NCBI RefSeq assembly: GCF_003008515.1
Contig: NZ_CP027668.1
Span: 4,257,001 to 4,321,000, forward strand
Origin: Phreatobacter cathodiphilus
GTDB taxonomy: Bacteria; Pseudomonadota; Alphaproteobacteria; Rhizobiales; Phreatobacteraceae
Length of the DNA: 64,000 nucleotides
Direction of reading: 5' to 3'
Position numbers and translations under genes: made by a program. Below are positions 1 through 64,000 of this stretch, one piece after another (within the stretch, counting starts at the first letter, position 1; every line of letters starts with the position of its first letter). The notes beneath the pieces were generated by a model, which saw nothing but the letters and a program-made list of their open reading frames with translations, ran no database searches and was not told where the DNA came from.

Positions 1-189
1 GACAGGCCGGGTCCCAAGACCCCGGCGGTGGACGGCGGTCCCGTCCGTCTCCCCAACCGGCATGTCCAGATCGACCACGACGTCATCCTGCCCGAGCCGC
101 GTCCCTCGGAGGAGCCGGACGCGATCCTTCCCGGAGACCGGGAGGGCGACGGGCGCGGGCCGCCCATTCCGATGCCCGTCCTCCCGTAA
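1..189 (+). CDS. C-terminal end of an unrecognised protein (partial)
   Basis: An open frame runs in from the left edge and stops at TAA. The 62 visible residues are rich in Pro, Asp, Arg and Gly (for example HDVILPEPRPSEEP) and show no motif I recognise. It is followed 15 bases later by a strong hairpin terminator, which supports a real gene end here. The function cannot be judged without the upstream part. Confidence 0.55.
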   Translation, partial: DRPGPKTPAVDGGPVRLPNRHVQIDHDVILPEPRPSEEPDAILPGDREGDGRGPPIPMPVLP

Positions 190-204
190 TCGCCTGGCAG
201 GCGG

Positions 205-237
205 AAAGGGGCCGCGACACCGTCGCGGCCCCTTCTT
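205..237. terminator. Intrinsic terminator between convergent genes
   Basis: A perfect 11-bp stem GGGGCCGCGAC/GTCGCGGCCCC with loop ACC is followed by TTCTT on the + strand and flanked by AAA on the other side. It lies between the end of the partial + gene and the stop of the - strand stress-protein gene, so it probably serves both. Confidence 0.8.
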
Positions 238-244
238 CATGGGC

Positions 245-736
245 TCAGCCCATCTTCACCTTGGCATTCTCGCCGAGGTCGGGGCGCCCGCCGGTCGCCG
301 CGGCGGCGGCCATCTTGATCATCGATACGACCCGGCCGGGACCCTTCCAGATTTCCGCCTCCCGGGGCGTCACCCGAACCAGCCGAATGGAAGGATCCTC
401 CGGGCTGTCCCACCAGGCCTTTGCGGCCATGGAAAACAGTTCGCGGATCTTGGCGCGGTCGTTGGAGATCGCCGCGAGCCCCGAGACCGACGCGTAGCGC
501 TCGCTCTTCGGATCGGAGAAGGCGAGGCAGACGTGGTGCTCCTTCTCCACCTCGTCATCCTTCCTCCCCTCGACGTCGGTGAGGAAATAGATCGCGCCCT
601 CCTCGGCCTTGACGTGGGCCGCCATCGGACGGGCGCGCATGCCGGAACCCTCCTCGCGCGCGGTGACGAGCATCCCGATCCGGACCGTTTCGATCAGGTC
701 GTAGACGTCCTGGGGGGTGGCGTGGGATTCTGACAT
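245..736 (-). CDS. Pyridoxamine 5'-phosphate oxidase-like general stress protein (FMN-binding split barrel)
   Basis: The 163-residue product resembles the general stress protein 26 / Pyrid_ox_like family, soluble split-barrel proteins that bind flavin or related cofactors. Family-like stretches are RPMAAHVKAEEGAIYFLTD near residue 38 and the C-terminal GRPDLGENAKVKMG. The start is an ATG preceded by AGGAGG. A near-match EcfG promoter (GGAAC-N17-CGTC) lies about 30 bases upstream, and the neighbours are stress genes, so induction in the general stress response is likely. Its substrate is unknown; family members are usually annotated from structure only. Confidence 0.85.
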   Translation of the reverse strand: MSESHATPQDVYDLIETVRIGMLVTAREEGSGMRARPMAAHVKAEEGAIYFLTDVEGRKDDEVEKEHHVCLAFSDPKSERYASVSGLAAISNDRAKIRELFSMAAKAWWDSPEDPSIRLVRVTPREAEIWKGPGRVVSMIKMAAAAATGGRPDLGENAKVKMG

Positions 737-768
737 CGGCAAGTCCTCCTGCGTTGAACGGTAAGGGG

Positions 769-794
769 GACGCACCGGACGGCCAGAAGGTTCC
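769..794 (-). promoter_or_regulatory. Near-match EcfG-type promoter of the general stress protein gene
   Basis: On the - strand it reads GGAAC, 17 bases, CGTC, one mismatch from the alphaproteobacterial general stress sigma factor consensus GGAAC-N16/17-CGTT. The -10 element is 33 bases from the ATG of the downstream gene. Confidence 0.5.
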
Positions 795-841
795 CGTCTG
801 CCCGCCCGCGCCCGGCTTCCGCTTTTTTCTGACGGGGCAAT

Positions 842-866
842 GGAACCGCCCCGCGGGCGAGGCGTT
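842..866 (+). promoter_or_regulatory. EcfG-type promoter of the HWE kinase gene
   Basis: A perfect GGAAC-N16-CGTT match. The predicted transcript would begin near position 874 and carry the AAGGA ribosome site and ATG at 903. It also argues against the in-frame ATG at 840, which lies upstream of the promoter. Confidence 0.75.
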
Positions 867-902
867 ACCCGAGGTCCACCCGCGTGTGCGCCAAGGAACT
901 TC

Positions 903-1946
903 ATGCTGGGAACCATCTCGCCGGCCGCCGACGAGGAAGACATCGCCGAACGACTCCGGCGCCGCGAGGCCGAGTTGGCGCGGGTCCAGCGGATCGGCCA
1001 GGTCGGCGGGCTCGAGGTCGACCTGACGGGCGGCATGTTCCGCAATCGGCGCTCGCCCGAATACCTCAGGCTGCACGGACTGCCCCCGACCCACACGCAC
1101 GAGACCCACGAGGCCTGGGTGGCCCGTATCCACCCCGAGGATCGTCAGAGGGTGGTGGACCATTTCCGTCGGACGGTGGAAGGCACCGATACCGACTATA
1201 CCGCCGAGTACCGCATCATCCGCCCGAGCGACGGCGTTACCCGCTGGATTCTCGCCAAGGCGGAGATCGAACGGGGGCCGGACGGCTCGCCCCTTCGCCT
1301 CGTCGGGGCCCATATCGACGTCACGGCGCGCCGGGTCGCGGAGGAGGAGAAGGAGCTGCTGGCCCGCGAACTCGCCCATCGCATCAAGAACGTCTTCGCC
1401 GTGGTCCAGGGCCTCATCATGCTCTCGGCCCGCAGCCAGCCGCAGCATCTCGGCTTCGCCCGTGACGTCGCCGACCGGGTGACGGCTCTCGCCCAGGCGA
1501 CGCAATATGTCGCCCCCGGCGGCATCCCTCGCACGGAAAAGGTAGATCTCCTCGCTTTCCTCCGCTCCCTCCTCGCCGCCTACCGCAACGGGGCCGGCGA
1601 CGCGGTGGCCTGCGAGGGCGACAGCGTGCAGATCGGACCCCGCGCCGCGACGACCATCGCTCTCGTGGTCCATGAACTCGCCACCAACGCCGTGAAATAC
1701 GGGGCCCTCTCCCATCCCGACGGACGCCTCACGGTGACGCTGATGCGCGGCCTCGACGGCTACGTCCTGTCGTGGCATGAGGCGTCAGGACGGCTGCTGA
1801 CGAGCGGGCCCGGCCATGCCGGCTTCGGCACCGACCTCATCCAGAAGGTGCTCGCGGCGCAGTTCCAGACCAGCCTCGAACTGACCTGGCTGCCCACCGG
1901 CCTCGATGCCCGCCTCGCCATCATGAACGAGCACCTCGCCCGCTAA
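903..1946 (+). CDS. Soluble PAS-HWE family sensor histidine kinase
   Basis: The 347-residue product has an N-terminal PAS_3-like domain (about residues 30-145, with EYRIIRPSDGVTRWILA and the PAC-like LRLVGAHIDVTARR), then a dimerisation/phosphoacceptor helix with H159 in LARELAHRIKNVF, then an ATPase domain with N262 in HELATNAVKYG and the family-defining W-x-E at W291-E293. There is no membrane segment or signal peptide, so it senses something in the cytoplasm. In alphaproteobacteria such kinases often phosphorylate PhyR, the anti-anti-sigma factor of the general stress response; that role is inferred from the perfect EcfG promoter in front. The ATG at 903 has AAGGA five bases upstream. No receiver or PhyR gene is in the window. 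Confidence 0.9.
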   Translation: MLGTISPAADEEDIAERLRRREAELARVQRIGQVGGLEVDLTGGMFRNRRSPEYLRLHGLPPTHTHETHEAWVARIHPEDRQRVVDHFRRTVEGTDTDYTAEYRIIRPSDGVTRWILAKAEIERGPDGSPLRLVGAHIDVTARRVAEEEKELLARELAHRIKNVFAVVQGLIMLSARSQPQHLGFARDVADRVTALAQATQYVAPGGIPRTEKVDLLAFLRSLLAAYRNGAGDAVACEGDSVQIGPRAATTIALVVHELATNAVKYGALSHPDGRLTVTLMRGLDGYVLSWHEASGRLLTSGPGHAGFGTDLIQKVLAAQFQTSLELTWLPTGLDARLAIMNEHLAR

Positions 1947-1962
1947 TCTCCGTTGGGGAAGG

Positions 1963-1984
1963 CCGGGCCGCCGAAGCGGCCCGG
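1963..1984. terminator. Hairpin between convergent genes, weak terminator candidate
   Basis: A 9-bp stem CCGGGCCGC/GCGGCCCGG closes a CGAA tetraloop between the kinase stop and the DUF892 stop. There is no T tract on either side, so termination efficiency is uncertain. Confidence 0.4.
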
Positions 1985-1990
1985 GCTCCG

Positions 1991-2497
1991 TCAGGCGGCC
2001 TTCTTGGCCTTGGCGCGCTCGTTGACGCCGGCATCGGCGAGCTTCGTCAGGTCCGCGTCGGTCTTCTCCTCCTCGGCGAGCGTCTTGGCGAAGAGGTCGG
2101 CGGCTTCCTTCATGCCGAGTTCCTCGGCCCAACGCTTCAGCGTGCCGTAGCGGGTCATCTCGTAATGCTCCACCGCCTGGGCCGACGAGATCAGGCCGGC
2201 GTCGAGGGCGGCAGTGCCCTTGAACTCGTCCATGATCTCCTCGCCCTCGGCGACGATGCCCTCGATGGCGTCGCAGGTCTTGCCGCGCGCCGGCTTGCCG
2301 AGGAGTTCGAAGACCTGCTGGAGGCGCTCGATCTGACCCTCGGTCTCGTCGCGATGCTTGCCGAAGGCCTCCTTCAGCTTGTCGGACTGCGCTGCACGCT
2401 GCATTTTCGGCAGCGTCTTCAGGATCTTGCGCTCCGCGTAGTAGATGTCCTTCAGGGTGTCCAGGAACAGGTCGTCCAGAGTCTTTTCCTTGGCCAT
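1991..2497 (-). CDS. DUF892 / YciE-YciF family ferritin-like protein
   Basis: The 168-residue helical protein opens with TLDDLFLDTLKDIYYAERKI, typical of DUF892. It keeps the Glu/His residues expected to line a ferritin-like di-metal site (YYAE near residue 22, KHRDETEGQ near 50, VEHYE near 110). The C-terminus is Lys/Ala-rich (ERAKAKKAA). Family members are small cytosolic four-helix proteins linked to osmotic and oxidative stress, but their biochemical activity is not established. The ATG has GAGGAGG upstream, and a perfect EcfG promoter lies about 85 bases before the start, so stress induction is well supported by sequence. Confidence 0.88.
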   Translation of the reverse strand: MAKEKTLDDLFLDTLKDIYYAERKILKTLPKMQRAAQSDKLKEAFGKHRDETEGQIERLQQVFELLGKPARGKTCDAIEGIVAEGEEIMDEFKGTAALDAGLISSAQAVEHYEMTRYGTLKRWAEELGMKEAADLFAKTLAEEEKTDADLTKLADAGVNERAKAKKAA

Positions 2498-2581
2498 GTG
2501 TCGTGCCTCCTCGAATGTCGGGATCGGCGGTCCAAGGCGATGCCGCCGGACCGTCACGCGGCGGGATGCCGTCGGGGTCCC

Positions 2582-2606
2582 AACGTGAAGCATGGCCGGA
2601 CGTTCC
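2582..2606 (-). promoter_or_regulatory. EcfG-type promoter of the DUF892 gene
   Basis: On the - strand it reads GGAAC, 16 bases, CGTT, a perfect match to the general stress sigma consensus. The implied 5' leader is about 75 bases. Confidence 0.72.
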
Positions 2607-2646
2607 TAGACGAGGGCGCGGTGAGCCACACCGGTGAGCAAGGGGG

Positions 2647-2671
2647 GGAACCCCACGGGGGTCCGCCGGTT
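2647..2671 (+). promoter_or_regulatory. Near-match EcfG-type promoter of the small membrane protein gene
   Basis: GGAAC-N16-GGTT lies 29 bases before the ATG at 2700, with one mismatch in the -10 element. It is back to back with the perfect EcfG promoter of the DUF892 gene. Confidence 0.5.
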
Positions 2672-2699
2672 GATGCCATGACCAAAGGAGGCTTTCCGC

Positions 2700-3044
2700 A
2701 TGTTCTCGTTCTTCGACACCCGTACCCCCACCCAGCGCTTCGCCGACGAGGCCATGGAACAGCTGTCCTCTCTCGCCCGCCGGATCGGCCGCGAGGGAAG
2801 TCACGTTCAGTCGGCCATCGAAGCGGCGCCTGACCACATCCGCAACGCCGCCCGCAGCCTCGACCGCATGGGCATCAACCCCCATGCCGCCGCGGTCGCC
2901 GGTCAGCAGGCGCTGCGGCACGTCGGCCGCCACCCCTCGGTGCTGGCGCCGCTGGTGATCGTCGGTGCGGCGGTCGCCCTCGGCTATTGGCTCGCCCAGC
3001 CGAGCCAGCCCGTCGCCGCGCCGCATGTGAAGCGCCAGAGCTGA
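2700..3044 (+). CDS. Small protein with one C-terminal membrane segment, unrecognised
   Basis: The 114-residue product has an amphipathic helical N-terminal part and one hydrophobic stretch (APLVIVGAAVALGYWLA, about residues 82-98) followed by a short tail ending KRQS. It probably sits in the inner membrane with a cytoplasmic N-terminus; this is inferred from the single segment. The start is well defined by AAAGGAGG. It lies among EcfG-controlled genes and has a near-match EcfG promoter, so a membrane-stress role is plausible but unproven. I do not recognise the family. Confidence 0.75.
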   Translation: MFSFFDTRTPTQRFADEAMEQLSSLARRIGREGSHVQSAIEAAPDHIRNAARSLDRMGINPHAAAVAGQQALRHVGRHPSVLAPLVIVGAAVALGYWLAQPSQPVAAPHVKRQS

Positions 3045-3066
3045 TCGATCGATCCACGCATGGACA

Positions 3067-3096
3067 AGCCGCCGGGCCCGCCCGGCGGCTTTCTTG
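3067..3096 (+). terminator. Intrinsic terminator of the small membrane protein gene
   Basis: Stem AGCCGCCGGG/CCCGGCGGCT with a 4-base loop, followed by TTCTT, lies 22 bases after the stop codon. Confidence 0.75.
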
Positions 3097-3120
3097 CGTC
3101 GTCACATCAACTCGGGCACG

Positions 3121-3154
3121 AAAAAGGGCGGCCCCGGAGGGCCGCCCTGTTTTT
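3121..3154. terminator. Bidirectional terminator
   Basis: AAAAAGGGCGGCC and GGCCGCCCTGTTTTT form a hairpin with A tract on one side and T tract on the other. It ends the DUF883-like gene on the - strand and backs up the + strand terminator. Confidence 0.8.
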
Positions 3155-3174
3155 AGCGAATGACCTGACGTCGG

Positions 3175-3390
3175 TCAGCGACGCATGCCGTAGAGAAAAC
3201 CGACGAAGGCGGCGATGGCGAGAGCCTGGAAGGGGCGCGAGGTGATCTCGTCGCGCAGCATCCTCTGCAGGTCGCCGGCGCGGTTCGCCATCACCTCGGT
3301 ATCCACCCCCGCCGCCTTGAGCTGTGTCTGGGCAGCGCTGGCGAAATCGGTCACGCTCGCGCCGGGGTTCATCGTCTTGCCGTCAGCCAT
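3175..3390 (-). CDS. DUF883-like (ElaB/YqjD type) small membrane-anchored protein
   Basis: The 71-residue product has a helical N-terminal part and ends in RPFQALAIAAFVGFLYGMRR, the single C-terminal transmembrane segment typical of DUF883 proteins such as ElaB and YqjD. Those are tail-anchored stress and stationary-phase proteins, some of which bind ribosomes. The assignment rests mainly on that tail because the protein is short. The ATG has GAGGAGG upstream, and a perfect EcfG promoter (N17 spacing) lies about 30 bases before it. Confidence 0.75.
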   Translation of the reverse strand: MADGKTMNPGASVTDFASAAQTQLKAAGVDTEVMANRAGDLQRMLRDEITSRPFQALAIAAFVGFLYGMRR

Positions 3391-3420
3391 AAGGGCCTCC
3401 TCGTGTTGCACTGACTGCGC

Positions 3421-3446
3421 AACGCGTGGCGGCTCCCCTTCGTTCC
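3421..3446 (-). promoter_or_regulatory. EcfG-type promoter of the DUF883-like gene
   Basis: On the - strand it reads GGAAC, 17 bases, CGTT, a perfect consensus match. The -10 element is 31 bases from the ATG. It overlaps the end of the adjacent amidase gene by a few intergenic bases only. Confidence 0.72.
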
Positions 3447-3448
3447 GC

Positions 3449-4921
3449 CTACAGTCCGGTGACGTGGTGGGTCGGCATGGCGCCGCCGTTCCACTGTCCG
3501 CCGAGCGCCCGCTCCACCTGCGCCGCCACCTGCAGCAGCAGCCCGTCGCCGCCCTGCCGCGTCTGCAGCTGGATGCCCATGGGCAGCCCGCCCGGCAGCC
3601 GGCCGAAGGGCATGGACAGGCCTGGAATGCCGCAGAGATTGGACAGCGGCGTATAGGCGAAGATCGCCCAGAGGTTGGCGAACCAGTCGTGGACGGAGGG
3701 GTTGTCGCTCACCGTCAGATATTCGCGCGTTCCGATCGGCGGCGTCGGCTTCGCCATGGTGGGGGTGAGAATCAGGTCGAAGGTCTCGAAGAAGGCGCCG
3801 AAGCCGCGCGACGCCGTGTTGAAGGCGAGCTGCATGCGGGTGCGCTCGGAGTAGGTCGCGTCGATCCCCGCCGCCCAGAGCCTGACGTTCATCGGCTCGA
3901 CCTTGTCCTCCGGCGGCTTCGTCAGGCCGCGCGGCTCCAGGAGCAGGGCGATGGTCTGGGCGAAATTGGTGATGTAGCAGGTCGTCTGCGCCTGGTAGGC
4001 GGCGGCGAAGTCGATGGCGGGCAGCGCCCACTCGACATGGTGGCCGAGGTCTTCGAGGAAACGCCCCGCCCGCTCCAGCTCGGCGACGATCTCCGGGCTG
4101 GCGCTGTACGGGCCCCACTGGTGCGACATGGCGATGCGCAGCTTTCCGGGATCGCGGCGGACGAGATCCACATAGGGCTCGTCGGCCGTCCAGTAGGGCA
4201 TGAACTCGCCTGGCGCGCCGCCGCGGCAGGCGTCGACGAAGGCGGCGGTGTCGCGCACGCTCCGCGTCAGGCAGCCCTGGGAGGAGACGACGCTCGAAAG
4301 GTCCGAGCCGCCCGGCGCGATGGAGAAGACGCCGCGCGAGGGCTTCAGGCCGACGAGGCCGTTGACCCCGGCGGGAATGCGGATGGAGCCGCCGCCGTCC
4401 GTGCCGTGCGAGATCGGCGTCGCCCCCGCCGCCACCATCGCCGCCGAGCCGGCGGAGGAGCCGCAGGTCGTGTAGTCCGTGTTCCACGGGTTGCGGGTGA
4501 CGCAGATCGTGTTCTCGGCCGAGCTGCAGACGCCGAATTCCGGCGTCGTCGAGCGGCCGATGATGTTGAGGCCTGCCTTGCGGATCTTGTCCGTGAGGTG
4601 GCTGTCGGCGGCCGCCCTGTTCCCCTGCATCAGGAGCGAGCCCATCTCCTGCAGCCGGCCCTTCAGGGTCGGGCCGAGATCCTTCATCAGGTAGGGCACG
4701 CCGGCGAAGACGCCGGTCGGGTCCATGCCGTCCCGCGTCGGGTCGGCGACCACGTCGTCGAAGATTTCCACCACGGCGTCGAGGGTCGGGTTGAGGGCGA
4801 CGACCGCGTCGCGCGTCTGCGCGGCGAGCTCGGCCGCGGTGATCTCGCCGGCCCGCACCCGTTCGGCCAGCGCGGTGGCGTCGTGACGGGCCCATTCGCT
4901 CCAGCTCATCGCGCGTGTCAT
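3449..4921 (-). CDS. Amidase signature family hydrolase
   Basis: The 490-residue protein carries the full amidase signature triad: K80 in VPYLMKDLG, cis-Ser S155 in TTCGSSAGSAA, and nucleophile S179 in GTDGGGSIRIPA. The 24-residue spacing between the two serines is the family norm. Such enzymes hydrolyse carboxamides in the cytoplasm; sequence alone does not give the substrate. It is unlikely to be GatA because no gatC or gatB is nearby and the C-terminal part differs from GatA. Two ATGs are possible; the upstream one (MTRAMSW) has a weak GAGAG site, the second (at 4909) has none. It is divergent from the GMC oxidoreductase gene across 278 bases in which I see no clear promoter. Confidence 0.88.
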   Translation of the reverse strand: MTRAMSWSEWARHDATALAERVRAGEITAAELAAQTRDAVVALNPTLDAVVEIFDDVVADPTRDGMDPTGVFAGVPYLMKDLGPTLKGRLQEMGSLLMQGNRAAADSHLTDKIRKAGLNIIGRSTTPEFGVCSSAENTICVTRNPWNTDYTTCGSSAGSAAMVAAGATPISHGTDGGGSIRIPAGVNGLVGLKPSRGVFSIAPGGSDLSSVVSSQGCLTRSVRDTAAFVDACRGGAPGEFMPYWTADEPYVDLVRRDPGKLRIAMSHQWGPYSASPEIVAELERAGRFLEDLGHHVEWALPAIDFAAAYQAQTTCYITNFAQTIALLLEPRGLTKPPEDKVEPMNVRLWAAGIDATYSERTRMQLAFNTASRGFGAFFETFDLILTPTMAKPTPPIGTREYLTVSDNPSVHDWFANLWAIFAYTPLSNLCGIPGLSMPFGRLPGGLPMGIQLQTRQGGDGLLLQVAAQVERALGGQWNGGAMPTHHVTGL

Positions 4922-5199
4922 GTCGGTCGCTCTCGTCGGTAGGGTGGAATACCTCTGCATCGTCGCTCCGCGCCGGCAGGACCACCGCGCCCTCCGCATG
5001 GGCGCAATGCGTTTCGCGCGGGAAGGCCGTCTTGGCGGCGCCTCCCGCCCGTATCGCGATGTTTCCGGCCGCTCCCGACGCGGTCCGGCCCGGACGCCGG
5101 GGGCCGGATCGCCCCGCCCGCGCCTGCCGCGGCGTCAGCCCTCTTGCCTTGCCGCCCGCGAGCCCGAAGGATGGCGAAAAAATCCGGGGAGGAAGCCTG

Positions 5200-6780
5200 T
5201 TGTCCGTCAAGCGTCTCGCGCCTGTCGACGTCGTCGTGGTCGGAGCCGGCCTCGGTGCCGCGGCCTTCACCCGCCACCTGGTCGAGGAAGCCCCGGCCCT
5301 CTCCGTCGTCGTGCTGGAGCGCGGCGGCTGGGTGGACCGCGCGGCGCTTCCGGCCTTCCGCGCCGATTTCCAGCGCGACGTCCTCGGCCCCTACGCCACC
5401 TCGCCCAACGTGCGTCTCGCCGCGGGCGGCATCGCCCCCTCCGCCGACTACGCCGTCGACGACAGCCAGTCCGACTTCAAGCCGCTGATGTGGAGCGGCG
5501 TCGGCGGCTCCACCATCAACTGGGCGGCGCATTTCCCCCGCTTCCACCCCTCCGACTTCCGCACCCGCAGCCTCGACGGCGTCGGTGACGACTGGCCCTT
5601 CACCTATGCCGACCTCGAGCCCTTCTACGACCTCAACGACGCGCGCTTCGGCATCGCGGGGCTGCCCGGCGATCCCGCCTATCCGCCGAAGCCGGCGCGC
5701 CCCATGCCGCCCATCGCCCTCGGGCGGCTCGGCATGACGGCGGCGCGCGGCTTCGACCGCCTCGGCTGGCACTGGTGGCCGGTGGATTCCGCCATCAACA
5801 GCCGCGAGCACGCCGGCCGTCCCGGCTGCAACCATTGCGGCCCCTGCCAGCAGGGCTGCGTCACCGGCGCCAAGGCCTCCACCGACATGACCCACTGGCC
5901 CGAGGCCATCGCCCGCGGCGTCGAGATGCGCACGGGCGCGGTGGTGCTGCAGGTGGAGATCGAGGCGGGGCGCGTCACCGGCGTTACCTACCGCACGGCG
6001 GAGGGCGATCTCTTCCAGCCGGCGGCGACGGTGGTGGTCGCCGGCAACGGCGTCGGCACGGCGCGCCTGCTGCTCGCCTCCGGCGTCACCTCGCCGGCGC
6101 TCGGCCGCAACCTCATGTATCACGGCGCCGGGTACGTCCGCGGCTTCTTCGCCGAGGATCTCGACGGTCCCGTCGGGCCCACCGGCTGCGCCATCTACAG
6201 CCACGAGTTCTACGAGACCGACCGCTCCCGCGGCTTCGTGCGTGGCGTCCATCTGCAGGCGACGCGCGAAAATCCGCTCGCCGTGCAGGCGGCCCGCCTG
6301 CCCCGGCCCTGGGGTGAGGAGGCCCATGCGGCGTTGCTGCGCGAGTTCCGGCATTCCATGGCCATCCTCGTCGTCAACGAGGACCTGCCCGAGCCGGAGA
6401 ACCACGTCGGCCTCACCGGCGAGACGGCGCCCGACGGCCTCCCCGGCGTGAAGGTCGTCTATCGCCTCTCCGACCATTCGCGCCGCGCGCTCGACTTCGG
6501 CCTCGACCGCGCCGAGGAGATGCTGCGCGCGGCCGGCGCCGTCGAGACGGTGCGCGTGCCGCTCGCCCCCTTCACCGGCTGGCACCTTCTCGGCACCGCG
6601 CGCATGGGCACCGACCCCGCCACCTCCGTCACCGACGGCAGCGGCCGCGTCCACGGCGTCAGCGGGCTTCTCGTCGCAGACGGCAGCCTCTTCACCACCT
6701 CGGCGGCGGTCAATCCCGGCTCCACCATCGGTGCGCTGGCGACCAAGGTCGCCGACGATTTCGCGAGGCTCGTCGCATGA
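5200..6780 (+). CDS. GMC-type FAD dehydrogenase with a 3Fe-4S-like cysteine motif
   Basis: The 526-residue product begins with an FAD-binding Rossmann motif (VVVVGAGLGAAA, residues 11-22) and ends with a GMC_oxred_C domain (GWHLLGTARMG and the terminal LFTTSAAVNPGSTIGA). The insert CNHCGPCQQGC places cysteines at 210, 213, 216 and 220; C210, C216 and C220 match the spacing of the 3Fe-4S ligands I recall for bacterial FAD-glucose dehydrogenase. It therefore probably oxidises an alcohol or sugar and passes electrons through the cluster. I chose a TTG start because GGGGAGGAAG sits six bases before it and no ATG or GTG near the Rossmann fold has a site. It overlaps the next gene by 4 bases, indicating a two-gene operon. 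No signal peptide is visible. Confidence 0.87.
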   Translation: MSVKRLAPVDVVVVGAGLGAAAFTRHLVEEAPALSVVVLERGGWVDRAALPAFRADFQRDVLGPYATSPNVRLAAGGIAPSADYAVDDSQSDFKPLMWSGVGGSTINWAAHFPRFHPSDFRTRSLDGVGDDWPFTYADLEPFYDLNDARFGIAGLPGDPAYPPKPARPMPPIALGRLGMTAARGFDRLGWHWWPVDSAINSREHAGRPGCNHCGPCQQGCVTGAKASTDMTHWPEAIARGVEMRTGAVVLQVEIEAGRVTGVTYRTAEGDLFQPAATVVVAGNGVGTARLLLASGVTSPALGRNLMYHGAGYVRGFFAEDLDGPVGPTGCAIYSHEFYETDRSRGFVRGVHLQATRENPLAVQAARLPRPWGEEAHAALLREFRHSMAILVVNEDLPEPENHVGLTGETAPDGLPGVKVVYRLSDHSRRALDFGLDRAEEMLRAAGAVETVRVPLAPFTGWHLLGTARMGTDPATSVTDGSGRVHGVSGLLVADGSLFTTSAAVNPGSTIGALATKVADDFARLVA

Positions 6781-7190
6781 CCGCGACCTTCGAAGACGCC
6801 GTTCTCGACACGCTCTTCCCCGGCCTCGGGGCGATCCCGCCGGCGAGCCGCGCCGGCCTCGACGTCGCCTCCGTGATGGCGCGCCACGGCGGCGTGCTGG
6901 ACGCGATCGCCGCCACCGCCGGCGGACGCGAGGCCTTCGCCGCGGCGGATCCCGGGCGGCGCGCGCATCTGCTCGCCGAGGCCGAGCGCGCCACGCCCGC
7001 GCCCGTCCAGGCGCTCGTCCTCGCCGTCTCGGCGCTCTATCACGCCAGCGCTCCCGTCGTGGAAGCCTATGGCTGGGTCTCCCGGCCGCCGCAGCCGCAG
7101 GGCTTCGCGGTCGGCGCGCCCGGCGACGAGGCCGAGGCGGACCGCATGCTGGAGCGGGTCAGGGCGCGGCGGCAGATCTGGCGCGGCTGA
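6777..7190 (+). CDS. Small helical partner of the GMC dehydrogenase, hypothetical
   Basis: The 137-residue protein starts in an ATGA overlap with the dehydrogenase stop, so the two are translationally coupled. It is Ala/Arg-rich and mostly helical, with YHASAPVVEAYGW near residues 89-101. By position and size it may be the counterpart of the small (gamma, subunit 3) chain found with gluconate and glucose dehydrogenases of this class, but unlike those it shows no Tat signal peptide. The role is inferred from context, not from sequence similarity I can see. Confidence 0.75.
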   Translation: MTATFEDAVLDTLFPGLGAIPPASRAGLDVASVMARHGGVLDAIAATAGGREAFAAADPGRRAHLLAEAERATPAPVQALVLAVSALYHASAPVVEAYGWVSRPPQPQGFAVGAPGDEAEADRMLERVRARRQIWRG

Positions 7191-7194
7191 GCCC

Positions 7195-8307
7195 TCAGTC
7201 CGAGGCGTCGAAGCGGCCCATGAAGCTGCGGTCGAGCCAGTCCTTCCACAGCCAGACCCAGCGCCCTTCGAGCGCGAGCCAGCGGCCGCGGCCGGCCACC
7301 GCACCGCCGTCGCCCGTCGACAGGATGGCGAGATAGCGCGTCTGGGCGCGGTAGGGGCGCAGCGCCGCGCCGCGCACCCGCCGCCTGAGGTTTTCGACCA
7401 GCGGCGGTCCCTGTCGCACCGCGAAGACGCCGGCCTTCTCGCGCCGCTGTCCGTCGATCGCCGCACAATCCCCAACCGCGAAGATCGCCGGGTCCGAGAG
7501 GGTGGCGAGCGTGTCCGCCGTCAGCACCGAGCCGTCCTCCGCCCGCCGCAGCCCGGTGGAGGCCAGCCAGTTGGGCGCCCGCGCCGCTGTCGAGACGATG
7601 ACGAGCTCGGCGGCGATCCGCCGGCCGTCGGAGGCGGTCGCGCCGTCGGCGTCCACCGACGCGATCCGGCAGGGTTCGAGCACGGTCACCCCACGGCGCG
7701 CGAGCGCCGCCCGGATGCGCCGCCGCATGCCGGCATTGAGGCCGGGCGCCAGCGCCTCACCCGCGGCGATGCCGATCCAGGGCCGTGGCTCCCGCGCCGC
7801 GAGGCGGGTGCGCAGCGCAAGGGCGATCTCGATGCCGGCCGGGCCGCCGCCGACCATCAGGATGCGGTTGGGCTTCCCTTCGCCGGCGAGGCGCGCGTCG
7901 AGCTGGTCCAGCAGCCCGCCGATCGGCTTCACCGCGAGGGCGTGGCGGTCCGCTCCGTCGATGCCCGTGAGGTCCGGGGTGATGCCGACGTCGAGGGAGA
8001 GCGTGTCGAAGGCGAGGCTTCCGCCGTCGGCGAGCCGCACCGCGCGCCCGTCGCGGTCGATGCCGGTGGCGGCGGCGAGACGGAAGCCGGCGCCGCAGCG
8101 CCGGGCGAGCGCTTCCAGGTCGATATGCATCGCCTCGCGCCGGTAATGGCCGGCGATGTGGCCGGGCAGCATGCCGGAATAGGGCGTGAGCCTGCGGTCG
8201 GTGACGAGGGTCAGCCGCGCGCCGGGCTCGGGCCGGTCGCGGAAGGCGGTGAGCACCTGGACATGGGTGTGGCCGCCGCCGACCAGCACGATGTGATGGT
8301 CAGCCAC
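7195..8307 (-). CDS. FAD/NAD(P)-dependent oxidoreductase of the SelD N-terminal domain type
   Basis: The 370-residue flavoprotein starts with IVLVGGGHTHVQVL and has a second nucleotide-binding site (ILMVGGGPAGIEIALAL, near residue 165) and the FAD-contacting IFAVGDCAAI near residue 292. The GGGHTHVQVL start is typical of the pyridine nucleotide-disulfide oxidoreductase domain often fused to the N-terminus of SelD (TIGR03169); here it stands alone. The GTG start has GGAGG five bases upstream and lies inside the end of the preceding gene (8-base overlap), so it is the last gene of a tight - strand operon. The substrate is unknown; a quinone or sulfur/selenium redox role is conjecture. Confidence 0.8.
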   Translation of the reverse strand: MADHHIVLVGGGHTHVQVLTAFRDRPEPGARLTLVTDRRLTPYSGMLPGHIAGHYRREAMHIDLEALARRCGAGFRLAAATGIDRDGRAVRLADGGSLAFDTLSLDVGITPDLTGIDGADRHALAVKPIGGLLDQLDARLAGEGKPNRILMVGGGPAGIEIALALRTRLAAREPRPWIGIAAGEALAPGLNAGMRRRIRAALARRGVTVLEPCRIASVDADGATASDGRRIAAELVIVSTAARAPNWLASTGLRRAEDGSVLTADTLATLSDPAIFAVGDCAAIDGQRREKAGVFAVRQGPPLVENLRRRVRGAALRPYRAQTRYLAILSTGDGGAVAGRGRWLALEGRWVWLWKDWLDRSFMGRFDASD

Positions 8308-9001
8308 CGGCGCCTCCGTCGAGGCGGGCGAGCGCCGCCCGCGTCGCCGGCGCGGCACCGGGCGCCGCCGCCAGCGCCGCGCGCAGCCAGGCGAGGTCTT
8401 CCGGCTCGTCCACGTCGTGCTGCTCCGGCAGGAGATGGACCGTGAGCCCCTCAGCCCCGGCCCGCCTGAGCGTCTCGGCCAGCACCCCGGCCGTGCTCCA
8501 GGCCATGGGCGCGAAGAGCGGCGCCGCCAGCGCCGAGCGGACGCCGATCAATCCGTAGCCGCCGTCGGCGCTCGGCATGACGACCACGGCTCGCTCCCCG
8601 CCGCGCCGCAGCACCTCCGCCGCCTCGCCGAGAACCGCCGGCGGAACGAGCGGCAGGTCGGCGCCCATCACCATGGCCCCCGCGGGATGGCGCGCCAGGA
8701 GCCGGAAGAGCACGTCCCACATGGTGGCGCCGAGTTCGCCCCTGTCGCAGAAGACCATGGGCCAGTCCTGCCCGACGAGGGCGGCGATCTCGGCCGCCCC
8801 ATCCGCCGGCCGGTAAAACACCTCGCAGCAAAGATCGGCCGGCCCCGCCGCCGCCGCGGCAATGGCCGCCCCGTCCATGAGGAAGGCGGCCGCGAGGTCG
8901 GCCGCCGCCGCGGCGCCGATCGCCGCCGCCAGCCGGGTCTTGGCGATGCCGGGCCGCGGCGGCTTCGCCATCAGCCCGAGGCCGATCGTTCGCTTCGTCA
9001 T
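8300..9001 (-). CDS. TIGR04282-type glycosyltransferase-like protein (DUF2064)
   Basis: The 233-residue protein has a nucleotidyl/glycosyltransferase A fold. It opens with LGLMAKPPRPGIAKTRLA and contains VMGADLPLVPPAVL (the DxD-like region near residue 114) and VVVMPSADGGYGLIGV. This is the family named selenodomain-associated transferase 1, distantly like CofC and MobA. The donor and acceptor are not known. It begins one base after the TVP38 gene ends and overlaps the FAD oxidoreductase gene, so all are one transcription unit. Confidence 0.85.
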   Translation of the reverse strand: MTKRTIGLGLMAKPPRPGIAKTRLAAAIGAAAAADLAAAFLMDGAAIAAAAAGPADLCCEVFYRPADGAAEIAALVGQDWPMVFCDRGELGATMWDVLFRLLARHPAGAMVMGADLPLVPPAVLGEAAEVLRRGGERAVVVMPSADGGYGLIGVRSALAAPLFAPMAWSTAGVLAETLRRAGAEGLTVHLLPEQHDVDEPEDLAWLRAALAAAPGAAPATRAALARLDGGAGG

Positions 9002-9002
9002 G

Positions 9003-9731
9003 TCAGCGCCTCTCCGCGCTCTCGCGCCGCTCCAGCCAGCGGCGCAGCGGGATCGCCGCCAGCGACAGAAGGGCGAGGCCGCCGAGCCCGGCGAGGATCT
9101 CCGGCGTCAGGATCGCGCCCGGCGTGACCGCGCCGCCCCGGTCGAGCACCGACCCGAGGCCGGCTCCCGCCAGCGAGAAGACGGCGGTGGCGGGAATGAC
9201 GCCGACGAAGGTGGTGATGACATAGGTGGCGAGCGGCACACCGACGAAGGCCGGCACGAGGTTGACCAAGAAGAACGGAAAGAGCGGCACCAGCCTGAGC
9301 ACCAGGAGATAGGAGGCGGCGTCGCGGCGGATGCCCGCGGCGAGCCGTGCCGCCTGCGGGCCGAGGCGGTCGAGGGCGTCGGCACCGAACAGCGTCCGCG
9401 CCAGCAGGAAGACCAGGGTCGCGCCGATGGTCGCCGCCGTCACCGTCAGCGCCGTGCCGAGCGCCGCCCCGAACAGGAAGCCGCCGCTCAGCGTCAGGAA
9501 CACCGCGCCGGGGACGGAGAAGGCGACCGCCGCCGTATAGACCGCGACGAAGGCCGCTGCCGCCAGCACCCCGTTGGCCGCCACCCAGGCGGTGAGCGTC
9601 CCCCGGTGGGCGCGCAGGGTCTCCAGCGACAGATAGTCCGCCACCCCCGACCAGCGCAGCCCGACCAGCACCGCGACCGCCGCGAGGGCGATCCAGACGC
9701 GCCGGTCCGTCATGAGAGAGCCGGGCGACAT
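9003..9731 (-). CDS. TVP38/TMEM64 (DedA superfamily-like) membrane protein
   Basis: The 242-residue polytopic inner-membrane protein has five or six hydrophobic segments. It contains the VTT-domain hallmark around FSVPGAVFLTLSGGFLFGAALG (residues 71-92) and RLVPLFPFFLVNLVPAF near residue 146. Related proteins are thought to move lipids or small solutes, but none here is characterised. AGGAGG precedes the ATG. TVP38-domain proteins are often encoded next to, or fused to, MerA-like flavoproteins, as seen with the gene just upstream. Confidence 0.88.
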   Translation of the reverse strand: MSPGSLMTDRRVWIALAAVAVLVGLRWSGVADYLSLETLRAHRGTLTAWVAANGVLAAAAFVAVYTAAVAFSVPGAVFLTLSGGFLFGAALGTALTVTAATIGATLVFLLARTLFGADALDRLGPQAARLAAGIRRDAASYLLVLRLVPLFPFFLVNLVPAFVGVPLATYVITTFVGVIPATAVFSLAGAGLGSVLDRGGAVTPGAILTPEILAGLGGLALLSLAAIPLRRWLERRESAERR

Positions 9732-9740
9732 GGTGCCTCC

Positions 9741-11207
9741 TCAGGGGATGAAGCGTTGCAGGAAGCCGACGACGGCGCGGGTCGTCGGGCCGAAGAGCTT
9801 TTCCGTGAAATGGCTCCCCGCCGCCCGTTTCGAGGCTTCCGACAGGGTCGGATAGGGCAGAACGAGGCCGGCCACGGCGCCGATCTTCAGTCCGGAGGCG
9901 ATCGCCAGCGCCCAGAGGCCGATCATCTCGCCGGCGCGCGGGGCGACGATGGTGGCCCCGAGGATGCGGCCGCGACTGCCGAGGACGACGCGCACGAAGC
10001 CCTCGGTGCGGCGCTCCGCCTGCGCCCGGTCGTTCATGGCGAGGGGCGAGGAGAGGACCTCCACGTGGTGGCCGGCCTTGCGCGCCTCCGCCTCCGTCAG
10101 GCCGACCTGCGCGAGTTCCGGGTCGGTGTAGGTCACCCGTGGCAGTGCGGCGTAGTTCACCTTGGCCGGCAGCAGGAACAGGGCGTTACGGATGACGATG
10201 CCCGCCTGGTAGCCGGCGGCATGGGTGAACTGCGGTCCGCCGCAGACGTCGCCGATGGCGAAGACGGAGCGGTTGCTCGTGCGAAGCCGCGCGTCCACCG
10301 TGATGCCCTTGTCGCTGGCGGCGATGCCGGCGGCGTCGAGGCCGAGGCCCTCGACGTTCGGCCGCCGCCCCGTGGCGACGAGCAGGTGGCTGCCGGTGAT
10401 CGCCGGCCCGCCGTCGGCGAGTTCGAGCGTGACCCCGTCCGCGGTGCGCCGGACGGAGGCGACCTTGCGGCCCTCCATCAGCGCGACGCCGTCGGCGAGC
10501 AGCGCCGCCCGCACCACCGCCACCGCCTCCGGCGCGTCCCGTCCGAGGATGGACTGCTGTTCGATCACGGTGACCTGCGATCCCAGCCGGCGGAAGGCCT
10601 GCGCCATTTCGACGCCGATGGGGCCGCCGCCCATGACGACGAGGTGCTCCGGTCGCGCGCGCAGGCCGAAGATCGTCTCGTTGGTGAGGTGGCCGCTCTC
10701 GGCGAGCCCCGGCACCGGCGGCACGGCGGCGCGCGAGCCCGTCGCCACCACGAAGCGCCGCGCCTGGATCCGCGCGCCGCCCGCCTCCACCGTGCGCGGG
10801 TCGAGGAAGCGTGCCGCGGCGCGGATCACCATGACCCCGAGGCCTTCGAAACGCTCCACGCTGTCGTGCGGTGCGATGGCCGCGATGACGCCGTGGACAT
10901 GGTCGTGGACTGCGTCGAAGCGGATGTCGGGGGCAGGGTACCGGACGCCGAAGGCCGGGCTCGCGGTCGCCGCATGGGCCATGTGGGCGGCGGCGATGAG
11001 CGCCTTCGAGGGCACGCAGCCCGTGTTGAGACAGTCGCCGCCCATCTCGCCCTTCTCGACGAGGACGACCGAGGCGCCCATCTGCACCGCGCCGGCCGCG
11101 ACCGACAGCCCGGCGGAGCCTGCGCCGATGACGCAGATGTCGCAGCGGATCGCGTCGCCGTCGTGGCTCGGGCGCCTCGCGGCGGGGTGGGGGTCGGTCG
11201 TGTCCAT
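9741..11207 (-). CDS. MerA-like pyridine nucleotide-disulfide oxidoreductase
   Basis: The 488-residue flavoprotein of the dihydrolipoamide dehydrogenase/mercuric reductase class has an FAD site ICVIGAGSAGLSVA, a redox disulfide C59-C64 in GGDCLNTGCVPSKA, an NAD(P) site LVVMGGGPIGVEMA, the FAD motif VFAIGDVCGG and a dimerisation domain. It lacks the N-terminal heavy-metal domain and the C-terminal vicinal cysteines of true mercuric reductase, and the usual catalytic HPT is replaced by YPTLSE, so neither mercury reduction nor lipoamide oxidation is supported. I chose the ATG near GAAAGG; an upstream GTG would add 24 residues. It heads the - strand operon, divergent from the radical SAM gene. 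Confidence 0.87.
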   Translation of the reverse strand: MDTTDPHPAARRPSHDGDAIRCDICVIGAGSAGLSVAAGAVQMGASVVLVEKGEMGGDCLNTGCVPSKALIAAAHMAHAATASPAFGVRYPAPDIRFDAVHDHVHGVIAAIAPHDSVERFEGLGVMVIRAAARFLDPRTVEAGGARIQARRFVVATGSRAAVPPVPGLAESGHLTNETIFGLRARPEHLVVMGGGPIGVEMAQAFRRLGSQVTVIEQQSILGRDAPEAVAVVRAALLADGVALMEGRKVASVRRTADGVTLELADGGPAITGSHLLVATGRRPNVEGLGLDAAGIAASDKGITVDARLRTSNRSVFAIGDVCGGPQFTHAAGYQAGIVIRNALFLLPAKVNYAALPRVTYTDPELAQVGLTEAEARKAGHHVEVLSSPLAMNDRAQAERRTEGFVRVVLGSRGRILGATIVAPRAGEMIGLWALAIASGLKIGAVAGLVLPYPTLSEASKRAAGSHFTEKLFGPTTRAVVGFLQRFIP

Positions 11208-11413
11208 CGGCAGTGTGAACCTTTCAGCGGGCGGCTTGTTTCCCTTCGCGGGGGCAGGGCGGACCGTTTCCTCCCCCACACGAACTTGTGTCCGCCGCCG
11301 CCGTCGCCGCCTGTTCCGCGGCGCGCCATGGTGACGGCGACGGCGGCTTCCGGTGTAACGTCTTGCCGCCGGAATGCGAATGCGGACGAAACGCCGCGAG
11401 GGAGTGAAGCCTG
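11208..11413. other. Divergent intergenic region of the redox/radical SAM cluster
   Basis: This 206-base spacer must hold promoters for the MerA-like operon (-) and the radical SAM pair (+). I see no EcfG box and no clear sigma70 pair. The shared sequence GAAGCCTGTTG at its right end carries the TTG start of the radical SAM gene. Confidence 0.4.
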
Positions 11414-12379
11414 TTGCAGCAGACCATGCGAGAGCCCGGCGGCCGGACCATCGGCAAGTTCGAACATCCCGCCGTCACAGCCAAGGGCGAACGCCGCGCC
11501 GCGGTCGCGCTGAAGCGACTGGAGACCCTGTGGTTCAACACCGGCACGCTCTGCAACATCACCTGCGCCAACTGCTACATCGAGAGCTCGCCGAAGAACG
11601 ACGCGCTCGCCTATCTGACCCTCGCCGACGTGCGCGCCTCGCTCGACGAGATCCGCCGCGACGGCCTGCCGGTGACGCTGGTCGGCCTCACCGGCGGCGA
11701 GCCCTTCATGAACCCTCAGATCATCGCCATCCTCGAGGCGGTGCTGGAGGCGGGCCACGAGACCCTCGTGCTCACCAACGCCATGCGGCCGATGATGCGC
11801 CACCGCGCCGCCCTGCTCCGGTTGCGCCAGGCCCATGGCTCCAGACTGCGCATCCGCGTCTCGCTCGACGACTACCGCGCCGCCGTCCATGACGCCGAGC
11901 GTGGCCCCGGCGCCTTTTCCAAGGCCATGGACGGCCTGCGCTTCCTCGCCGGCCACGGCTTCCGGCTGGAGCTCGCCGGACGGCGCCTCGCCGCCGATGC
12001 CGAGGCGGGCTCGCGCGAGGGCTACCGCCGCACCCTCGCGGCGGAGGGCATCGTCCTCGACTGGGACGATCCGGTGAGCCTCGTCGTCTTCCCCGAGATG
12101 CGCGCCGACGCCGATCCGCCGGAGATCACCGAGGCCTGCTGGGGCATCCTCCACAAGAGCCCGGACGAGGTCATGTGCGCCTCCGCTCGCATGGTGGTGC
12201 GCCGCAAGGGGGCGGCGGGGCCCTCCGTCCTCGCCTGCACGCTCATCGCCTACGATCCCGCCTTCGAGCTCGGCGCGACCCTGAAGGAGGCGGCCCGGCC
12301 CGTGACGCTCAACCACCGCTTCTGCGCCACCTTCTGCGTGCTCGGCGGGGCCGCCTGCGGCGCCGCGGCGCCGGCGTGA
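11414..12379 (+). CDS. Radical SAM protein with a cysteine-rich C-terminus
   Basis: The 321-residue protein has the SAM-cleaving cluster motif C47-x3-C51-x2-C54 in TGTLCNITCANCY and the GGE motif in GLTGGEPFMNP (residues 91-101). Six more cysteines (242, 255, 275, 304, 308, 315) in the last third suggest an auxiliary iron-sulfur cluster of SPASM or Twitch type. I took the TTG start because GGAG sits nine bases upstream; an ATG four codons later is the alternative. It overlaps the downstream glycosyltransferase gene by 4 bases (GTGA). With the two small transferases and the SelD-type flavoprotein nearby it fits the 'rSAM/selenodomain' neighbourhood, but the product is not known. Confidence 0.85.
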   Translation: MQQTMREPGGRTIGKFEHPAVTAKGERRAAVALKRLETLWFNTGTLCNITCANCYIESSPKNDALAYLTLADVRASLDEIRRDGLPVTLVGLTGGEPFMNPQIIAILEAVLEAGHETLVLTNAMRPMMRHRAALLRLRQAHGSRLRIRVSLDDYRAAVHDAERGPGAFSKAMDGLRFLAGHGFRLELAGRRLAADAEAGSREGYRRTLAAEGIVLDWDDPVSLVVFPEMRADADPPEITEACWGILHKSPDEVMCASARMVVRRKGAAGPSVLACTLIAYDPAFELGATLKEAARPVTLNHRFCATFCVLGGAACGAAAPA

Positions 12380-13014
12380 CCGTCGCGGTCGAGCACCGGC
12401 GGACGGCGGCCGTCGATCCCCCGGCCTTCAGCGTCGTCGTGCCGCTGGCGGCGGACGAGCCTCCCCCTGAAGGCCTGATCGCGAGCCTGCCGGACGACAT
12501 GGAGGTCATCCTCGCCCGCGGCGGCAGCCGCGCCGAAGCCCTCAATGCCGGCGCCGTGGCGGCGCGCGCCGCCGTCCTCTGGTTCGTCCATGCCGACACG
12601 CGCCTCCCCGAGGGCGCGATCGAGGCCCTGCGCGCCGCCGTCCGCCGCGAGCCCGGGGCCCTGCTCTTCTTCGACCTCATCTTCGACGGCCCGGCCGTCA
12701 TGGCCCTGAACGGCGCCGGCGCCCGCCTGCGCTCGCGTCTCTTCGGCCTGCCCTTCGGCGACCAGGCCCTGTGCCTCGACGCCGCGCTCTTCCGCCGGCT
12801 CGGCGGCTATCCCGCCGTGGCGCGCGGCGAGGACCACCTCCTCGTCTGGCGCGCCCACCGCGCCGGCGTGCCGGTGCGGCCCGTGGGGGCGAGCGTCACC
12901 ACCAGCAGCCGCCGCTACCGGGCCCGCGGCTGGGCCCGCACTACCGCGCTCCACCTCGCACTCACCCTGCGCCAGGCGGCGCCGGAAGTCCTCGCCTGGC
13001 TCAGGGGACGCTGA
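12376..13014 (+). CDS. TIGR04283-type glycosyltransferase family 2 protein
   Basis: The 212-residue GT-A protein contains FSVVVPLAADEP, the acceptor-side AEALNAGAVAARAAVLWFVHADTRLPE with a D-x-x-like metal region (HADT, near residue 75), and FGDQALCLDAALFRRLGGYP followed by EDHLLVWRAHRAG. This matches the family called selenodomain-associated transferase 2, also seen with arsenosugar genes. The GTG start overlaps the radical SAM stop, so the two are translated together. A longer in-frame extension upstream was rejected because it lies inside the radical SAM gene. Confidence 0.83.
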   Translation: MTVAVEHRRTAAVDPPAFSVVVPLAADEPPPEGLIASLPDDMEVILARGGSRAEALNAGAVAARAAVLWFVHADTRLPEGAIEALRAAVRREPGALLFFDLIFDGPAVMALNGAGARLRSRLFGLPFGDQALCLDAALFRRLGGYPAVARGEDHLLVWRAHRAGVPVRPVGASVTTSSRRYRARGWARTTALHLALTLRQAAPEVLAWLRGR

Positions 13015-13114
13015 CCCCTTGTGGTATCGGGCGCCGGTTGCCGCGCCCCGCGCCGGCGGCGTAGGCCTGTCGCTGGTCCCGAGGGATCGCCCCCACCTGC
13101 GAGAAGGGTTCGTC

Positions 13115-15529
<2,415 letters not shown>

Positions 15530-15535
15530 GCCGGC

Positions 15536-17587
<2,052 letters not shown>

Positions 17588-17637
17588 GGGGGTTCTTGAA
17601 ACTCTCGCGCGCAGGCGATCTGCACGTTCTGGCCAGC

Positions 17638-17662
17638 AACGCGACGGTCCCGAGGGGGTTCC
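17638..17662 (-). promoter_or_regulatory. EcfG-type promoter of glgX
   Basis: On the - strand it reads GGAAC, 16 bases, CGTT, a perfect match to the general stress sigma consensus. It is placed to give a leader of about 45 bases on glgX. Confidence 0.75.
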
Positions 17663-17704
17663 CGCGGGCGCCGGGGAGGGCCCCATCTTTTTTGCGGTGC
17701 AATA

Positions 17705-17730
17705 GGAACTTCGTCACTCGCCCTGTCGTT
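17705..17730 (+). promoter_or_regulatory. EcfG-type promoter of glgA
   Basis: GGAAC, 17 bases, CGTT, a perfect match. The -10 element ends 38 bases before the glgA ATG. With the glgX promoter it makes a divergent, doubly EcfG-controlled intergenic region. Confidence 0.75.
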
Positions 17731-17768
17731 GTAGCCATGACGTCCCCCGTAGATCCCGCGAGCGTGCC

Positions 17769-19304
17769 ATGCAGGTCTTCGAGCGCCCTTCTGAAGAGCC
17801 TCTGACTACCGACGGCCCGACGCTCCTTCCCGAGGCTCTCGCCTCGCCGGAGGAGCGCGTCGAGGCACCTCCCGCCCTCGGCGGCCGGCGGCCGAACGTT
17901 CTCTTCGTCACCCCCGAAATGGGCGACTTCATCAAGGCCGGCGGTCTTGGCGAGGTTTCCGCCTCCCTGCCGCGCCAGCTCACCCGCCTCTGCGACGTCC
18001 GCGTGCTCATGCCCGGCTACCGAGAGGTGCGCCGCAAGGGCGGGCACATCGACGTCGTCAGGTCCATGCCCGGCTTCGCCGGCCTTCCCGCCTGGTCGCT
18101 GGGACGGCTGACACGGCCTGACGGTCTCATCGTCTATGTCGTCCTCTGCGACGAGCTCTACGACCGGGCCGGCTCCCCCTACGGCCCCTTCGGCGCCGGC
18201 GACTTCGCCGACAACGACGTGCGTTTCGCGCGCCTGTCTTTGGCCGCCGCCGAGGTCGCGGCGGGCGAGGCCGACCCCAACTGGAAGGCCGACATCCTCC
18301 ACGCCCACGACTGGCCGGCGGCTCTCGCCCCGCTCTATCTCGCCACGCGCCCCGGCCGGGACAAGCCCGCCTCCATCCTCACCATCCACAATCTCGCCTA
18401 TCAGGGTCTCTACGGCGCCGACCGTCTGCAGGCGCTCGGCATCCCCGACTCCGCCTTCACCGTGGAGGGCGCCGAGTTCTACGGCCAGCTCTCCTTCCTC
18501 AAGGCCGGCATCGCCTTCTCGACCCACATCACCACGGTCAGCGAGACCTACGCCCGCGAGATCACCTCGCCGGAGCACGGCTGCGGCCTCGACGGCATGC
18601 TGCGCCGTCGCTACGCCGCCGGCGAACTCACCGGCATCCTCAATGGCATCGACGACCGCATGGTCATGCCGCCGGACCAGGCCCTCGACCCGCGTGCGCT
18701 CGGCGACTGGAAGCGCGCCAACGCCCGCAAGGTCCGCAAGATCTTCGGCCTGACGCCGTCGAAGGGCCCGCTCTTCGCGGTCATCTCCCGCCTCGTCCAC
18801 CAGAAGGGCGTCGACCTCGCGGTGGAGGCGGCCGAGACGATCATCGCCGGCGGCGGCCAGCTCGTCGTCACCGGTCGCGGCGAGCCCGAGCTCGAGGAGG
18901 CGGTGGAGCGGCTCGGCGAGCGCCATCCGGACGCCGTGGGCGTCCATATCGGCTTCGACGACGAGGAGGCGCGGCAGGTCTTCGCCGGCAGCGACTTCCT
19001 GCTCATGCCCTCCCGCTTCGAGCCCTGCGGCCTCAGCCAGATGTATGCGCAGCGCGCCGGCAGCCTGCCCATCGCCTACCGCACCGGCGGCCTCGCCGAC
19101 ACCATCGACGACGGCCGCTCGGGCTTCCTCTTCTCGAGCCTGTCCTCGTCCAGCCTCGGCGGCGCGGTGAACCGGGCGCTGGGCGCCTATCGTCGTCGCG
19201 CCGACCTCATCGCCATGCGCCGCAACGCCATCGCCAAGCGCTTCGACTGGACCGGTGCGACGGCCCGCTACGCCACCATCTACTCACGCGCGCTGGAGGT
19301 CTGA
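17769..19304 (+). CDS. glgA: Glycogen synthase (ADP-glucose type, GT5)
   Basis: The 511-residue enzyme adds glucose from ADP-glucose to alpha-1,4 chains. The donor-binding K-x-G-G-L motif is at K56 (IKAGGLGEV). The C-terminal GT-B domain has RLVHQKGVDL and the acid FEPCGLSQMYAQRAGSLPI followed by RTGGLADTI. An extra 40 or so residues precede the usual start (RPNVLFVTPE); this leader is low-complexity and may be real, because the ATG sits at the right distance from the EcfG promoter. glgC, which makes ADP-glucose, is not in the window. Confidence 0.95.
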   Translation: MQVFERPSEEPLTTDGPTLLPEALASPEERVEAPPALGGRRPNVLFVTPEMGDFIKAGGLGEVSASLPRQLTRLCDVRVLMPGYREVRRKGGHIDVVRSMPGFAGLPAWSLGRLTRPDGLIVYVVLCDELYDRAGSPYGPFGAGDFADNDVRFARLSLAAAEVAAGEADPNWKADILHAHDWPAALAPLYLATRPGRDKPASILTIHNLAYQGLYGADRLQALGIPDSAFTVEGAEFYGQLSFLKAGIAFSTHITTVSETYAREITSPEHGCGLDGMLRRRYAAGELTGILNGIDDRMVMPPDQALDPRALGDWKRANARKVRKIFGLTPSKGPLFAVISRLVHQKGVDLAVEAAETIIAGGGQLVVTGRGEPELEEAVERLGERHPDAVGVHIGFDDEEARQVFAGSDFLLMPSRFEPCGLSQMYAQRAGSLPIAYRTGGLADTIDDGRSGFLFSSLSSSSLGGAVNRALGAYRRRADLIAMRRNAIAKRFDWTGATARYATIYSRALEV

Positions 19305-19324
19305 TCCCCCTTGGCGGTCCCGGT

Positions 19325-19627
19325 TCACGGCTCCTCGCGCTTGCGCCGTCCCGGTGCCTTCCGGGGCGCCGCGGCGGGAGTCTTGCCGTCGGCCGCCTGT
19401 GACGGCGCCGCGGCGCCGCGCGGAGCCCGGACCTTGGCGGCGGGCTTCCCGAGGACGGCGGTTCCCCTCTCAAGGGCCGTTTCGCTCCCCCTGTCGGCAG
19501 TGGACGCCGGCGGCGTCGCCGTCACTTCCCGTTCGGCGGCCTGCCAATGGGCCTCGGCCCGACCGGTCGGTCGGCCCTCCGCTTCCCAGATCTCATAGGC
19601 TCGCTTCTCGATCATCATGCGCGACAT
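19325..19627 (-). CDS. DUF2934 small protein
   Basis: The 100-residue protein carries the DUF2934 core ([21 protein letters not shown], residues 8-28; key residues Y10, W13, E16, G17, H27, W28) followed by a disordered Ala/Pro/Lys/Arg-rich tail ending [11 protein letters not shown]2934 proteins are small, of unknown function, and common beside glgX/treY-type genes in alphaproteobacteria. AAGGAGG precedes the ATG. It is encoded opposite to glgA and glgB and sits exactly between them. The basic tail could bind nucleic acid, but that is only a guess. Confidence 0.8.
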
Positions 19628-19735
19628 CCGCCGCCTCCTTTTCCATCTCGCCGCGCCGCCCCCGAAGGCGGCCGTGCGGCTCCCGTTCAACAATGCGCCC
19701 CGCCGTGCCGGGTTTCCTCGGTGGGGGATCGCGCC

Positions 19736-21961
19736 GTGGTGATCCGCCGCTCCACCCCGCGCGCCAGCGAGACCGTCGCCGCTCCCGGCTCGAGCCTGCC
19801 GGCGGGCGTGGTCTCCGCCCTCCTCGCCGGCACCCACGGCGACCCCTTCTCCGTCCTCGGCCCCCACCGGGAGGGAACGGGCCTGCGCATCCGCGCCGCG
19901 CTGCCCGGCGCCTATTATGCGGAAGTGGAGCCCGCCGGCGGTGGTCCCACGACACCGCTCACGGAAACGTCGCCGGGTTTTTTCGAGGCCCTCCTCGCCG
20001 AGCCCATCGACTATCGCCTCGTGGTCCACTGGGCCGGCGCCGTGCAGCGCACCGTCGATCCCTACGGCCTGCCGGCCCTGCTCTCCAGCGACGACCTCCA
20101 CTGGTTCGCCGAGGGCCGCCACCGCGACCTCGCCCAGCGCATAGGCGCCGTGCCCTGCCGCCATGCCGGCCACGAGGGCGTCGCCTTCGCCGTCTGGGCC
20201 CCCAATGCCCGCGCCGTCTCGGTGGTCGGCGACTTCAACGGCTGGAACCCGGCCCGTCACCCCATGCGCCGGCGATGGGAGGCGGGCGTCTGGGAGCTGT
20301 TCATCCCCGGCCTCGCGCCGGGCGCGACCTACAAGTTCGCCATCACCGGCCCCTCCGGCGAGCGCCTGCCCTGGAAGGCCGACCCGCTGGCGCGGCGCAC
20401 CGAGACGCCGCCCCGCACCGCCTCCGTCGTCGCCCCGCCGCCGCGCTTCGCCTGGACCGACGGCGAGTGGATGGCCGCCCGCGCCGAGCGCGACGACAGC
20501 CGCCGCCCGATGGCGATCTACGAGGTTCACCTCGGGTCCTGGCTGCGCAGCCACGAGGGCCACGAGGGAAGCTGGGCCGAGGCCGCCGATCGGCTGATCC
20601 CCTATCTCCAGCATCTCGGCTTCACCCATGTCGAGCTGATGCCGATCGCCGAATATCCGTTCGGCGGCTCATGGGGCTATCAGCCGCTGTCGCTCTTCGC
20701 CCCCACCGCACGGCTCGGCGATCCGGCCGACCTGGCGCGGTTCGTCGACCGCTGCCACGCTGCCGGCATCGGCGTCATCCTCGACTGGGTGCCGGCGCAC
20801 TTTCCCGGCGACGAGCACGGCCTCGCCCGCTTCGACGGCACGGCGCTCTACGAGCACGAGGACCCGCGCGAGGGCTATCACCCCGACTGGAACACGATGA
20901 TCTACAACCTGGGGCGCCGCGAGGTCCGCGGCTTCCTCATGGCCTCGGCGCTCTGGTGGATCCGCACCTTCCACCTCGACGGCCTGCGCGTCGACGCCGT
21001 CGCTTCCATGCTCTACCGCGACTACAGCCGCCAGCCGGGCGAATGGATTCCCAACGTCCATGGCGGCCGCGAGAATCTCGAGGCCGTCTCCTTCCTGCGC
21101 GAGCTCAACGACCTCGTCGATGCCGAAGGCAACGGCGCCGTCGTGATCGCCGAGGAATCCACCGCCTGGCCCGGCGTCACCGCGCCGACGGACGAGGGCG
21201 GGCTCGGCTTCCATTTCAAGTGGAACATGGGCTGGATGCACGACACGCTGCGCTATTTCGGGCGTGACCCGATCCACCGGCACCACCACCCGAACGACCT
21301 CACCTTCGGCCTCGTTTATGCCCATTCCGAGCATTACGTCCTGCCGATCTCCCATGACGAGGTCGTGCACGGGAAAGGCTCGCTCATCGCCCGCATGCCC
21401 GGCGACGACTGGCAGCGCTTTGCCAACCTGAGGCTCTTCCTCGGCTGGATGTGGGCCCATCCCGGCAAGAAGCTGCTCTTCATGGGCTGCGAGTTCGGTG
21501 CCGAGGCCGAGTGGAACGCCGATGCGCCCTTCCCCTGGCCGGCGGAGGACGCCGTGCTGCCGCGCGGCGTGATGCGGCTCATCGGCGACCTCAACCGCGT
21601 CTATCGCGACACCCCCGCCCTCCACCGGCGCGACCGCGAGCCGGACGGCTTCCGCTGGATCATCGCCGACGACCGCGACAACCAGGTCTTCGCCTTCTTC
21701 CGCAGCGACGGCACCGACGAGGTGCTCGTCATCGCCAACATGACGCCCGTGCCGCGACTCGGCTATCGGGTCGGCGTGCCGCGGCCCGGCCTCTGGCGCG
21801 AGCTCGTCAACAGCGACGCGGCGATCTACGGCGGCTCCGGCCTCGGCAACGGCGGAGGCGTCGAGGCCGACCCCGAGCCTTCGCACGGCGAAGCCTGTTC
21901 CCTGAGCCTCACCCTGCCGCCGCTCGGCATCCTGATCCTCGCGCCCGAAGGACGCGGCTGA
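19736..21961 (+). CDS. glgB: 1,4-alpha-glucan branching enzyme
   Basis: The 741-residue GH13 enzyme makes alpha-1,6 branches in glycogen. It has two N-terminal CBM48-type modules (about 20-120 and 145-235, the second with [10 protein letters not shown]), then the barrel with nucleophile D420 ([12 protein letters not shown]), E473 (VIAEESTAW) and the third carboxylate in [11 protein letters not shown]. The length is normal for the two-module form. I took the first of two tandem GTG codons; a GGGGG run lies upstream, and another GTG five codons earlier is possible. malQ starts two bases after its stop, so the two form an operon. Confidence 0.94.
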
Positions 21962-21962
21962 C

Positions 21963-23996
21963 ATGCACGACGAGGCCCTCAGGGAACTGGCCCGGCGCTC
22001 CGGCATCGCGCTCGACTGGCGCGACCAGCGCGGCGAGACCCGGATCGTCTCGCCCGAGACGTTGCGCGCCATTCTCGCCGCCATGGACGTCGGGCCGGAG
22101 GACGCGGTCCCCGGCGCCGCCGGCTCGCCTGAGGCGGATCGTCCCCTGCTCACCGCCCGTGCCGGCCGGCGGGTGGACCTCGCGGCGGCTGGCTTTGCCG
22201 AAGGCGCGCTGGAACTGGAGGACGGGGACGGGGCCGGCTCCGCCGTGCAGTCGTCCGGCGACGGCACGGGGCTCTCGTTCGTGGCGCCCGACAGGCCCGG
22301 CTACTACCGGCTGCACCAGGCCGGCCGCACGGCCACACTCGCCGTGGCGCCGCAGCGAAGCCCCACCATCACGGAGCGGCTCGGCGGACGCGGCTGGGCC
22401 CTGGCCTCGCAGATCTACTCCCTGCGGTCGCGCCACGACGGCGGCATCGGCAATTTCGGCGGCGTCGCGGCTCTCGGCGCCGTGGCGGGTGAGCGCGGCG
22501 CGGACGCGATCGCCGTCAGCCCGACCCACGCCCTGTTCGGCGCGGCGCCGGGCCATTTCAGCCCCTATTCGCCCTCGACGCGCCTCTTCGCCAACCCGCT
22601 GCACGCCGATCCGGTCCTCGTCCTCGGCGAGGCGGCGGTCTCCGCGGCGATCGCCGCCGCCGGCCTCGACGCCGACATGGCGGCGCTCGAACGGGCGCCG
22701 ACCGTGCACTGGGAGGCCGCGACGCCCGCCCGCCGCGCGCTCCTCGCGGCGCTGCATCGGAGGCTCCTCGCCTCGGGCGACGGGCTCGCCGCCGATTTCG
22801 CCGCCTATCGCGCCGCGGCGCCGCAAGCCCTGATCGACCACGCCACCTTCGAGGTGCTGCATGAGGGCCTGCTGCGCGAGGAGTCCGGCCGCTGGCACTG
22901 GAACGGATGGCCCGACGGCCTCCGCGAGGCGTCGTCTCCCGCCGTCGCGGCCTTCCGCAGCGAGAACGCGGAGGCCGTCGACCGGCAGATCTTCGCCCAG
23001 TGGCTGGCCGAGCGGTCGCAGGCGGCGGCGCAGGCCTGCTGCCGCGACGCCGGCATGCGCATCGGCATCATCGCCGATCTCGCCATCGGCGTGGAGAGCG
23101 CCGGCAGCCAGTGCTGGAGCCGCCCGTCCGACATGCTCACCGGGCTCGGCATCGGCGCGCCGCCGGACTACTACGCCGCAGAGGGTCAGAACTGGGGACT
23201 GACGACCTTCTCGCCGCTCGGCCTCGCCCGCAGCGGCTATGCCGGCTTCATCGCCATGCTGAGGGCGAGCCTCGCCCATGCCGGGGGCCTGCGCATCGAC
23301 CACGTGATGGGCTTCGCGCGGTTGTGGATGGTGCCGGAAGGCGCCTCCGCCACCGAAGGCGCCTATCTCGCCATGCCTTCGGAGGACCTCTTCTGCCTCA
23401 CCGCCCTCGAGGCCTCCCGCCACGACGCCGTGGTCATCGGCGAGGACCTCGGCACGCTGCCTCACGGCTATCGCGAGAAGCTCCAGGCCGAGGGGGTCGC
23501 CGGCATGCGCGTGCTGCGTTTCGAGCGCGACGACCACGGCCACCGCCATCCCTCCAACTGGGACAGCGACGCCGTCGCCATGACCTCTACCCACGACATG
23601 ATCGCCACGGCCGGCTGGTGGCGCGGCGCCGACCTCGCGGCGGACGACCTGGCCGCCCAGGAGCGCCGCGCCTGGGACCGCGGCCTGTTCTGGGGATCGG
23701 CCGAGGAGGCGGGACTTGTAACGGGGCCGCGCCCGGCTCCTGAGGAGCCCGAGGCGGCGGTCGACGCCGCCATCGCCTATGTGGCGGAGACACCCTCGGC
23801 GCTCGCCGTCATCGCGGTGGAGGACCTGCTCGGCCTCGACGTGCAGCCGAACGTGCCCGGCACCACGGCGGAGAAGCCGAACTGGCGTCACCGCTTGCCG
23901 GGACCGGCCGCGAGCCTCCTCGACGATGCCGCCGCCGGCCGCCGCATCCGGCTCCTGCAGCAGCGGCGCGGGTCACGCCCGCGCGATGTTCCATAG
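21963..23996 (+). CDS. malQ: 4-alpha-glucanotransferase (amylomaltase)
   Basis: The 677-residue GH77 enzyme transfers maltosyl or longer units between alpha-1,4-glucans. Catalytic residues sit in GLRIDHVMGFARL (nucleophile Asp), VVIGEDLGTLP (acid/base Glu) and TSTHDMIATAGWW (Asp). The N-terminal 130 residues are the extra module of bacterial MalQ. It starts just after the glgB stop and converges on treZ, whose end overlaps its own by 24 bases, leaving no room for a terminator between them. Confidence 0.94.
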   Translation: MHDEALRELARRSGIALDWRDQRGETRIVSPETLRAILAAMDVGPEDAVPGAAGSPEADRPLLTARAGRRVDLAAAGFAEGALELEDGDGAGSAVQSSGDGTGLSFVAPDRPGYYRLHQAGRTATLAVAPQRSPTITERLGGRGWALASQIYSLRSRHDGGIGNFGGVAALGAVAGERGADAIAVSPTHALFGAAPGHFSPYSPSTRLFANPLHADPVLVLGEAAVSAAIAAAGLDADMAALERAPTVHWEAATPARRALLAALHRRLLASGDGLAADFAAYRAAAPQALIDHATFEVLHEGLLREESGRWHWNGWPDGLREASSPAVAAFRSENAEAVDRQIFAQWLAERSQAAAQACCRDAGMRIGIIADLAIGVESAGSQCWSRPSDMLTGLGIGAPPDYYAAEGQNWGLTTFSPLGLARSGYAGFIAMLRASLAHAGGLRIDHVMGFARLWMVPEGASATEGAYLAMPSEDLFCLTALEASRHDAVVIGEDLGTLPHGYREKLQAEGVAGMRVLRFERDDHGHRHPSNWDSDAVAMTSTHDMIATAGWWRGADLAADDLAAQERRAWDRGLFWGSAEEAGLVTGPRPAPEEPEAAVDAAIAYVAETPSALAVIAVEDLLGLDVQPNVPGTTAEKPNWRHRLPGPAASLLDDAAAGRRIRLLQQRRGSRPRDVP

Positions 23997-25720
23997 CGCC
24001 GTCCAGGGGCCGAGCCGCCCCTCCGACCAACCCGGTCCTTCCGACCACAGCACGTCGCCGGCCGGCGCGGCGGGGTGCGGACGATCTTGCGCCGACAGGT
24101 TGAGAAGCAGCGACAGGCGGCTCTGCCCGCTTGGCCAGGTGACCGCGACGGCGCCGCTCTCGGTCACCTCCCCGTCGCCAGCGCCCATGTCCTGAAGCAG
24201 CGGCACGACCCGCTCGCGCCGCGCCGCGAGGATGCCGCGATACCAGGCGAGCGTCTCCGCATGGGGCGGCCGCTGGAGCTCCGCCCAGTCCAGCTTCGAG
24301 GCGAGGAAGGTCTCCCGCGCCGTGGGGTCCGGAATGGCGGCGCGGCGCTCCGGGTCGGCGAAGGCGGAGAACCGCCGGAATTCGGCGCGCCGGCCGTCCC
24401 GCACCGCGTCCTTCAGGTCGTCGCCGAGGTCGCAGAAGAACTGGAACGGCGCGCTCGTCCCCCATTCCTCGCCCTGGAACAGCATCGGGATCTGCGGGCA
24501 GAGGAGGAAGGCCGCGGTGGCGGCGCGCACCGCCGCGGGGTCCGCACCGTGGGCGATGCGGTCGCCGAAGGCGCGGTTGCCGACCTGGTCGTGGTTCTGC
24601 AGGAAGGCGACGAAGGCGGTCGGCGACAGGTCGCGGCAGGGCGCGCCGCGCGCCGAGCCGCGATAGGGCATGGTCTCGCCCTGGAAGGCGAAGCCCTCCG
24701 CCAGAGCGCGTGCCAGCCGGTCCGAACGGCCCGCATAGTCGCTGTAATAGCCCTCGTCCTCGCCGGTCACCGCCACGTGCAGGCCGTGATGGAGGTCGTC
24801 GTTCCACTGGGCCCGATAGTCGCGGCGAAGCCAGGCCGGTTCGTTGTCCTCGTTCTCGACGATCAGGTGCAGCGGCCGCGTGGCCGGCAGCCGGGCCGCC
24901 GCGGCGGCGATCTCGGCGAGGATATGGTTGGGGCTGTCGTCGCGGATCTCGTGCACCGCGTCGAGCCGCAGGCCGTCGAAGCCGTAGTCTTCCAGCCAGA
25001 ACAGCGCGTTCTCCACCGCGAAGGCGCGCACCTCGTCGCGTCCTTCGGCGTCGAAATTGACCGCCGCGCCCCACGGCGTCTCGTGGGCCTCGTTGAAGAG
25101 CGGCGCGTAGAGGGGCAGATAGTTCCCCTCCGGTCCGAAGTGGTTGTAGACGACGTCCAGCAGAACCGCGATGCCGAGGTCGTGGGCCGCGTCCACCAGG
25201 GCCCGCAGATCCTCCGGCCGGCCGTAGCTCGCCGCCGGCGCGAAGGGCAGCACCCCGTCGTAACCCCAGTTCCGGTCGCCCGGAAAGGCCGCCACCGGCA
25301 TGATCTCGATGGCGGTGACGCCGAGGTCCGCCAGATGCGGCAGGCGGCCCATCGCCGCGCGGAACGTGCCTTCCGGCGTGAAGGTGCCGACGTGGAGCTC
25401 ATAGAGCACCACCTCTTCCCATGGCCGGCCGCACCAGGCCGTCGCCGGGGGCGGCAGGGGCGCCACGACCTCGCTCGGCCCGTGCACGCCCTCCGGCTGG
25501 AAGCGGCTGGCCGGGTCCGGCACCTTCAATCCGTCCGGCAGGACGAAGCGGTAGCGGCTGCCGGGGCCGGCGGGATGCTGGAGCCTGTGCCAGCCGTCCG
25601 CCGTGCGGGTCATCGGCCCGGCGTCCGCCCCGTCCACCTCCAGCCCGATCACCTCCGCCTTCGGCGCCCAGAGCCGGAACAGCGTGCCCCCGGGCGTCAC
25701 CGCGGGACCGAAACGCCGCG

Positions 25721-25724
<4 letters not shown>
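23973..25724 (-). CDS. treZ: Malto-oligosyltrehalose trehalohydrolase
   Basis: The 583-residue GH13 enzyme releases trehalose from maltooligosyl-trehalose made by TreY. It has an N-terminal E-set domain (about 1-90), then the barrel with DVVYNHFGPEGNY, nucleophile D255 (DGLRLDAVHEI), E290 (LIVENEDNE) and Asp in FLQNHDQVGNRA. The ATG overlaps the treY stop (ATGA), so the pair is translationally coupled, as is usual for the TreYZ route that turns glycogen-type glucan into trehalose under stress. Confidence 0.95.
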
Positions 25725-28414
<2,690 letters not shown>

Positions 28415-28643
28415 GCGGGCCTCGCCTGTGCCTGGATGGTGAGAGACCAGACAACGCACGATGGGCGGATTCGTTCAGCGGCGACCTCGCTCCTCGCCCG
28501 GCCCGCTGCGAGGCGGCCCGTGACGGCGCCTGCCGCCGCCATTCATCGCCGTCCCTTATGAACGGCTCGGAAAATGCGGTTTGTCCGCCCGCCGGCCGCG
28601 TCACTAGTCTCGCGGTCACAGAAAAAGAAAACGGGAGGCCGTC

Positions 28644-30398
28644 ATGGCGAGAGCGAACGCAACCATCCGGGCGGCGGGGATCGCAGCCCTCCTCGGCCTG
28701 CAGGTCCTTACCGGGCCGGCCGCCGGCCAGTCACCCCTGCAGCGCGACACCCGGTTCGGGCCGGTCGTCGGCGCCGCGGACGCCGCCGGCGGCACCGTGA
28801 GCTGGAAGGGCGTGCCCTTCGCCCGTCCGCCGGTCGGCGACCTGCGCTGGCGCCCGCCGGTCGATCCCGTGCCGTGGACGGCACCGCGCCCGGCCACCGC
28901 CTTCGCCGAGGCCTGCGTCCAGTCCGGCCGGCTCTACGGCCCCGGCCTTAACAACCGCTACGACGAGACGATCGGCACCACGCTCGGCCGCACGCTCGGC
29001 TCGGAGGACTGCCTCTATCTCAACGTCTGGAGCCCTGCAGCGCCCGCGACCGCGCCGCGCCCCGTCATCGTCTGGGTCCATGGCGGCAGCAACATCACCG
29101 GCTACACCGCCGATCCCGTCTATGACGGCGCGACCCTGGCGCGCACCGCCGATGCCGTCGTGGTTTCCGTGCCCTACCGGCTCGGCATTTTCGGCTTCCT
29201 CGACGTCGCCCAGCTCCGCACCGGCGACCCCGCCGGCGATTCCGGCAATTTCGCCCTGCTCGACATCATCCAGGCGCTGCGCTTCGTGCGGGCCGACATC
29301 GCCCGGTTCGGCGGCGACCCGGAGCGGGTGACGCTGATGGGCGAATCCGCCGGCGCGGTGAACGTCTATGCGCTCATGACCTCACCCCTGCTCGCCGGCG
29401 CCGAGCCGAAACTGTTCCACCGCCTCATCGCCCTTAGCGGCGGCATCTCCTCGGTGGCGGGCCTGCCGCCCGGCTCCATCGCACCGATCGTCCCGCGCCG
29501 CATCTGGACCGCGCGCGGCGAGGCCCTGGTGGTGCAGTCGCTTCTCGCCGACGGCACGGCGGCCGACGAGGCGGCGGCCAAGGCGCATGTCGCCGGCCGC
29601 AGCGCGCCCGAGATCGCCGCCTATCTGCGCGGCAAGTCGGCCGACGACCTGCTCACCACCGTGCTGCGCCGGCTCGTGCCGCGCGGGCAGGGCGGTGCCA
29701 ACCCCGTTCCCGACGCAAGCGTGGTGCCGGAGGACCCGATCGCCGCCATCCGCGCCGGCCGCTATGTCGCCGTTCCCGTCCTTGCCGGCAACACCCGCGA
29801 CGAGACCCGGCTCTTCCCCTCGCTGCTGGCGCTGCGGCCGGATCTCGGCGGCGTCAACGGCCGCCTGCTCGACGATGCCGCCGTCTTCGCCCTCGTCTCC
29901 CGCTACGACCCGGACGGGCCGCCCGCCACCCGCATCGAGGACTGGATTCACCCGAGCTACCTGCCCGTGGACGCGCCGCGGACCGGTTTCCTCGCCCGCA
30001 GCGCCGAACTCGACCGCATCTGGTTCGCCGCCCTGCGCGACGACGTGCTCGACGCGCTTCGCGCCCGCCAGGCGGACGTCTGGCATTACCGCTTCGACTG
30101 GGACCGCCTGCCCGCCCCCTTCGACGTGCTCTACGGCGCCGCCCACGCCTTCGACCTGCCCTTCGTCTTCGGCAATTTCGGCCCCTCGCTCTATGCCCGC
30201 ATCTCCTTCTCGCGCCGCAACGCGCCCGGCCGTCTCGCCCTGTCGCGGGTGATGATGACCAGCATCGGAGCCTTCGCGCGCTCCGGCGATCCCAACGTCG
30301 CGGCCCTCGGCATCCGCTGGAAACCCTGGCCCGCGCAGATCGTCTTCGACGCCGACGACACCGCGCCGCGCATCACCGAGCGGGAGGGAGGGAAGTGA
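28644..30398 (+). CDS. Secreted type B carboxylesterase
   Basis: The 584-residue alpha/beta hydrolase has a cleavable signal peptide (hydrophobic core about residues 9-24, cleavage near AAG-QS) and so is probably periplasmic. Catalytic serine S235 is in LMGESAGAVNV, the oxyanion loop is VWVHGGSNITGY, the acid is likely Glu in GNTRDETRLF, and the His is in AAHAFDLPFVFGN. SEDCLYLNVW is the family signature 2. The start has GGGAGG. It is divergent from treY; the 229-base spacer shows no obvious box. The natural ester substrate is not deducible. Confidence 0.92.
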   Translation: MARANATIRAAGIAALLGLQVLTGPAAGQSPLQRDTRFGPVVGAADAAGGTVSWKGVPFARPPVGDLRWRPPVDPVPWTAPRPATAFAEACVQSGRLYGPGLNNRYDETIGTTLGRTLGSEDCLYLNVWSPAAPATAPRPVIVWVHGGSNITGYTADPVYDGATLARTADAVVVSVPYRLGIFGFLDVAQLRTGDPAGDSGNFALLDIIQALRFVRADIARFGGDPERVTLMGESAGAVNVYALMTSPLLAGAEPKLFHRLIALSGGISSVAGLPPGSIAPIVPRRIWTARGEALVVQSLLADGTAADEAAAKAHVAGRSAPEIAAYLRGKSADDLLTTVLRRLVPRGQGGANPVPDASVVPEDPIAAIRAGRYVAVPVLAGNTRDETRLFPSLLALRPDLGGVNGRLLDDAAVFALVSRYDPDGPPATRIEDWIHPSYLPVDAPRTGFLARSAELDRIWFAALRDDVLDALRARQADVWHYRFDWDRLPAPFDVLYGAAHAFDLPFVFGNFGPSLYARISFSRRNAPGRLALSRVMMTSIGAFARSGDPNVAALGIRWKPWPAQIVFDADDTAPRITEREGGK

Positions 30399-30431
30399 GG
30401 GGGCGAGGGGTCTCGCGGAGGTCGGCAAGAA

Positions 30432-30516
30432 TGGTGCCCCTAGCCGGGATCGAACCAGCACTCCTTGCGGAACTCGATTTTGAGTCGAGCGCGTCTACCA
30501 ATTCCGCCATAGGGGC
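30432..30516 (-). tRNA. tRNA-Leu (anticodon CAA)
   Basis: An 85-base cloverleaf with long variable arm. Acceptor GCCCCTA pairs with TAGGGGC, the discriminator is A and CCA is encoded. The D arm has GAATTGGTAGACGC, the anticodon loop is CTCAAAA between TCGA/TCGA, and the T arm has GGTTCGATCCC. The class II shape and CAA anticodon identify leucine. Confidence 0.96.
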
Positions 30517-30528
30517 AACGCGCGGCGG

Positions 30529-30556
30529 ACTATAGTCACGCCCGCCCGCCGGTCAA
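30529..30556 (-). promoter_or_regulatory. Sigma70-type promoter of tRNA-Leu
   Basis: On the - strand TTGACC, 16 bases, TATAGT lies about 13 bases before the mature 5' end of the tRNA. The downstream stretch is GC-rich, as expected for a stringently controlled stable RNA promoter. Confidence 0.7.
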
Positions 30557-30613
30557 CGCCGGGGGCGCGGCGGCGGCCTTGACTATGGCCGGGCCGGTGC
30601 CAAATGTCCGGCC

Positions 30614-30859
30614 ATGAGCGAGAACCCCGTCTTTTCCACCGCCGTCGCCATCGACCAGCCGACCGCCCGGGTCGAAACCCCGGTGAAGGTCCTGTCGGAG
30701 GCGGCGAAACGCGCTCTGGCGGAAGCCGCCGAGCGCCGCGCCGCGCTCGACGCCAAGGCGGCGGAGCTCGCTGCCAACCCGGAAATGCACGGGCGCGGCG
30801 GCGCCGATCCCGTGCGCTACGACGATTGGGAGGTCGGCGGCATCGCCGTCGACTTCTAG
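30614..30859 (+). CDS. DUF1674 protein, succinate dehydrogenase assembly factor 4-like
   Basis: The 81-residue protein ends in GGADPVRYDDWEVGGIAVDF, the conserved DUF1674 C-terminus shared with mitochondrial SDHAF4/Sdh8. Those proteins bind flavinated SdhA and help it join SdhB. The N-terminal half is a charged helix (EAAKRALAEAAERRAALDAK). It is monocistronic between tRNA-Leu and gloB. The sdh genes are not in the window. Confidence 0.85.
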   Translation: MSENPVFSTAVAIDQPTARVETPVKVLSEAAKRALAEAAERRAALDAKAAELAANPEMHGRGGADPVRYDDWEVGGIAVDF

Positions 30860-30869
30860 GGCATCCGCC

Positions 30870-31637
30870 TCAGGCCTTGTTCTTGCGCTCGCGCAGCTCG
30901 GCGAAGACCTCCGCCGGCAGGCGCCCCCGCATGCCGAGCACCGCGGCGATGGCGGCGTCGTCGGCGCGCAGGAAGGGGTTCGTCGCCTTCTCCCGGCCGA
31001 TGGTGGTCGGCAGCGTCGGCTGGCCGGCCTCGCGCAGGCGGAACACCTCCTCGGCCCGCGCCTTCAGCGCCGCATTGTCGGGATCCACGGTGAGCGAGAA
31101 CGTGGCGTTGGAGGCGGTATATTCGTGGCCGCAATAGACGGCGGTGTCGTCGGGCAGCGCCCGCAGCACCTTCAGCGCCTCCCACATCTGCTGCGGCGTG
31201 CCCTCGAAGAGGCGGCCGCAGCCCAGCGAGAACAGCGTGTCGCCGGAGAACAGGATTTTCTCGCTCGCGAAGTGATAGACGATGTGCCCCACCGTGTGGC
31301 CGGGCGTGTCGATGACGTCCGCCTCGAGCGAGCCGAAGCGCGCCTTGCCGCCGGGCGCCACCATCTCGTCGACCAGCGGGATGCGGTGGGCGTCCGCCGC
31401 GTTGGCGACGACATGGGCCTTGGTCGCCGCCTTCACCGCCTCGATGCCCTGAACGTGGTCCGGATGGTGATGGGTGACGAGGATGTGGCTGATGGTCCAG
31501 CCCTTCTCGCGGGCCGCCGCCAGCACCGGCTCCGCTTCCGGCACGTCGATGGCGGCCGTCGCGCCGGTGGCGCGGTCATGGATCAGCGCGCCGAAATTGT
31601 CGCTGAGACAGGTGAACATGTGAACGTCGGCGGCCAT
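30870..31637 (-). CDS. gloB: Hydroxyacylglutathione hydrolase (glyoxalase II)
   Basis: The 255-residue metallo-beta-lactamase-fold enzyme hydrolyses S-lactoylglutathione in methylglyoxal detoxification. Metal ligands are in THHHPDHVQG (THxHxDH near residue 55), the His in TPGHTVGHI, Asp in FSGDTLFSLGCGR, and His in YCGHEYTASN. The C-terminal glutathione-binding HAGH_C domain is complete. The length is typical. A methyltransferase gene is divergent from it, an arrangement common in this lineage. Confidence 0.94.
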   Translation of the reverse strand: MAADVHMFTCLSDNFGALIHDRATGATAAIDVPEAEPVLAAAREKGWTISHILVTHHHPDHVQGIEAVKAATKAHVVANAADAHRIPLVDEMVAPGGKARFGSLEADVIDTPGHTVGHIVYHFASEKILFSGDTLFSLGCGRLFEGTPQQMWEALKVLRALPDDTAVYCGHEYTASNATFSLTVDPDNAALKARAEEVFRLREAGQPTLPTTIGREKATNPFLRADDAAIAAVLGMRGRLPAEVFAELRERKNKA

Positions 31638-31766
31638 GCGCGTCTCCGGGGTGAGGGGGTCGGTTCGTAACCGTTCATCCTGGCCGCTATATGTCATTGC
31701 CTGCGGCCCGTGGCCATTCCATTCTCCCGCCACCGGCGCGCCGCCGGCCGCCGCGAAGGGTTCGGC

Positions 31767-32522
31767 TTGTCTGACGTCATCGACCTGCGCGCCTTCTATT
31801 CCTCGCCGCTCGGCATGGTCGCGCGGCGCATGGTGACGCGCGCCGTGCGCAGCCACTGGCCCTCGGCCCGCGGCATGCTCACCGTCGGCCTCGGCTACTG
31901 CACCCCCTATCTCGGCATCTTCCGCGAGGAGGCCGACCGCTCCCTCGCCTTCATGCCGGCGCGCCAGGGCGTCATTTCCTGGCCGACGGCGCGGCCCGGC
32001 CGCTCGGCCCTCGTCGAGGACGACATGCTGCCGCTGGCGGACGCGGCGGTCGACCGGCTGCTCATCGTCCATGCGCTGGAGGTCTCGAACGACGTGCAGG
32101 CGCTGCTGCGCGAGGCCTGGCGCGTGCTGGCGGCGGGTGGAAAGGTGCTGGCCGTCGTGCCCAACCGCCGCGGCCTCTGGGCCCAGCGCGACACCACGCC
32201 CTTCGGCCAGGGGCGGCCCTATTCGGCGCGCCAGCTCACCGAGCTGATGCGCCAGTCCTCCTTCACGCCGGTGGCCTGGAGCCAGGCGCTCTGGGTGCCG
32301 CCGATCAGCACCGCCCTGGTGCTGCGCTCCGCCATGGCCTGGGAGCGCATGGGCTCGGCGCTCGGCCTGCCCTTCGCCGGCGTCCACCTCGTCGAGGCGA
32401 CCAAGCAGGTCTACAAGCCTGCCCCGCTCCGGCGCGAGCGCACGGTGGAGATCTTCCGCCCGGTGCTCGCCCCGCAGCCGGCGGCGCGCGGCGTCGACCG
32501 GGTGGGCGAGGGAGAAGGCTAG
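31767..32522 (+). CDS. Class I SAM-dependent methyltransferase
   Basis: The 251-residue protein has a Methyltransf_11-like core: MLTVGLGYCTPYLGIF (SAM loop), LPLADAAVDRLLIVHALEVS (acidic loop and post-II) and EAWRVLAAGGKVLAVVPNRRGLWA. I chose a TTG start with GAAGGG seven bases upstream, because related proteins beside gloB begin near DVIDLRAFYSSPLG. The substrate is unknown. Its stop codon is shared in a palindromic CTAG with the stop of the convergent regulator gene. Confidence 0.85.
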   Translation: MSDVIDLRAFYSSPLGMVARRMVTRAVRSHWPSARGMLTVGLGYCTPYLGIFREEADRSLAFMPARQGVISWPTARPGRSALVEDDMLPLADAAVDRLLIVHALEVSNDVQALLREAWRVLAAGGKVLAVVPNRRGLWAQRDTTPFGQGRPYSARQLTELMRQSSFTPVAWSQALWVPPISTALVLRSAMAWERMGSALGLPFAGVHLVEATKQVYKPAPLRRERTVEIFRPVLAPQPAARGVDRVGEGEG

Positions 32523-32880
32523 CGCCCCGGCAGCTTGGACTTCAGCACGAAGAGCAATTCGCCGATCTCCTCGTCGGAGAGCAGCGACACGCGGCGGGCG
32601 AGAAGGTTCGCGAGTTCCGTCGCCTGCGGCGACAGGCCGGAGGTGTCGATGACGATGCGCGGATGGGAGATCTCGGCGAGCTTCGCTAGCTCCTCCGCCT
32701 CGTCCCAAATGATGCCGAAATAGGCGATGATGCGCTGGATCAGGTACCAGCTCGGGCGCCCGCGCTTGCCGTGCTCCAGCGCCGAGAGATAGGCGGGCGA
32801 CACGCCCACCGCCTCCGCCATGGCGGTGAGGGTGGCGCCCCGCTCTTCGCGCAGGGCGCGGACCCGGGCGCCGAATGGCG

Positions 32881-32884
<4 letters not shown>
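32519..32884 (-). CDS. XRE-family transcriptional regulator
   Basis: The 121-residue protein has an N-terminal helix-turn-helix ([19 protein letters not shown], then [15 protein letters not shown]; residues 8-43). A helical C-terminal part follows, with [20 protein letters not shown]. It is the third gene of an aroA-cmk-xre operon, with an ATGA overlap to cmk. In many relatives the slot after cmk is near rpsA, so an XRE gene here is notable. The target is unknown; no obvious operator was found. Confidence 0.87.
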
Positions 32885-34892
<2,008 letters not shown>

Positions 34893-34913
34893 CTATCCCG
34901 CGCCGCAAGCCTC

Positions 34914-34942
34914 TTGACAAGCCGGGGCCTTGCGTCCAACTG
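34914..34942 (+). promoter_or_regulatory. Possible sigma70 promoter of the TIGR02300 gene
   Basis: A perfect TTGACA -35 hexamer is followed 17 bases later by CAACTG, a poor -10. The placement, 43 bases before the GTG start, is reasonable. Confidence 0.4.
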
Positions 34943-34984
34943 ACCCCCCTTCAAACGAAGTGCGATCTTTTCAGGGAGTCCGCC

Positions 34985-35395
34985 GTGGCGAGACCCGAAC
35001 TCGGCGTGAAGCGCATCTGCCCCACGACCGGCAAGAAATTCTACGACCTGAACCGCGACCCCATCGTCTCGCCCTATACGGGTGAGGTGCTGCAGCGCGT
35101 GATGTTCGAGCCCGCCCGCCGCGGCGCCGCCGCTGCCGCCGCCAAGGTCGCCCCGCAGGCGGACGAGGAGGATGCGGAGCTCGAGGTGCAGGACGCCGAG
35201 CTGGTCAGCCTCGAAGAGGCGGACGAGGAGGAAGCGTCCCCGGCCAAGGCCGCCACCCTCGACGACGACGTGGACGTCGACGTGGAGGACACGGCGGACG
35301 ACGACGACACCTTCCTCGCCGAGGACGAGGATGAGGACGACGGCGACGTCTCCGACCTCATCGGCGACGCCGCCGACGACGAGGACGACCAGTAA
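34985..35395 (+). CDS. TIGR02300 family acidic protein
   Basis: The 136-residue protein begins ARPELGVKRICPTTGKKFYD then LNRDPIVSPYTGE, the conserved alphaproteobacterial TIGR02300 head with a zinc-ribbon-like C-P-x-T-G-K-K-F-Y pattern. The remainder is very acidic (runs of Asp and Glu from about residue 60 to the end) and probably disordered. The function is unknown. The start is GTG with AGGGAG upstream. Confidence 0.9.
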   Translation: MARPELGVKRICPTTGKKFYDLNRDPIVSPYTGEVLQRVMFEPARRGAAAAAAKVAPQADEEDAELEVQDAELVSLEEADEEEASPAKAATLDDDVDVDVEDTADDDDTFLAEDEDEDDGDVSDLIGDAADDEDDQ

Positions 35396-35581
35396 GGGGG
35401 TGCCGGGGCCGGCGGGCGCCAGTCGCCCGCGGGCCTCTTGCGCTCCGGCCGTTCCGGGCGTATGTGAAGGGCCGACTTCGGTCATTCATACACCCTCATC
35501 GATGGCTATCGTGAGAGTGGGTTCCTGCGGGGGCCCGCTCTTTTTGTTTCCGCCACCGACGAGACGCTTTCGGAGCTTCGA
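35396..35581 (+). other. Untranslated leader of the rimP-nusA-infB operon
   Basis: The 186 bases between the TIGR02300 stop and rimP hold a hairpin at 35412-35430 (GCGGGCG/CGCCCGC, no T tract) and then a terminator-like hairpin at 35515-35545. No tRNA, such as the metY found before rimP in enterobacteria, is present. The layout suggests either a simple end of the TIGR02300 transcript or an attenuated leader. Confidence 0.5.
35515..35545 (+). terminator. Terminator or attenuator before rimP
   Basis: GAGTGGG pairs with CCCGCTC (one G-T wobble) and is followed directly by TTTTT, 37 bases before the rimP start. It can end the TIGR02300 transcript or control read-through into rimP-nusA-infB. Confidence 0.65.
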
Positions 35582-36406
35582 GTGTCAGCGGAAGAGCCGC
35601 GCCACACGCCTGACCTGCCCGCCGGGGCCAGCGCCCCGGAGGCCGACCCGCGCCTGATCGTCGAGACCGGCGTCGCCGCCCGCGTCGCCGCCATCGTCGG
35701 GCCGGTGCTCGAGGGCCTCGGCTTCCGCCTGGTGCGTGTGCGCATCTCCGGTTCGCAGGGCGGCGGCTCGACGCTGCAGATCATGGGCGAGCGCCCCGAC
35801 GGCACCTTCACCATCGACGATTGCGAGGCGACCAGCCGGGCGCTGTCGCCGGTCCTCGACGTCGAGGACCCGATCGCTGCCGCCTACAACCTGGAGATTT
35901 CCTCGCCCGGCATCGACCGGCCGCTGGTCCGCGCCGGCGACTTCGTCCGCTGGGCCGGTTACGAGGTCCGGATCGAGATGGCGGTCGCCCAGGACGGCCG
36001 CAAGCGCTTCCGCGGCTTCATCCTCGGCGCCGAGGACGGCCGCGCGAAGATCCGCCGCACCGACGTCAAGGGTGACGAGCCGGCCGAGATTCTCCTGCCC
36101 ATCGAGGAAATCGGCGAGGCCCGCCTGGTGCTCACCGACGACCTCATCCGCGAGGCGCTGCGCCGCGCCAAGGCCGCCGGCCGCGCCATGGACGAGGACG
36201 ACGAGGACGAGGATTTCGACGGGGACGGCGAGGAGGCGGAGGACGCCACCGACGACACCGATCTCGTCATCGTTCGCCCCGGCACGCCGCGCCCGGTGCG
36301 GGGCGCCCCGGCGCCGAAGAAGAAGCCCTCGCCCGGCACGCCCTATTCGCGCGGTCCCAAGCCCAAGGGCCCGGGCCGCTACGCCAAACCCAAACCATCC
36401 CGCTAG
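35582..36406 (+). CDS. rimP: Ribosome maturation factor RimP with a long C-terminal tail
   Basis: The first 195 or so residues form the RimP fold needed for 30S maturation: [40 protein letters not shown] and [20 protein letters not shown]. The protein has 274 residues against the usual 150-200, because an acidic stretch ([19 protein letters not shown], about 200-218) is followed by a basic Pro/Lys/Gly tail ([20 protein letters not shown]). The GTG start has GGAG six bases upstream. It is the first gene of the nusA-infB operon. Confidence 0.93.
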
Positions 36407-36419
36407 AGGGGAACGACCC

Positions 36420-38015
36420 ATGGCCGTTTCGGCAAACCGACTGGAATTGCTGCAGATCGCGGATGCGGTGGCGCGCGAGAAGCAGATCGACCGCCAGATC
36501 GTCCTCGAAGCCATGGAGGACGCGATCCAGAAGGCGGCGCGCTCGCGCTACGGTCAGGAGACCGAGGTGCGCGCCGAGATCAATCCCAAGTCCGGCGAGA
36601 TCCGCCTCTCCCGCCTGCTGCAGGTGGTCGACGAGGTCGAGAACGTCGCCATCCAGATCGCCACCGAGGAGGCCCGCCGCAAGAACCCGGCCGCCCAGCC
36701 CGGCGACTGGATCGCCGAGACCCTGCCGCCCTTCGACTTCGGCCGCATCGCCGCCCAGTCGGCCAAGCAGGTCATCGTCCAGAAGGTCCGCGAGGCCGAG
36801 CGTGACCGCCAGTTCGACGAGTACAAGGACCGCGTCGGCGAGATCGTCTCGGGCCTCGTCAAGCGCGTCGAATACGGCAACGTCGTCGTCGACCTCGGCC
36901 GCGGCGAGGCGATCATCCGCCGCGACGAGCTGATCCCGCGCGAGATGTTCCGCAACGGCGACCGCGTCCGCGCCTATCTCTTCGACGTCCGCCGCGAGCA
37001 GCGCGGCCCGCAGATCTTCCTCTCGCGCACCCATCCCCAGTTCATGGCCAAGCTCTTCGGCCAGGAAGTGCCGGAGATCTATGACGGCATCGTCGAGATC
37101 AAGGCGGTCGCCCGCGATCCCGGCTCGCGTGCCAAGATCGCCGTCGTCTCCCGCGATTCCTCCATCGACCCGGTCGGCGCCTGCGTCGGCATGCGCGGCT
37201 CGCGCGTCCAGGCCGTGGTCGCCGAACTGCAGGGCGAGAAGGTCGACATCATCCCCTGGAACCCGGACATCGCCACCTTCGTGGTCAACGCGCTGGCCCC
37301 CGCCGAGGTCGCCAAGGTCGTGCTCGACGAGGACCGCGAGCGCATCGAGGTGGTCGTTCCCGATCCGCAGCTCTCGCTCGCCATCGGCCGCCGCGGCCAG
37401 AACGTGCGCCTCGCCTCCCAGCTCACCGGCTGGGACATCGACATCCTCACCGAGGCCGAGGAGAGCGAGCGCCGCCAGGCCGAGTTCGAGGCCCGCACCA
37501 AGCTGTTCATGGGCGCCCTCGACGTCGACGAGGTCGTCGGCCAGCTCCTCACCTCCGAGGGCTTCCGCTCGGTCGAGGAGATCGCCTATGTCGAACTCTC
37601 CGACCTCGCCTCCATCGAGGGCTTCGACGAGGAGACCGCGCAGGAGCTGCAGCGCCGCGCCCTCGACACCATCGCCCGCATCGAGGCCGAGCACGACGCC
37701 CGCCGCAAGGAGCTCGGCGTCGCCGACGACCTGCGCCAGGTCGACGGCCTGACCACCGCCATGATGGTCAAGCTCGGCGAGAACGACGTGAAGTCGCTGG
37801 AGGACTTCGCCGGCTGCGTGCCCGACGATCTGGTCGGCTGGACCGAGCGCAAGGACGGCCAGTCGGTGAAGAACGCCGGCTTCCTCGACGGCTTCGAACT
37901 GACCAAGGACGAAGCCGAGGCAATGATCATGCAGGCCCGCGTCAAGGCCGGCTGGATCGAGGCGCCCGAGGCCGCCGAAGAGGCCGAGGCCGAGACGGCC
38001 GAAGCCGAAGCCTGA
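36420..38015 (+). CDS. nusA: Transcription termination/antitermination factor
   Basis: The 531-residue RNA polymerase-binding factor has an N-terminal domain (about 1-130), an S1 RNA-binding domain (about 137-200, [20 protein letters not shown]), two KH domains (200-345, [21 protein letters not shown] and [20 protein letters not shown]) and C-terminal helical repeats (about 370-510). The end is an acidic Glu/Ala tail. The ATG has GAGGGGAA upstream and lies 13 bases after rimP. Confidence 0.97.
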
Positions 38016-38034
38016 GCCGGGGAGATGAGCAGGA

Positions 38035-38787
38035 GTGGACACCGCGGTGGAGAACGACGCGCCTGAGCCGGAACTGGACGGCGGGCCCCTGACGGGGCGC
38101 GCCGGCAGCGAGCGCACGTGCATCGTCAACCGCCGCGCCTCCTCGCCCGAAGGGCTCCTGCGTTTCGTCGTCGGTCCGGACGGCACCGTCGTGCCGGACC
38201 TCAAGGCGCGCCTGCCCGGCCGCGGCGCCTGGGTCACCGCCACCCGCGCCGCCCTGGCCGCGGCCGTGAAGCGCAAGCTCTTCGCCCGCGCTTTCCGCAG
38301 CGAGGTGACCGTTCCCGCCGACCTGCCCGATCTCGTCGATCGGCTGCTGGAGGCCCAGGCCCTCGCCTCGCTCTCCCTCGCCAACAAGGCGGGCGCGGTG
38401 GTGGCCGGCTTCTCCAAGGTCGAGGCGGCGCTCTCCGGCGACGAGGCCGCAGGCCTTATTCATGCCGCGGATGCCAGCGATGATGGCGTTCGCAAGCTCG
38501 GCCAGGTCCTGCGTCGCCTCTACGGTGACGAGCCAGACACGTTGCCGCGGGTGACGGCGTTCACCTCGCTGCAATTGGATTTGGCATTGGGGCGCATGAA
38601 TGTGATACATGCTGCGCTGCTCGCCGGCGGGCCGAGCGAAAATGCACTCGCGCGCTGCACGGCCCTCGAGACCTACCGCACCGGTGACGTGACCGGAGGT
38701 GGGTCTCCGGCTTCCGTCAACGAGCCGAAACACCGAATTTCCAGGACCCAGCCGCCTGGGGCAGGACCAGAACCGAATGACCGATGA
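38035..38787 (+). CDS. YlxR (DUF448) - L7Ae fusion RNA-binding protein
   Basis: The 250-residue protein joins an N-terminal DUF448/YlxR domain (about 20-95, [20 protein letters not shown] and [12 protein letters not shown]) to a C-terminal L7Ae-like RNA-binding domain (about 100-200, [20 protein letters not shown]). This fusion between nusA and infB is usual in alphaproteobacteria. The GTG start has GGGGAG upstream. Its last 11 bases overlap the infB start in another frame, so infB translation is probably coupled to it. Confidence 0.9.
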
Positions 38788-41700
38788 GAAGACCTCCGGC
38801 GACAAGACCATCAGCCTGACGGGGAAGACCCTCAGCCTGAAGAAGCCCGCCGGTAACGAACAGAGCATGGTTCGCCAGAGCTTCAGCCACGGCCGCACCA
38901 AGACGGTGGTGGTGGAGAAGGTCTCGGCGAAGCCGCGCTCGTTCGCGCCGCCGCGTCCGGCTGCGCCCGCTCCGGCAGCCGCCCCCGCCGCCGAGAAGCC
39001 GCGCGCGCCCGCACCCGCCGCTGCCGCCCCGGCTGCGCCGAAGCCGCAGGCTCCCGGCATGGTCCTGCGCACCCTGTCCGACGAGGAGCGCGAGGCCCGC
39101 GACCGCGTGCTCGCGGAAGCCCGCGCCCGCGAGGCGGAAGAGCGCAAGATGTCGGCCGAGGAACAGGCCCGCCGCGCCGAGGACGAGGCGCGCCGCGCCG
39201 CCGAGCGCGCCGAGCAGGACCGCCGCCAGCGCGAGGAAGACGAGCGCCGCCGTGCCGAGGAAGAGGCGCGCCGCCGCGCCGAGTGGGAATCGCGCCGCCG
39301 CACCGGCGACGAGAACCGTCCGCGCAGCCTCGACGACATCGGCCGCGCCCCGCGCCCGGCCGCGCCGGCCGAAACCGCCCCGCCCGTGGAGGCCCGCAGC
39401 CCCGCGCCTCAGCGCCCGCAGGGCGACCGTCCCGGCTTCGGCGACCGCCCGCCGCGCGACGCCTATCCGCCCCGTCCGCAGGGCGACCGTCCCTATGGTG
39501 ACCGCCCGCCGCGTCCCCAGGGCGACCGTCCCGGCTTCGGCGACCGTCCGCCGCGCGACGCCTATCCGCCCCGTCCGCAGGGCGACCGTCCCTATGGCGA
39601 CCGTCCGCCGCGCCCGCAGGGCGACCGCCCCTTCGGCGATCGTCCGCCGCGTCCGCCCGGCGACCGTCCCTTCGGTGACCGTCCGCCGCGCGAGGGTGGC
39701 TATGCCCCGCGTCCGGCCGGCGATCGTCCTCCCTATGGCGACCGTCCGCAGGGCGACCGTCCCTTCGGCGATCGTCCGCCGCGCCTCGACGGCCGCCCGC
39801 CGCGGCTCGACGGCCCGCGCCCGCCGCGCCAGTTCGGTGCGCCGGCCGCCAGTGCCATTCCGACCCGCCCCGAGGGTGCCGGCCCGATGCGGTCGGGTCC
39901 CCCCTCCGCCGGACGCCCCCGCACCGCGGGAGACGACGATGACGGTCCGCGCGGCGTTCGTCGCGGGCCTGGCGGCAAGGCCGCGACGCCCGCGGCCCGC
40001 CCCGAGCGCCCGACGGCCGACGCCCCGAGCCGTGGCCGCCTGACGGTCACCAATGCGCTCGAGGATGCCTCCGACCGCATGCGCTCCGAAGCCTCGTTCC
40101 GCCGGCGCGTCCAGCGCATGACCGGGCGCCGGCCGACCGAGCAGAAGGAAAAGATCTTGCGTGAGGTGACGATCCCCGAGACCATCACCATCGCCGATCT
40201 CGCCAACCGCATGTCGGAGCGTGCCGTCGACATCATCCGCATGCTCATGAAGCAGGGCGCGATGCACAAGATCACCGACGTGATCGATGCCGACACCGCC
40301 CAGCTCATCGCCGAGGAACTCGGCCACACGGTCCGCCGCGTCGCCGAATCCGACGTCGAGGAAGGCCTGTTCGACAGCCCGGATCCGGAGGAGATGCTGG
40401 AGTCGCGTGCTCCCGTCGTCACCATCATGGGCCACGTCGACCACGGCAAGACCTCGCTGCTCGACGCCCTGCGCAAGACCAACGTCGTCTCCGGCGAAGC
40501 CGGCGGCATCACCCAGCACATCGGCGCCTATCAGGTGCAGACGCCGCTCGGCGGTCTCGTCACCTTCATCGACACGCCCGGCCACGCCGCCTTCACCGCC
40601 ATGCGCGCCCGCGGCGCCAAGGTGACGGACATCGTGGTGCTGGTCGTGGCGGCGAACGACTCGGTCATGCCGCAGACGGTCGAGGCCATCAATCACGCCA
40701 AGGCCGCCAAGGTCCCGCTGATCGTGGCGATCAACAAGATCGACCTGCCCGACGCCCGTCCCGAGAAGGTCAAGACAGACCTCCTCCAGTACGAGGTGCA
40801 GCTCGAAAGCCTCGGCGGCGACGTGCTCGAGGTCGAACTCTCGGCCAAGACCGGGCAGAACCTCGACAAGCTGCTGGAGCTCATCCAGCTCCAGGCCGAG
40901 GTGCTCGAGCTGAAGGCGAACCCCTTCCGCCTCGCCGAGGGCACGGTCATCGAGGCCAAGCTCGACCGCGGTCGCGGCCCCGTCGCCACCGTGCTGATCC
41001 AGCGCGGCACCATGCATCCCGGCGACATCATCGTCGCCGGCGCGGAATGGGGACGCGTGCGCGCCCTCATCAACGACAAGGGCGAGTCGACCGACGGTGC
41101 CGGTCCCTCCGTTCCGGTCGAGGTGCTCGGCTTCAACGGCACGCCGGAGGCGGGTGACCGCGTCGCGGTGGTCGAGAACGAGGCCCGCGCCCGCGAGATC
41201 ACCGACTACCGCTCCAACCTGAAGCGGGAGAAGGCGGCAGCGCGCCTCGGCGCCGGTCGTTCGTCCCTCGCCGACATGATGAGCCAGCTCAAGGCCGGCG
41301 CGGGCAAGAAGGAATTCCCGCTGATCATCAAGGGCGACGTGCAGGGTTCGGTGGAGGCCATCGTCGGCGCTCTCGCCAAGCTCGGCAACGACGAGGTGGC
41401 GGCCCGCGTCATCCTGTCGGGCGTCGGCGGCATCACCGAGAGCGACGTCGGCCTCGCGCAGACGGCCGGCTCGGTCATCATCGGCTTCAACACGCGCGCC
41501 CACAAGGAAGCGCGTGCCGCCGCCGAGCAGGCCGGGATCGAGATCCGCTACTACAACATCATCTACGACCTGGTGGACGACATCAAAGCCGCCATGTCCG
41601 GCCTGCTCGCGCCCGAACTGCGCGAGACCATGCTGGGCAATGCCGAGATCCTGGAGGTGTTCAACATCACCAAGGTCGGCAAGGTGGCCGGTTGCCGCGT

Positions 41701-41920
41701 CACCGACGGCCGTGTCGAGCGCGGCGCCAACGTCCGCCTCATCCGCGACAGCGTGGTGGTGCACGAGGGCAAGCTCTCGACGCTCAAGCGCTTCAAGGAC
41801 GAGGTCAAGGAGGTCCAGGTCGGCCAGGAATGCGGCATGGCCTTCGAGAGCTACCAGGACATGCGCGCCGGCGACGTCATCGAGTGCTACCGGGTCGAGG
41901 AGATCAAGCGCTCGCTGTGA
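38777..41920 (+). CDS. infB: Translation initiation factor IF-2 with a repeat-rich N-terminus
   Basis: The 1047-residue GTPase brings initiator tRNA to the 30S subunit. An IF2_assoc N-terminal motif (KTLSLKK) is followed by a charged coiled coil (about 100-185, many EEARRR-type repeats), a Gly-Asp-Arg-Pro repeat region (about 214-350), IF2_N, then the G domain with GHVDHGKT at residues 552-559, DTPGHAAF and NKIDLPDA, and domains II-IV to the end ([20 protein letters not shown]). The length exceeds E. coli IF2 (890) because of the repeats. The operon ends with a strong terminator. Confidence 0.97.
39419..39814 (+). repeat. Tandem 99-bp repeat in infB encoding Gly-Asp-Arg-Pro units
   Basis: Two nearly identical 99-base units lie in tandem (first from 39419, second from 39518), each coding 33 residues built from [20 protein letters not shown] and a second [13 protein letters not shown] half. 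From 39617 the pattern continues in degenerate form ([11 protein letters not shown] and variants). The repeat stays in frame and differs mainly at third positions. Confidence 0.88.
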
Positions 41921-41942
41921 TGCCCTCGCATCCCGTGATCGG

Positions 41943-41973
41943 AAAAGGCGGCCTGCGGGCCGCCTTTTCTTTT
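41943..41973 (+). terminator. Intrinsic terminator of the rimP-nusA-infB operon
   Basis: Stem AAAAGGCGGCC/GGCCGCCTTTT with a 4-base loop, followed by CTTTT, begins 22 bases after the infB stop. Confidence 0.88.
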
Positions 41974-42073
41974 GGCCGGCAGGGTCGAACCCGCCGGCGC
42001 CGCCGAAACGACACAGTGACGGGCGATCCACCAGACGGCCGCGTCTGGGGCGGCCGCACCATCCGGCAGGGGC

Positions 42074-42616
42074 ATGACCGCGCAGCCGACCCGTTTCGTC
42101 TATCGCCTGGAATTCGCCGACTACCTGGCGCTCGGCCGGGCGCGCGAGCGCCTCGGGCCTCTGCGCGGCTGGGGCCGCGTGCTGCGCTATCCCGTCTGGA
42201 TCGCCCTCTTCGTCGTCACGCTCTGGTGGATGGACGGGTTCGGGGCGCCGCTGGCGGTCTATCTGTCCTGGCCGGTGCTGAGATGGCTGCTCGCCATTCC
42301 CGTGCTGATCTTCCTGATCGATCTCGTCTTCCGGCAGGTCGTCTATCGCTGGGTCTTCTCGCGCCACGCCGTGGCCGGCAAGGAGGCCGTCGTGACGCTG
42401 GACGAGGCGGGCATCGCCTGGACCCTCGGCCCGCTCACCGGCTCCGCGCCCTGGAGCAGCATCGTGGCGAGCGTCGCCACGCCGGAGCACGTCTTCCTCT
42501 TCCTCAGCCGCATCGAGGCCATCACGCTGCCGCGGCGGGGGTTGCAGGAGGGCGACTTCGCCGCCCTCCCGGATGTCGTCGCGGCGCGGACGGGCGTCAG
42601 ACGACCTTCAGGCTGA
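42074..42616 (+). CDS. YcxB-like protein with two membrane segments
   Basis: The 180-residue protein has a short N-terminal segment FVYRLEFADYLAL typical of YcxB-like proteins, two membrane helices (about residues 37-56 and 65-85) and a cytoplasmic C-terminal PH-like part (VTLDEAGIAWTLGPLTGSAPWSSI, then VFLFLSRIEAITLPRRG). The function is unknown. Its last 20 bases overlap the end of the convergent FAH-family gene. Confidence 0.78.
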   Translation: MTAQPTRFVYRLEFADYLALGRARERLGPLRGWGRVLRYPVWIALFVVTLWWMDGFGAPLAVYLSWPVLRWLLAIPVLIFLIDLVFRQVVYRWVFSRHAVAGKEAVVTLDEAGIAWTLGPLTGSAPWSSIVASVATPEHVFLFLSRIEAITLPRRGLQEGDFAALPDVVAARTGVRRPSG

Positions 42617-43295
42617 TCTCGCCGAGGCCGTCCACCGCCGCCACCATGGTCTGGCCGCGGGTCACCGCGCCGACGCCGTCCGGCGTGCCGGTGAAGATGA
42701 CGTCGCCCGGGCAGACCTCGAAATAGGTCGACAGGAAGGAGATCTGCTCGGCCACCGACCAGATCATGTCGGCGAGGTCGGCCTTCTGCTTCACCACGCC
42801 GTCTACCGTCAGCGAGATCGGGCCCTTCAGCTTCTGGCCGACCTGGGAGACCGGATAGAGCGGGCCGACCGGGCCGGAGAGGTCGGAGGACTTGCCGAGC
42901 TCCCACGGCCGCTTCAGCGCCTTGGCCTCGTCCTGCAGATCGCGGCGGGTCATGTCGAGGCCGACGGCATAGCCGAAGACGCAGTCGAGCGCCTTGTCGA
43001 CCGGGATGTCCTTGCCGCCCTTGGACAGCGCCACGACCATCTCCAGCTCGAAATGGTAGTTGGAGGTCTTCGGCGGATAGGGGTGATCCACGGTCTTGCC
43101 GTGCGGCACCGGCTGCAGCGCGTCCGCCGCCTTGTTGAAGAAGAACGGCGGCTCGCGGGTCGGGTCGCCGCCCATCTCGCGGGCGTGGGCGGCATAGTTG
43201 CGGCCGACGCAATAGACGCGGCGCACCGGGAACAGCTTGTCGGTGCCGACCACGGGGAGGGCGGGGAGGGCGGGGGGTTCGAAGACGTAGGACAA
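42597..43295 (-). CDS. Fumarylacetoacetate hydrolase family protein
   Basis: The 232-residue enzyme has the FAH catalytic fold with metal-binding carboxylates in YHFELEMVVALSKGG and in YAVGLDMTRRDLQ. VYCVGRNYAAHAREMG and GDVIFTGTPDGVGAV are family signatures. Members hydrolyse or decarboxylate 2-oxo-acid type substrates (acylpyruvates, oxaloacetate); the short single-domain size favours an acylpyruvase or oxaloacetate decarboxylase-like role. The start is TTG with GGAG seven bases upstream. Confidence 0.88.
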   Translation of the reverse strand: MSYVFEPPALPALPVVGTDKLFPVRRVYCVGRNYAAHAREMGGDPTREPPFFFNKAADALQPVPHGKTVDHPYPPKTSNYHFELEMVVALSKGGKDIPVDKALDCVFGYAVGLDMTRRDLQDEAKALKRPWELGKSSDLSGPVGPLYPVSQVGQKLKGPISLTVDGVVKQKADLADMIWSVAEQISFLSTYFEVCPGDVIFTGTPDGVGAVTRGQTMVAAVDGLGEISLKVV

Positions 43296-43390
43296 ATTGG
43301 CGCTCCAGCACGGTCGCGTCGGATCACGGTGGTCTCGACGCCGCGCGCAAGCTAAACTCGCAGGGCGATTTGTCCATGGCTTGAAGGCTG

Positions 43391-44002
43391 ATGACGCATA
43401 CCGAAAAACGCGAACTCGCGCCGCTCGCCAAGCTCGCCCTGGAGATGGGGCCCCTGGTGCTCTTCTTCCTGGTGAACTCCTACGGCGACCGCTGGTTCGG
43501 CGTCGCCCCGGACCGCCGCCTGTTCCTCGCCACCGGCATCTTCGTCGTCGCGGTCCTCGCCTCGCTCGCCGTCACCTGGACGCTGATCCGCAAGCTTCCC
43601 GTCATGCCGCTGGTCTCGGCCGTCGTCGTCACCGTCTTCGGCGGGCTGACGCTGATCCTCCACGACGACCTGTTCATCAAGCTGAAGCCCACCATCGTCA
43701 ACACGCTGTTCGGCGCCGTGCTCGTCTGGGCCGGGCTCACCGGGCGCAACGTGCTCAAGCTGGTGCTCGACTCGGTCTTCACCCTCACCGACGAGGGCTG
43801 GCGCCTGCTCACCTGGCGCTGGGCCTTCTTCTTCTTCGTCCTGGCGGCGCTCAACGAAATCGTCTGGCGCACCCAGACCACCGATTTCTGGGTCGCCTTC
43901 AAGGTCTGGGGCATCATGCCGCTGACCATGGTCTTCGCCATGGCGCAGATGCCGCTGATCATGCGCCACGACGCCAGTGCCGAGGCCGGCAAGGCGCCCT
44001 GA
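43391..44002 (+). CDS. YciB/IspZ family inner membrane protein (septation protein A)
   Basis: The 203-residue polytopic membrane protein has about five or six helices. Family signatures are LALEMGPLVLFFLVNSYGDR near the start, KPTIVNTLFGAVLVWAGL in the middle and NEIVWRTQTTDFWVAFKVWG near the end. YciB proteins help keep the cell envelope and interact with elongation and division proteins. It is divergent from the FAH-family gene and followed by the PAP2 phosphatase. Confidence 0.92.
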   Translation: MTHTEKRELAPLAKLALEMGPLVLFFLVNSYGDRWFGVAPDRRLFLATGIFVVAVLASLAVTWTLIRKLPVMPLVSAVVVTVFGGLTLILHDDLFIKLKPTIVNTLFGAVLVWAGLTGRNVLKLVLDSVFTLTDEGWRLLTWRWAFFFFVLAALNEIVWRTQTTDFWVAFKVWGIMPLTMVFAMAQMPLIMRHDASAEAGKAP

Positions 44003-44075
44003 CCACGCCATGCGCTTTGCTCCGGGGGCGGCGCCCCGCTAGAAGCGTTGCACGCATCGCAATCCGGAAAGTCCC

Positions 44076-44822
44076 GTGGTCCGCACGCTGTTCATCGCCG
44101 TCCTCTTCGTCCTCGTGGTGGCCATCGCCACGATCGCGATCTTCCCGCAGGACGACCTCACGGTGGCGCGCTGGTTCTGGACGCCGGCCGACGGCTTCTG
44201 GCTCGGTCAGAACGGCGCCGCCGCCTTCCTGCGCCGGGTCAGCATGTGGCCGACCATCGCCATCGGCATCGCCGCGCTCGTCTCGCTGATCCAGCACATC
44301 GTCCTGCCGGCCTCGCGGCAGTTCATGTCGGCGCGCGCCGCCGCCTTCCTGTTCCTGACGGTGACGGCAGCGCCCGTCCTGCTGGTCAACGGCGTCCTCA
44401 AGGAGGTCTGGGACCGCTCGCGCCCCGTCCACGTCACCGAGCTCGGCGGCCCCTGGCGCTTCACGCCCTGGTGGCAGCCCGGCGACGGCACCCAGTGCCG
44501 CACCAACTGCTCCTTCGTCTCGGGCGAGTCCTCCGGCGCGGCGTGGCTCGCCGCTCCCGCCCTCCTCGCCCCGCCGCCGGCCCGGCTGCCGCTGCTGGCG
44601 GCGGCGGGCGCCTATACCGTCGTCGTCTCGGCCCTGCGCATGGGCTTCGGCGGCCACTTCCTCTCCGACACGCTGATCGCGACGCTCCTCACCCTCCTCA
44701 TCGTCGCCTTCGGCTACCGGTGGTTCTACCGACGGCCGGAGGCGCCGACCGAGGAGGCCTTCGCCGCCCGCCTCGCAGCCCTCGGCGCGCCGGTGCGCCG
44801 CCTCTTCGGCGCGCGCGCCTGA
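44076..44822 (+). CDS. PAP2-family membrane phosphatase (LpxE/LpxF-like)
   Basis: The 248-residue protein has several membrane helices and the three phosphatase motifs K-x6-RP (KEVWDRSRP), the central serine motif SFVSGESSGAAW, and SALRMGFGGHFLSD. In the central motif the usual S-G-H is S-G-E, as I recall for some alphaproteobacterial lipid A phosphatases. The active site would face the periplasm. A lipid phosphate substrate is likely but not proved. The GTG start has GGAAA upstream. Confidence 0.85.
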   Translation: MVRTLFIAVLFVLVVAIATIAIFPQDDLTVARWFWTPADGFWLGQNGAAAFLRRVSMWPTIAIGIAALVSLIQHIVLPASRQFMSARAAAFLFLTVTAAPVLLVNGVLKEVWDRSRPVHVTELGGPWRFTPWWQPGDGTQCRTNCSFVSGESSGAAWLAAPALLAPPPARLPLLAAAGAYTVVVSALRMGFGGHFLSDTLIATLLTLLIVAFGYRWFYRRPEAPTEEAFAARLAALGAPVRRLFGARA

Positions 44823-44899
44823 TACCGGTGCGGCTTGCCTCTTCGCCGCGGCTTCTTTAAGCCGACGCAACCCCCTCCGACTGCCCTGGAAACCCACTC

Positions 44900-46135
<1,236 letters not shown>

Positions 46136-46160
46136 GGGCTCCAGCCCGCGACAATGAACG

Positions 46161-46185
46161 AAGGCCGGGGCGACCCGGCCTTTTT
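46161..46185 (+). terminator. Intrinsic terminator of argG
   Basis: Stem AAGGCCGGG/CCCGGCCTT with a GCGA loop, followed by TTTTT overlapping the stem end, 25 bases after the argG stop. Confidence 0.88.
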
Positions 46186-46202
46186 CATGCGCGGAACCTC
46201 GA

Positions 46203-46472
46203 TCACGGACCCTGGTGCGTGCCCGTGGTCGGACCCGGCGTGCCGACGAAGCCGTGGAAGCGGTTGGCCGGCCGGGTGAGGCGGTGGCCGGTGCCGGCGG
46301 CATCCTCGTGGGTGCCGTATTCGCTCTGCGAGGAGAGTGCCGGGCCGGCGAGGCGGGCGCTGGCGGCGAGCGAGGAGGCATGAGCGGAGGAGGCGATCCC
46401 TGCGACGGTCGAGATGGCTGCGGCAGCAAGGAGCGTGAGAGCCGACTTTCGAATCTCGAGCTGGTTGAACAT
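46203..46472 (-). CDS. Small secreted protein, unrecognised
   Basis: The 89-residue product has a clear signal peptide: IRKSALTLLAAAAISTVAGI then ASSAHA, with cleavage expected near residue 32. The mature 57 residues are rich in Gly, Thr, Ser, Pro and His and lack cysteine. GGGGAGG precedes the ATG. It is probably periplasmic or surface-exposed. I recognise no family. A REP-like inverted repeat lies upstream of it. Confidence 0.72.
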   Translation of the reverse strand: MFNQLEIRKSALTLLAAAAISTVAGIASSAHASSLAASARLAGPALSSQSEYGTHEDAAGTGHRLTRPANRFHGFVGTPGPTTGTHQGP

Positions 46473-46593
46473 GGATCGCCTCCCCGGTCATGTCCGCGGC
46501 CTCGTGCCGCGGCGTGACCATGGGTGTCGGGAGGCGGGAAAAAGGTTCGAGGCGGTTCGGGATTTTTTCGAACGGGCCGCGCCGGGCGACAGT

Positions 46594-46750
46594 GCCCCAC
46601 CCGCACCCTCCCCTCGCGTGAGCGAAGGGAGGGGGACTTTGACGTTTCACGGCACGATCACGGTGGAGCCAGGCACGACCGATCAGGGTGAGGCGCGAGG
46701 CGGACGTCCCCCTCTCCTCGCGTGAGCGAGGGGAGGGTGCGGGTGGGGCC
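46594..46750. repeat. Paired REP-like palindromic elements in inverted orientation
   Basis: Two copies (46594-46636 and 46706-46750) of an element containing CCCACCCGCACCCTCCCCTC and GTGAGCG face each other across 69 bases. Each copy is itself a hairpin (CCCTCCCCTCGC/GCGAAGGGAGGG type). This is the layout of a bacterial interspersed mosaic element between the secreted-protein gene and argH. The 46473-46785 gap holds no gene that I can support. Confidence 0.7.
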
Positions 46751-46785
46751 TTCTTGAAAGGGGCCGGCCTGTCCGGCCCGGCCGC

Positions 46786-48183
46786 TCAGCCGAGCTTTTT
46801 GAGCCAACGCTTCGCCTGCGCCCTCACGTTCTTCGGCGCCGTGCCGCCATAGCTCACCCGGCTCGCCACAGACTTCGCCACCGACAGCACCGAGAACACG
46901 TCCGCCGTGATGCGCTTGTCCACGGTCTGCATGTCGGCGAGGGTCAGCTTGTGCAGCGGCAGGCCCTTCTCCGAGGCGAGACCCACCGCCCGGGCGGCGA
47001 TGTGATGGCTCTCGCGGAAGGGAATGCCGAGCGAGCGCACGCACCAGTCCGCGAGGTCGGTGGCGGTGGAATAGCCCTGGCCAGCCGCCTTCTTCATCAC
47101 CGGCGCATTGGCCTCGAGGTCGCGCACCATGCCGGCGGTCGCGGCGATCGCCAGCGACAGCGAGGCGAGCGCGTCCATGGTCGGCTCCTTATCCTCCTGC
47201 ATGTCCTTCTGATAGGTCAGAGGCAGGCCCTTGAGCACCACGACGATGGCGTTGAAGGCGCCGAGGATGCGGCCGACCTTGGCGCGCACCAGCTCGGCGG
47301 CGTCCGGGTTGCGCTTCTGCGGCATGATCGACGAGCCGGTCGAGAAGGCATCCGACAGCTTCACGAAGGAGAAGGGCGAGGAGCACCAGATGACGATCTC
47401 CTCGGCGAGGCGGGAGAGGTGCACCGCCGTGATGGTCGCCGCCGCCAGCACCTCCATGACGAAGTCGCGGTCGGCGACCGAATCCAGCGAATTGGCCGTG
47501 GGCCGGTCGAAGCCGAGGGCCTTCGCCGTCATGTGCCGGTCGATGGGGAAGGAGGTGCCGCAGAGCGCCGCAGCTCCGAGCGGGCTCTCGTTGAGCCGGC
47601 GGCGGGCATCGGCGATTCGGCCGCGGTCGCGCCCGACCATCTCCACATAGGCCATGAGGTGGTGGCCGAAGGTGGTGGGCTGGGCCACCTGCAGGTGGGT
47701 GAAGCCGGGCATGACGGTCGCGGCTTCCGCCAGCGCCTTTTCCGCCAGCGCCTTCTGCAGGTCCTTCAGCTGCGCGTCGAGCCCGTCGGCGGCGTCGCGC
47801 ACCCACAGGCGGAAGTCGGTCGCCACCTGGTCGTTGCGCGAGCGGGCGGTGTGCAGGCGCCCGGCCGGCGCGCCGATGATCTCGGCGAGCCGCGCCTCCA
47901 CGTTCATGTGGATGTCCTCGAGGCTGCGCTTGAAGGCGAAGCTGCCGCCCTCGATCTCGGCGAGAACCTGGTCGAGGCCCTTGGTGATCGCGGCTTCGTC
48001 ATCGCGGCTCACGATGCCTTGTTCGGCCAGCATCGCCACATGGGCTTTCGAGCCGGCGATGTCCTGCCTATACAGGCGCTTGTCGAAATCGATCGAGACG
48101 TTGATGTCCTCCATCACGGCGGCTGGACCCGAGGCATAGCGGCCGCCCCACATGGAATTGCCGGCTTTGTCGGCTTCGGTCAT
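46786..48183 (-). CDS. argH: Argininosuccinate lyase
   Basis: The 465-residue enzyme splits argininosuccinate to arginine and fumarate. Motifs: [39 protein letters not shown] with [12 protein letters not shown], and the fumarase-superfamily signature [12 protein letters not shown] with the flexible catalytic-serine loop. The length is normal. It is divergent from tlpA with only 32 bases between start codons, as in Bradyrhizobium. Confidence 0.97.
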
Positions 48184-48215
48184 CGTCTCGTCCCCGAAGG
48201 AAGAAGGAAGTCGCT

Positions 48216-48845
48216 TTGTCCCGCGCCAGAATGACCATCCTCGCGGCAGGACTGATCGGACTGTGCGCCGGCGCTGTGGCCTTCTACTGGACAGGCGGCC
48301 CCGCGCGCAATGCGTCCGCGCAGGCCTGCGCCGCGGCGCGGACGGTGGCCGGCAGCCTCATGCCGCTGGCACGCGGCGAACTCGCCGCCTTCAAGGTGAC
48401 GGAGGCGCCGATGATCGCTCCCAACCTCGCCTTCAAGGCGCCCGACGGGCGGGAGCTCCGGCTCGCCGACTTCCGCGGCCGTACCGTGCTCCTCAACCTC
48501 TGGGCCACCTGGTGCGCCCCGTGCCGCCACGAGATGCCGGCCCTCGACCGCCTGCAGCAGACCCTCGGCGGCGGGACGTTCGAGGTCGTCGCCGTCAACA
48601 TCGACACCCGCAATCCCGAGCGGGCCGCCACCTGGCTCACCGAGAACGGCATCCGCCACATGGCGAACTATTCCGATCACTCCGCCCGCATCTTCCAGGA
48701 CCTGAAGGCCGCGGGCCGCGCCTTCGGCATGCCGACCACGCTCCTCATCGACGCCAACGGCTGCGAACTCGGCTTCCTCGCAGGTCCCGCCGAATGGGCG
48801 AGCGAGGACGCCCTCAGGCTGATCCGCACCGCCCTCGGCACCTGA
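48216..48845 (+). CDS. tlpA: TlpA-type membrane-anchored thiol:disulfide oxidoreductase
   Basis: The 209-residue protein has one N-terminal membrane anchor (about residues 7-25) and a periplasmic thioredoxin domain with C100-x2-C103 in [15 protein letters not shown] and the cis-Pro in [10 protein letters not shown]. TlpA reduces cytochrome oxidase biogenesis factors in rhizobia. The start is TTG with GGAAG five bases before it; the ATG five codons later has no site. The argH-tlpA divergent order supports the symbol. Confidence 0.88.
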
Positions 48846-48868
48846 CCGCACACCCGCCAAGATCAGCC

Positions 48869-49381
48869 ATGACCGACATCGCCGCGCGCCGCGCCGCCCT
48901 CTTCGCCCTGTTCGACCGGCTCGGCATCGCCACCACGACCTACGAGCACGAGGCGGTGTTCACGGTGGCCGAGAGCCGCCACGTCAAGGAGCAGATCCCC
49001 GGCGGCCACACGAAGAACCTCTTCCTCAAGGACAAGAAGGGCCGGCTCTTCCTCGTCGTCGCCCTCGGCGACGCGGTGATCGACCTGAAGCGCCTGCACG
49101 AGGTCATCGGCGCCTCGGGCCGCCTCTCCTTCGGCTCCGGCGAGCTGCTGGAAGAGGTCTGGGGGGTGAAGCCGGGCTCCGTCACCCCCTTCGGCGCCAT
49201 CACCGACACCGCCGGACGCGTCACGGTCATCCTCGACGTGACGATGATGGAGCACGCGGTGCTCAACTATCACCCGCTCGAGAACACCGCGACCACCTCC
49301 ATCGCCCGCGACGACCTGGTCGCCTTCCTTGAGGCCACCGGCCACCCGCCGCAGATCCTGCCGTGCAGCGAATCCGTCTGA
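48869..49381 (+). CDS. Prolyl-tRNA synthetase-associated editing domain protein (ProXp-ala type)
   Basis: The 170-residue YbaK/INS-fold protein contains GGHTKNLFLKDKKGRLFLVV (catalytic Lys in the HTKNLFLKD region) and GSVTPFGAITDTAGRVTVILD, the signature of free-standing editing proteins that hydrolyse Ala-tRNA(Pro). It follows tlpA by 23 bases and may share its transcript. The exact specificity (Ala versus Cys) is inferred from family likeness. Confidence 0.85.
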   Translation: MTDIAARRAALFALFDRLGIATTTYEHEAVFTVAESRHVKEQIPGGHTKNLFLKDKKGRLFLVVALGDAVIDLKRLHEVIGASGRLSFGSGELLEEVWGVKPGSVTPFGAITDTAGRVTVILDVTMMEHAVLNYHPLENTATTSIARDDLVAFLEATGHPPQILPCSESV

Positions 49382-49686
49382 CGGACGAGCCGGCGATCAC
49401 GCGGCGGTGAGACATGCCATGCTACCGCCCCATTTCGGCCCTTCCGGGGTCAAGAGCGGGAGCGAGCCTGACCCCGTTGCCTCGACGCGGTCGGCGCTGC
49501 CCCGGACTTTTCAGCCCCCCAGCCCCCCGGGGTTCCGTCCGATCCCGTCGAGCGCCATCGGCCCTGCCGATGGAAACGTTCGGTCATCCCCTCCGACGCG
49601 AACGTGCGGGCCGGCGCTGTTGCGCCGGCCCGTTTTTTTGGCCACGGCCGGGGGCGGGACCACGGATCGACAGGCGGGAGAGCGGT
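49382..49686 (+). other. Non-coding gap before the pterin dehydratase gene
   Basis: The 305 bases hold no convincing gene. A frame in phase with the dehydratase runs through it but has no protein-like character. The strongest structure is the terminator at its right side; only 47 bases then remain before the dehydratase start. Confidence 0.5.
49607..49639 (+). terminator. Strong intrinsic terminator just before the pterin dehydratase gene
   Basis: A perfect 11-bp stem CGGGCCGGCGC/GCGCCGGCCCG with a TGTT loop is followed by seven T. It is the most ideal terminator in the window and lies 47 bases before the next start codon. Confidence 0.9.
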
Positions 49687-49980
49687 ATGACCGGCAGGCT
49701 GACCGACGAGGAGCGACGCGAGGCCATGGCCTCCCTTCCCGGCTGGATCGCCGTCGAGGGGCGCGACGCCATCACCCGCCGTTTCGCCTTCCGCGACTTC
49801 TCCGAGGCCTGGGGCTTCATGAGCCGCGTCGCCCTCGTCGCCGAGGCGATGGACCACCATCCCGAATGGTTCAACGTCTACAAGACGGTGGAGGTGACGC
49901 TTTCCACCCACGACGCCGACGGGCTGACCGCCAAGGACGTCAGGCTCGCCCGCGCCATGGACCAGATCGCCGGGATCTGA
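49687..49980 (+). CDS. 4a-hydroxytetrahydrobiopterin dehydratase (DCoH/PhhB)
   Basis: The 97-residue enzyme dehydrates 4a-hydroxytetrahydrobiopterin, regenerating the cofactor of aromatic amino acid hydroxylases. [20 protein letters not shown] carries the catalytic histidines (HHPEW) and family core; the C-terminus [13 protein letters not shown] is typical. A GGCGGGAGAG site precedes the ATG. No phhA hydroxylase is in the window. Confidence 0.93.
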
Positions 49981-49987
49981 CGGGTCT

Positions 49988-50944
49988 TCAGCGGTCGCAG
50001 GTCCAGGTCATCACCGGCAGGCGGGCCTCCCGCTCGCCGAGGAAACCCCTGGCCGAGCGCGCCGGCACCTCCACCTCGATGAGCCGGTTCGGCCCGAGCT
50101 CGACCACCTGGCGGAGCTGCACTTTTTCGCCCTCTTCGAGCCGGACGACCGGCTGGCCGCCGAGCGGCGCGTCGACGAGGGTCGCGCCTCCGGGCGAGAC
50201 CTCCATGTCCAGCGTCCGGCAGGCGGCGGCCGTCGCTGCCGGCGGGGGCGGCACGCTCTCCGCCGTCGGCGGCGCGACGGTGATGGGGACGGTGCGCACG
50301 AGGCGCGGCTGCTCGGCCCCGCCCGCCGGCTGGACGGGCGGCGGCGCCGCCGCCTCGCCGGCCGGCTGGTTGAACGTGGTGAGGCCGGCGATGCCGAGGG
50401 CGGCCAGTGCCGCGACCACCAGCACCACCAGGAACCATTTGAGACGCCGCGGAGAGGGGTCGGGCACCCGCACCGAGGCACCGCCGCCGCGGGCGGTCTC
50501 CAGCTCCTTCTCGAGCTGCACCAGCGCCGAGAGATGCGAGATCTGCGCATCGAGCTGGTCGTACCAGCCGTCGAAGTCGTCGGGGGCGGGGTCGCTCGCC
50601 CGATAGGCGCGGTCGAGCCCGTCGAGCGAGGCCCTGAGGTCGATGTGCGGCCCGGTCGGCGGCGCGCCGATGTCGGTCCCGAACCGGGTGATGGCGATGG
50701 CGAGGTCGTTCTCGGCGCGCGCGATGACGTCGCGCAGCGCCGCCCGCGTCTCGGCGTTGATGCGATGGGCGAGGCGCTTGAGCTGGGCCGGCGGATCGGC
50801 CACCAGCTTCAGTTCGGCCGCCGCCTGGCGCAGGGCGTCCTCGATGGTGCCGGCGGGGCGGGTGAGGCCGCCCATCCGCCCGCCATAGACGTCGAGGACG
50901 TGGAACCGGTAGCGATAGGCCGAGACGAGCGGGGCGACGTCCAC
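49988..50944 (-). CDS. Single-span membrane protein with an SH3-like C-terminal domain, hypothetical
   Basis: The 318-residue protein has a helical cytoplasmic N-terminal half (Ala-rich, to about residue 165), one membrane segment (WFLVVLVVAALAALGIAGL, about residues 169-187), a Pro-rich linker and a periplasmic C-terminal part with SH3-like beta-strand spacing (EVSPGGATLVDAPLGGQPVV, LIEVEVPARSARGFLGEREA). The start is GTG. Such topology could sense envelope or peptidoglycan state, but I do not recognise the family. Confidence 0.8.
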   Translation of the reverse strand: MDVAPLVSAYRYRFHVLDVYGGRMGGLTRPAGTIEDALRQAAAELKLVADPPAQLKRLAHRINAETRAALRDVIARAENDLAIAITRFGTDIGAPPTGPHIDLRASLDGLDRAYRASDPAPDDFDGWYDQLDAQISHLSALVQLEKELETARGGGASVRVPDPSPRRLKWFLVVLVVAALAALGIAGLTTFNQPAGEAAAPPPVQPAGGAEQPRLVRTVPITVAPPTAESVPPPPAATAAACRTLDMEVSPGGATLVDAPLGGQPVVRLEEGEKVQLRQVVELGPNRLIEVEVPARSARGFLGEREARLPVMTWTCDR

Positions 50945-50962
50945 GAAATTCCGATCCTCGCT

Positions 50963-51211
50963 TCAGGCCGCCGCGGCGACGCGACCGAGCGCCCGTCCCG
51001 TCGGCGGGGAGAGCTGCGGCGGAGCGTCGTCGAGCGTGGCGGCCATGGGGGTAACGTGTTCCGGCCCGACGGGCCATGCGCAGGCTGTCACCTGTGCTGT
51101 CGGCAAGGGGCGGCCTTCGGGCAAAACCATGTCGAAAAAGCGCACGGCCCGGCCCCGGCCATCGCTCGCCCCGCCCGCCCGTCGGCAGGCGGTCTGTCCG
51201 TCGCGCCCCAT
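50963..51211 (-). CDS. Possible small protein, unrecognised
   Basis: An 82-residue frame with a good ribosome site (GGGGGGAG before ATG) ends 18 bases before the single-span membrane protein gene on the same strand, as expected of an operon partner. The sequence (VRFFDMVLPEGRPLPTAQVT) has no recognised domain. The overlapping frames on the other strand look no better. It is the only candidate gene in the 50945-51303 stretch, and it may be spurious. Confidence 0.35.
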   Translation of the reverse strand: MGRDGQTACRRAGGASDGRGRAVRFFDMVLPEGRPLPTAQVTACAWPVGPEHVTPMAATLDDAPPQLSPPTGRALGRVAAAA

Positions 51212-51303
51212 ATGCTCCCCCCGAATCGAACTCCAACGCGCGCTTGGGCAAAAGGTTCCCTGCTGTTTAGGGGAAAGCTGACGCAAGGCAAAGAAGGCCC
51301 GCC

Positions 51304-52035
51304 TCATCCGAACCGCAGGGGAATGCGCGGCACCGTCACCGGCAGTTGCCGCTCGTGGCTGAAGAACACGATGTCGCGCTTCTTCATCAGGCCGACCAGC
51401 GCCGCGCCGGCGAGGAGGCCGCCCACATGGGCCCACCAGGCCGTGGCGCCGCCTTGGGTGGTGACCAGATGATAGACCTGCAGCATCACCCAGGTGCCGA
51501 GCGCCAGCCAGACGGGAATGGTCAGCGGCAGGATGTTGAACACCAGCCCGAACACCCTGACGCGGGGATAGAGCAGCAGATAGGCCGCGAGCACGCCGGA
51601 GACGGCCCCGGAGGCTCCCACCAGCGGCGCCTGCGAGCCGGGGTCGATCATCAGATGTGCCGCCCCGCCGATCAGCCCGCAGGCGAGGTAGAAGACGAGG
51701 AAGCGCCAGTGGCCCATGGCGTCCTCGATGTTGTCGGCGAAGACCCAGAGGAACAGCATGTTGCCGACGAGGTGCATCCAGCCGCCGTGCATGAACATGT
51801 AGGTGATCCACGTCGCCCAGGTCGGCACGACGGCGAGATGGGGGGCGAGCTGGGCCTGGTCGGTGACGACGGCGGGGATGAGCCCGAGGCCCAGCATGTT
51901 GGCGGTTGCGGCGGGCGCCGGCACCAGCCCGGTCGTGGCGAGGAACAGCACGACGTTGAGTCCGATCACCGCGAAGGTGACATAGGGCGCGGTGATGTGG
52001 CGGTGGGGGTTCTGATCGGCGAGGGGGATGAACAT
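51304..52035 (-). CDS. Rhomboid family intramembrane serine protease
   Basis: The 243-residue polytopic membrane protease has catalytic S142 in LVGASGAVSGVLAAY and H203 in WWAHVGGLLAG, plus the rhomboid HGGWMHLVGNMLFLWVFAD motif (residues 83-101). It cleaves membrane proteins within the bilayer. The substrate is unknown. It is divergent from the trans-sulfuration gene. Confidence 0.93.
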   Translation of the reverse strand: MFIPLADQNPHRHITAPYVTFAVIGLNVVLFLATTGLVPAPAATANMLGLGLIPAVVTDQAQLAPHLAVVPTWATWITYMFMHGGWMHLVGNMLFLWVFADNIEDAMGHWRFLVFYLACGLIGGAAHLMIDPGSQAPLVGASGAVSGVLAAYLLLYPRVRVFGLVFNILPLTIPVWLALGTWVMLQVYHLVTTQGGATAWWAHVGGLLAGAALVGLMKKRDIVFFSHERQLPVTVPRIPLRFG

Positions 52036-52183
52036 GGATGCATGTTAGCGCCGCGCCGCGAAAGCTGCCATCGTGGCTCCTACGCCCCGCTTCCGCTTGA
52101 TTCCACGATACAGGAAATGTAGTTGCGGATGATGGAACCCGGCCGCATCGGGTTCGCTGCCTCACCCGGGATCCTTATCCGCC

Positions 52184-53341
52184 ATGACCGCCAAGCCGAA
52201 CGGCCTTCAGCCCCGCACGCTCGCCGCCCAGGCCCTCGGCTGGGAGGAGAGCGAGACCCATGCCGTGGTGACGCCCATCCACGTCGCCACCACCTTCATC
52301 CGCGACCCCGACAACCAGTACCGCAACGGCTTCGTCTACGGCCGGCCCGACAACCAGACGGTGCGCCAGTGCGAGGCGGTCCTCGCCGCGCTGGAGGAGG
52401 GGCCCGAGGCCCTCGTCCTCGGCTCCGGCATGTCGGCGGCCACCGCCGTGGTCATGGCCCTGCCGGCCGGCGCCCATATCGTCGCGCCCACCGTCATGTA
52501 CTGGGCCCTGCGCAACTGGCTGATGAACGACGCCGTCGCCTACGGCTACACCACCTCCTTCGTAGACACGACCGACCTCGCCGCCGTGAAGGCTGCGGTG
52601 GTGCCGGGCAAGACGAAGCTCGTCTGGCTGGAGACGCCGTCGAACCCGCTCTGGACCGTCTCGGATATCGCGGCGATTTCCGAGATCGCCCATGCCGCCG
52701 GCGCCGTCTGCGCGGTGGACTCCACCGTGGCGACGCCGGTCTTCACCCGGCCGCTCGCGCTCGGCGCCGACATCGTCATGCATGCCGCGACCAAGTATCT
52801 CAACGGCCATTCCGACGTCGTCGCCGGCGCCCTCGTCACTCGCGAGGTCAACGAGTTCTGGGCGAAGGTCCGCCGCGTACGCTCCATGCACGGCCAGATC
52901 CTCGGCCCCTTCGAGGCCTTCCTGCTGATGCGCGGCATGCGCACCCTGCATGTGCGGGTCGAGGCCCAGGCGAAGGCGGCCCTCGCCTTGGCCGAGAAGC
53001 TGAAGGGCCACGCCATGGTGGCCGACGTGCTCTATCCGGGGCTCGCCTCCCATCCCCAGCACGCCCTCGCGGCGCGGCAGATGCAGGGCGGATTCGGCGG
53101 CATGATGTCGATCCGGGTGAAGGCCGGCGAACAGGCGGCGGTCTCCACCGCGGCCCGCGTCGAATTGTGGAAGCGCGCCACCTCCCTCGGCGGCGTCGAG
53201 AGCCTCATCGAGCACCGCGCCTCCATCGAGGGCGCCGGCTCGCCCTGCCCGACGGACCTGCTGCGCCTGTCGGTGGGGCTGGAGGCGGTCGACGACCTCT
53301 ATGCCGACATCGACCGGGCGCTGAGGGCCGCCAACGCCTGA
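52184..53341 (+). CDS. Cys/Met metabolism PLP enzyme (cystathionine beta-lyase / gamma-synthase family)
   Basis: The 385-residue fold-type I PLP enzyme has K204 as the cofactor lysine (HAATKYLNGHSDVVAG), D179 in AVDSTVATPVF, and YGRPDNQTV in place of the usual YSRxxNPT. VLGSGMSAATAVVMAL binds the phosphate. It acts on sulfur amino acids; whether it is a beta-lyase, gamma-synthase or gamma-lyase cannot be settled by eye, though its length and motifs resemble alphaproteobacterial MetC-like proteins. A GNAT gene follows 12 bases later. Confidence 0.88.
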   Translation: MTAKPNGLQPRTLAAQALGWEESETHAVVTPIHVATTFIRDPDNQYRNGFVYGRPDNQTVRQCEAVLAALEEGPEALVLGSGMSAATAVVMALPAGAHIVAPTVMYWALRNWLMNDAVAYGYTTSFVDTTDLAAVKAAVVPGKTKLVWLETPSNPLWTVSDIAAISEIAHAAGAVCAVDSTVATPVFTRPLALGADIVMHAATKYLNGHSDVVAGALVTREVNEFWAKVRRVRSMHGQILGPFEAFLLMRGMRTLHVRVEAQAKAALALAEKLKGHAMVADVLYPGLASHPQHALAARQMQGGFGGMMSIRVKAGEQAAVSTAARVELWKRATSLGGVESLIEHRASIEGAGSPCPTDLLRLSVGLEAVDDLYADIDRALRAANA

Positions 53342-53353
53342 CAGAGGCATGTC

Positions 53354-53920
53354 GTGAACATCAGCATCGAGACGCCGCACCTGACCCTTCGACCGTGGTG
53401 CGAAGCCGACATTCCCGCGCTCGTCTCCGGCCTGAACGATCTCGCCGTCGCCAGGTGGCTCGCCTTCGTCCCGCACCCCTATACGGTTGCCGACGCCGAG
53501 AACTGGGTCAGGCGATGCCGCGCGCTGGCCGAAGCTGATGGGCCGCCGGCCGCCTGCGAATTCGCGGTCGAACTCAAATCCACGCGCCTCGTGATCGGCG
53601 GCGTCAGCCTCAACAAGATCGACCGTCACGCCGGAACGGCCGGCGGCGGCATCTGGATCGGGCGGGCCCACCACGGCCACGGCTATGGACGCGAAGCCTT
53701 CGAGGCCAAGATCAGGTTCGCATTCCGCGACCTTGGGCTCACCAGACTGGTCAACGGCTATTTCGACGGCAACGACGCATCGTGGGCGATGCAGCGCAAG
53801 CTCGGCTATCGGCGCGTCGGTAAGGTCGCCAGCCGGTCGATGGCGGACGGCCGGCAAACGACCGAGCATGTCACGATGCTTCTGCGCAGCGACTGGCAGG
53901 AGCGTCAGACGACGGGCTAG
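53354..53920 (+). CDS. GNAT family N-acetyltransferase
   Basis: The 188-residue protein resembles RimJ/RimL-type acetyltransferases: it opens ISIETPHLTLRPWCEADIPA, has the acetyl-CoA loop GRAHHGHGYGREAFEAKIRF (R/Q-x-x-G-x-G/A) and GNDASWAMQRKLGYRRVGK near the end. The substrate is unknown. The GTG start lies 12 bases after the PLP gene. The stop is shared in a palindromic CTAG with the convergent acyl-CoA dehydrogenase gene. Confidence 0.87.
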   Translation: MNISIETPHLTLRPWCEADIPALVSGLNDLAVARWLAFVPHPYTVADAENWVRRCRALAEADGPPAACEFAVELKSTRLVIGGVSLNKIDRHAGTAGGGIWIGRAHHGHGYGREAFEAKIRFAFRDLGLTRLVNGYFDGNDASWAMQRKLGYRRVGKVASRSMADGRQTTEHVTMLLRSDWQERQTTG

Positions 53921-55599
53921 TTCGCCCCGTCGAGCAGGCGGCGGGCGATGACCTGCGCCTGGATCTCGGCGGCGCCCTCGAAGATGTTGAGGATGCGCGC
54001 GTCGCAGAGGACGCGGCTCACCGGATATTCCAGCGCGAAACCGTTGCCGCCGTGGATCTGCAGGGCGTTGTCCGCCGCCGCCCAGGCGACGCGGGCGCCG
54101 AGGAGCTTGGCCATGCCGGCCTCGAGGTCGCAGCGGCGGTCGAGGTCCTTCTGGCGCGCCGAGAAATAGGTGAGCTGGCGGGCGATCATCACCTCCACCG
54201 CCATCATCGCGATCTTGTCGGCGACGCGCGGGAAGGCGATCAGCGGCTTGCCGAACTGCACCCGCTCCTGAGCATAGCGGAGTGCCAGGTCCATCGCCGC
54301 CTGGGCGACGCCGACGGCGCGCGCCGCGGTCTGGATGCGGGCGGCCTCGAAGGTCTGCATGAGCTGCTTGAAGCCCTGGCCCTCGACGCCGCCGAGCAGG
54401 TTCTCCGCCTTCACCTCGAAGCCGTCGAAGGAGATCTCGTATTCCTTCATGCCGCGATAGCCGAGTACCTCGATCTCGCCGCCCGACATGCCCTTCGCCG
54501 GGAAGGGGTCCTCGTCGGTGCCGCGCGGCTTTTCCGCCAGCAGCATGGACAGGCCCTTGTAGCCTGGCTCGGCCGGGTTGGTGCGCACCAGCAGCGTCAT
54601 CACGTCGGCGCGGACGGGATGCGTGATCCAGGTCTTGTTGCCGGAGACCTTGTAGACGTCGCCCTCCCGCACGGCGCGGGTCTTCAGCGAGGCGAGGTCG
54701 GAGCCGGTGTTCGGCTCGGTGAAGACGGCGGTGGGCAGGATTTCGCCCGAGGCGATCTTCGGCAGCCAGTGGTCCTTCTGCGCCTGCGTGCCGCCGGCGA
54801 GGATCAGCTCCGAGGCGATCTCCGAGCGGGTGCCGAGCGAGCCGACGCCGATATAGCCGCGCGAGAGCTCCTCGGAGACGACGCACATGCTCTCCTTGCC
54901 GAGCCCCATGCCGCCGTAGCTCTCGGGCAGGGTCAGGCCGAAGACGCCGAGTTCGGCGAGCTTGGCGATGACCTCGAGCGGGATGTAGGCGTTCTTCAGG
55001 TGCCATTCATGGGCATGCGGCAGCACCTCGGCGAGCGAGAACTTCCGCATCTCGTCGCGGATCGCCTCCAGCGTCTCGTCGAGAGCGGGCTCGCCGAAAT
55101 GACCGGAGGATTCCTGCGCCTGCACCAGCTCGGCGAGGCGGGCCCGGTTGGCGGCCGTGTTGCCGGTGGCGATCAGCGTCTCGGCGGCCCCGGTGAAGCG
55201 GCGGGCGACGTCCGCCGCCGACAGGCCGACATCGCCGGGGCGCACCATCTCGCCCTGGCTCATCGGGATGCCGCCGATCATCTGCGCGAGGTATTCGCCG
55301 AGGCCGATGCGGACGATGAGGTCCTCGATCTCGCCGAACTTGCCCGCGGCGCCGAGGCGCTCGGCATAGGAGGCGAGCTGGCGCACGCTCTCCACATAGG
55401 TCGCGAGCCAGGCGAGGCCGTGGGTGGCGCGCTGCTCGCGCTCGATCGCCGCGCCCGAGATGCGCCCGTCCTCGGTGACGAGGGCGCGCACCGCGGCGGT
55501 CGCCTCGGCCAGCACTGCGTCGGCGGCGACGACGGCGCCCTGCGCCAGGTCGGTCAGCGCGGTCGCGGGTGCATCCTTGCGGGCGAGAGCGGGGCTCAT
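53917..55599 (-). CDS. mcd: Acyl-CoA dehydrogenase with a 160-residue N-terminal extension, probable methylsuccinyl-CoA dehydrogenase
   Basis: The 560-residue flavoenzyme has an N-terminal extension (HGLAWLATYVESVRQLASYA, GGIPMSQGEMVRPGDVGLSA) before the dehydrogenase core, which starts near residue 165. Core motifs include LPESYGGMGLGKESMCVVSE, TAVFTEPNTGSDLASL, QVHGGNG-like LQIHGGNGFALEYP, and catalytic E541 in NIFEGAAEIQAQVIAR. The extension and size match the methylsuccinyl-CoA dehydrogenase of the ethylmalonyl-CoA pathway as I remember it; a generic acyl-CoA dehydrogenase is the alternative. GAGGGA precedes the ATG. A TTGCATTGC motif lies 31 bases upstream. Confidence 0.78.
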   Translation of the reverse strand: MSPALARKDAPATALTDLAQGAVVAADAVLAEATAAVRALVTEDGRISGAAIEREQRATHGLAWLATYVESVRQLASYAERLGAAGKFGEIEDLIVRIGLGEYLAQMIGGIPMSQGEMVRPGDVGLSAADVARRFTGAAETLIATGNTAANRARLAELVQAQESSGHFGEPALDETLEAIRDEMRKFSLAEVLPHAHEWHLKNAYIPLEVIAKLAELGVFGLTLPESYGGMGLGKESMCVVSEELSRGYIGVGSLGTRSEIASELILAGGTQAQKDHWLPKIASGEILPTAVFTEPNTGSDLASLKTRAVREGDVYKVSGNKTWITHPVRADVMTLLVRTNPAEPGYKGLSMLLAEKPRGTDEDPFPAKGMSGGEIEVLGYRGMKEYEISFDGFEVKAENLLGGVEGQGFKQLMQTFEAARIQTAARAVGVAQAAMDLALRYAQERVQFGKPLIAFPRVADKIAMMAVEVMIARQLTYFSARQKDLDRRCDLEAGMAKLLGARVAWAAADNALQIHGGNGFALEYPVSRVLCDARILNIFEGAAEIQAQVIARRLLDGAN

Positions 55600-55629
55600 G
55601 GTGGTTCCCTCGGCGTGGTCGTTGTTGCT

Positions 55630-55638
55630 GCAATGCAA
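55630..55638 (-). promoter_or_regulatory. Candidate regulator site TTGCATTGC upstream of mcd
   Basis: TTGCATTGC on the - strand, within GTTGTTGCTGCAATGCAA on the + strand. The same nine bases with similar flanks (GTTGTGTCGCAATGCAA) precede bdhA. It resembles the TGC/GCA-rich sites of the PHB regulator PhaR. Confidence 0.5.
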
Positions 55639-55690
55639 AATAACGCAGCCCCGCCGCGTTTCAATCCGGCAAATGACCAGTCGTGCGGCG

Positions 55691-56569
55691 TCAGGCGGGC
55701 CGCGTCGCCAGCCAGACGCCGAAGGCGGTCACTGCCATGCCGACGAGCTGCACGGGGGTCAGGGTCTCGCCGAAGAAGACGAAGGCCATCAGCGCCGAGA
55801 CCGCCGGCACCAGGTAGATGTAGGCGGTGGCGCGCGACACCTCGCCCCGGCGGATCAGGTAGAGGAACAGAAAGATGCCGCCGACCGAGAGGGCGAGCAC
55901 CGACCAGGCCATGGTCAGGATCAGCGTCTGGTTCCACACCGCCTCCGCCTTGCCGAACAGGGCGGTCAGCACCAGCATCACGCCGGCGGCGGCGACATAT
56001 TGCCAGGCCGTCGTCGTGCGCATGTCGCCGCCCGAGACGAAGCGCTTCTGGTAGAAGGTGCCGGCCGTCACGGCGACCATGGAGACGAGGTTGACCGCCA
56101 GCGGCGTGGCGATGGCCTCGAAAGCCTCCGCCGACACGCCGACCACCTTGGGCAGCAGCACCAGCACGATGCCGGCGAAGCCGAGCGCCACCCCCGCGCC
56201 CTGGCGCAGGGTGATGCGTTCGCCCAGGATCGCCGGCGCCAGCAGCGCCGTCATCACCGGCTGCAGGCCCGCCATGATGCCCGAGACGCCCGAGGGAACG
56301 CCGTTGGCGACCGCCCACCAGACGCCGGCGAGATAGAGCGCGTGCAGCAGCACGCCCGACATCATGGCGTGGCCGACCTCCCGTCCCGACCGCGGCCAGG
56401 GCGCGCCCATGGCGAAGGCGATGGCGGCGATCACCGCCGCCGCCATGGAGAAGCGCAGGAACAGGAACCAGAGCGGATCGGCGAGGCGCGCCGAGAATCC
56501 GGCGACGATCCACCCGGTCGACCAGGCGAGCACGAAGAGCAGGGGAACGGTGCGAACCGCAAGGGACAT
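55691..56569 (-). CDS. EamA/DMT superfamily transporter
   Basis: The 292-residue protein has ten predicted membrane helices in two EamA repeats (about 5-135 and 150-285). Signatures are LAWSTGWIVAGFSARL, PVMTALLAPAILGERI with LGFAGIVLVLLP, and the second-repeat YLVPAVSALMAFVFFGETL. It is a drug/metabolite exporter type; the solute cannot be read from sequence. It lies 91 bases upstream of mcd on the same strand, so the two may be co-transcribed. Confidence 0.9.
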   Translation of the reverse strand: MSLAVRTVPLLFVLAWSTGWIVAGFSARLADPLWFLFLRFSMAAAVIAAIAFAMGAPWPRSGREVGHAMMSGVLLHALYLAGVWWAVANGVPSGVSGIMAGLQPVMTALLAPAILGERITLRQGAGVALGFAGIVLVLLPKVVGVSAEAFEAIATPLAVNLVSMVAVTAGTFYQKRFVSGGDMRTTTAWQYVAAAGVMLVLTALFGKAEAVWNQTLILTMAWSVLALSVGGIFLFLYLIRRGEVSRATAYIYLVPAVSALMAFVFFGETLTPVQLVGMAVTAFGVWLATRPA

Positions 56570-56763
56570 GGAGGTCTCGCGACGGGAGGCGCGGACCCTA
56601 GGGGGACGCCGGCCGAAACTCAATCACTGACGCTGGGGAAGTTTATTCGCCGGCAAGCCGCTGTAAAAGCAACAATTTCCGGATCGTCGTCGTGGCGGGA
56701 TAGTCATTCGTTAACGTGTGGGGGGCAGTATTGCGGCACTGTCCGTCCCGAGGTTTCAAAGAA

Positions 56764-58743
56764 ATGGCTGTTCGTATGCCCGCAATGTCCGTGCGCCTGA
56801 GGATCGCTCTTCTCGCCATCGTCCCCATCGCCGGTGTTCTCGCCGCCGGCGCCGCGGCCTGGTATGGCCAGCGGTCGGCAGCCAGCGCCTTCGAGGCCTA
56901 TGACGATTCGGCGGGGCTCGCCACCGACGCCGCCCGTGTCCGGGCGAGCGTCCGCGACCTGCGCTTCGCCGCCCTCGACTATGCCGAGCGCCACACCGAG
57001 GCGGCGCCCACCGCCTTCGCCCGCGCCCGCATGGAAGCGATGATGGCCCTCGGCGAGGCGCGCCGCAAACCCGCCGCCGCCGCGCTCCAGACCGAGATCG
57101 ACCAGTCGCTGAAGCAGCTCGGCGAGGCCGCCTCCGCCTTCGATCTGGTGCGCGTCACCATCGAGACCCTCGGCACCGACGAGAAGTCGGGCCTCACCGG
57201 CCGCATGAACGAATCGGTCCAGCAGCTCGAGGCCCAGTCCCGCCGCGTCGCCGCCAATTTCGACGACGGTGCCGGCATCCTCGAGCAGGTGCTGCAGATG
57301 CGCCGGCACGAGAAGGACTTCATGCTGAACGGCCTCGATTCCGACCTCGAGGCCTTCCGCCAGGCCCGCACCAAGTTCATCAACGAGGTGAACCGCTCGG
57401 TCGTCGCCCCCGCCACCAAGGCGGAACTCCTGAAGGCCGGCGAGATCTACTGGCCGGCGCTCGATTCCTACGTCCAGGGCACCCGCACGGTCGAGAAGAC
57501 TGTCCAGCAGCTCGACCAGCTCCTCACCGCCCTCGACCAGCAGACCAACGTCCTCGTCGCCGCCGCCAATGACGGCAAGACCCGCGCCAACGAGGCGCGG
57601 CTCGAGGCCCAGTCGCGGACCATGATGCTGGTCATCGGCATCATCCTCGGCATGGTTCTGCTCTGCGGCATCGTCGCCATGATCCTCGGCCGCTCCATGA
57701 CCCGTCAGATCGGCGGCATCACCGTGTCGATGCGCGAACTCGCCGGCGGCAACACCGCCGTGGAGGTTCCCTCGACCGACGCCTCCGACGAACTCGGCGA
57801 GATGGCCCGCGCCGTCCTCGTCTTCCGCGACAACGCCATCGAGCGCGAGCGTCTCGCCGCCGAGCAGATCGCCGAGGTCGAGGCCCGCAACCGTCGCGCC
57901 GCCGTCGTCGACAATCTCATCAAGAGCTTCGAAGAGGCCGCCGACCGGTCGCTCGGCGCCCTGCGCAGCGCCTCCGGCCAGCTCGACGGCGCCTCCGACC
58001 AGCTCGACGGGACGTCGGGCGCCGTCACCCAGGAGGCCGTCACCGCCTCAGGCGCCATGGAACAGGCGGCGAGCTCGGTCTCCTCCGCTGCCGCCGCCGC
58101 CGAGGAGCTCGCCGCCTCCATCGCCGAGATCGCCTCCCAGGCGACGAAGTCGACCGAGGTCGCCGGCACCGCCGTCACCGAGGCCGAGCGCACCGCCCAG
58201 ACCATGGGCTCGCTTGCGCAGGCCGCCTCGCGCATCGGCGAAGTGGTCAACCTGATCCAGGCGATCGCCGGTCAGACGAACCTGCTCGCCCTCAACGCCA
58301 CCATCGAGGCGGCGCGTGCCGGCGAGGCCGGCAAGGGCTTCGCGGTGGTCGCCTCGGAGGTGAAGAGCCTCGCCGCCCAGACCGCCCGCGCCACGGAAGA
58401 GATCGCCTCGCAGATCGGCGCCATCCAGCTCGCCTCGGGCGATGCGGTGGACGCCATCGACAAGGTCGGTCAGGTGATCGGCGAGATGCGCGGCATCGCC
58501 GCCTCCGTCGCCGCCGCCGTCGAGGAGCAGAACGCCGCGGTGTCCACCATCGCCGAGGCGGTCAACCGCGCCTCCGACGAGACGCGCGACGGCGCCGAGG
58601 CCATGGGCCGCGTCGGCGGCACCGCCCAGTCCGCCCAGGCCACCGCCGAGGACGTGCGCGCCCTCTCCGGCCGGCTCGGCGAGGAGGCCCAGGCTCTCGA
58701 CCGCGAGATCCGCACCTTCCTCGAGGGCGTCCGCGCCGCCTGA
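56764..58743 (+). CDS. Methyl-accepting chemotaxis protein with an HBM-type sensor
   Basis: The 659-residue chemoreceptor has TM1 (about residues 10-33), a periplasmic helical sensor of about 270 residues with the HBM hallmark [16 protein letters not shown]2 ([20 protein letters not shown]), a HAMP domain and a cytoplasmic signalling coiled coil with the conserved tip [20 protein letters not shown] (first residue V here) then [19 protein letters not shown] sensors often bind organic acids. No C-terminal CheR-binding pentapeptide is seen (ends EGVRAA). Confidence 0.93.
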
Positions 58744-58769
58744 TCCGTCATCCTTGTCCCCAGAAGCGA

Positions 58770-58797
58770 AACGGCCGGGGAGAGCCCCGGCCGTTCG
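58770..58797. terminator. Hairpin terminator between the chemoreceptor and Rid genes
   Basis: AACGGCCGGGG pairs with CCCCGGCCGTT around an AGAG loop, between convergent genes. The T tract is poor (CGTCT), so it is only a moderate candidate. Confidence 0.55.
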
Positions 58798-58828
58798 TCT
58801 ATTCAGGCTTCGGCCGGAGCCGGCATCG

Positions 58829-59179
58829 TCACTTCGCCGCGACGACCATGATCTCGACGGTGAACTGCGGCGCGGCGAGCTTGGCTTCCACCGTGGCGCG
58901 GGCAGGCGTCTGGCCGGGGACGACCCAGCCGTCCCAGACGGCGTTCATCTCGGCGAAGGTCGACATGTCGGACAGCCAGATGTTGGCCGACAGGAGGTTC
59001 TGCTTCGACGTGCCGCACTCGGCCAGCAGGGCGTCGATGGTCTCGAGGATTTCCTTCGTCTGCTCGGTCACCGACTTGCCGGCCGCCTTGTGGGCCACCT
59101 GTCCCGCGAGATAGACGGTGTTGCCGTGGACGACGGCACCGCTCATGCGCGGACCGACCTGCTTGCGCTCGATGGCCAT
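58829..59179 (-). CDS. Rid family (YjgF/YER057c/UK114) protein
   Basis: The 116-residue trimer-forming protein has GNTVYLAGQVAHKAAGKSVT and, at the end, PARATVEAKLAAPQFTVEIM, which retains the Arg (R94 region) that defines imine/enamine deaminase activity in RidA. It may remove reactive 2-aminoacrylate or related intermediates. Rid subfamilies other than RidA are possible. The ATG is at MAIERKQVGP. Confidence 0.9.
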   Translation of the reverse strand: MAIERKQVGPRMSGAVVHGNTVYLAGQVAHKAAGKSVTEQTKEILETIDALLAECGTSKQNLLSANIWLSDMSTFAEMNAVWDGWVVPGQTPARATVEAKLAAPQFTVEIMVVAAK

Positions 59180-59345
59180 GTTTGTCTCTCCTTGGAACTG
59201 CCTGATCGCAGAACGCGTCTCCTAGCGCGGGCCGCGCGTCAGGCCAAGCCGCGCCGCCGCTTCGGCGCCATGCACTCCCGCGTTGCGTTCCGCTCGCCCC
59301 ACCGGGCGGCCGGCCACCCCCCGACACCCACCGGACCCCGCAGCC

Positions 59346-59762
59346 ATGCTCGACCGCTTCCTGTCCCTGATCACCGACCTGACGGAGGGGCCCCAGGAGG
59401 CCTTCGGCGACGACGACTACCGCCTCGCCGCAGCCGCCCTCCTCGTCCACGTCATGGCCGTCGACGGCCGGGTCTCCGACACCGAACGCGCCCGCATCGA
59501 GGCGGTGCTCGCCTCCGGCTTCGCCCTCTCGGCCGCCGATACCGGGCGGCTCATCGAGCGCGCGATCGACGCCGAGGCCTCCGCCGACAGCTGGACCTCC
59601 TTCGCCGACCTCCTCGCCAAGCGTCTCGACGAGGACGGGCGCCGGCGCATCGTCGACATGATGTGGAGCGTCGTCCTCGCCGACGGTGCCGCGGCGGAAC
59701 TGGAGGAGGCGGTAGTCGAGCGCGCCGCCGCGCTGATGGGCGTCGAGGCGCCGCGGCGCTGA
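59346..59762 (+). CDS. TerB-like family protein
   Basis: The 138-residue, mostly helical protein matches the TerB fold: AAAALLVHVMAVDGRVSDTE with the acidic D-G-R-V-S-D-x-E metal-like motif (near residues 40-47), and a second acidic motif MMWSVVLADGAAAELEE near residues 111-127. Related domains are found with tellurite genes but also alone; no other ter gene is here, so tellurite resistance is not implied. It converges on the patatin gene with a 4-base gap. Confidence 0.85.
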   Translation: MLDRFLSLITDLTEGPQEAFGDDDYRLAAAALLVHVMAVDGRVSDTERARIEAVLASGFALSAADTGRLIERAIDAEASADSWTSFADLLAKRLDEDGRRRIVDMMWSVVLADGAAAELEEAVVERAAALMGVEAPRR

Positions 59763-59766
59763 AGCC

Positions 59767-60819
59767 TCAGGCCCACTCGGCGGCGATCTCGGCCTCGAGG
59801 TCGAGGGTGGAGCGCTCGCCGATGTCGGCGAAATGCGCCTTCAGGAAGCGCCGCGCCGCCTTCTTGCCGGCGGCGTTGAGCTCTAGCAGGAAATCGTAGT
59901 CGGTGAGCACCTTGGAGCCGGCGGTGAGCCCCTTGATCGAGTCGCCCAGCGCGATGCGGTGCAGGTTCACCCGCTTGTACTCGCCGGGCTTGCGGCCGCG
60001 CGGCAGGCGCCCCTCGTTGACGAGGCGGGCGACGAAGGCCGCGGCCCTCAGTTCGGCCTGCAGCGAGGAGTTGAAGGTAATCTCGTTCAGCCGGTCGACG
60101 ATGCCGCGCGAGGTCGTCGGCGTCTCGTGGCGCACCACCGGGTTGATCTGCACCAGCAGCACGTCCTCGGCATCCGTCGCCCGGTAGAGCGGGAAGATCG
60201 GCGGATTGCCCATATAGCCGCCGTCCCAGAACGGCGTGCCGTCGATCTCCACCGCCTTGAACAGGGTGGGCAGACAGGCCGAGGCCATCACCGCCCGGCA
60301 GGTGATGTGCTCGCGCCGGAAGATCGTCAGCTTCCCCGTCTGCACGTTGGTCGCCGAGATGAAGACCTTGACCCCGTCGAAGGCGGCGAGCCGCTCGAAG
60401 TCGACGAATTTCCGGATCAGGTCCTCCAGCGGGTTGATGTCGAAGGGATTGAGGTCGTAGGGCGAGAAATAGCGCTGCATGGCGTTCACCCAGGTCTCCA
60501 TCAGCGAGCCCTCGTAGGGCGCCACGGAGAACAGCCGGTCGAGCGCGCGGCGCTGCAGCGGAGTCATGCTGCCGTCGACGGAGGCCGCCTTCCAGAACCG
60601 GGCCAGCCGCTCGCGCGCCGCCTCGGGTCCGCCCTCCGCCAGGCCGTCGGCGAGCAGCACGGCGTTGACGGCGCCGGCGGAGGCTCCGGTCACGCCCTCG
60701 ATGACCAGCCGCCCGTCGCGCAGGATCTCGTCGAGCACCCCCCAGGTGAAGGCGCCGTGGGCGCCTCCGCCCTGCAGGGCGAGGTTGATGGCCTTGGTCG
60801 CTTTCGGCGCCTTCGCCAT
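59767..60819 (-). CDS. Patatin-like phospholipase
   Basis: The 350-residue hydrolase has the oxyanion loop LALQGGGAHGAFTWGVL, nucleophile S48 in GVTGASAGAVNAV and catalytic D199 in PFWDGGYMGNPP. It could act on lipids or on short-chain polymers. Its ATG overlaps the bdhA stop by one base, so the two are coupled. Patatin-bdhA pairs are often discussed in polyhydroxybutyrate turnover, and that is my inference here; the sequence itself shows only the hydrolase. Confidence 0.92.
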   Translation of the reverse strand: MAKAPKATKAINLALQGGGAHGAFTWGVLDEILRDGRLVIEGVTGASAGAVNAVLLADGLAEGGPEAARERLARFWKAASVDGSMTPLQRRALDRLFSVAPYEGSLMETWVNAMQRYFSPYDLNPFDINPLEDLIRKFVDFERLAAFDGVKVFISATNVQTGKLTIFRREHITCRAVMASACLPTLFKAVEIDGTPFWDGGYMGNPPIFPLYRATDAEDVLLVQINPVVRHETPTTSRGIVDRLNEITFNSSLQAELRAAAFVARLVNEGRLPRGRKPGEYKRVNLHRIALGDSIKGLTAGSKVLTDYDFLLELNAAGKKAARRFLKAHFADIGERSTLDLEAEIAAEWA

Positions 60820-61604
60820 CACGCCGCCGTCCAGCCGCCGTCGATTACGTTGTTCGAGCCGGTGATGTTCTTGGCCGCGTCCGAGCAGAGCCACAGGGCG
60901 AGCGCCGCCACCTCTTCCACCCGCACGAACTGCTTGGTCGGCTGGGCGGCGAGCAGCACGTCGTTCATGACCTGCTCCTTGGTCATGCCGCGCGCCTTCA
61001 TCGTGTCGGGGATCTGCTTCTCGACCAGCGGGGTCCAGACATAGCCCGGCGAGATGCAGTTGGCGGTGATGCCGTGGGTGGCCAGTTCCAGGGCGATGGT
61101 CTTGGTGAAGCCGAGCAGCCCGTGCTTGGCCGCCACATAGGCCGACTTGAAGGGCGATGCGACCAGCGAATGGGCCGAGGCGATGTTGACGATGCGGCCG
61201 TGCTTGCGCGCCTTCATGCCCGGCACCACCGCCTTGGCGAGGTGGAACGAAGCCGTCAGGTTGATTGCGAGGATGGCGTCCCACTTCGCGGTGGGGAATT
61301 CCTCCACCGGCGAGACGAACTGGATGCCGGCATTGGAGACGACGATGTCGACCTTGCCGAAATCGGCCTCGGCCGCGCGCACCATGGCCGTGATCTCTTC
61401 CGGCTTCGTCATGTCGGCGGGCGAGAACAGAACCTTGCGGCCGGTATCGGCGGCGAGCTTCGCCCGCGTCGCCTCCAGCTCGGCCGCCTCGCCGAGGCCG
61501 TTCAGCATGACGTCGACGCCGGCTTCCGCGAGGGCGGTCGCGATGGCGAGCCCGATACCGCTGGTCGATCCCGTGACGATCGCGCTCTTTCCCGCAAGGC
61601 TCAT
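60819..61604 (-). CDS. bdhA: 3-hydroxybutyrate dehydrogenase
   Basis: The 261-residue short-chain dehydrogenase oxidises 3-hydroxybutyrate to acetoacetate with NAD. The cofactor site is VTGSTSGIGLAIATALAEAG, NAG is in VVSNAGIQFVSP, and the active Ser-Tyr-Lys is in NIASAHSLVASPFKSAYVAAKHG. WTPLVEKQIPDTMKARGMTK with ITGSNNVIDGGWTA is typical of this enzyme. GGAGGAG precedes the ATG. A TTGCATTGC element lies 63 bases upstream. Confidence 0.93.
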   Translation of the reverse strand: MSLAGKSAIVTGSTSGIGLAIATALAEAGVDVMLNGLGEAAELEATRAKLAADTGRKVLFSPADMTKPEEITAMVRAAEADFGKVDIVVSNAGIQFVSPVEEFPTAKWDAILAINLTASFHLAKAVVPGMKARKHGRIVNIASAHSLVASPFKSAYVAAKHGLLGFTKTIALELATHGITANCISPGYVWTPLVEKQIPDTMKARGMTKEQVMNDVLLAAQPTKQFVRVEEVAALALWLCSDAAKNITGSNNVIDGGWTAA

Positions 61605-61666
61605 GATCCCTATCTCCTCCGTCGGCGGCCGTGGCCCGCCCCGCCATCACTGGCGCGGGTTGTGTC

Positions 61667-61675
61667 GCAATGCAA
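61667..61675 (-). promoter_or_regulatory. Candidate regulator site TTGCATTGC upstream of bdhA
   Basis: The same nine-base word as upstream of mcd, with matching flanks (GTTGT on the + strand side). The pair may bind one regulator of 3-hydroxybutyrate/C4-acid metabolism. Confidence 0.5.
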
Positions 61676-61760
61676 CATGGCGATACGGCGGCGCCCGCTT
61701 TGGCCCGTCCGCCCGCCATGCTAGGAAGCTGGAACCCCGGAACCGCGAAGGCAAGCAGCG

Positions 61761-62258
61761 ATGCTGAAGACCCGACACGCGCACGATCACGCCTGCGAGC
61801 ACGGCCATCCGCCGGTCGACGTGCTGAAGGTGGCCGAGGCGCGCTGCGCGGAGAAGAAGCTGAAGCTGACGCCGATCCGCCGCGAGGTGCTCTCCCACCT
61901 GGCGGCATCGCCGGCCCCCGTCGGCGCCTACGACCTGATCGAGCGCATGCACCGCGAGAGCGGCCGCCGCCCGGCCCCGATCAGCGTCTATCGCGTGCTG
62001 GACTTCCTGCTGGAAGCGGGCCTCGCCCATCGCATCGAGAGCCGCAACGCCTTCGTCGCCTGCGCCCACCGCCACGAGAGCCGCGACCTCGTCGTCTTCA
62101 TGATCTGCGATTCCTGCGGCTGCGTGTCGGAGGCCTCCGGCGCGCCGGTGGAGAAGGACCTCGCTGCCATCGCGAAGGCCGCCGGCTTCCGGCCGGCGAC
62201 CCAGGTGGTGGAGATGTTCGGCCGCTGCGCCCATTGCGGAACGCCGGCCGAAGCCTGA
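61761..62258 (+). CDS. zur: Fur-family regulator, Zur-like
   Basis: The 165-residue protein has a His-rich N-terminus (KTRHAHDHACEHGH), the winged helix (LTPIRREVLSHLAASPAPVGAYDLI is the region, key residues R37, R38, G53, A54, Y55), APISVYRVLDFLLEAGLAH and two CxxC zinc motifs (CDSCG near residue 115 and CAHCG near 157). The ISVYRVLDFL and the lack of Fur's HHDH pattern favour zinc uptake repressor over Fur. No znu genes are in the window, so the symbol is inferred. Confidence 0.82.
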   Translation: MLKTRHAHDHACEHGHPPVDVLKVAEARCAEKKLKLTPIRREVLSHLAASPAPVGAYDLIERMHRESGRRPAPISVYRVLDFLLEAGLAHRIESRNAFVACAHRHESRDLVVFMICDSCGCVSEASGAPVEKDLAAIAKAAGFRPATQVVEMFGRCAHCGTPAEA

Positions 62259-62261
62259 GCC

Positions 62262-64000
62262 TCAGGCGGCGCGAAGGGCCTCGACGAAGGTCTGCACCTC
62301 CGCCTGCAGCGTCCCGGCATTGGTCGACAGGTCGCTGGCGAGGTCCATCAGCGCATGGGCGGAGCGGCCGGTGGCCTCCGCCGCCTGGCCGACGCCGCCG
62401 ATCGTCCCCGTCACGCCGGTCGCCGCGCCGGCGGCGCGCTGGCAGTTGTCGGCGATCTCCGAGGTGGCCGAACCCTGCTCCTCCACCGCGCTCGCCACCG
62501 CCGCCGTGATCTCGCGGATCTGGCCGATGCTGCCGGCGATGGCGTCGATGGAATCCACCGTCTCGGCCGTCGCGTTCTGGATCTCCGCCACCTTGGCGGC
62601 GATGTCCTCGGTCGCCTTGGCGGTCTGCGCCGCGAGGCTCTTCACCTCCGAGGCGACGATGGCGAAGCCGCGGCCTGCCTCGCCCGCCCGCGCCGCCTCG
62701 ATGGTGGCGTTGAGGGCGAGGAGATTGGTCTGGTCGGCGATGGCCTTGATCAGGTTGATGACGTCGCCGATGCGGTCGGCGGCGGTGGCGAGGTTGCGGA
62801 TCTGGCCCTCGGTCACCCGGGCATCGGCCACGGCCTTCTCCGCGCTCTGCGACGAGCGCGCCACCTGCACGTTGATCTCGCGCACCGAGGCGGCGAGCTC
62901 CTCGGTGGAGGCGGCCACCGTCTGCACGTTGACCGAGGCGGTCTCCGCCGCTCCCGCCACCTCGCCGGCCTGGCGGCTGGTCTCCTCGGCGGTGGCCGAG
63001 AGGTCGCGCGCGGCGTCCTCGACCCGGCCGGACGAGGCGGTGAAGGTCTCGGCCAGCGCGCTCATGCGGGCGACGAAGTCCTCCGCCACCGCGTTGCGGC
63101 GGGCGAGGCGTTCGGCCTCCGCCGCGCGGGCCGCGTCCTGGGCCGCGCGGGCCTCCTCCGCCGCCGCCATGGTGTCGCGGAACACCTCCATCGTGCCGGC
63201 CATGGCGCCGATCTCGTCGCGCCGGCCGAGGCCCGGAATGGCGGTGTCGAGGGCGCCCTCCGACAGGCTCCGCATCGCCCGGGTCATGCCGGCGATGGGC
63301 GTCGCGATCATCCGCGACAGCAGGAAGGCGATGACGAGGCCGGCGAGGGCCGAGAGCCCGGCCGCCGCGAGCAGGAGGGTCGACAGGCTGCGCGCCCGGT
63401 CGGTCGCCGCCGCGGTCTCGGCGGCGAGCAGACCCGTCTGCTGGTCGATCAGGCCGCCCTTGCGTTCGCCACCGGCGGCGAGCGGCCCCTGCAGCGCGGT
63501 GAGGATCTTGTCGCTGATCGGCGCCACCCGGTCGGTCAGGTGGTTCATCGGCCCGTTCCAGGTCGGCCCGCTGCGCTCGTTGATCACCAGCGTCGCGCCG
63601 CGGCGGATGGAGATGATGCCGACGCGCACGCGGTTCAGCACCCGCATCTGGTCGGGCGACATGGAGCCGGTCATGTCGGTGATGGTCTTCAGCCGGGCAT
63701 TGACCGTGTTCCACGCCTGCTCGAACTGCGCCTTCTCCGCGTCCTGGCCGCGGTGGACGAAGCCGCGCAGGTCGCGGACCGCGGAGAGAATGCTCGCCTG
63801 CAGGCCGACCGCGGCGCCGAGCAGCCGCTCGTTGGCCTGCGGGTTCTGGATCTCGCGGGTGACGAGCTCGGTCAGCGCCGCCTCCAGCGGCTGGAGCTGC
63901 GGCGTCACCATCCGCTCATAGGTGGTCAGCGCCGGATACTGCGCCGGGGTGTTGATGAGCGCGAGCAGTGCCTTGTGGGCCTCCTCGAGCTGCTCGAACA
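62262..64000 (-). CDS. Methyl-accepting chemotaxis protein (5' end outside the window)
   Basis: An open frame enters from the right edge; 578 residues are visible. They include part of a sensor domain, the membrane segment [20 protein letters not shown], a HAMP domain and a complete signalling domain with [20 protein letters not shown] then [19 protein letters not shown]. The C-terminus (FVEALRAA) lacks a CheR/B pentapeptide. It ends 4 bases before the convergent zur stop. It is distinct from the first chemoreceptor in this window (different sensor part). Confidence 0.92.

Follow-up and report, generated by a model that had tools for sequence, protein, structure and literature searches.

In the closest described system, the ArsM/ArsS arsenosugar pathway, a radical SAM enzyme, ArsS (TIGR04167), adenosylates arsenic (excerpt of PMC12159101, citing Cheng 2021). 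The cluster described here lies in a stretch of 64,000 nucleotides from Phreatobacter cathodiphilus that was analysed as a whole and is called the window. It resembles the ArsM/ArsS pathway in having two proteins whose best matches, both below the cut-offs, are its transferase families TIGR04282 and TIGR04283, together with a slot for a radical SAM enzyme, and in many loci the neighbours are genes for TVP38, a MerA-like protein, a phosphate transporter and an ECF sigma factor. It differs in that its radical SAM enzyme, here called rSAM-X, belongs to another family and in that ArsM is mostly missing from the loci of that enzyme. On balance, we favour the view that the cluster supplies the core, seemingly the later half, of an arsenosugar-type pathway, with rSAM-X in the place of ArsS and the enzymes acting in the order proposed below.

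All six genes at 7195-13014 were confirmed by gene content and refined gene ends, and they are placed as first described (Table 1). The refined ends bear out the reported spacings: flavoprotein and TIGR04282 genes overlap by 8 bases, TIGR04282 and TVP38 are 1 base apart, TVP38 and the MerA-like gene are separated by 9 bases (or 27, depending on the TVP38 start), and the two plus-strand genes overlap by 4 bases. The divergent region of 206 bases given in the preliminary description holds if rSAM-X starts at a TTG at 11414; with the ATG at 11426 it is 218 bases. Simple scans of 7000-13200 for sigma-70 promoters and terminators found none, nor was an EcfG-like box found in the divergent region. 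The GMC oxidoreductase gene and the small gene next to it are probably flank and not part of the pathway.

Table 1 Positions in the window of the six genes, the divergent region and the flanking genes.
Feature	Position	Strand	Basis
GMC oxidoreductase and small 137-aa gene, flanking	5236-7190	+	adjoin the cluster in three other genomes of the genus (G003, G008 and G010)
TIGR03169 flavoprotein, SelD-associated type, stand-alone, NDH-2-like	7195-8307	-	family match
TIGR04282 protein, predicted nucleotidyltransferase, CofC/FbiD fold	8300-9001	-	family match, DUF2064, model
TVP38/DedA (VTT) membrane protein	9003-9713 or 9003-9731 (two possible starts)	-	PF09335, linkage to MerA-like genes
MerA-like FAD disulfide oxidoreductase, CxxxxC	9741-11207	-	family match, translation
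Divergent intergenic region	11208-11425	.	refined gene ends
rSAM-X, radical SAM protein of unnamed family, 317 aa from ATG	11426-12379	+	motif, PF04055
TIGR04283-type GT2-like glycosyltransferase	12376-13014	+	sole family match, below cut-off

rSAM-X is a member of the radical SAM superfamily (PF04055, 53.1 bits, cut-off 29.5). The cysteines of its CxxxCxxC motif (C43, C47, C50) are invariant in 45 aligned rows, and cysteines are also present at the C terminus. No NCBIfam model matched the protein above its cut-off. The top-scoring model, NF049973 (Rv1681 family radical SAM), reached 92.4 bits at a cut-off of 380 and covered residues 38-213, which does not place rSAM-X in that family. Against TIGR04167 the protein scored 65.3-65.4 bits (cut-off 300); this score rules out that it is ArsS. 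The two are related, and can be aligned, over the radical SAM core only. In the excerpts of the open-licence literature, no paper was recognised as describing this family. rSAM-X represents an unnamed radical SAM family that is distinct from ArsS and yet occupies its slot.

Both transferase families currently bear the NCBIfam name 'arsenosugar biosynthesis glycosyltransferase'. The TIGR04282 protein scored 133.5 bits, just under the cut-off of 134. Its predicted model (pLDDT 95.6) has the fold and the conserved acidic residues of CofC-type enzymes, and KxR, DxP, DGG and DxD residues are invariant in 36 rows. The nearest structure is 3cgx, titled 'putative nucleotide-diphospho-sugar transferase', followed by 3-phosphoglycerate guanylyltransferase and Rv2983/FbiD; the score against the F420_cofC model is only 36.2 bits (cut-off 105). 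The fold, as predicted, and the invariant residues are thus shared with the CofC/FbiD guanylyltransferases, and the model supports a putative nucleotidyltransferase rather than the glycosyltransferase of the NCBIfam name. FbiD has been connected with this family before, a TIGR04282 gene being already named fbiD in an excerpt of PMC8801600. The TIGR04283 protein scored 131.6 bits (cut-off 182) and matched no other family; conserved residues and co-occurrence also support the assignment.

The preliminary description had grouped the radical SAM gene with the two transferases, a grouping that is borne out by their distribution. In 249 genomes of the order, rSAM-X was counted in 87 (only matches at E ≤ 5e-25, out of 141 genomes with a match), TIGR04282 in 88 and TIGR04283 in 91. 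rSAM-X and TIGR04283 occur together in 80 genomes (Fisher 4e-44, kinship ignored) and all three genes in 78, mostly at separate sites. The three recur together across the order more than expected by chance, and they are the conserved core of the cluster. ArsS was above its cut-off in none of the 249 genomes.

Across the phylum, rSAM-X and ArsS alternate. Of the 118 genomes with TIGR04283 in a sample of 239 from the phylum, 92 have ArsS, 15 have rSAM-X, none has both and 11 have neither; the samples are not independent, most ArsS genomes coming from few families. The 100 ArsS genomes of this sample include 2 below the cut-off, and the 16 rSAM-X genomes are 18 minus G177 and G199 (127 bits), in which the radical SAM gene near TIGR04282 proved on inspection to sit in another cluster; neither of these two genomes gave a TIGR04283 match at E ≤ 1e-15. 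At 81 loci (80 named loci and that of the window), 43 have ArsS, 26 have rSAM-X, none has both and 12 have neither. These locus counts are approximate because the simple gene caller misses genes, such as the rSAM-X gene of L077, which was added by hand from a tblastn match. A quick TIGR04283 tree, counted without the unlinked Hyphomicrobiales rows, requires at least 5 switches of partner. Apparently, an unnamed radical SAM family that is present in 87 of the 249 order genomes alternates with ArsS.

Gene content, co-occurrence, the non-overlap with ArsS in the samples and the order of linked genes are the observed basis from which we infer every catalytic step of the following order. rSAM-X would couple a small acceptor, X, to a 5'-deoxyadenosyl group. 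An enzyme of the MTA phosphorylase type would remove adenine and give 5-deoxy-5-X-ribose-1-phosphate, which the TIGR04282 protein would activate with an NTP. The TIGR04283 protein would then move the modified ribose to an acceptor, yielding a 5-deoxy-5-X-ribose glycoside. Accessory membrane and redox roles may fall to TVP38 with the MerA-like protein and, independently of these, to the TIGR03169 flavoprotein. This offers a testable enzyme order for the poorly known steps that follow adenosylation of arsenic: phosphorolysis, nucleotide activation and glycosyl transfer. No MTA phosphorylase gene was found within the window's cluster. Such genes are linked more often to rSAM-X (12 of 26 loci) than to ArsS (3 of 43); in the 25 loci with a called rSAM-X gene, the gene that follows it is TIGR04283 in 11, MTA phosphorylase in 12 (6 of them in Emcibacter) and another gene in 2. 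In these locus counts the labels ArsM, MTA phosphorylase and MerA denote similarity clusters, and only examples of their members were compared with family models.

X is probably dimethylarsenic. A sulfur-, selenium- or arsenic-containing sugar or lipid had been suggested as the product, and of these elements arsenic is favoured because of linkage in some other genomes. In Emcibacter locus L124, genes for an ArsM-like protein, an ArsC-like protein, a phosphate transporter, TVP38, a MerA-like protein and an ECF sigma factor are followed in turn by TIGR04282, rSAM-X, MTA phosphorylase and TIGR04283; the ArsM-like and ArsC-like proteins score 172.7 bits (cut-off 263) and 64.2 bits (cut-off 174.3), both under the NCBIfam cut-offs. 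An ArsM-like gene also lies within the rSAM-X loci L112 and L131, and in L228 and L229 it is 1.6 kb from an rSAM-X gene whose product is 57-60% identical to that of the window. Across the order, ArsM is enriched in genomes with rSAM-X (39 of 87, versus 7 of 162 without it); the 46 genomes counted are 48 minus G039 (E 2.6e-16) and G141 (E 1.4e-17). If X is arsenic, the ability to make arsenosugars could extend to many bacteria of the order in which ArsS is missing.

The same enzyme logic could also act on an X that is not arsenic (sulfur, phosphorus, selenium or carbon) and lead, in many Hyphomicrobiales, to a 5-modified ribose glycoside made independently of ArsM. The enrichment and the shared loci speak against this reading, as does the consideration that methylated arsenic could be taken up from outside the cell, and we regard it as possible but doubtful. 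Another X is possible because most linked loci have no ArsM, and because searches of the window's genome revealed no ArsM, ArsS or SelD. The arsM search that had been suggested gave no match there at E ≤ 1e-15 (8 of 23 first-look candidates scored). ArsM was found in 37 of the 80 genomes with both rSAM-X and TIGR04283 and not in the other 43. It is present in 3 of the 26 rSAM-X loci of the named set, versus 34 of the 43 ArsS loci, and in none of 40 rSAM-X loci fetched from the order (TIGR04283 was called in 30 of the 40). On a quick rSAM-X tree, in which 39 of 63 rows carry the ArsM label, the presence of ArsM changes at least 8 times, of which well-supported branches force only 3. If X is not arsenic, these modified sugars form a new class. 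One may then speculate, with due caution, that rSAM-X links 5'-deoxyadenosine to a non-arsenic acceptor through a C-X bond, that this feeds a 5-deoxy-5-X-ribose glycoside which would be common in many Hyphomicrobiales though undescribed, and that arsenosugars are one branch of a wider group of radical-made heteroatom sugars.

A selenium sugar or selenium-containing lipid is suggested by the family names, TIGR03169 being named for its position N-terminal to SelD; moreover, a 708-aa protein in G001, a genome of the same genus, would match such a fusion in length. That no selD is present near the cluster had been stated before, and none was found over the cut-off in the whole genome. The best TIGR00476 match has 70.7 bits (cut-off 125), and the protein behind it reads as ThiL by eye. 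The genome thus has no known source of selenophosphate; a selenium route was rejected there on this ground, and with SelD absent we consider this reading highly improbable.

The arsenosugar-type reading concerns the core, and the preliminary description of one cluster of six genes stands for the core three only. Within the genus, G002 and G009 lack the transferases and the radical SAM gene but carry the flavoprotein, TVP38 and MerA-like genes, and G008 and G010 have flavoprotein-TIGR04282 and radical SAM-TIGR04283 without TVP38 and MerA-like genes at the locus. This comparison rules out a single six-gene pathway. The six genes are two modules, not one unit; the neighbourhood comparison that had been called for found strong co-occurrence of the core three, while the six genes do not recur as a set. 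From the same four genomes it may be argued that a flavoprotein-TVP38-MerA operon and the core pathway are unrelated and were brought side by side by rearrangement. This is compatible with the favoured explanation as to the core three genes, but it is rather unlikely in view of the MerA-like genes in 25 of the 43 ArsS loci and 12 of the 26 rSAM-X loci; in 20 ArsS loci the MerA-like protein exceeds 650 aa, long enough for a fusion with TVP38. Part of the MerA-like genes in the locus set may be unrelated MerA genes.

The membrane protein is of the TVP38/DedA type, with a VTT domain (PF09335) at 63.9 bits (cut-off 33.9). In an excerpt of PMC10127716, TVP38 (COG0398 DedA) is fused to a pyridine nucleotide-disulfide oxidoreductase. 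The two domains are the same as those encoded here by adjacent genes; in that excerpt, the fusion is associated with aerobic metabolism rather than with loci for arsenosugars.

The hallmark of MerA is a cysteine pair at the C terminus. The translation of the MerA-like protein has no such pair and no cysteine at all near that end, and the score against TIGR02053 is 387.1 bits (cut-off 454.45); together these rule out a mercuric reductase. The flavoprotein belongs to TIGR03169 (395.6 bits, cut-off 310), and its linkage is weaker, with 6 of the 26 rSAM-X loci (4 of the 6 from the window's genus) and 1 of the 43 ArsS loci.

The six genes that the preliminary description had placed at 7195-13014 were all found there, four on the minus and two on the plus strand.

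Family matches of the six clustered genes (window positions)
Gene	Position	Strand	Match
TIGR03169 flavoprotein	7195-8307	-	family match
TIGR04282	8300-9001	-	score just below curated cut-off
TVP38	9003-9713 or 9003-9731 (two possible starts)	-	family match
MerA-like	9741-11207	-	below MerA cut-off
Radical SAM (rSAM-X)	11414 or 11426 to 12379	+	radical SAM match
TIGR04283	12376-13014	+	score clearly below curated cut-off

That they form one unit, as also claimed, was contradicted by the genus comparison: the TVP38-MerA genes and the core genes (rSAM-X, TIGR04282, TIGR04283) also occur apart. Because genus-mates carry the parts separately, the cluster is better described as two modules. The radical SAM gene was detected in 4 of 12 genomes of the genus. 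Genome G003 has the window's arrangement, with its radical SAM match split in two pieces; near the end of this gene (8586-9501 of fetched stretch L038) there may be a frameshift or a misassembly. In G008 and G010 the locus contains flavoprotein-TIGR04282 and radical SAM-TIGR04283 but lacks TVP38 and the MerA-like gene. G002 and G009 have flavoprotein-TVP38-MerA with no core gene at that locus, and no radical SAM gene was detected in either genome. A possible fifth carrier is G006, where flavoprotein-TIGR04282 was seen at the end of a contig. G001 (locus L227) encodes a 708-aa TIGR03169-like protein, 47% identical to the window's flavoprotein and, judged by length, of the size expected of a TIGR03169-SelD fusion. 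The noted lack of selD holds for the whole of the window's genome, a single contig of 4.49 Mb: no match exceeded the cut-off, and the top one (70.7 vs 125 bits) reads by eye as ThiL. After the cluster, a glycogen/trehalose-type gene block appears at 13115-28414 (translations read by eye).

Among 249 genomes of the order, rSAM-X (E<=5e-25) was found in 87, TIGR04283 (E<=1e-15) in 91 and TIGR04282 (E<=1e-12) in 88, and all three together in 78. rSAM-X and TIGR04283 were both present in 80 genomes and both missing in 151, with rSAM-X only in 7 and TIGR04283 only in 11 (Fisher P 4e-44, kinship ignored). Some discordant genomes are incomplete (G131, 56%; G151, 61%; G204, 71%; G209, 74%), others are not. 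The core genes are mostly unlinked: TIGR04283 was detected in 4 of 40 fetched rSAM-X stretches (12-19 kb), 3 of these from the window's genus. TIGR04282 directly follows TIGR04283 in 14 of the 30 loci, out of 40 fetched, in which a simple gene caller called TIGR04283. In many of the Hyphomicrobiales loci fetched (L165-L204, e.g. L178) TIGR04283, often with TIGR04282, lies at one conserved site adjoining what we take, from names given by eye, to be a PA0069-like radical SAM gene, RNase HII, a CcrM-like methylase and MutY; the first two are often beside the TIGR04283-TIGR04282 pair. In L244 (G199) and L245 (G177) a TIGR04282 relative is clustered with a different radical SAM protein and an apparent GT2 glycosyltransferase, possibly another pathway using the same nucleotidyltransferase family; no TIGR04283 was found in these two genomes.

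No NCBIfam model matched the window's rSAM-X over cut-off (best NF049973, 92.4 vs 380 bits), and it was rejected as ArsS, the arsenosugar radical SAM enzyme (TIGR04167, 65.3 vs 300 bits). We recognised no description of it in the open-licence papers searched. The family falls into two subfamilies that share about 30-36% identity; one includes the window's protein, and the other occurs in Marinobacterium, Emcibacter and relatives. Beyond the radical SAM cysteines, all 45 rows compared share C238, C271, C304 and C311, and nearly all share C251 and C300. ArsS has a comparable C-terminal cysteine set (14 rows), but the profile alignment of the two spans the core alone (177 columns). The cysteine spacing is SPASM/twitch-like by eye, and no SPASM/twitch Pfam domain was matched in rSAM-X. 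The predicted model (pLDDT 92.6) is nearest to BlsE and SkfB, with modest TM-scores of about 0.6.

Apparently, rSAM-X stands where ArsS stands elsewhere. ArsS over cut-off is missing from the window's genome and from all 249 order genomes. In a phylum sample of 239 genomes, TIGR04283 was present in 118, together with ArsS in 92, rSAM-X in 15, both in 0 and neither in 11; rSAM-X occurred in 16 genomes, 15 of them with TIGR04283. Of the 100 genomes with ArsS (98 over cut-off), 8 lack TIGR04283. This non-overlap is partly phylogeny, since few families dominate the sample, which slightly overlaps the order sample. Among 81 loci (80 named ones, the best 80 of 116 matches to the window's TIGR04283, and the window itself), 43 have ArsS, 26 rSAM-X, 12 neither and none both. 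The partner label switches at least 5 times on a quick TIGR04283 tree, and therefore the same transferases appear to serve either radical enzyme.

What follows rSAM-X in the 25 loci where it was called is TIGR04283 (11 loci), MTA phosphorylase (12) or some other gene (2). MTA phosphorylase is present in 12 of the 26 rSAM-X loci (6 of the 12 from Emcibacter) vs 3 of the 43 ArsS loci. A phosphorylase placed after the radical enzyme and before the transferases points to a 5'-substituted adenosine as the radical product, which the phosphorylase would split to a 5-substituted ribose-1-phosphate. The TIGR04282 model (pLDDT 95.6) has as nearest solved chains 3cgx, 3-phosphoglycerate guanylyltransferase and Rv2983/FbiD, and KxR, DxP, DGG and DxD are invariant (36 rows). 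Based on these nucleotidyltransferase-like neighbours and residues, sugar-1-phosphate activation would fit better than glycosyl transfer, although 3cgx bears the title putative nucleotide-diphospho-sugar transferase. A passage of PMC8801600 already terms a TIGR04282 gene fbiD. In TIGR04283, glycosyltransferase-like residues are conserved.

According to a passage of PMC12159101, a radical SAM enzyme carries out the adenosylation of arsenic in oxo-arsenosugar biosynthesis. Dimethylarsenic is a candidate for X, the small acceptor that would receive the 5'-deoxyadenosyl group here. ArsM-like genes lie within rSAM-X loci L112, L124 and L131. In L228 and L229 such a gene is 1.6 kb away from rSAM-X, which here shares 57-60% identity with the window's protein. 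The Emcibacter run L124 comprises genes for a methyltransferase, ArsM-like (172.7 vs cut-off 263) and ArsC-like (64.2/174.3) proteins, a phosphate transporter, TVP38, a MerA-like protein and an ECF sigma factor, then TIGR04282 (116.1/134), rSAM-X, MTA phosphorylase (over cut-off, 293.7/274.85) and TIGR04283 (178.4/182). In the order, ArsM is enriched with rSAM-X (39 of 87 genomes vs 7 of 162 without). Both the neighbourhoods and this enrichment argue against an acceptor other than arsenic, a reading favoured in turn by the lack of ArsM in 43 of the 80 order genomes with rSAM-X and TIGR04283 and in the window's genome (none at E<=1e-15). ArsM was also found in none of the 40 fetched rSAM-X loci of the order, and in 3 of the 26 named rSAM-X loci vs 34 of the 43 ArsS loci. 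On a quick rSAM-X tree there are at least 8 changes between presence and absence of ArsM, 3 of these forced by well-supported branches. Methylated arsenic may be taken up from outside, without an own ArsM, or the acceptor may be a different one.

MerA-like genes are present in 25 of the 43 ArsS and 12 of the 26 rSAM-X loci. Their similarity cluster, in which unrelated MerA genes may be mixed, has 43 members, 22 of them longer than 650 aa and thus as large as a TVP38 fusion; a passage of PMC10127716 mentions fusions of this kind. From these counts and lengths, TVP38 and MerA often accompany both types of locus as a pair. The window's MerA-like protein was rejected as MerA, being below cut-off and lacking the C-terminal cysteine pair. 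The case for TIGR03169 is weaker, with 6 of the 26 rSAM-X loci (4 of these belonging to the window's genus) vs 1 of the 43 ArsS loci.

The motif GGAAC-N16-18-CGTT, an EcfG-like stress-promoter box, occurs six times in the window vs 0.82 expected (842, 2582, 3421, 17638, 17705 and 51235), none of the six inside the cluster. ECF sigma factors are encoded inside the cassettes of L124 and L137, in the latter alongside an NrsF-type gene, a hint that expression may be regulated.
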